Shown here: positions 1 through 25,614 of the stretch, in pieces
Layout of the letters: each line of letters starts with the position of its first letter
Position numbering within the stretch: position 1 is the first letter of the stretch
IMG/VR virus record: IMGVR_UViG_3300028548_002083
Location: 1-25,614 of that record
DNA: 25,614 nt
Strand: one strand, 5' to 3'
Source: a virus
Notes under the pieces: model-generated
Told to the model about the DNA's origin: nothing
Seen by the model: the letters and a program-made list of their open reading frames with translations, nothing else
Databases searched by the model: none
Position numbers and translations under genes: made by a program

Positions 1-48
1 CCAAAAGTAAAAGCAATCCTTGATGTTGAAAGGAAAAAAAGCAATTAA
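1..48 (+). CDS. 3' end of prohead protease gene (continues from 24706 across the junction)
   Basis: The first 16 codons read in frame as the last 15 residues of the XkdF-like protease plus its TAA stop at 46-48. This is the same DNA as 25516-25563 and is not a separate gene. It appears partial only because the circle was opened here. Confidence 0.9.
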   Translation, partial: PKVKAILDVERKKSN

Positions 49-99
49 CATCTATTAACTTACGGAAAAACAATTCAAAAAACTAAAATGGAAAACATT
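1..99. repeat. Exact 99-bp terminal redundancy (circular closure), left copy
   Basis: Bases 1-99 are identical to 25516-25614. An exact repeat of 99 bp at both contig ends is what a de Bruijn assembler leaves when it closes a circle or a circularly permuted molecule with a k-mer of 99. I therefore read it as an assembly overlap, not a biological terminal repeat. The non-redundant genome is 25,515 bp. The repeat spans the end of the protease gene, the intergenic leader and the first four codons of the scaffold gene. Confidence 0.95.
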
Positions 100-648
100 T
101 ACAACAAAATGAAAGATTTGTTCGGTATTACTGAAGAACTTTCAGAAGAAACAAAAATGATGGCAGAAGCCTATCTTGTAGATGGTACAACCATCAAAAC
201 AGATTCAGACAGATTTGAAGAAGGTTCAATGGTGTTTGTAGTTGGTGAAGATGAAGAAAGAATGGCTTTGCCTTCTGGAACATATGAACTACAAGATGGA
301 GCAGTCATAGAAGTTGTTGATGGTGAAATCACAACACTTCGATCACCAGAAGCATCAGAAGATGCAGTTGAAGAAGATATGTCTTCAAAAGAAACTGAAG
401 TTGATTTGTCAAACTATATGACAAAGGCTGATGGATTTGAACTTGGCAAGATGATAACTGAAGCAATTGAATTAAAAGTTTCTGAATTAATGGAAGTTCA
501 TAATACTGAACTTGAAAAGGTGAAGAAATTATCAGCAGCCAAAACATTTAAGTCAACACCTAAATCAAAGAAATTTGTGGAAACAAAAAAATCTGATGGT
601 TTAGATGAAAGAATTTTCGCAATTTTTAACAAAACAAAAAACAAATAA
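88..648 (+). CDS. Capsid scaffolding protein (putative)
   Basis: This 186-aa, strongly acidic protein lies between the prohead protease and the major capsid protein, the classical scaffold position. Residues about 40-85 are rich in Gly, Val and acidic residues (GSMVFVVGEDE, then EVVDGEI) and look like a small beta-barrel. Residues about 115-150 are predicted helical or coiled-coil (TKADGFELGKMITEAIELKV onward), and the tail is Lys-rich, as expected for the capsid-binding end of scaffolds. The start follows an A-rich leader without a Shine-Dalgarno sequence. The stop is one base away from the capsid ATG at 650. The role is inferred from position and shape; I see no catalytic motif. Its first codons also occur at 25603-25614. 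Confidence 0.65.
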   Translation: MENIYNKMKDLFGITEELSEETKMMAEAYLVDGTTIKTDSDRFEEGSMVFVVGEDEERMALPSGTYELQDGAVIEVVDGEITTLRSPEASEDAVEEDMSSKETEVDLSNYMTKADGFELGKMITEAIELKVSELMEVHNTELEKVKKLSAAKTFKSTPKSKKFVETKKSDGLDERIFAIFNKTKNK

Positions 649-649
649 A

Positions 650-1618
650 ATGTCAAATAAACAACACAATTTTACATCCCCTCAAGCACCAGCAGTTGCT
701 GGTTCTTGGTCATATGCTGGTGAATTAGCTTTACCTTATGTTCACGCTGCAGTATTGTCTGCTCCTACTTTACACGGTGGAAATGTTATGCTTTTAGATG
801 GTGTTCGCTATCAAGCAATTATTCCAGTTATGGCAAATGGTGGATTAATACAAGCAGCAGCTTGTGATTTTGCAACAACATCAACAACTACATTGACTGA
901 ATCAATTTTGATGGTTACTGCACAAATGGTGAATCTTCAACTTTGTAAGCAATCATTCAACAATTCAGATGCAATTGGTGCTGGTGCTGCTCAAGCTTGG
1001 TGGCAAGGTGATGCTTATTCAAATGAACAAGGTGTTCCAGATGATTTTGCTGATGCGTTAATGCTTTATGTTGCAAAACAAGTACAAGCAGATATTGAAA
1101 ACAATATTTGGATGGGTAATTCAACTGGTTCAGCATTCGTTGCTTTCAATGGTTTGAAATTAGCATCTGGAAATACTGCTGGTGCAACTGATTTAGTAGG
1201 TGACATCATAACTGCTGCAAATGTAATTGCTGGACTTCAAGGTATAGTGACTGCAATTCCTGCTGGACTTGTAGGTGATTTTGAAAATGTTTCTATATAT
1301 GTTAATCCAATCACAATTTCTGCTTATAATCTTGCAATAGGTCAAGTTGGAAATGGTTACAACAATGCAGTTGTAGGTGCTGGTGAAACAAGATTCTTAG
1401 GATATAAACTTGTTTCTGCTCCAGGTATTGCAGCAGGTGAGGCTTGTGTTGCATCTAAATTCAATTTATTTGTAGGAATTGGAACAACAGATTCTGATTC
1501 AATGGCACAGGTTCTTGATATGACACCATTAGATGGTTCGAACAATTGGAGGTTATCAATGAGGTTTGCAGTTGGAACACAAGTTGGTGTTGCTGCTGAT
1601 GTAATCTGGTTCGTATAA
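650..1618 (+). CDS. Major capsid protein
   Basis: The 322-aa protein follows protease and scaffold, as the major capsid protein does in HK97-fold phages. An in-frame ATG exists at 605, but it lies inside the scaffold gene. The ATG at 650, one base after the scaffold stop, gives a clean start (MSNKQHNFTSPQAP). The sequence is rich in Ala, Gly, Val and Asn with few charges, typical of shell proteins. It shows the helix-rich middle (DDFADALMLYVAKQVQADIE), a segment like a capsid P-domain (NVSIYVNPITISAYNLAIGQ) and a beta-rich end with WRLSMRFAVGTQVGVA. No signal or membrane segment is seen. The assignment rests on order, size and composition, since HK97-type capsid proteins diverge beyond simple motifs. 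Confidence 0.8.
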   Translation: MSNKQHNFTSPQAPAVAGSWSYAGELALPYVHAAVLSAPTLHGGNVMLLDGVRYQAIIPVMANGGLIQAAACDFATTSTTTLTESILMVTAQMVNLQLCKQSFNNSDAIGAGAAQAWWQGDAYSNEQGVPDDFADALMLYVAKQVQADIENNIWMGNSTGSAFVAFNGLKLASGNTAGATDLVGDIITAANVIAGLQGIVTAIPAGLVGDFENVSIYVNPITISAYNLAIGQVGNGYNNAVVGAGETRFLGYKLVSAPGIAAGEACVASKFNLFVGIGTTDSDSMAQVLDMTPLDGSNNWRLSMRFAVGTQVGVAADVIWFV

Positions 1619-1629
1619 CATTTGAATAA

Positions 1630-1655
1630 GAAGGAGGTATTGAATTACATCCTTC
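1630..1655 (+). other. Hairpin containing AAGGAGGT between capsid and tail tube genes
   Basis: GAAGGAGGT (1630-1638) can pair with ACATCCTTC (1647-1655), eight of nine positions, around an 8-nt loop. It is not followed by a clean T tract, so it is at best a weak attenuator or an mRNA-stabilising stem. It contains a perfect-looking Shine-Dalgarno string, but this is about 45 nt from the next ATG and is probably not a ribosome site. Confidence 0.35.
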
Positions 1656-1683
1656 CATTCTTTAACTTAAAACAAAAACAACA

Positions 1684-2283
1684 ATGGCAAATTGTTTAAT
1701 TTCTTCAGGTCGTGGGCATTTTTGTCAAGGACAGGTTGGAGGTATAAAAACCATATTTCTTGCAAACTGGTATAGTGATAATAAGATTATCAGCGTGACT
1801 GCTGATGCTGATACTGGTATTGTTAGTGCATTAACACAAGCAACTGATCCAACACCAACTGCATTACAATTTTTTCAGTTTGATTTGGACAGACAAACAT
1901 CTTCTTTAAACCAAACAATCACAACTGGTGGTGGTGGTGCAATCAATTATGAACAAGCACTTGATGTACATATGTCACACGATTCACAGAAATCTTGGGC
2001 AAGAATGCAGAATGTGACTGAAGGTGTTTTTCAAGTTATCATCTTAGATAACAATGGAGTGTATTATTTAGCAGGTGTAGATAATGGAATCAGCGTTACT
2101 GGTGGGACATATGCTCACGGAGGTGATGTAGCTTTCACAGACTATGTTGGTTATATTATGCAAATGGTAGGTTCTGAACCTTTTCCAGCATTCAATTTAT
2201 CAACGGTTAATCCATTCACAGCTACTGCATTTACTACTCAAATTGCATTGAATATAGCTACATACAATGAACCACAATTATAG
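1684..2283 (+). CDS. Major tail tube protein (probable)
   Basis: This 199-aa protein has the size and feel of a siphovirus tail tube subunit. Residues about 60-95 contain FFQFDLDRQTSS, TITTGGGGA and NYEQALDVHM. The C-terminal half has VIILDNNGVYYLAGVDNGIS, then TGGT, then DYVGYIMQMVGSEPFPAF. The pattern of an element naming the ligand-free 'DNNG.YYL.G..NG...TGGT' stretch followed by 'GY.....G.EP.P' is one I associate with tail tube proteins of Bacteroidota phages. It is 65 nt downstream of the capsid gene and is followed by the strongest terminator in the genome, which fits a pair of highly made virion proteins. A head decoration protein is the main alternative, because the gene sits beside the capsid gene rather than in the tail block. 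Confidence 0.55.
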   Translation: MANCLISSGRGHFCQGQVGGIKTIFLANWYSDNKIISVTADADTGIVSALTQATDPTPTALQFFQFDLDRQTSSLNQTITTGGGGAINYEQALDVHMSHDSQKSWARMQNVTEGVFQVIILDNNGVYYLAGVDNGISVTGGTYAHGGDVAFTDYVGYIMQMVGSEPFPAFNLSTVNPFTATAFTTQIALNIATYNEPQL

Positions 2284-2302
2284 TTGATAGATTTACATTA
2301 AT

Positions 2303-2346
2303 AAAAAAACAAGATGGTGGTGGTTAATTCCATCACCATTTTTTTA
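2303..2346 (+). terminator. Intrinsic (rho-independent) terminator after the capsid/tail tube genes
   Basis: ATGGTGGTGG (2314-2323) pairs with CCATCACCAT (2330-2339), ten positions including one G-U wobble, around the loop TTAATT. A run of T (2339-2345) follows, and an A-rich run (2303-2309) precedes it. This is a well-formed terminator placed about 30 nt after the stop of the tail tube gene. It ends the protease-scaffold-capsid-tail tube transcript. Confidence 0.85.
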
Positions 2347-2358
2347 TATCTTTACTTT

Positions 2359-2526
2359 ATGAGAATTAAAAAAGAATTTATTGGAAGCATAATTCACAAA
2401 GGTCGTGTGAAAATTCACCTTCGTGAAGTTGTAACAGAATCAACAATGGAAAGATTGAAAGCTGAATTTCCACAATTTTTGGAAGAAGACAAACCAAAGA
2501 AGAAAAAGAAAGATGTTACATCTTAG
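2359..2526 (+). CDS. Small basic-tailed protein of the head module, unknown function
   Basis: The frame is open from an ATG at 2314, but that ATG is the first base of the terminator stem, so the start is placed at the next in-frame ATG at 2359. The resulting 55-aa protein begins MRIKKEFIGSIIHKG and reads like one short beta-rich domain with a helix (TESTMERLKAEFPQFLEED) and a Lys-rich end (KPKKKKKDV). It overlaps the next gene by 14 nt, implying co-translation. Its place between capsid/tail tube and portal suggests a virion or assembly accessory. I do not recognise a catalytic motif. Confidence 0.65.
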   Translation: MRIKKEFIGSIIHKGRVKIHLREVVTESTMERLKAEFPQFLEEDKPKKKKKDVTS

Positions 2527-3013
2527 AAGTTCAAATGGTTTTCTGAATGTGTTTTCTTTGGATGTTTATTCAAGGGTATATGCCAACACCATTTCAAATT
2601 TTGGAAGGCAAGTTGCAAACACAAGACAATACACACCAAACTTCAATTCTGATTATACTGGTTTCATATATTACATAAAACTAATTGACCAACTTTCACA
2701 AGAAGTTTATTGGTCAAGTTTATATAGTGATTATTCTGATAAGAACTATCCAAGAGCATTGCAATTTAAAGTATATCTTGATGACTTTGTTGGTGATTAT
2801 CATATCAACATCAAAACAACTGGATTGTTTGATTATGAAATATATCTTGGGCAAACTGGTGCAACACATTCTGATGATTCATTGATTAATGGAATGGTCA
2901 CAAATGGAATGGCACTTGTTCACAATGACAATTTCAAAAATGACTACTTCCAGAATTCACAGAATGGTGTAGAACCAACAATTATTCCATCTTCAATATC
3001 TTACAATGGCTAA
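2513..3013 (+). CDS. Putative virion protein upstream of portal, unknown function
   Basis: This is a 166-aa protein rich in aromatic residues, Asn and Ser, with a beta-strand-rich look (YTGFIYYIKLIDQLSQEVYW; FKVYLDDFVGDYHINIKTTG; LFDYEIYLGQTG). There are no membrane segments or Cys clusters. It overlaps both neighbours (14 nt upstream, 8 nt into the portal gene), so it is part of the head operon. Composition and location fit a structural or head-completion protein. I cannot name a family. Confidence 0.65.
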   Translation: MLHLRSSNGFLNVFSLDVYSRVYANTISNFGRQVANTRQYTPNFNSDYTGFIYYIKLIDQLSQEVYWSSLYSDYSDKNYPRALQFKVYLDDFVGDYHINIKTTGLFDYEIYLGQTGATHSDDSLINGMVTNGMALVHNDNFKNDYFQNSQNGVEPTIIPSSISYNG

Positions 3014-5075
3014 AAAAACACAACCATCTTCAGAATATATGTTCAATTCTATGGGATCAAGTTATTCAATGACTGATTCACAAGAAATTGAAAAGCGTGG
3101 TTCTGATTTCATATGGTATGGAGCAGACAATTTGTTCCCACAGCACACAATAAACTTGTATCAAAATTCTGCAACACAAAATGCATTGGTGAATTCAATT
3201 TCAGCTTGGATATATGGTGGTGGAATAGATGCAAAAAACAAAGCAAATCATCCTGAAGATTGGATGAAGTTCAACAAATTAATTAATCACAAAATTGGAA
3301 AGAATGACATCCAATTGATGTGTATGGATTTGAAACTTCACGGAGGTTTTTACATATCAATAAGTTATTCTGTGGACAGAACAGAAATTGTTGATATGGA
3401 AGTGCTACCATTTGAAACAATGCGTTCAGGTGATACAAATGAAGATGGTGGTGTTGATTGGTATTATCATTCATACAATTGGAGTGCTGGTGCAAGGGTT
3501 AAAACTACAAAACATCGGTCATTCAATCCATCGGAAAAAGCCACATATCCAAATCAAGTGTTGTGTGTGAAGATGAATTCTGTTGGTTCATACTATTATC
3601 CTAAACCAGATTATATTGGTGCCTGGAATTATATTGAACTTGATGTAAATGTTGCTCAATTCCATTTATCACAGATTGAGAATGGTCTTGCACCAAGTTT
3701 CATCATCAGTTTTGCAAATGGAATTCCACCAAGACAAAAGCGTGAAGAAATAAAAAGAACTATTGAAGCTGAACTTTCAGGTTCAAGAAATGCAGGAAAG
3801 TTTCTTTGTACATTTTCAGATGGTAAAGATACAACACCAGAAATTCAAGCTGTTCCTTTAAGTGATGCAGACAAACAATTCCAATTCTTATCAACTGAAA
3901 TCACTTCAAAGATAATGGTTGGAAATCGTGTTGTTTCACCAAGATTGTTTGGTGTCAATACTGATGGTGGTGGACTTGGAAACAATGCAGAAGAACTTCA
4001 AATTGCATCAGCTATATTTGAACAGACAGTCATTGATCCATTCAGAGATGTCATCATTGATGCTTTAAAAATGTTAATGGCTGAAAGTGGTGTGAATTTA
4101 GATATATTCTTTGAACCATTTGACTTGTTTAAGACTGAATTCACAAACACAGAAGCAGAAGTGATTGATAATGAAATTGCAGTTGATGTGATTCCAAATG
4201 CAAAAGCAACAATATCAGATGAAGTTGGTGGTGTAGTTGAAGAAGCTGAAACAGAAAAAGTTGATGCATCTTATAATGGTGCGCAAATTAGTTCAGCAAT
4301 TGACATAGTTGCAAAGGTTCAAGAAGGTGTCTTGACAGAAGAACAAGCAGTTGTTTTCTTGGTTCAATTCTTACAACTACCATTGGAAGTTGCACAAGGT
4401 TTCTTCAAGGGTGCTGGTCAATCACTTCTTGAAACAATGTCAGCAAAAAAAAAAGATGAAAGACCACATTTAAGTGATGAACAAGCAGAATTTTTCTTGT
4501 CTAAACTTGAAGAATGTTCTGAAGAAAATGACAATGAAGTTTGGGAATTAATTTCTGAAGATAAAATTAATACAAAAGAAGAACTTCACAAGTTTGCAAA
4601 CAAGATGCCAACTGAATCAATGGCTGATGCAGATGCAAAGTCTTCAAATGATGTTGGTCTTTACAAAGTTAGATACGCATATCAGAAGACTTCAAACACA
4701 CCAAACAAACCTGGTAATGGTTCAAGACAATTCTGTGAAAAAATGATGAATTGGTCAAGGGCTGGTCTTGAATGGCGTTTGGAAGATATTAATGAAATGT
4801 CATCAGATGGAATCAATGGTGATTTTGCTGAAAAAGGACAATCATCTTATTCGCTCTTTGAATGGAAAGGTGGTTGTTATTGCAGACACGGTTGGTTAAG
4901 AAGAATCTATTTCAGAAAGTCAAATCCAGATGGAACATTTATGCCAAACAAAGGATTGACAAATGAAACAAGGGTTGGAAACAATCCATTCATTGTTCAA
5001 AAAGGTACAGAATCTATTGCACCTTATGACACACCAAATAACGGAAAAGTTAATCCACCATTTATGAAATCCTAA
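3006..5075 (+). CDS. Portal protein with fused C-terminal Cys-containing domain
   Basis: The 689-aa product opens with motifs typical of Bacteroidota phage portals: WYGADNLFPQ (37-46) and SATQNALVNSISAWIYGGGI (55-74). A long alpha/beta portal core runs to about residue 400, including the wing/stem region with LSGSRNAGKF and NTDGGGLGNNAEEL. The portal forms the dodecameric DNA gate at one capsid vertex. Simple portals are about 400-520 aa; this one carries extra sequence. After an acidic linker (about 400-550) comes a second domain at about 550-665 with SRQFC (573-577), WRLEDINEMS and GGCYCRH (C624, C626, H628). This C-terminal unit resembles the Cys/His-bearing domains attached to head-morphogenesis or XkdF-type proteins in related phages, which is inference. 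Placement after the capsid gene is unusual. Confidence 0.8.
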   Translation: MAKKTQPSSEYMFNSMGSSYSMTDSQEIEKRGSDFIWYGADNLFPQHTINLYQNSATQNALVNSISAWIYGGGIDAKNKANHPEDWMKFNKLINHKIGKNDIQLMCMDLKLHGGFYISISYSVDRTEIVDMEVLPFETMRSGDTNEDGGVDWYYHSYNWSAGARVKTTKHRSFNPSEKATYPNQVLCVKMNSVGSYYYPKPDYIGAWNYIELDVNVAQFHLSQIENGLAPSFIISFANGIPPRQKREEIKRTIEAELSGSRNAGKFLCTFSDGKDTTPEIQAVPLSDADKQFQFLSTEITSKIMVGNRVVSPRLFGVNTDGGGLGNNAEELQIASAIFEQTVIDPFRDVIIDALKMLMAESGVNLDIFFEPFDLFKTEFTNTEAEVIDNEIAVDVIPNAKATISDEVGGVVEEAETEKVDASYNGAQISSAIDIVAKVQEGVLTEEQAVVFLVQFLQLPLEVAQGFFKGAGQSLLETMSAKKKDERPHLSDEQAEFFLSKLEECSEENDNEVWELISEDKINTKEELHKFANKMPTESMADADAKSSNDVGLYKVRYAYQKTSNTPNKPGNGSRQFCEKMMNWSRAGLEWRLEDINEMSSDGINGDFAEKGQSSYSLFEWKGGCYCRHGWLRRIYFRKSNPDGTFMPNKGLTNETRVGNNPFIVQKGTESIAPYDTPNNGKVNPPFMKS

Positions 5076-5078
5076 ATT

Positions 5079-5642
5079 ATGGCACTACCAACACAAGTCA
5101 TCTATATTGATGCAACTTATATAAAAGCATATTCACATCTTGATGGTTCAATAGATGAAAAGGATTTGTTGCCTTCAATTATTCAAGCACAAGACAGTCA
5201 GATTCAACCAATTCTTGGAACAGATTTGTTCAATGCTTTGAAAACAAAAATTACTGCTGGAACAATTGCAGGAAATTATGAAACACTTCTTCAGGATTAT
5301 GTTCAAATGGCAACATTAAAATGGACATTGGTAAACTTCTATCCGTATCTTCAAGGTAAAATTCTAAATGGAACTATTGGATCAAGGAATGTGGACAATA
5401 TTACAGCACTTTCACAATCTGAAGTGATGAGATTGGTTGACATTGAAAGAGATAATGCACAATTTTACACAGAAAGATTGATTCAATACTTGACAAACAA
5501 CACTACATTGTTTCCAGAATACGCATCAAATACTGGTTCAGACATTTATCCAGAAACACAAACATATGCAGAAGCAGGTTTGACAATTTCAGGATCACAA
5601 AGAGGAATCAACAAATTGGCAAATTGGAATTGCTGTAAATAG
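5079..5642 (+). CDS. Head-tail connector (adaptor) protein
   Basis: The 187-aa protein begins three nt after the portal stop. Its N-terminal part is helical with YIKAYSHLDGSIDEKDLLPS, IQAQDSQIQPILGTDLF and YETLLQDYVQMATLKW. This is the pattern I associate with the gp6/gp15-like connector proteins of Bacteroidota phages (DUF6712-type), which bind under the portal as a ring. A second half of lower conservation contains SEVMRLVDIERDNAQFYTERL. The size matches the family. Position directly after the portal supports the role. Confidence 0.7.
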   Translation: MALPTQVIYIDATYIKAYSHLDGSIDEKDLLPSIIQAQDSQIQPILGTDLFNALKTKITAGTIAGNYETLLQDYVQMATLKWTLVNFYPYLQGKILNGTIGSRNVDNITALSQSEVMRLVDIERDNAQFYTERLIQYLTNNTTLFPEYASNTGSDIYPETQTYAEAGLTISGSQRGINKLANWNCCK

Positions 5643-5750
5643 ATGCCTGGAAGAAAGAAAGGTTGCAAAGGCAATCAAGAAAAAAAGAAAATTAACAAGA
5701 AATTGTTGGAACTATACTTGAAAAAAAGAAATGAAATCAACAATAAATGA
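5643..5750 (+). CDS. 35-aa Lys-rich microprotein, unknown function
   Basis: A short ORF starts at ATG 5643, directly after the connector stop. It encodes a very basic peptide beginning MPGRKKGCKGNQEKKK with a short helix (KKLLELYLKKR). It is followed by, and overlaps for 20 nt, another small ORF. It fills a gap that would otherwise be non-coding in a genome with almost no gaps. It could be a small nucleic-acid-binding protein or a spacer. I give it moderate confidence because of its size. Confidence 0.45.
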   Translation: MPGRKKGCKGNQEKKKINKKLLELYLKKRNEINNK

Positions 5751-5886
5751 ATTAGCATCATTTAATACAATCAATGTTTGTGCAATTACAGTTCCCTTGA
5801 TGGACATTGAAAGCGTTCTTACAATACTTGTGCTGTGTTCAGTCTTGATATACAATATTAAAAAGATAGTGACTAAAAACGATTGA
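5731..5886 (+). CDS. 51-aa single-pass membrane protein, possible lysis accessory
   Basis: The ORF runs from ATG 5731 to TGA 5886. It ends one base before the endolysin ATG and overlaps the preceding micro-ORF by 20 nt. The product has a polar N-terminus, one hydrophobic segment (VLTILVLCSVLIYNI, residues about 29-43) and a basic C-terminal tail (KKIVTKND), the topology of a small N-out/C-in membrane protein. Position directly before the M15 peptidase suggests a pinholin-like, spanin-like or regulatory lysis protein; the sequence alone cannot decide. Confidence 0.55.
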   Translation: MKSTINELASFNTINVCAITVPLMDIESVLTILVLCSVLIYNIKKIVTKND

Positions 5887-5887
5887 A

Positions 5888-6238
5888 ATGAAGTATTTTA
5901 AAGAATCAGAATTTGAATGTGATGGTGTCAATTGTTTTCAAGAAATGGATTCAAATCTTTTGGTTATGTTGGAAGAAGCAAGAAACATTTCTGAAACACC
6001 ATTCAACATCACTTCTTCTTTCAGGACTGAAGAACACAATGCAAAGATTGGTGGCAAAATGAATTCTTCACATTTGCGTGGATGTGCTGTTGATATTGCT
6101 TGTGATAATTCTTCACAAAGATTGTTGATACTTGATGCATTAATAATTGCAGGATTCACAAGAATTGGAATTGCCAAGACATTTATTCATTGTGATAATG
6201 ATATGACATTGCCACAAGAAGTTCTTTGGACATACTAA
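5888..6238 (+). CDS. M15-family peptidase endolysin
   Basis: This 116-aa zinc peptidase belongs to the Peptidase_M15 (D-Ala-D-Ala carboxypeptidase-like) group that phages use to cut peptidoglycan cross-links. The sequence shows SSFRTEEHN (43-51), the zinc motif SSHLRGCAVD (60-69, ligands H62 and D69) and IHCD (100-103, ligand H101), all in the expected order. It is a single catalytic domain with no wall-binding domain and no signal peptide, so it needs a holin for release. It sits between two small membrane proteins, forming a lysis cassette. Confidence 0.9.
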   Translation: MKYFKESEFECDGVNCFQEMDSNLLVMLEEARNISETPFNITSSFRTEEHNAKIGGKMNSSHLRGCAVDIACDNSSQRLLILDALIIAGFTRIGIAKTFIHCDNDMTLPQEVLWTY

Positions 6239-6251
6239 ACAAACAAACAAG

Positions 6252-6482
6252 ATGATAAAATCTAACATTATAAAAGAAGCACTTTCAATTCTTCCAGATT
6301 TATTCAAGGATAAGAACAAGAAGTGGAGTGCAAAAAGAACAATTAGTGGTGTTCTTGTTGGTGTAATTTCAACATACCTTCAAACAAATCCGTTGAATTG
6401 GATGGTTGTGTGTTTTACTTTGGTTGCAGTTCTTCCATTATGTCTTTCATTCTTTGAAGGTAAAAGTTGCAAATGTAAATAA
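6252..6482 (+). CDS. Holin candidate (two TM segments)
   Basis: A 76-aa protein with an amphipathic or charged N-terminus (LPDLFKDKNKKWSAK), a first hydrophobic stretch (TISGVLVGVISTYLQ), a short turn (TNPLN) and a second (WMVVCFTLVAVLPLCLSFF), followed by a Cys/Lys tail (EGKSCKCK). Two TM segments and its place immediately after the M15 endolysin match a class II holin. Holins would form the lesions through which the endolysin reaches the wall. This is function by context and topology. Confidence 0.65.
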   Translation: MIKSNIIKEALSILPDLFKDKNKKWSAKRTISGVLVGVISTYLQTNPLNWMVVCFTLVAVLPLCLSFFEGKSCKCK

Positions 6483-6502
6483 AAACATTCCTTTATTTTT
6501 AT
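6477..6502 (+). terminator. Weak AT-only hairpin after the lysis genes
   Basis: ATAAAAA (6479-6485) can pair with TTTTTAT (6496-6502); an alternative register pairs AAATAAA (6477-6483) with TTTATTT (6492-6498). It overlaps the holin stop codon, and both arms are pure A/T. It could mark the end of the head-lysis transcript before the early promoter, but it is thermodynamically weak. Confidence 0.25.
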
Positions 6503-6535
6503 CAATGACAATCAATGATTGAAGCACTTTCATTG
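6502..6535. promoter_or_regulatory. Tandem TCAATGA repeats and palindrome upstream of the early promoter
   Basis: TCAATGA occurs at 6502-6508 and again at 6512-6518, ten bases apart, i.e. one helical turn. The second copy lies within a perfect 13-base palindrome (CAATCA-A-TGATTG, 6509-6521), and an inverted partial copy (TCATTG) lies at 6530-6535. The region is non-coding, lying between the lysis genes and the early operon. It is a candidate binding site for a regulator, possibly phage-encoded. Confidence 0.35.
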
Positions 6536-6564
6536 GAATACTTGTGAAGATTAGTGTACAATTA

Positions 6565-6595
6565 TTTGTACAATGAATTAAAAGGTGTATATTTG
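6565..6595 (+). promoter_or_regulatory. Bacteroidota-type promoter for the early operon, with TGTACAAT boxes
   Basis: TTTG at 6565-6568, a 19-bp spacer and TATATTTG at 6588-6595 match the primary-sigma consensus of Bacteroidota (TTG near -33, TAnnTTTG near -7) without mismatch. Transcription should start near 6600, about 20 nt before the ATG at 6620. The -33 element is embedded in repeated TGTACAAT boxes (6555-6562 and 6567-6574). The second is the core of the perfect palindrome TTGTACAA (6566-6573), a likely repressor operator. Confidence 0.8.
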
Positions 6596-6619
6596 AATAT
6601 CGAAAGCAATAAAGCTAAG

Positions 6620-6820
6620 ATGAAAAACAAGATTATGACTTATTTAGAAGATTCAAATTACTTAGAAGAATGTAATAACAGTTTAAAAAGTTTTTCAAAA
6701 GAGCAATTACTTGAAGAATTAGAGCAATTATTACTTTCAAAAACAGACAAAGGTGAAAGCCTAAAAAAATTAAGCGAATTTTATTCAAAAGGTGGTTTAA
6801 GAAACAGAAACTTATACTAA
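6620..6820 (+). CDS. First early gene product, unknown (66 aa)
   Basis: The frame is open from a GTG at 6554, but that start would lie upstream of the promoter's -33 box, so the ATG at 6620, just after the predicted transcription start, is chosen. The 66-aa protein is helical and charged (LEECNNSLKSFSKEQLLEEL; SKTDKGESLKKLSEF) with no recognisable domain. As the first product of the early operon it is a candidate host-takeover or regulatory factor. Confidence 0.6.
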   Translation: MKNKIMTYLEDSNYLEECNNSLKSFSKEQLLEELEQLLLSKTDKGESLKKLSEFYSKGGLRNRNLY

Positions 6821-6830
6821 AAAAAAGATT

Positions 6831-7052
6831 ATGACAAATTTAGACCACATTTTCGGTGACATTACAAAACAATTAAATTCAATCAAAGCAGATAAGATGT
6901 ATAAATTTAAAGTTGTTGCAAGTTTCAAAGGTGGAAAATTCAAAGAAGTTGAACTTTGCAAGACAGAAGAAGAAGCAATCAAGTCAATACAATCAAACAC
7001 TTCAAGACATAGTCAAGGATGGGTTGTTACTTACTATAATATCGAAGACTAA
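6831..7052 (+). CDS. Early protein, unknown (73 aa)
   Basis: A small protein that begins MTNLDHIFGDITKQLNS and ends in a compact alpha/beta-like unit (YKFKVVASFKGGKFKEVELC, then TEEEAIKSIQSN, then GWVVTYYNI). It starts 10 nt after the previous stop behind an A-rich leader and shares a TAATG junction with the next ORF. I do not recognise a family. Confidence 0.6.
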   Translation: MTNLDHIFGDITKQLNSIKADKMYKFKVVASFKGGKFKEVELCKTEEEAIKSIQSNTSRHSQGWVVTYYNIED

Positions 7053-7216
7053 TGTTCAAGAAATCTATCATAAAAGAGGTGCTGAAATACGCACACAAAA
7101 AAAACAAGTCTTTGAATGTTGTTCAAAGGTATTTGTCTATTTATTACAATATTCACGCATCAATGAATGTGCTTAATAAAAGAAAGTTGTGGATGAAAAT
7201 TTCAAATAAATTATGA
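7052..7216 (+). CDS. 54-aa basic protein linked to both neighbours
   Basis: ATG 7052 overlaps the previous stop by one base (TAATG), and the TGA stop overlaps the next ATG (ATGA, 7213-7216). This stop-start coupling on both sides argues strongly for a real gene despite its size. It encodes a basic helical protein (MFKKSIIKEVLKYAHKKNKS; VVQRYLSIYYN; NVLNKRKLWMKISNKL). A longer ORF in another frame (6913-7176) overlaps the upstream gene by 140 nt and is rejected. Function is unknown. Confidence 0.55.
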   Translation: MFKKSIIKEVLKYAHKKNKSLNVVQRYLSIYYNIHASMNVLNKRKLWMKISNKL

Positions 7217-7557
7217 TAATAAACTTTGAAGAAGAAACTTGCAATTTATCTGATGATGAATTGAAGATTGCACAAGCAGTTGTAAAAGGTTTGAAGAAGT
7301 ATGTTGGAAAGCCAAATGCAATTGCTGGGTCAAAGATTTGTTTAGGTTTCACTACCAACACCAAATTCAAATTACAAGGTGTTAGACTTCGCAAAATCAT
7401 CAACCATTTAAGAAATGAAGGTGAACCAATATGTTCAAGTTCAAAAGGATATTTCTATCCAGCAAACAATCAAGAACTTCTTGACACTTGTATTTCAATA
7501 GGTCAAAGAATAGATTCACAATTGCAAATACTTAATCAATTAAAAAAACATTTATGA
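7213..7557 (+). CDS. Winged-helix DNA-binding protein (putative)
   Basis: A 114-aa protein whose central part reads as a winged helix: an N-terminal helix (DDELKIAQAVVKGLKKYVGK), a helix with GVRLRKIINHLRNEG (56-70) and a wing with PICSSSKGYFYPAN (72-85), followed by a long C-terminal helix (ELLDTCISIGQRIDSQLQIL). 'R..INHLR..G.PI.S...GY' is a common phage regulatory or replication-associated HTH pattern. It may be a transcription factor for the operator boxes upstream. It is coupled by ATGA to both neighbours. Confidence 0.6.
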   Translation: MIINFEEETCNLSDDELKIAQAVVKGLKKYVGKPNAIAGSKICLGFTTNTKFKLQGVRLRKIINHLRNEGEPICSSSKGYFYPANNQELLDTCISIGQRIDSQLQILNQLKKHL

Positions 7558-7835
7558 AAATTAAAATTTATAAATCACAATCAATAACACAACTGGAATC
7601 TGAAAAAGCATTGGCAATAAAATTCAGCAGAAATTCTGTTGATGTATTATTCCTTCCAAAGAAATACACAAAGTTGAAAATAATTGAAAACAAAAAAGAT
7701 GGTTTTTATTGGTCAACAGATTATGAACTTGAATTTCCAGATTGGTTATTTAAAAAGATGAGTATTCCAAATAAACAAATTATTGAATTAATACAAGACC
7801 AATGGAAACAAGACAGCAATTTATCAGCAGAATGA
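7554..7835 (+). CDS. Early protein, unknown (93 aa)
   Basis: The ATG overlaps the previous stop (ATGA). The 93-aa product starts MKIKIYKSQSITQLE and has a beta-rich centre (VDVLFLPKKYTKLKIIENKK, DGFYWSTDYELEFPDWLFKK) and a helical end (IIELIQDQWKQD). There are no Cys clusters, membrane segments or recognised motifs. It belongs to the early operon by spacing. Confidence 0.6.
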   Translation: MKIKIYKSQSITQLESEKALAIKFSRNSVDVLFLPKKYTKLKIIENKKDGFYWSTDYELEFPDWLFKKMSIPNKQIIELIQDQWKQDSNLSAE

Positions 7836-8053
7836 TTTGGATGATTGCTGAAGTTAAAAAAAGCAATTATGATGATTCAAATATCCTTTCATTGTTGGAC
7901 TTTCAGTTGAAACATAGAGAAATAAATTTGATTAATGATTCAAAAGAAAAGGTGATTACTAAAATGAATCTGAAAAACAATTCTGTTGTGACCACTTCCT
8001 TTGTAATTAAAACTGGAATAAATGAATTTTTAAGAATAATCAAATCATTGTAA
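7832..8053 (+). CDS. Early protein, unknown (73 aa)
   Basis: The frame also offers an ATG at 7802 (83 aa, 34-nt overlap). I prefer the ATG at 7832 because it forms the ATGA stop-start overlap used by many genes in this block. The product begins MIWMIAEVKKSNYDDSN, has a helical region (LLDFQLKHREINLIND) and a terminal TSFVIKTGINEFLRIIKSL. It is the last gene before a 59-nt non-coding gap, so it may end the first early transcript. I recognise no family. Confidence 0.55.
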   Translation: MIWMIAEVKKSNYDDSNILSLLDFQLKHREINLINDSKEKVITKMNLKNNSVVTTSFVIKTGINEFLRIIKSL

Positions 8054-8112
8054 GTTTATTTGTACTATATTGCACAATAATTCAGACAATAACAATCTAA
8101 AATTAAAGTATT
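8054..8112. promoter_or_regulatory. Short intergenic region with operator-like boxes
   Basis: The 59-nt gap carries TGTACTAT (8061-8068) and TGCACAAT (8071-8078), near-copies of the TGTACAAT boxes at the early promoter, and a 12-base palindrome TATTG-CA-CAATA (8068-8079). A possible divergent promoter (TTG at 8048-8050, TATATTGC at 8066-8073) has too short a spacer to be convincing. I read this as a second regulatory point controlled by the same protein as the early promoter. Confidence 0.35.
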
Positions 8113-8334
8113 ATGTCAAGACTATTTAATCAATTTATGGAAAGAGTGTTCAATGGAAATCCATACATACAGGAACAAGAACTTTCAATGCAACTGGATG
8201 CAGAACATCAGCAATGGACAAATGAAAGACAGAAATGGAGTGATGGAAAAATTACTTTGTACAATGGTGGAACAGTTGAAGAATGGGTTGCTTTAGGCAG
8301 ACCAAAAAACGAAAATCAATTTAACAAACAATAA
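8113..8334 (+). CDS. Small hydrophilic protein, unknown (73 aa)
   Basis: The product begins MSRLFNQFMERVFNGNPYIQ and continues with a polar helix (QLDAEHQQWTNERQKWSDGK) and a short C-terminal motif (LYNGGTVEEWVALGRPKNEN). It is the first gene after the intergenic regulatory gap and is separated from the SSB-like gene by a single base. Proximity to the SSB and replication genes suggests a DNA-metabolism accessory role, but nothing in the sequence proves it. Confidence 0.6.
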   Translation: MSRLFNQFMERVFNGNPYIQEQELSMQLDAEHQQWTNERQKWSDGKITLYNGGTVEEWVALGRPKNENQFNKQ

Positions 8335-8335
8335 A

Positions 8336-8842
8336 ATGGAAATAAAAAAAAGTAAAGTAAAAAGCAATCAAGCAAGTGGTTCATTAGATTTGACACACGG
8401 AACATTCTTCAAGTTTGAAATTAGTTTTGAAGATGGAACAGTTGGTGAATACTTATCCAAGACACAAGATGGAGGAAACAAGAATTTTCCAATTGGAATG
8501 GAAAAGGAATTTGAAGTGACTGAAAACAAATTTGGAAAGAAAATAAAACCACATTTTTCACAGAAATCATTTACACCACAAGCAAGTGGAACAAGTACAA
8601 ATCCAGATATTCAAAGAATGATTGTGAAGCAGTCATCATTGAAGGTTGCATCAGATTTATGTATTGCAAACAACAAGACTGATTTGAATACAGTATTTAA
8701 GACAGCAAACACAATTGTTGAATGGGTAATGAGTGAACAACTACAAACTCCAAAGATAGATGCTGTTGATACACTTGACAAGTATAGAAGCCTTGAAAAG
8801 TCAGAAGGTCTGACTGAAAAAACTGATGATTTACCTTTTTAA
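8336..8842 (+). CDS. Single-stranded DNA-binding protein (SSB-like)
   Basis: A 168-aa protein. Residues about 15-75 form an OB-fold-like beta domain (SLDLTHGTFFKFEISFEDGT, GEYLSKTQDGG, PIGMEKEFEVTENKFGKKIK). After a polar linker a helical region follows (TDLNTVFKTANTIVEWVMSE). The chain ends in acidic DDLPF (164-168), the hallmark tail by which SSBs recruit partner proteins in bacteria. It would coat ssDNA during phage replication or recombination. It lies just upstream of the HTH and replication initiator genes, in keeping with this role. Confidence 0.7.
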   Translation: MEIKKSKVKSNQASGSLDLTHGTFFKFEISFEDGTVGEYLSKTQDGGNKNFPIGMEKEFEVTENKFGKKIKPHFSQKSFTPQASGTSTNPDIQRMIVKQSSLKVASDLCIANNKTDLNTVFKTANTIVEWVMSEQLQTPKIDAVDTLDKYRSLEKSEGLTEKTDDLPF

Positions 8843-8845
8843 GAT

Positions 8846-9055
8846 ATGAGCGTTTGGATAACTAAAAACAAAACTGAACAATTGTTCAAGGATCTGTTTG
8901 AAACAAAAAAGAATATGGCAAAGGAATTAAATATTCATAGAAATACTTTGGACATTTATCTTTCAACACCTGAAAAAATGAATTCACAAATTAAGAAGAT
9001 TGCAAAACTGAAAAATATTTCTGAACTTGCACTTTTCAAAGCAATTAATTACTGA
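8846..9055 (+). CDS. Small HTH DNA-binding protein
   Basis: A 69-aa protein that is essentially one helix-turn-helix domain. Residues 22-40 (KNMAKELNIHRNTLDIYLS) fit the helix-turn-recognition-helix pattern, followed by a support helix (NSQIKKIAKLKNIS). It could be a regulator or an initiator accessory that recruits the next gene product. The stop shares one base with the next ATG (TGATG). Confidence 0.65.
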   Translation: MSVWITKNKTEQLFKDLFETKKNMAKELNIHRNTLDIYLSTPEKMNSQIKKIAKLKNISELALFKAINY

Positions 9056-9816
9056 TGGAATATTCATTTAACACAGATTATGCACAAGAATTTGGTGTCA
9101 ATGAAGCTATTATGATAAAGAATTTTCAATTCTGGATTCAAAAGAATTCAGCAAACAAGAATTCAAAGCATAATGACAGGACTTGGACATACAATTCAGC
9201 AGTTGCATTCAAGCAATTGTTTCCGTTCTGGAGCATTGGACAAATAAACAGAACAATCAAATCATTGATTGAACAAGAAGTTCTGATGGTTGGAAATTAT
9301 AACAAAGCCAAATATGACAGAACCAAATGGTTTGCATTCATAGATGAACAGTCATTTGTTGAAAACGAAAAATCCAATTCTCGAAAACAGAAAATGGATT
9401 TGTTGAATCCGACAAATGCAATTGTTGAAAACGGTGAACCTATACCAGATAGTAAACAACAGATACAAAACAAAGATGATAAACACATTTATAAGATGTC
9501 AGTCGACATCTATCACAAATTTTGTTTGTCTAATTTTGACGCACCAGCAAAGATTGATGCAGTACAAGGAAAAGCAATGAAGACCATTTTAGTGTACTTG
9601 AAGAAGCTTTGTGTTCAAAAAGGTAATCACACACCACAAGATATTTTAAATGCATTACAATACATCTTTTCTAATTGGAAGAATCTTGAACCATTTTTGC
9701 AAAAGCAAGTAAAACTTTCTCAGATAAATTCTAATTTGGTCAATATTATTCAACAATTAAAAAAAGACAAAGAAACTAATTCAATAGCTGATGACATCCT
9801 TGCAAAATATAGTTAA
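9055..9816 (+). CDS. Replication initiation protein, DnaD/winged-helix type
   Basis: A 253-aa protein. The N-terminal region (1-97) resembles phage replication initiators: NEAIMIKNFQFWIQKN, then WTYNSAVAFKQLFPFWS, then the winged-helix core INRTIKSLIEQEVLMVGNYN ending KYDRTKWFAF. A polar Asn/Lys/Gln-rich linker (about 100-145) leads to a C-terminal helical domain (CLSNFDAPAKIDAVQGKAMK, ALQYIFSNWKNLEPFLQKQV) that could bind a helicase or DNA. It is the best candidate origin-binding protein, and the host replisome would be recruited because no phage polymerase or helicase is seen. No clear iterons are visible within it. Confidence 0.7.
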   Translation: MEYSFNTDYAQEFGVNEAIMIKNFQFWIQKNSANKNSKHNDRTWTYNSAVAFKQLFPFWSIGQINRTIKSLIEQEVLMVGNYNKAKYDRTKWFAFIDEQSFVENEKSNSRKQKMDLLNPTNAIVENGEPIPDSKQQIQNKDDKHIYKMSVDIYHKFCLSNFDAPAKIDAVQGKAMKTILVYLKKLCVQKGNHTPQDILNALQYIFSNWKNLEPFLQKQVKLSQINSNLVNIIQQLKKDKETNSIADDILAKYS

Positions 9817-10297
9817 GACAATCACTTCACCAATTGACCCAAAATTCAACAGACAAATTCTGAAGATGTCAATGAATGATGTGGTGAAAGTTCAATTGAA
9901 TAATCCACCAGCATCTTTGTATAAAGCACATCTGTTGGAAGAAGAAAAGACTATTGACATTTTGATGTTAATGTTCATTAAGTTTCAAGACTTTTATAAT
10001 TGCAAGACTAAGATGTCAAAAGAACAGCTTGAAGAAACTGCATATATAATTGTTAATGAACATCGTGGAATCAATTTCATAGATGTTGCAATGTGTTTAA
10101 AACTTGCAAAGACAAAAGAAAAGATATATGACAGAATTGATGGAGGGATGATTCTTGGTTGGATCAAAGACTATGGAAATATTAAAACAGATTTGATAGT
10201 TCTTGAAAGACAAAAACAGAAGACAAAGCAAGATTCAGAATGGTCTGCACTTGGTGAAAGAACTTCAATTCAAAAATTAAAAGACTTTTTAAAATGA
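9791..10297 (+). CDS. Putative helicase-loader-like/replication accessory protein
   Basis: This 168-aa protein overlaps the initiator gene by 26 nt. It has a basic N-terminus, a helical core (EEEKTIDILMLMFIKFQDFY, SKEQLEETAYIIVNEHRGIN, VAMCLKLAKTKEKIYDRIDG) and GGMILGWIKDYGNIK, an arrangement that recurs after replication genes in Bacteroidota phages and plasmids. It lacks Walker motifs, so it is not an ATPase. The replication role is inferred from place. Confidence 0.55.
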   Translation: MTSLQNIVKTITSPIDPKFNRQILKMSMNDVVKVQLNNPPASLYKAHLLEEEKTIDILMLMFIKFQDFYNCKTKMSKEQLEETAYIIVNEHRGINFIDVAMCLKLAKTKEKIYDRIDGGMILGWIKDYGNIKTDLIVLERQKQKTKQDSEWSALGERTSIQKLKDFLK

Positions 10298-10572
10298 CAA
10301 AAAAAGAACAAACAGAACATCTTCTGGATTTAGTAACAAGAAATCATCCAGACTTTCATCAAGTAGATGCATCAATTGATTTTGCACTTGAAGACTTTGT
10401 TGAAATTGAAGAAATGGTTGAATTGGTTCATTCCGTAGCTGATTTAGAAGAATTGGTTGAAGCTTATGCATCAGCTTTTAAAGTACAACTTGCTGAAAAT
10501 ATAAAGCTATATGATAGAGTAAAACAGATTGAAATTGCCATTGAAATTCAAGGTTATATTAATGGTAAATAA
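10294..10572 (+). CDS. Acidic protein, unknown (92 aa)
   Basis: The start overlaps the previous stop (ATGA). After a short basic start the protein is strongly acidic and helical (DASIDFALEDFVEIEEMVEL, VADLEELVEAYASAF). Such density of Asp and Glu is compatible with a protein-binding adaptor or, more speculatively, a DNA mimic. There is no recognised domain. It lies between the replication genes and the nuclease. Confidence 0.6.
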   Translation: MTKKEQTEHLLDLVTRNHPDFHQVDASIDFALEDFVEIEEMVELVHSVADLEELVEAYASAFKVQLAENIKLYDRVKQIEIAIEIQGYINGK

Positions 10573-10584
10573 AAAGAAAAACTG

Positions 10585-10983
10585 ATGAGAAAGCAAAAAG
10601 AACAACAACTTCAGAAAGCAATTGTCAGATATATGAAACTTCAACACAAAGACATCTTGATGAATGGTTCACTTGGTGGTGTGTACATACAGAATGCCAG
10701 ACATCGTGACTATAAACAAAGGGGATATACATCAGGATTCCCAGACTTGTTCATATATTCATCAAGGATTGTTGAAGGTGAAATCATCAATGGTCTTGCA
10801 ATAGAATTGAAGGTTAAAGGAAATTATCCAACAGAAGCACAAAAGAATGTGATTGGTGTGTTGAATAAAAACGGATATTTAGCTTGTGTTTGTACTGGAA
10901 TTGATGAAACACTTGAAAGAATTGAGTGGTATTTAAATTGTACCATTCCAGAAGTTGATGTGAACTATACAATCAAGAAATGA
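10585..10983 (+). CDS. VRR-NUC domain nuclease
   Basis: A 132-aa single-domain nuclease of the PD-(D/E)XK superfamily (VRR-NUC). The key motifs are present in order: GFPDLFIY (51-58, P53 and D54), IELKVKGN (73-80, E74 and K76) and TEAQKNVIGVLNKNGY (83-98, Q86). The N-terminal helix (EQQLQKAIVRYMKL) is typical. These enzymes act on branched or structured DNA, so a role in Holliday-junction or replication-fork processing, or in debranching DNA before packaging, is likely. All catalytic residues look intact. Confidence 0.85.
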   Translation: MRKQKEQQLQKAIVRYMKLQHKDILMNGSLGGVYIQNARHRDYKQRGYTSGFPDLFIYSSRIVEGEIINGLAIELKVKGNYPTEAQKNVIGVLNKNGYLACVCTGIDETLERIEWYLNCTIPEVDVNYTIKK

Positions 10984-11513
10984 AAAACAAATGGCATCCA
11001 ATTGAATGGATATACAAAGACTTCAAATATTATCTTGGATTTGCAATTAAACAAACCAAAGATTCTGACTTGTCTGAAGACTTAGTTCAAGAAACATTCC
11101 TTCAATTGATGTCAATGAATCAACACAAACTTCTTATCATCATAGATTCAGGAAAAATCAAAACATACATTTGTAAAATTTTGATGGTAAAATACTATTC
11201 AAAGAAGTCACAATTCAACAGAAAATATGTTCAGTATAAAAAGAAGAAAATTGAAAGTGATGATTCATTCCTGGAACACTTAGCAAATAAGAATTCAGAA
11301 GATGTTGAAGAAATAAATTCACACAACAAAATATTGAATAAAAAGATTGATGATTGCCTTGAATCAATGAATCAATATGATAAAGACTTGTTCAAACTTT
11401 ATTATGAAGCAGGTCTTTCAATTAGAAAGCTATCAAAAGAAACTGGAATATCATTCAAATCTATTCAATACACAATTGAGAAAGTAAAAAAACACATTAA
11501 AAACCAAATATGA
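10980..11513 (+). CDS. Phage RNA polymerase sigma-70-like (ECF-type) factor
   Basis: A 177-aa protein with the two-domain plan of a small sigma factor. Region 2-like residues 10-75 include SEDLVQETFLQLMS (32-45), the classic '(E)DLVQE.F' core-binding helix. A basic linker follows. Region 4 at about 130-172 carries a helix-turn-helix (YDKDLFKLYYEAGLSIRKLS, ETGISFKSIQYTIEKVKKHI). Such a factor could redirect host polymerase to phage late promoters, and the gene stands at the end of the replication group ahead of the late genes. It overlaps both neighbours by ATGA. An anti-sigma gene is not evident. Confidence 0.75.
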   Translation: MKNKWHPIEWIYKDFKYYLGFAIKQTKDSDLSEDLVQETFLQLMSMNQHKLLIIIDSGKIKTYICKILMVKYYSKKSQFNRKYVQYKKKKIESDDSFLEHLANKNSEDVEEINSHNKILNKKIDDCLESMNQYDKDLFKLYYEAGLSIRKLSKETGISFKSIQYTIEKVKKHIKNQI

Positions 11514-11920
11514 TTCCATTCAAAGCAGATAAAGAACTTGCACAGAAAAGAATTGCAATTTGTGAATCTTGCAATCACTTCAGAAAGAAATCGAGAACTT
11601 GTGGAACTGCTATTGTAGGAACTAAAGTTGGAAAGAAAAGAACTTGTGGTTGTTTTATGGATGCAAAGACAAAAATTTCCTTTAGTCGATGTCCATTTGA
11701 TAAGTGGAAAAGCCTTCAAGTAACTGAAAATGATTATCTTGCAATCAAGAAATTATTAAATGATGTTGTAAATACCATCAACCCAAATCAAAAGACTTTG
11801 CTGTATGATATGCAAAGAAAATATTTTGGTGGAAATACAACTTCAAGCAATTGTGTTCCTTGTCTAAAATCAGCATTGAAAGAGATGCAAGAAATAATCA
11901 ACGAATATGAAATCAAATGA
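11510..11920 (+). CDS. Zinc-ribbon-type protein, unknown
   Basis: The 136-aa protein has Cys pairs that could form zinc sites: CESC (18-21) with C31, C46, C48 and C61 (RTCG, TCGCF, SRCPFDKW), and a second pair near the C-terminus (NCVPC, C115 and C118) followed by a helix (KSALKEMQEIINEYE). This architecture, with C..C early and CPFDKW, is common in phage genomes as a small zinc protein of unknown role. It might bind DNA or tether to polymerase, as it directly follows the sigma gene (ATGA overlap). Confidence 0.6.
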   Translation: MIPFKADKELAQKRIAICESCNHFRKKSRTCGTAIVGTKVGKKRTCGCFMDAKTKISFSRCPFDKWKSLQVTENDYLAIKKLLNDVVNTINPNQKTLLYDMQRKYFGGNTTSSNCVPCLKSALKEMQEIINEYEIK

Positions 11921-12279
11921 CAAAATTAGTTCTTCCAGTAGGAGTTGAATCAATTGCAACCAGGCAAGATTCTTCAGTCAAGATAGTTCTGTCAACTTAT
12001 GAACTGAACACACAATCAGCAGTCAAATTGTTTGATTTGAGAAAGACAGAATGCTTGATGTACTTATCAAGTGATAACATATCACAAGAAGAATTGGATG
12101 CCTTAGATGGCTTCAAATTATCTTCAGACCATAACGATGGGAAAACACCTTCACAAAGATTGCGTGGTGTTCTTTATGTTTATTGGAAACAACACAAGCA
12201 GACAGAAATTGAATTTGATATTTTCTATCTTAGGTATATGAACAATCTAATTGATAAGATAAAAGATAAACTTGAATGA
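11917..12279 (+). CDS. Conserved-type phage protein, unknown (120 aa)
   Basis: This 120-aa protein begins MTKLVLPVGVESIATRQDSS and has a C-terminal half with DGKTPSQRLRGVLYVYWKQ, then FDIFYLRYMNNLIDKIKDKL. The 'TPSQRLRGVLYVYW' stretch resembles a helical motif of small phage proteins found near the packaging genes of Bacteroidota phages. Both ends use ATGA overlaps, so it belongs to the same translation-coupled chain as the sigma, zinc and HNH genes. No catalytic residues are seen. Confidence 0.6.
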   Translation: MTKLVLPVGVESIATRQDSSVKIVLSTYELNTQSAVKLFDLRKTECLMYLSSDNISQEELDALDGFKLSSDHNDGKTPSQRLRGVLYVYWKQHKQTEIEFDIFYLRYMNNLIDKIKDKLE

Positions 12280-12530
12280 AAAAACACACAAAAACATATT
12301 TGGATCACTTCGGGTATTTTGGTGATGAATTTATTCCTTGTGAAATGTGTGGAAAGAAAGCAGTTGATATTCACCACATAGAACCAAGACAATCTGGAGG
12401 TTCAAAGTTAAAAGATAATATTGAAAATTTAATGGCAGTTTGCCGAAGATGTCATCTGAAATATGGTGACAAAGAACAGTTTAAAAACCTATTATATGAA
12501 AGACACAAAGAAAAACTTGAAAGTTGTTAA
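12276..12530 (+). CDS. HNH endonuclease
   Basis: An 84-aa single-domain HNH nuclease. It has the structural zinc site CEMC (C22, C25), the catalytic DIHHIEPRQSGG (31-42; H33 and H34), NIENLMAVC and the second CxxC, CRRCH (56-60), in the right order and length. HNH enzymes close to the terminase genes cut or nick DNA during genome packaging in several cos-type phages (as with HK97 gp74). The position two genes ahead of TerS fits that use. It overlaps the upstream gene by ATGA. Confidence 0.85.
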   Translation: MKKHTKTYLDHFGYFGDEFIPCEMCGKKAVDIHHIEPRQSGGSKLKDNIENLMAVCRRCHLKYGDKEQFKNLLYERHKEKLESC

Positions 12531-12771
12531 AAATAAAAAAGAAGATTATCCAAAAACTAAGGATGGTCAAGTTGATTTTATGAAGATGATTGATACAATG
12601 TTTGAAGGTCAACTGGGAGTGGTGCAATATGTTCAGCAAATGTGTAAAGGATATGCACTTAATCAATCTTTAATGACTGCAAGTAATCTGATGAAGAAAT
12701 TGGATGAAGGTATTACAGACATCAAGATGAAAGATATTATTCCAGAAGCTATTCAACCGACAGAAGAATAA
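12496..12771 (+). CDS. Unknown protein between HNH and terminase (91 aa)
   Basis: The frame is open from an ATG at 12463. I prefer the later ATG at 12496 because it cuts the overlap with the HNH gene from 68 to 35 nt; the true start is uncertain. The protein has a basic N-terminus (KDTKKNLKVVKNKKEDYP) and a helical body (VDFMKMIDTMFEGQLGVVQY, SLMTASNLMKKLDEGITDIK). No motif is recognised. The stop directly abuts the next ATG. Confidence 0.5.
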   Translation: MKDTKKNLKVVKNKKEDYPKTKDGQVDFMKMIDTMFEGQLGVVQYVQQMCKGYALNQSLMTASNLMKKLDEGITDIKMKDIIPEAIQPTEE

Positions 12772-12963
12772 ATGAATGCATTTGAAATGATGTTTGGAAA
12801 ACCACAATTAACAGACACAAACAATGGTTCTTTACCTGATTACATTATTACAACTCCACAGGGTACTTTTAAGGCTATTGTGAAAGGAAAGTATCTTGGA
12901 ACACACAAGAAGATGGAAATTGCATTGGAGGTGATTAAACAATACTTAAAACAAGATTTATAA
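12772..12963 (+). CDS. Small protein upstream of terminase, unknown (63 aa)
   Basis: A 63-aa protein (MNAFEMMFGKPQLTDTNNGS; FKAIVKGKYLGTHKKMEIAL; EVIKQYLKQ) starting on the base after the previous stop. It might be a small assembly or packaging accessory. No domain is recognised. It is the last gene before the terminase leader. Confidence 0.55.
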   Translation: MNAFEMMFGKPQLTDTNNGSLPDYIITTPQGTFKAIVKGKYLGTHKKMEIALEVIKQYLKQDL

Positions 12964-12978
12964 TCTTAACAAGTCAAA

Positions 12979-12995
12979 GTGACAAATAGTGTCAC
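12979..12995. promoter_or_regulatory. GTGACA...TGTCAC stem-loop upstream of terminase
   Basis: GTGACA (12979-12984) and TGTCAC (12990-12995) form a perfect 6-bp inverted repeat around AATAG, in the 50-nt leader before TerS. No T tract follows. It could be an operator, a terminase-recognition (pac or cos-related) element or an RNA hairpin. An ACTTTAAA box lies just downstream (12997-13004). Confidence 0.35.
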
Positions 12996-13013
12996 AACTT
13001 TAAAACAAAAAAG

Positions 13014-13301
13014 ATGGCATTTGAAAAAGGAAACAAACTTGCGGGAACAAGAAAAGGAATACCAAACAAAACAACCCAAGAAATTCGTGAAGCATTTCAA
13101 CTGTTAATTGAAAACAATCAAGATAAAATGCAGTTGTGGTTAACAGAAACAGCAATGGAAGAACCAGCAAGAGCATTGGAAATCATTTTGAAGATGTCTG
13201 AATATATTGTTCCAAAGCTATCAAGAACAGAAGTCAAAGCAGAAATTACAGATAAATCAATTGTAATAAATTTAAGACCATTGGATGTCAACAAAAATTG
13301 A
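13014..13301 (+). CDS. terS: Terminase small subunit
   Basis: A 95-aa protein with the typical start of Bacteroidota phage small terminases: FEKGNKLAGTRKGIPNKTTQ (3-22), then EIREAFQLLIENNQDKMQLW, then RALEIILKMSEYIVPKLSRT. It has a small N-terminal DNA-binding helix set, while the rest is a helical oligomerisation domain. It recognises phage DNA and hands it to the large subunit. Its last 17 nt overlap the large-subunit gene. Confidence 0.8.
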   Translation: MAFEKGNKLAGTRKGIPNKTTQEIREAFQLLIENNQDKMQLWLTETAMEEPARALEIILKMSEYIVPKLSRTEVKAEITDKSIVINLRPLDVNKN

Positions 13302-14601
13302 TATAGACTTATTCCCAAAGCAAGTTGAATGCTTTCAATACTTAGAAGATGATTCAACAACTGAAATTCTTTTTGGTGGTGGTGCAGGTGGTTCAAAAAC
13401 TTTTACTGGTTGCCTTTGGCAAATACACAGAAGACTTCAATATGCTGGAACAAGAAGCGTGATTGGAAGAAGTAAATTGAAGAATCTAAAGTCAACAACA
13501 TTGAACACATTCTTTGAAGTTGCTCAAGACTTTTGTGGTCTTAAACCAAATGAAGATTTCACATACAATGCACAAGATTCAACTATAACTTTCTTCAATG
13601 GTTCAATTATATATTTGAAAGACTTGTTTTTATATCCAAGTGATCCAGACTTCACATCACTTGGTGGTTTAGAAATCACAGATTGTTTCATTGATGAATG
13701 TTCTGAAGTTTCACATAAGGCAATCAACATTCTGAATTCAAGAATAAGATTCAAGCTGGACAAATACAATTTGATTCCAAAAACATTGATGACTTGCAAT
13801 CCAACAAAAACTTGGTTGTATTCTGAATTTTATAAACCAGCAAAAGAAAACAGACTTCAAAGCCACAGACAATTCATTCAATCACTTGTAACAGACAATA
13901 AAGCAATTTCAATACATTACATCAATCAACTGGAAAAACTTGACAAGGTGTCAAGACAAAGACTTTTACTTGGTGATTGGGAATACAATGAAGATGATGC
14001 ATTGCTTTTTGATTATGATGCAATCCACGATATGTTTACCAATTCAATTGAAAGTGGTTCAGGATTTATCACTTGTGATGTTGCCAGATTTGGTGCAGAT
14101 AAAACAGTCATTATGTATTGGAATGGAATGTCAGTTGAAAAGATTGTGATGCTTGACAAATCATCTATATTTGATACAATTGAAGCAATCAAATCAATGG
14201 CACTTCAGAACAATGTTCAAAGGTCACACATAATTGTTGATGAAGATGGTGTTGGTGGTGGTGTGAAAGATGGTCTTTCTGGTATCAAAGGGTTTGTGAA
14301 TGGATCAAAAGCATTAAAGTCAGAAAACTTTCAAAACTTAAAGACACAATGCTACTTCAAATTTGGTGAAATGGTGAATGCTGGAAAGGTATCAATCAAA
14401 GATTCAAGATACAAACAAACAATAATTGAAGAACTTGAAATCGTTAAGCGTGATAAACTTGACAAAGATTCACAGAAGCTGTCAATAGTTCCAAAAGATG
14501 TGATGAAACAATTACTTGGAAGGTCACCAGATTATGCTGATGCATTGATAATGAGAATGTGGTATGAAGTCAAAGGAAATTATGGTGTATATGCTTTCTA
14601 A
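13285..14601 (+). CDS. terL: Terminase large subunit (packaging ATPase-nuclease)
   Basis: This 438-aa protein is full length for the family. The ATPase N-domain has a Walker A-type loop, GGGAGGSKT (31-39), and Walker B, CFIDEC (134-139, D137 and E138). The C-terminal RNase H-like nuclease shows TCDVARFGADKT (263-274, D265), VDEDG (318-322, D319) and SPDYADAL (414-421, D416), the acidic triad region that binds metal. It pumps DNA into the prohead through the portal and cuts the concatemer. The N-terminus begins in the TerS gene. Confidence 0.95.
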   Translation: MSTKIDIDLFPKQVECFQYLEDDSTTEILFGGGAGGSKTFTGCLWQIHRRLQYAGTRSVIGRSKLKNLKSTTLNTFFEVAQDFCGLKPNEDFTYNAQDSTITFFNGSIIYLKDLFLYPSDPDFTSLGGLEITDCFIDECSEVSHKAINILNSRIRFKLDKYNLIPKTLMTCNPTKTWLYSEFYKPAKENRLQSHRQFIQSLVTDNKAISIHYINQLEKLDKVSRQRLLLGDWEYNEDDALLFDYDAIHDMFTNSIESGSGFITCDVARFGADKTVIMYWNGMSVEKIVMLDKSSIFDTIEAIKSMALQNNVQRSHIIVDEDGVGGGVKDGLSGIKGFVNGSKALKSENFQNLKTQCYFKFGEMVNAGKVSIKDSRYKQTIIEELEIVKRDKLDKDSQKLSIVPKDVMKQLLGRSPDYADALIMRMWYEVKGNYGVYAF

Positions 14602-14638
14602 AAGGAAAAAACAAAATAAAGAACTTTAAACTATTGAA

Positions 14639-15211
14639 ATGAAAAAGACTTTTGAAATAGACATTCCAACAAAATGGGATGATGTAAGCATTAAGAAATA
14701 CAATCAGTATAATAATGCAATCAAAGACTTGACAGATGAACAAACAATCATCATCAAGACCATTAGTGTTTTGTGTTCAATTCCTGAATATGTGGTTGAA
14801 GTTATGAAGTTGAAAGACTTGAAGGTGATTCAAGAAAACTTGCATAAATTAATCAATCATCCAGTAAACAAGACCATTATAAACAAGATTGAAATTGATG
14901 GAATCAAATATGGCTTTCATCCAAATCTGGATGAATTGACACTTGGTGAATTTGTAGATGTTGAAACATTCACAAAGGAAAATGATATTGCAAAAATTAT
15001 GTCTATTCTTTACAGACCAATAGTAAAAGAAGATGGAAACAGATATGACATTGAACCATATGATTTTGATGTACATTCACTAAATAGTGTTAAATTTGAA
15101 AGATTATCAATCAATGTTGGAAATGCAATTGTTGTTTTTTTTTGGGCTTTAGGAAAAGACTTATTGAACAATTTTCATCAGTCTTCAAAGGTGGTGGAAA
15201 AAAGTCTGTAA
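14639..15211 (+). CDS. Tail assembly chaperone, 0-frame product (gpG-like)
   Basis: The 190-aa protein begins MKKTFEIDIPTKWDDVSIKK and has a helical middle (YVVEVMKLKDLKVIQENLHK), the composition of siphovirus tail assembly chaperones that bind tape measure protein. Near its 3' end is a run of nine T (15135-15143). After slippage the ribosome would enter the reading frame that ends at 15390 (next entry). In the 0 frame, translation continues past the T run as VVFFWALGKDLLNNFHQSS and stops at 15211. The gene follows TerL by 37 nt, with an ACTTTAAA box in the leader. Confidence 0.7.
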   Translation: MKKTFEIDIPTKWDDVSIKKYNQYNNAIKDLTDEQTIIIKTISVLCSIPEYVVEVMKLKDLKVIQENLHKLINHPVNKTIINKIEIDGIKYGFHPNLDELTLGEFVDVETFTKENDIAKIMSILYRPIVKEDGNRYDIEPYDFDVHSLNSVKFERLSINVGNAIVVFFWALGKDLLNNFHQSSKVVEKSL

Positions 15212-15390
15212 GTTCAAACTATGGATGGTTTTCAATTATTGATTCATTAGCTGGTGGTGACTTGTTAAAGATTGATCCAATTACAAATTTGCCATTGATG
15301 TTGTGTTTAACAAAACTTTCACTTAATGCTGATATGCAAATTGAAAGAGATAAAGAAGCAAGACAAAAACAAAACAAGAATAAAAAATGA
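15142..15390 (+). CDS. Tail assembly chaperone extension (gpGT-like), reached by -1 frameshift
   Basis: This frame has no plausible own start: only a TTG at 15142 inside the upstream gene. It is best read as a -1 continuation of 14639-15211. Codons GTT-TTT-TTT-TGG at 15134-15145 contain the slippery heptamer T-TTT-TTT (15136-15142), and slipping back one base continues as LGFRKRLIEQFSSVFKGGG. The fusion would be about 250 aa. The extension has YGWFSIIDSLAGGDLLKIDP and NLPLMLCLTKLSLNADMQ, then a Lys-rich end. This is the G/GT arrangement of many siphovirus and myovirus tails. The stop overlaps the next ATG (ATGA). Confidence 0.7.
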   Translation: MGFRKRLIEQFSSVFKGGGKKSVSSNYGWFSIIDSLAGGDLLKIDPITNLPLMLCLTKLSLNADMQIERDKEARQKQNKNKK

Positions 15391-16589
15391 TAACATACAA
15401 AGCAATCATTCAGTATTTTGATTCAATTGCAGATCAACACCAGCAAATCAATTCTTTCACTTATGGTGAATTGAACTTTTTTGACAAAGATAAATTCACA
15501 GAATATCCTGCATTACACATCACACCAACTGCAACATCTATTGATGATCAAGTTGTTGTTTATGGATTTGATGTAATTGTCTTTGACAGATACAACATTG
15601 AATCAAACAAGATGAGAAATGAAGCAAATTGTCTTTCTGATTCATTGCTAATTCTTCAAGATTTATGCAAAGAAATAACAGATGGTAAGTATTTTATAAA
15701 TGCAGACACTTTGATTTCAATGGAACTTCCAGTATCAGCACAACCATTCATTGATACAGAACCAGACAATTGTTCTGGATGGGCAACATCATTCAATGTC
15801 ATCACACCAAATGAGGCATCAGCTTGTTTGATTCCTTACTTCAATCCTGGAAGACAGAATGCATTGGAATTCACACTTCCAAATTCTGCACCTTCAATTC
15901 TTGCTTGGTATTCAAGGGAAAGAATTCACAATCAAACATCATTCACTGGTCAAGAAGTTTCAACACTTTCAGCAGTTGTTGATACAACTCCAGGTTCTGA
16001 TGTTTTGACAATGCAAGGTTCAAGTTCTACTTGGTCACCAAACAAGAATGCTTTTCATTTTTATGATGCATCAACAACCAATCAAATGAATTTGCAGCAT
16101 CCAATAGCTACGACTAATTATGCTACATTTTTTGTTAGAATAAAAGATTTTTCAAGATATTCTCCAACAACTGATAATAATTCAATTTGTTATATAGGTT
16201 CTCCAAATAATGATGGGTTTGAAATTATAATTCAAGGTGGTTTTTTAAAGATTATAAGCTGGACAGATTACTCACAAATAGCATCTGACTTTACTATTTG
16301 TCCAACAAACGGAAATAGTTTTGAAACTGCTCACAGAAGACTTGAACCTTTTACATTCTGTGTTCAGTTTGATTCAGTAGCAAATGAAATAACTTTATGG
16401 TGGGGTGGAACAATATATGATAAAGCATCAATGACTACGGTCTTTAATTTTTCAAATAAATTCTTTGGAATAGGACAGACAGAAGTCACAAAAACATCTG
16501 ATTTCTATCTTCAAGAATATATTTATTCACCAACTGATATGACAGATGCAGACATTGAATCAACAATGGAATGGCTAAATTATAGATAA
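15387..16589 (+). CDS. Tail-terminator-like protein fused to a lectin-like (concanavalin-fold) domain
   Basis: The 400-aa product has two parts. Residues 1 to about 145 (ITYKAIIQYFDSIADQHQQI; YPALHITPTATS; QVVVYGFDVIVFDRYNIESN) resemble tail terminator/tail completion proteins. Residues about 170-400 look like a LamG or concanavalin-A-like beta-sandwich: WSPNKNAFHFYDAS, YATFFVRIKDF, FEIIIQGGFLKIISW, FTFCVQFDSVANEITLWWGG, YLQEYIYSPTDMTDADIEST. Such domains bind sugars. The end is like the C-terminal LamG end of the 1316-aa tail protein. A lectin on a tail-tube-end protein would sit near the neck and is unusual. Both domain calls are by eye. Confidence 0.55.
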   Translation: MITYKAIIQYFDSIADQHQQINSFTYGELNFFDKDKFTEYPALHITPTATSIDDQVVVYGFDVIVFDRYNIESNKMRNEANCLSDSLLILQDLCKEITDGKYFINADTLISMELPVSAQPFIDTEPDNCSGWATSFNVITPNEASACLIPYFNPGRQNALEFTLPNSAPSILAWYSRERIHNQTSFTGQEVSTLSAVVDTTPGSDVLTMQGSSSTWSPNKNAFHFYDASTTNQMNLQHPIATTNYATFFVRIKDFSRYSPTTDNNSICYIGSPNNDGFEIIIQGGFLKIISWTDYSQIASDFTICPTNGNSFETAHRRLEPFTFCVQFDSVANEITLWWGGTIYDKASMTTVFNFSNKFFGIGQTEVTKTSDFYLQEYIYSPTDMTDADIESTMEWLNYR

Positions 16590-17171
16590 ATGATTCCAAC
16601 TACTAAACAAGAACTTCAGAAGTTTGGAACAAGGGTTGTAAAACTTGCAAGGATCAATCTTGGTGCATCTAAAATGATTGATGGAAAGAAGCGAGTGACA
16701 AACAATTCTGGTGCATTGTCTTCTTCTTTAGGATTTCAACTAAAGCAAAAAAGAAGTAGTGGTGGAAAGTTTGCAATTGGTTTTGATTTAGAATTCACAT
16801 CATCTGTTGATTATGCTTTGTTTATGGAACAAGGTGTGCGAGGTTCAGAAGCATCACCAATAGGAACAAAAGATTCACCATTCAAATTCAAAGGAAAGAA
16901 TGTTGCAAAGGGTGTAATTATGAAATGGATTGAAACAAAGCCAATCAGACTTCGTGAACTTGGAACGGGTAAATTCAAAAAGAATACTGAATCAGCAAAA
17001 AAAACAATGGCATTTCTGATTGGAAGAAAGATTGCAACACAAGGTCTTGCACCAAGAAACTATTTCAAAGATGCACTTGAAGTGGCTATTCCAACAGATG
17101 GAACTGATGTTGCACTTGCAATGGCTAATGATTTCATTAAGCAAATTATAAAAGAAATTAAACTTACTTAA
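16590..17171 (+). CDS. HK97 gp10-like tail/neck completion protein
   Basis: A 193-aa protein with signatures of the HK97 gp10 family: NNSGALSSSLGF, then a beta hairpin (GKFAIGFDLEF), YALFMEQGVRGSEASPIGTK, SPFKFKGKN, and a C-terminal GLAPRNYFKDAL helix. These proteins complete the head-tail neck or tail end. It directly abuts the previous gene's stop. The gene is placed in the tail block rather than next to the connector, in keeping with the rearranged order of this genome. Confidence 0.75.
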   Translation: MIPTTKQELQKFGTRVVKLARINLGASKMIDGKKRVTNNSGALSSSLGFQLKQKRSSGGKFAIGFDLEFTSSVDYALFMEQGVRGSEASPIGTKDSPFKFKGKNVAKGVIMKWIETKPIRLRELGTGKFKKNTESAKKTMAFLIGRKIATQGLAPRNYFKDALEVAIPTDGTDVALAMANDFIKQIIKEIKLT

Positions 17172-17172
17172 G

Positions 17173-18648
17173 ATGGCATTAACTGTACTTATAAACGACA
17201 CAAACTTCAACATATCAACTGGACAGAATATTGCCTATGTGACCACAGATACAACTGGTGCTGGTGTGTTCAAGTTTAGATTCTTGATGGAACTTACATA
17301 CAAGATTCAAGGAATAGCAACACCAATCACAAAGGAAATATCATTCACACAACAACAGAATCAAGATGGACAAGCAGTATTTAATCTGTCTGAAATCTAC
17401 AAGTCAATTGTAACACCACAAATAACACCATCTTTAGATTCAGACGCACCAACAACATCAACTGCATCACAGAAGGGAAACATTCACACATTGCCAAACA
17501 TAAGTGGTGGAGTTGCAAAGATGTTTTCACCAGGACTTCTTGAAAATTCAACTGGTTATGAAGCATTCAAGGGTGTTGCAAATGTGATGACTTTGAAGTT
17601 CTATGAAATGTATGCAACAACTGCTGCTGGTATTCCTGTCAAAGATCCATTAGGAATTGGTGCAGTTACAAAAACAATGTATATGTTCTGGGGTAGAGGT
17701 CAAGAAGATGAAGGTGTTGTGGTTGATTTTGAGCCTTACAAATTAGATGGAAATACAAAACAATTTCTTTCATCTAATTATGATTTTGATGGTACTTCTT
17801 ATATTACTAATATTGGAAAAGATGAATATCATACAATTGCAATGTTGAATCTGTGTGCAATAAATACATCAGCCGAACCATATAAAATGACAGTAGACTA
17901 CTTTACAGAAATAAATTGTGGAGGAACAAATCTTGGAAGTTTGGTGTTTTTAAATAATTCAACAAATGGTGGTTCATATGATATTACAACTGACAATGAA
18001 TCTTTCTATTTATATTTTGGTATTGGTTTAGAGAATTTACAAAAAGTAATAATTGATGATCCAAACATTATTGGTGCACTTCCTGATGATGTTGCTGGTG
18101 GTCTTGATGCCATAAAATCATATAGATTTTCAGCAAGAGAAGATACATTTGCCTCTTTCAGGTCTGATGTTTATTGTTTTAATATTGTGAACTATTGTCC
18201 ACAATTTGACCAATCAAGACTTGCATATATGAACAGATTTGGTGCTTGGGAATATATTACATTGAATAAAGAAAGAACTGATGATTTAAGTGTAAAAAAA
18301 GAATACATTACAAAGCCAATAATAAATCAAGCAACTGGTCTTGCAACTTATGTTGCATCACAAATCAATACTGCATACCCTTTAGATGTAGCAAAGCAAG
18401 GAATGATGACCACATCTGTTGCACCAACTATTACAACTAAGATGTTCACAGACTATCTTCCAGAAGATAAGATTGAACAAATAAAAGATTTGATGATGTC
18501 ACCACAGATTCATTTGTTAGATGGTGAAAATGCTAAAGCATTAATACTTCAAACAAGCACAATGAAGTTAAAGCGTGAAAAGAATAGAGGATTGTATCAA
18601 TATGAATTGAAGTTCAACTTTGCAAACCCTAAATTTAGAACAACTTAG
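17173..18648 (+). CDS. Tail structural protein, probable baseplate/distal tail component
   Basis: A 491-aa beta-rich protein. It has an N-terminal beta domain (KFRFLMELTYKIQGIATPIT), a Gly/Asn/Asp-rich middle, and a C-terminal part with CPQFDQSRLAYMNRFGAWEY followed by TDDLSVKKEYITKP. This 'YMNRFGAWE.ITL...R' pattern I have seen in tail proteins that precede the large tail hub gene in Bacteroidota phages. No enzyme motif is present. A tail-tip or receptor-binding support role is inferred from its position directly before the 1316-aa tail protein. Confidence 0.6.
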   Translation: MALTVLINDTNFNISTGQNIAYVTTDTTGAGVFKFRFLMELTYKIQGIATPITKEISFTQQQNQDGQAVFNLSEIYKSIVTPQITPSLDSDAPTTSTASQKGNIHTLPNISGGVAKMFSPGLLENSTGYEAFKGVANVMTLKFYEMYATTAAGIPVKDPLGIGAVTKTMYMFWGRGQEDEGVVVDFEPYKLDGNTKQFLSSNYDFDGTSYITNIGKDEYHTIAMLNLCAINTSAEPYKMTVDYFTEINCGGTNLGSLVFLNNSTNGGSYDITTDNESFYLYFGIGLENLQKVIIDDPNIIGALPDDVAGGLDAIKSYRFSAREDTFASFRSDVYCFNIVNYCPQFDQSRLAYMNRFGAWEYITLNKERTDDLSVKKEYITKPIINQATGLATYVASQINTAYPLDVAKQGMMTTSVAPTITTKMFTDYLPEDKIEQIKDLMMSPQIHLLDGENAKALILQTSTMKLKREKNRGLYQYELKFNFANPKFRTT

Positions 18649-21600
18649 ATGGCTACACAGATACGAGTAACTACACAAGAAGATTCAGTCAATGCATCAA
18701 GGGTTGTATATTTGGACTTGTCTGACAGTCAACCAATGACTGCAAACTATCAGTTTAAGGATATACAAGATTTCAAATCTACCAAAGGAAATCACACATT
18801 CAATTTCCGTATTCCTTCAACACCAAACAATGATTTATTCTTTGGTGACTATTTTGAAGTGACACAATTTGGAAACTACAATCCAAAGATAAAAGTTGAA
18901 GCAACAATTTTAAAAGATACATTTGATGTCTTTGAAGGCTATCTTCAATTGACAAATGTATTTGTTTCCAATGATGTAACACACCATTATGAATGTGTGG
19001 TGTTCAGTTCTGTTTCGACACTTGGACAAGTTTTACAAGGCAAGTATTTGACAGAATTTGATTGGTCTGAATATGACCATTCAATCACACAATCAAATGT
19101 ATTAGATTCAATGAATAGAGATGTAACACCATTATTAAATGGGGATATTGTCTATTCAATGTATGATTATGGTTCACACATTTTTGGAGGTGGCACAGAA
19201 GGTTCTTCTGGAAATGAAGCAACACCCTTAAATGTGATGAATCTTAGACCACAAATCAGATTAAGTAAAGTGCTTAAAAAGATATTGAATGCATCTGGAT
19301 ATACTTATGCATCTACATTTATTGATTCTGAAATGACTGATGTTTATATTGATATGAACAATGGTAATGAAGCACCACAAACCAATACAAGTGAATTTTC
19401 TTATAAAGTTGATGTAGGTTCTGATGGAACACAAACTTTTCCTGCATCAAATGGATTTCATACAGTAATAAATAATAACACAACTGGTTTTTTCTATACA
19501 AATCAATCTGGTGAATATGATGAAACAACTGGTATCTATAATCCAAGTGACTTGTGGGTAATGACTACAATGCAACATATGGTCAGAATAAGTGGTACAC
19601 CAGCAGATGTTGATGGTACATTAGCATTTCTTTGTGTTAGAAATCTTACAGACAATATACTTCTTCCAGTTACTTCACCACAAGGAACATTTGTTGATGG
19701 TGAAGTTGTTTTGACAATTAGTGCTATGCAATATATGTTGGACACTTCAAAAACTTATGATGTTGTTGTATTAATAATGAACACAACTGATGCAACTGCA
19801 ACTATTACAATTGATAGTGGAAATATAAGATACAGACCATTATCATATGTAACAGTTGGTGGAACAGAATTTGACTACAATGCAAGTGTTGAATTTCAAG
19901 CAAGTAGAAACTTTGCAAAAATTAAAGCACTTGATTTCATCACATCAATTGCAAAGAAATTCAATCTGGTAATAATTCCAGATGAACTGAATCCGACACA
20001 CTTGTACATTGAACCATATAAAGATTGGATTGATGATGGAAACAATGTTGATTGGACTGAAAAACTTGATGTTTCAAAAGATGTTCAACTTAAACCAACA
20101 GCAGATTTACAAGCAAAGTCAATTATATTTTCAGATGCACAATCTGATGATGTACTTAATACTAATTTTAAACAAGTAAATGAAAGAATATATGGTTCAC
20201 AATATGTGGACAATACTTCAAATGATTTTGGAAAAGACAAAGAAGAAATAAAAACAATCTTCATTCCTATCATTTCAAGATTCATTCCATCCACAGACAT
20301 CATCAGTTGTATATGCTATAATACAGAAGGCACTAATTCTTCAGCAGTAAGACTTTCATATTATTCTGGATATGTAACAACAAACAGCGACATTTGGTTT
20401 AATGATACAATACCAGGAACAAGTGCAATTCAAAAGACATCATTTTCATTGTTTCAAAACTATGAAGATGCAGTTTTTTCAGCATCCACAAAATGCTTGT
20501 CATTTATGGGTGAACAAAACAACAACTTAGGTTATCCAGGTTCATTGAATGGTGCTTATTCTGTTTATTGGAAAAGGTTCTTAGAAGAAACTTATTCAAG
20601 GGAAGCAAGAATTCTGACTGGAACATTCTTTCTTACTGCATTAGATATTCAGTCAATGAACTTCAATGACATTGTATTTGTAAAAAATGAATATTTTAGA
20701 ATAAATAAAATATTAAATTATCCTTTAGTTGGTAGTTCATCTTGTCAGATTGAATTGATAAAAGTTCAAATGGTTGATTTGCTTGATGTAAATGGTGCAT
20801 CTTGTTTGGTTTCACCATCTCAAGTATTAGGTACTGGGCAAGTGGTATTCATAAACAATGCAACTGGAGTTGTTGAAGTGCCATCTGAAACCTGTTGTGA
20901 AGCATTTGGATATGTATATAATAACACAGATTTAATTTGTTACAACACCACATTTCAACCAGACAATCCATCAGAAGAAGATCCAACTGGTGGTGATGGA
21001 AATAATATTGGAGGTGGAAACAATCAAAGTACTGGAGTATTTAACCAAATAATTGGAAACAATAATTCAGCATCTAATTTTAGCCAGATAAATGGAAACA
21101 ACAACACCATTGTTCCTTCATCAAACTTCAATATTGCACAAGGGAATAAAAATAAAATAAATGCTTTAGTGAATAATTCATCAATAAAGGGTGGAAATAA
21201 TTTATTGAATCCGTATTCATTGAATTGGACTGGTGCATCTTTTAAAGTCTATTCAAGACAAACATTCAAGAATAATTCATTACAAGGTGATTATGGACTT
21301 GCTCTTGGTAATGGTGAAGAATTTCTTTCAGGTGGTGCTGATTCATTATATAATCAACCAGGAAGAAGTGGTTCTGGGCATTTTGTGAAACACGCATTTT
21401 CAGACAGTCAAGAAATTGTTTTTATTGGTCAAAATGGAATGTTTACTTTTGGAACAGATTACTTTTATAGCCAATCAATAAACTTTTTTAGACTTGAATT
21501 TCCATCAATGATTTCATTTGAAATTAATGTTGTTGGACACGATAGAGGTACAGCATCATCAAGAAGTCAAGAATATTCATTCAGAAAATATAGTGGAACA

Positions 21601-22599
21601 ATACTAAACACAAACAATTCTGGAACTGTTTCAATCAAAGACTTTACACTTGATACACAAAAAGAAACATCAAATTTTACAGATTATAGTTTCACATTAT
21701 CATCATCTTATGTTGTAACTGACAGACCAGTTGGAGGTGGTGATTTGGTTTACATTGATGATGGTATGTTTTATATGTATATAAATACAAATGGTGCAAA
21801 CAAACTTGGAATTGTAGATTGGACAATAGACTTCAAATATACACTTGTTGGTTTACAGAATTTAGGAAGGTCAAGTGGTTTACCTATATTCACACCAACA
21901 CAAATATCTGGATGTTTATTGTGGGTAGATGCATCTGATCCAACAACAATCACACATTCTGGTGGTGTTGTTTCTCAATGGGATGATTTGTCTGGAAACA
22001 ACCATCATCTGACACAAAGTACAGCATCCTATAAACCAACTTATTCATCTGTTGTTCCTTATCCTTATATAAAATTTGATGGTAACAATCAAGTTCTTGG
22101 TAATCAAGCATCATCATTGATAAATGCTTCAGATGGTGACAATACAATTTTTGTGGTTTTTAAATCTGACAGCACTACGACATCAACAAAAGGTGAAACA
22201 ATTGCAGGTATTTGTTATAGAGCATCACAACTTTATGGAATAAATATTAATAATACAATTACTGGTGCAGGTGGTTCATCATTTATGAACAAATCTACAC
22301 AAGATTACTTAAATAGAGTTGCAACTATTCCTTCAACAACTAAGCAAGTTCTAATTGGAACAAGGGCTTCAGGTACAAGAGAAATTTTTGACCAAGATGG
22401 AAACACCGACATTGACACAAATTCATCAAATACTTTACAAGACACATTTGTTGTTGGTGCTACTTGGGACGGAACTTCAAGGTCACCAGTTCAAGACTAT
22501 TCTGGTGAAATTTATGAAGTAATAGTTTACGGAGTTAAAGTGACAGAAGCACAAAGAAATCAAGTACAAAATTATCTACAAACAAAATGGAACACATAA
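18649..22599 (+). CDS. Large tail hub/fibre protein with beta-roll and C-terminal LamG-like domain
   Basis: At 1316 aa it is the largest product. Residues 1 to about 160 match tail hub proteins of Bacteroidota phages (RVVYLDLSDSQPMTANYQFK, NHTFNFRIPSTPNNDLFFGD, FEGYLQLTNV, EFDWSEYDH). The middle is beta-rich. Residues about 785-855 are a run of Gly/Asn turns (NNIGGGNNQS, IIGNNNSASNFSQINGNNNT, QGNKNKINALVNNSSIKGGN) like the YadA-type trimeric beta-roll. Residues about 1080-1316 form a LamG/concanavalin-like domain with LLWVDASD (1090-1097) and QWDDLSGNNHH (1110-1120), ending VYGVKVTEAQRNQVQNYLQT. I expect a trimeric tail fibre fused to the hub that binds host glycans. It probably determines host range. 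Confidence 0.7.
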   Translation: MATQIRVTTQEDSVNASRVVYLDLSDSQPMTANYQFKDIQDFKSTKGNHTFNFRIPSTPNNDLFFGDYFEVTQFGNYNPKIKVEATILKDTFDVFEGYLQLTNVFVSNDVTHHYECVVFSSVSTLGQVLQGKYLTEFDWSEYDHSITQSNVLDSMNRDVTPLLNGDIVYSMYDYGSHIFGGGTEGSSGNEATPLNVMNLRPQIRLSKVLKKILNASGYTYASTFIDSEMTDVYIDMNNGNEAPQTNTSEFSYKVDVGSDGTQTFPASNGFHTVINNNTTGFFYTNQSGEYDETTGIYNPSDLWVMTTMQHMVRISGTPADVDGTLAFLCVRNLTDNILLPVTSPQGTFVDGEVVLTISAMQYMLDTSKTYDVVVLIMNTTDATATITIDSGNIRYRPLSYVTVGGTEFDYNASVEFQASRNFAKIKALDFITSIAKKFNLVIIPDELNPTHLYIEPYKDWIDDGNNVDWTEKLDVSKDVQLKPTADLQAKSIIFSDAQSDDVLNTNFKQVNERIYGSQYVDNTSNDFGKDKEEIKTIFIPIISRFIPSTDIISCICYNTEGTNSSAVRLSYYSGYVTTNSDIWFNDTIPGTSAIQKTSFSLFQNYEDAVFSASTKCLSFMGEQNNNLGYPGSLNGAYSVYWKRFLEETYSREARILTGTFFLTALDIQSMNFNDIVFVKNEYFRINKILNYPLVGSSSCQIELIKVQMVDLLDVNGASCLVSPSQVLGTGQVVFINNATGVVEVPSETCCEAFGYVYNNTDLICYNTTFQPDNPSEEDPTGGDGNNIGGGNNQSTGVFNQIIGNNNSASNFSQINGNNNTIVPSSNFNIAQGNKNKINALVNNSSIKGGNNLLNPYSLNWTGASFKVYSRQTFKNNSLQGDYGLALGNGEEFLSGGADSLYNQPGRSGSGHFVKHAFSDSQEIVFIGQNGMFTFGTDYFYSQSINFFRLEFPSMISFEINVVGHDRGTASSRSQEYSFRKYSGTILNTNNSGTVSIKDFTLDTQKETSNFTDYSFTLSSSYVVTDRPVGGGDLVYIDDGMFYMYINTNGANKLGIVDWTIDFKYTLVGLQNLGRSSGLPIFTPTQISGCLLWVDASDPTTITHSGGVVSQWDDLSGNNHHLTQSTASYKPTYSSVVPYPYIKFDGNNQVLGNQASSLINASDGDNTIFVVFKSDSTTTSTKGETIAGICYRASQLYGININNTITGAGGSSFMNKSTQDYLNRVATIPSTTKQVLIGTRASGTREIFDQDGNTDIDTNSSNTLQDTFVVGATWDGTSRSPVQDYSGEIYEVIVYGVKVTEAQRNQVQNYLQTKWNT

Positions 22600-22829
22600 G
22601 AATCACAATTTCCAAAAAAGCAAATTTCACATCTTTGAAAAGGCTTGATTTCACACCTATGTTTCAATATTGGAATGGTGCAATGAAGTTCATCCCAAAG
22701 GTGCTTAAATCACTTCCAAATGACTTGTATGAAAACAACAAGTGTTTGACTTGGTATGAAAGTCAAGTTGTAAAGAATAGAAAGAAAATGATTGAATTTA
22801 AAAACATATTCAGATGGCTGAAAAAATAG
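22587..22829 (+). CDS. Small basic protein between tail fibre and tape measure, unknown
   Basis: An 80-aa basic protein overlapping the tail fibre stop by 13 nt and the tape measure start by 16 nt, so its translation is linked to both. It reads MEHIRITISKKANFTSLKRL, MFQYWNGAMKFIPKVLKSLP and YESQVVKNRKKMIEFKNIFR. No TM or Cys motifs are visible. A tail assembly accessory is likely by location only. Confidence 0.6.
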   Translation: MEHIRITISKKANFTSLKRLDFTPMFQYWNGAMKFIPKVLKSLPNDLYENNKCLTWYESQVVKNRKKMIEFKNIFRWLKK

Positions 22830-24592
22830 TTGTTGACATAGAGTTCCAAACCAATGTTTCCAAGATTTCAAAAGATTTGGAATCAGTAAAAGATTCACTT
22901 GCTGAAACAAATGAAAATCTTGAAGATATTGCAAAGACTGGAAAATCAACAGATGGTGCATTGGGAAAAATTGGAAAAGGTTTCAAGGGTGTTGGACTTG
23001 CTATGAAAACACTTGGTGTTGGTCTTATCATTGAAGCATTCAAGTTTTTAAAAGACATCTTGATGCAGAACCAGACAGTTATGGATGGTGTTTCAATAGT
23101 TACAGAAACTCTTGGTGTGGTATTCAATCAAATTACAAGTGTTGTGACTGATGTGTTTGATGCTGTTTCTGAATCATCTGAAGGATTTGAAGGAATGAAA
23201 AAAGTGATTGGTGGCTTGATGACAATTGCAATATCGCCTTTAAAACTTGCTTTCTTTGGAATTACTAAAGCAGTTCAAGAAGGTCAATTGGCTTGGGAAC
23301 AATCCTTTTTTGGTGATGGTGATCCTGAAACTATTGCACAACTAAATGAAAAATTAGCTGAAACAAATGCAAATTTAAAAGAAGTTGTTAAAGATGTTGT
23401 TGAAGCAGGAACACAAGTTGCCACAAATATTGCTGAAGCAGTCACAGAAATTGGTTCAGTTGTTTCAATTGCTGTTGATGTTGCATCTGAAGGAATTAAA
23501 GAAATATCAATTGCTGGTGCTTTAGCAACTGGAACTGCTCTTGCTGATGCCAAAAAGAATGAAGAACTTCTTGAAGTACAAAGAGCAACACAACAACTAC
23601 AAGGACAATTGGATGCAGAAATGCAAAGGCAAATTCGTGATGATGTCAGAAAAACATTTGAAGAAAGAATTGCAGCAAATGATGAACTTGGAAAGGTACT
23701 TGAAGAACAGACAGCAAAAGAAAAAGCAGTTGTTGATGAAAAAGTAAGAATAGCACAACTTGAACTTTCAACAAATGAATCATCTGTTGAATTGCAAAAG
23801 AAACTTTCTGAAGCACAACTTGGACAGCTTGAACTAAAAGAAAGAATTGCAGGTCAAACATCTGAACAACTAACAAATCAAGCAGCACTTGAAAAAGAAT
23901 TGTTTGATGCACAAAATGAAATTCAACTTGCAACAATGACTGCAAGAGAACAAGAATTTCTGGCACTTGAACAAGACTATTTAGCAAAAGCAGAACTTGC
24001 AAGAAAGGCTGGTGAAGATGATGTTGCAATCACAGAACAATACAATGCACTTGTTCTTGCAGCAGATGAAAAATTTGCTAAAGAAGATTTAGATGTTCAG
24101 AAAACACTTGATGATGAAAAATCTGCTTTAGCTTCAGCACAGCTTGATGTGGTACAGAATTCAATCAAGATGGCTGGTGACTTATTTGAAGAAGGAACTG
24201 CTGCATCAAAAGTTGCTGGTGTTGCATCAGCTACAATTGACACCTGGAAAGCAGTCAATATGGCTTTAGCATCTGCACCACCACCATTGTCATACATTTC
24301 TGCTGGACTATCATTAGCAACTGGATTGAAATCTATTAAAAATATACTTTCAGTTAAAACTAAAAAACCAACTTCAACACCATCGCCAGGTGATGCAACA
24401 CTTCCATCTGCTGCTGGTAGTGGTGGAGGTTCAGAATCAATTGCAGACTTGTCAAACATCCCTTCAATAACTGAACAGTTTAATAATCAGTTTGCACAAG
24501 ACACACCACCAGTTCAAGCATTTGTGGTTGAACAGCAAGTCACAAATTCACAACAAATCAACACAATGATTCAACAAAAAGCAACACTTTAA
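22814..24592 (+). CDS. Tape measure protein
   Basis: A 592-aa protein with the usual tape measure plan: helical N-terminus (SKISKDLESVKDSLAETNEN), hydrophobic Gly-rich segments (GFKGVGLAMKTLGVGLIIEA near 57-76; IGGLMTIAISPLKLAFFGIT), a long coiled-coil centre (about 175-450) and a C-terminal membrane-like region (SKVAGVASATIDTWKAVNMA, YISAGLSLATGLKSIKNI near 460-512). Length sets tail length: 592 aa at about 1.5 A per residue would give a tail near 90 nm, which is an estimate. It is placed after the tail hub/fibre gene rather than after the tail chaperone. Confidence 0.85.
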   Translation: MAEKIVVDIEFQTNVSKISKDLESVKDSLAETNENLEDIAKTGKSTDGALGKIGKGFKGVGLAMKTLGVGLIIEAFKFLKDILMQNQTVMDGVSIVTETLGVVFNQITSVVTDVFDAVSESSEGFEGMKKVIGGLMTIAISPLKLAFFGITKAVQEGQLAWEQSFFGDGDPETIAQLNEKLAETNANLKEVVKDVVEAGTQVATNIAEAVTEIGSVVSIAVDVASEGIKEISIAGALATGTALADAKKNEELLEVQRATQQLQGQLDAEMQRQIRDDVRKTFEERIAANDELGKVLEEQTAKEKAVVDEKVRIAQLELSTNESSVELQKKLSEAQLGQLELKERIAGQTSEQLTNQAALEKELFDAQNEIQLATMTAREQEFLALEQDYLAKAELARKAGEDDVAITEQYNALVLAADEKFAKEDLDVQKTLDDEKSALASAQLDVVQNSIKMAGDLFEEGTAASKVAGVASATIDTWKAVNMALASAPPPLSYISAGLSLATGLKSIKNILSVKTKKPTSTPSPGDATLPSAAGSGGGSESIADLSNIPSITEQFNNQFAQDTPPVQAFVVEQQVTNSQQINTMIQQKATL

Positions 24593-24600
24593 AAACCAAA
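24572..24600 (+). repeat. 29-nt direct repeat, copy 1 (tape measure 3' end)
   Basis: The 29 nt that encode the last residues of the tape measure (Q-Q-K-A-T-L-stop) plus eight bases recur without mismatch at 24673-24701, exactly 101 bp downstream. This copy is coding; the second is non-coding. Confidence 0.85.
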
Positions 24601-24705
24601 GCTTATAACTACTTAATATATAGCCTTTTAAAAAAAGTATTTGATATGCTACTTAATAAAAACAAAATAAAACAACAAAAAGCAACACTTTAAAAACCAA
24701 AAATT
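24593..24705. other. Intergenic region between tape measure and protease
   Basis: This is 113 nt of A/T-rich DNA without an ORF. Its contents are the 29-nt duplication described above and two CTACTTAATA copies. An ACTTTAAA-type box lies at 24687-24694. No convincing intrinsic terminator or host-type promoter is visible. Confidence 0.6.
24673..24701 (+). repeat. 29-nt direct repeat, copy 2 (protease leader)
   Basis: An identical copy of 24572-24600 immediately before the protease ATG at 24706. It provides the protease gene with the A-rich, ACTTTAAA-containing leader. The 72 nt between the copies hold a further short repeat (CTACTTAATA at two places) and no ORF. Confidence 0.85.
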
Positions 24706-25563
24706 ATGACTAAAATAGTAGAACTAATTATTTCAGAAGAAGAAAAAGAATCACAAGATGGTGTCTTTGCAATTTCATTAGTTGAAGATCCAGCAATTGA
24801 TGAATATTGGATTGCTTTAAATAAGCAAAAGAAAGAACATATTCAATTTGCAAAAGTAGATGAAGACAAAAGACTTTTGATTGCACCAGCTTTGATTCCT
24901 AATAAACAAATTTTTAGACTTGATGATGATGGTTCTGACTACTATGTTTATTTTTCAAAGGATACAATTAAGCAATGTTCTGAATTGTATATGAAAAGAA
25001 ATCATTTACAATCAACAACACTTGAACACGAAGAAGAAGTTGATGGAATGTGTGTTGTTGAATCGTGGGTAAAAGAATTTGAAATTGATAAATCTGTTAA
25101 GTACGGTTTTGAACATTGCCCAGTTGGTACTTGGTTTGTAACAATGAAAGTTGACAATGATGAAATATGGAACAAAGTCAAAGAAGGTGAAATTCTTGGA
25201 TTTAGTATTGAAGGATTCTTTACTGATAAATTAAGCAAGTTTGCAAAAGTAAGAAAGAACAATGATTGTTCAGATGGATTTGAACATCAAATGAATGATG
25301 GTTCTTGGATGTGTGGTAAATCAATGGGATATTCTGAAGAAGAAGGAAATCTTCAAATGATTAAGAACTTAATTGTTGAAGCTGAAACAACATACCTTGA
25401 ATCATATCCTTGGGATGAATGTATTGCAGACCAAATGGCTGAATATGGCAATGAAGAAACTGCAAACAAGATTTGTGGTGCTATTAAAAACAGAACAATT
25501 GCATCTTCAGTTGTTCCAAAAGTAAAAGCAATCCTTGATGTTGAAAGGAAAAAAAGCAATTAA
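24706..25563 (+). CDS. Prohead protease, XkdF-like (S78-type) serine protease
   Basis: The 285-aa protein matches the XkdF family of putative phage serine proteases. Key elements are LVEDPAIDEYW (25-35), RLLIAPALIPNKQIFR (56-71), TTLEHEEEV (104-112, candidate catalytic H108), VVESW, GTWFVTMKV and GEILGFSIEGFF (161-172, candidate nucleophile S167). It would cleave scaffold and capsid during head maturation. A second unit at 233-262 (SYPWDECIADQMAEYGNEET, then KICGAIK) is a motif often attached to phage head proteins. The stop lies in the terminal redundancy and the gene is intact in the circle. It sits in front of scaffold and capsid, as expected. Confidence 0.85.
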   Translation: MTKIVELIISEEEKESQDGVFAISLVEDPAIDEYWIALNKQKKEHIQFAKVDEDKRLLIAPALIPNKQIFRLDDDGSDYYVYFSKDTIKQCSELYMKRNHLQSTTLEHEEEVDGMCVVESWVKEFEIDKSVKYGFEHCPVGTWFVTMKVDNDEIWNKVKEGEILGFSIEGFFTDKLSKFAKVRKNNDCSDGFEHQMNDGSWMCGKSMGYSEEEGNLQMIKNLIVEAETTYLESYPWDECIADQMAEYGNEETANKICGAIKNRTIASSVVPKVKAILDVERKKSN

Positions 25564-25614
25564 CATCTATTAACTTACGGAAAAACAATTCAAAAAACTA
25601 AAATGGAAAACATT
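25516..25614. repeat. Exact 99-bp terminal redundancy (circular closure), right copy
   Basis: Identical to bases 1-99. It contains the protease 3' end, the 39-nt leader and the first four codons of the scaffold gene (25603-25614, M-E-N-I), which are a duplicate of 88-99 and not a new gene. Confidence 0.95.

Follow-up and report, generated by a model that had tools for sequence, protein, structure and literature searches.

The window, the whole 25,614-nt virus record analysed here, carries on its plus strand an intact open reading frame that runs from ATG to stop at positions 15387-16589 and encodes a 400-aa protein. The gene lies among neck and tail genes, after the gene for the terminase large subunit (TerL) and directly 5′ of a Neck1-like gene (Table 1). 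The P12024L member of phrog_29822, the family matched by this neck gene, has a further match (E 4e-4) to phrog_5, annotated 'tail completion or Neck1 protein'. In the cultured Nonlabens phage P12024L, TerL, gp40, gp41, gp42, and gp43 (synteny gp39-gp43) correspond to the window's TerL, 190-aa gene, an 82-aa ORF, the gene studied here, and the Neck1-like gene. In three lineages (the window, P12024L, and the L102 group of loci), the gene studied here or its homologue stands immediately before a Neck1-like gene. The relationship of TerL to that of Flavobacterium phage 11b makes a flavobacterial host (Flavobacteriia) probable. Across positions 13285-25563 and 88-5642, TerL stands apart from the portal and capsid genes, and neck and tail genes come immediately after it. 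The two ends of the record contain the portal gene (3006-5075) and the capsid-like and S78 peptidase-like genes, and replication-type genes lie between these ends.

Table 1 Features of the window around the 400-aa gene.
Feature	Position	Strand	Basis
Terminase large subunit (TerL)	13285..14601	+	45.5% identical to Flavobacterium phage 11b TerL over 99%
Conserved 190-aa gene between TerL and terminator	14639..15211	+	phrog_32199, E 4e-9 (member: P12024L gp40)
Predicted tail-terminator domain, residues 1-147	15387..15827	+	AF2 model m89fe91507c94, fold search, stand-alone homologues
Linker, residues 148-160, after invariant Cys147	15828..15866	+	Low pLDDT at 146-155; conservation drop
Putative exchangeable cassette	15845..16499	+	blastn of window vs L014: no detectable nucleotide similarity inside
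Predicted concanavalin A-like (LamG-type) jelly-roll domain, residues 161-400	15867..16586	+	Predicted structure, fold search
Neck gene, 193 aa, likely Neck1/HK97 gp10-like	16590..17171	+	phrog_29822, E 1.5e-14; synteny with P12024L
491-aa virion gene with hypervariable internal segment (residues ~195-330)	17173..18648	+	L001 vs L017 comparison

Relatives of the 400-aa protein are encoded at 21 loci in viral contigs, and most of them span all 400 residues; a search of bacterial genomes found none. Full-length relatives on viral contigs of 28-29 kb show the fusion to be real, which rules out a frameshift or an error of assembly as its origin. Sequence searches with the whole protein against known phages, Pfam, PHROGs, and the PDB gave no informative match. 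Antibody chains among the PDB sequence matches were dismissed as chance, the top row (E 0.025) being a designed cytokine agonist. In an alignment of 16 close relatives, mean pairwise identity is 82% over residues 1-152 but 42% over residues 165-400. Along the protein, conservation falls from 84% (residues 121-140) through 65% (141-160) to 46% (161-180). Structure prediction supports two domains, a tail terminator and a concanavalin A (ConA)-like jelly roll, rather than a single continuous fold. The border lies near residue 147 and a short linker extends to about residue 160, close to the boundaries of 145 and 170 proposed in the preliminary description.

A first fold computed with the 16 close relatives left residues 1-153 at a pLDDT of ~30 because the N-domain alignment of close relatives was too uniform; a diverse 30-row alignment (A6) cured this, yielding AF2 model m89fe91507c94 with a pLDDT of 81 and a pTM of 0.78. 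The model shows a terminator-like arrangement of a helix (residues 4-17), a strand pair, and a second helix (75-98). Its top solved match is lambda gpU (3fz2; VIA Z 11.6, 2.9 Å, 125 residues aligned), and the R2 pyocin collar (VIA Z 11.5), T5 p142 (11.0), neck chains of phiCD508, Sf14, and P74-26, and many others also match. Terminators from phages, pyocins, or contractile injection systems fill nearly all the top rows, and Foldseek likewise places gpU first (E 7.8e-5). The predicted structure confirms a siphophage tail-terminator fold for residues 1-147 and bears out the preliminary description, which had read residues 1-145 as terminator-like.

The window protein has no significant match to a named terminator family among PHROG, Pfam, and PDB-sequence profiles, and its relatives match only phrog_30964, a family with no named function, in profile searches. 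P12024L gp42 (138 aa) belongs to phrog_30964 and aligns across the whole N-domain at 19% identity. It is tied to the window terminator via the homologue L102, which was found with this terminator family's profile, is 25% identical to the N-domain of the query L065, and matches phrog_30964 at E 3.6e-9. HHalign comparisons of the close-relative N-domain profile with P12024L gp42 and phi46:1 gp17 are weak; gp17 is linked to the window terminator by gene position only.

Among these relatives the terminator is a modular platform that is bare, bears a jelly roll, or bears a collagen-like stalk with a knob. Homologues without a C-terminal domain, which the preliminary description had suggested looking for, do exist: 79 complete L102-related loci encode stand-alone terminators of 152-157 aa that end just past the domain border, and gp42 of P12024L is another. 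In the window's own family, every full-length relative found carries the jelly roll. A more distant homologue, L098, whose terminator domain shares only 33% identity with the query used, bears a remote version of the jelly roll that aligns with the present C-domain over its whole length (HHalign E 3e-5). In the L099 group, 17 loci have Gly-X-Y collagen-like repeats and reach up to 851 aa, and four are stand-alone; some of the proteins end in the Pfam 'Phage tail tip domain' (PF24243) or in other terminal domains. In the terminator branch L183-L205, the collagen-like stalks are long (GTSGSSG) and have diverse domains inserted in them or at their ends; the proteins reach 851 aa, some include PF24243, and the arrangement resembles a whisker built into the terminator. 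The terminator domain ends in a cysteine, Cys147 (window 15825-15827), that is conserved in every row of the 30-row alignment, whatever the architecture; 75 of the 79 stand-alone proteins end no more than three residues from its equivalent, and it is perhaps disulfide-bonded to a protein of the tail or neck.

The C-terminal domain is modelled with a pLDDT of ~90 from about residue 170 onward. Its best match is the arabinan-binding domain of AbnA (VIA Z 18.8, 2.5 Å, 188 residues), and VIA Z reaches 18.5 both for the isolated AbnA domain 4, whose structure was solved with a bound arabino-oligosaccharide, and for the lectin domain of T. cruzi trans-sialidase. The PilC pilin, a pilus-tip lectin (VIA Z 16.9), and the Pan3 tailspike of a cyanopodophage (16.5) follow. 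Among the viral structural matches are two uncharacterised full-length homologues, of 393 and 408 aa, together with many proteins that carry a concanavalin A-like annotation. At the level of the predicted structure, a ConA/LamG-like jelly roll is confirmed, as the preliminary description had proposed for ~230 residues, and the best solved matches include carbohydrate-binding domains. In sequence, one of 13 C-domains matches the Laminin_G_3 profile (E 0.024), and no Pfam or PDB sequence profile ties the domain to a characterised lectin. Clostridial toxin binding domains occupy many Foldseek rows, and a functional link to them was rejected, since only the fold is shared, at 8-15% identity. The jelly-roll fold is by itself no proof of sugar binding, since ConA folds also serve protein-binding or structural roles; we infer sugar binding from the model and its matches. 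Elsewhere in the window, the C-terminal domain of a 1316-aa tail gene (21889-22596) matches phrog_10356 (E 1e-20) and looks LamG-like by eye; profile comparison detected no similarity between it and the terminator lectin.

Comparison of close relatives shows that phages which are otherwise nearly identical exchange the jelly roll as a cassette. The contigs of L001 and L017 are 97.0% identical in TerL, 100% in the upstream gene, 96.7% in the terminator domain, and 99.5% in the Neck1-like gene, against 28.5% in the C-domain. Their nucleotide similarity (96.8%) ends at codon ~143 and restarts at about codon 370, with sharp borders. The window and L014 behave alike, with blastn similarity of 83% up to codon 152 that restarts at codon ~371 with 81%; their terminator domains are 91% identical and their C-domains 33%. 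When 32 proteins were clustered at 50% identity, the terminator formed one cluster and the C-domain 11. This pattern of exchange is the way in which receptor-binding modules evolve, although drift or escape from other pressures could also cause fast C-domain divergence. The 491-aa gene downstream is 90-100% identical between L001 and L017 outside its hypervariable segment and 17-60% inside it. This segment is swapped along with the lectin in that pair, and it may be a second display module.

At its head end, the tail tube is capped by the terminator, a hexamer. In phage Milano, the C-terminal arm of the terminator reaches outward to the sheath (PMC10491603). Together these two facts imply that up to six copies of a C-terminal lectin would be exposed at the neck. 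We consider it likely that the 400-aa protein is the terminator of a small siphovirus-type phage whose C-terminal ConA-like lectin equips a neck ring with as many as six swappable domains that bind glycans as an aid to adsorption. The hexameric ring at the top of the tail tube, through which the tube docks to the head, would most likely be built from residues 1-147, and the short linker would let up to six jelly rolls project sideways at the neck. There they would bind glycans, most likely of the host surface (capsule or exopolysaccharide), and this auxiliary, probably reversible adhesion could add avidity or hold the virion while the tail tip finds its receptor. Specificity would reside in the C-domain, the part that is swapped as a cassette. 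The hexamer, its copy number, the outward position at the neck, the glycan ligand, and the role in adsorption are all features that we infer. For HFTV1, head turrets rather than the tail tip have been proposed to make the first contact with glycans (PMC12494034).

Swapping of the module between near-identical phages suggests that selection acts on its binding target. Host-surface glycans are the simplest candidate and would fit the cassette pattern better than mucus, which the preliminary description named beside capsular glycans and which has no specific support. It is improbable, in our assessment, that the lectin instead binds non-host glycans, such as algal polysaccharide, mucus, or particles, and retains the phage near its hosts with no part in adsorption: plant or algal glycans would be suitable ligands for a ConA fold whose best match is an arabinan-binding domain, but the exchange between near-identical phages and the variable module of the 491-aa gene look like host-specificity switching. 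The jelly roll might also be structural, a brace for the first ring of the tail tube or for the junction of head and tail, comparable to the extra β-sandwich of the phage 812 terminator. The terminators of phages 812 and phiCD508 have extra domains, and that of 812 binds sheath proteins (PMC12886913); this sheath-binding β-sandwich is the main reason for keeping the structural reading. A bracing domain should, however, co-evolve with its neighbours, yet the jelly roll is swapped beside a 99.5% identical Neck1-like gene and a 97% identical terminator. Many homologous terminators lack it altogether, and no sheath gene was seen among the phage's recognisable genes, so that we rate a structural role as quite unlikely. 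Least plausible, and very unlikely, is a terminator-fold ring located elsewhere, for instance in the distal tail, with the module as an ordinary receptor-binding protein; the third branch, in which the same fold carries the tail-fibre features of collagen-like stalks and PF24243, speaks for it, but the solved matches are tail-proximal terminators and the gene directly precedes the Neck1-like gene in the window, P12024L, and the L102 group.

Beyond the preferred reading of an auxiliary neck adhesin, we regard as evenly balanced the broader proposal that in this lineage the terminator serves generally as a ring on which swappable adhesion modules are mounted (lectins, collagen-like stalks with knobs, or nothing), that recognition or first contact is made partly from the neck, and that host range shifts by cassette exchange. 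Phage adsorption is usually read from tail-tip proteins; the present protein suggests that the phage also grips surfaces at the neck, beyond the tail tip. If terminators bear exchangeable adhesins, the host-range determinants of many uncultured phages would have been overlooked, because annotations list the terminator gene as unknown or as an ordinary neck protein. A clean natural experiment is offered by phages whose neighbouring genes agree at 97-100% identity but whose neck lectins differ.

Among known systems, the neck passage structure (NPS) of lactococcal 936 and P335 phages comes closest. It has a conserved N-terminus of ~180 residues and seven exchangeable C-terminal groups, including carbohydrate-binding domains; those of the 936 neck bind host cells, weakly, and the neck structure of TP901-1 is non-essential (PMC6669499). 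Like the NPS, the window protein would be a neck decoration, at a presumed neck site, with a conserved N-terminal anchor and exchangeable C-terminal modules. The NPS, however, is a dedicated accessory protein with a BppU-like β-sandwich N-terminus, whereas the scaffold here is the terminator itself, with a predicted gpU-like fold in place of that β-sandwich. By analogy, the window protein would work like an NPS without being one. In Gram-positive siphophages, evolved Dit and MTP-TpeX place carbohydrate-binding modules on a tail structural ring and raise avidity, but they sit at the tail tip or along the tube rather than on a head-proximal cap. The Streptococcus sanguinis minor pilin PilC (7oa7, 7oa8) is likewise a structural polymer subunit with a ConA/LamG-like lectin module, although it belongs to a type IV pilus, outside phages, and its scaffold is unrelated. 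The terminators of lambda (gpU), T5 (p142), and R4C have the same predicted fold and core size as residues 1-147; the gpU-type siphophage terminators among the structure matches measure 117-167 residues, none long enough for a 240-residue lectin domain. The terminator of Staphylococcus phage 812 has, as here, two parts, a core and an additional β-sandwich, but that phage is contractile and the domain binds the tail sheath, and the available part of its description contains neither evidence of cassette exchange nor a lectin fold assignment (PMC12886913). The open literature searched, with incomplete coverage, held no precedent for a terminator with a lectin, collagen, or carbohydrate-binding domain. 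In its probable function, the window protein resembles the decorations of necks, Dit proteins, and tail tubes, but its scaffold is a different one.
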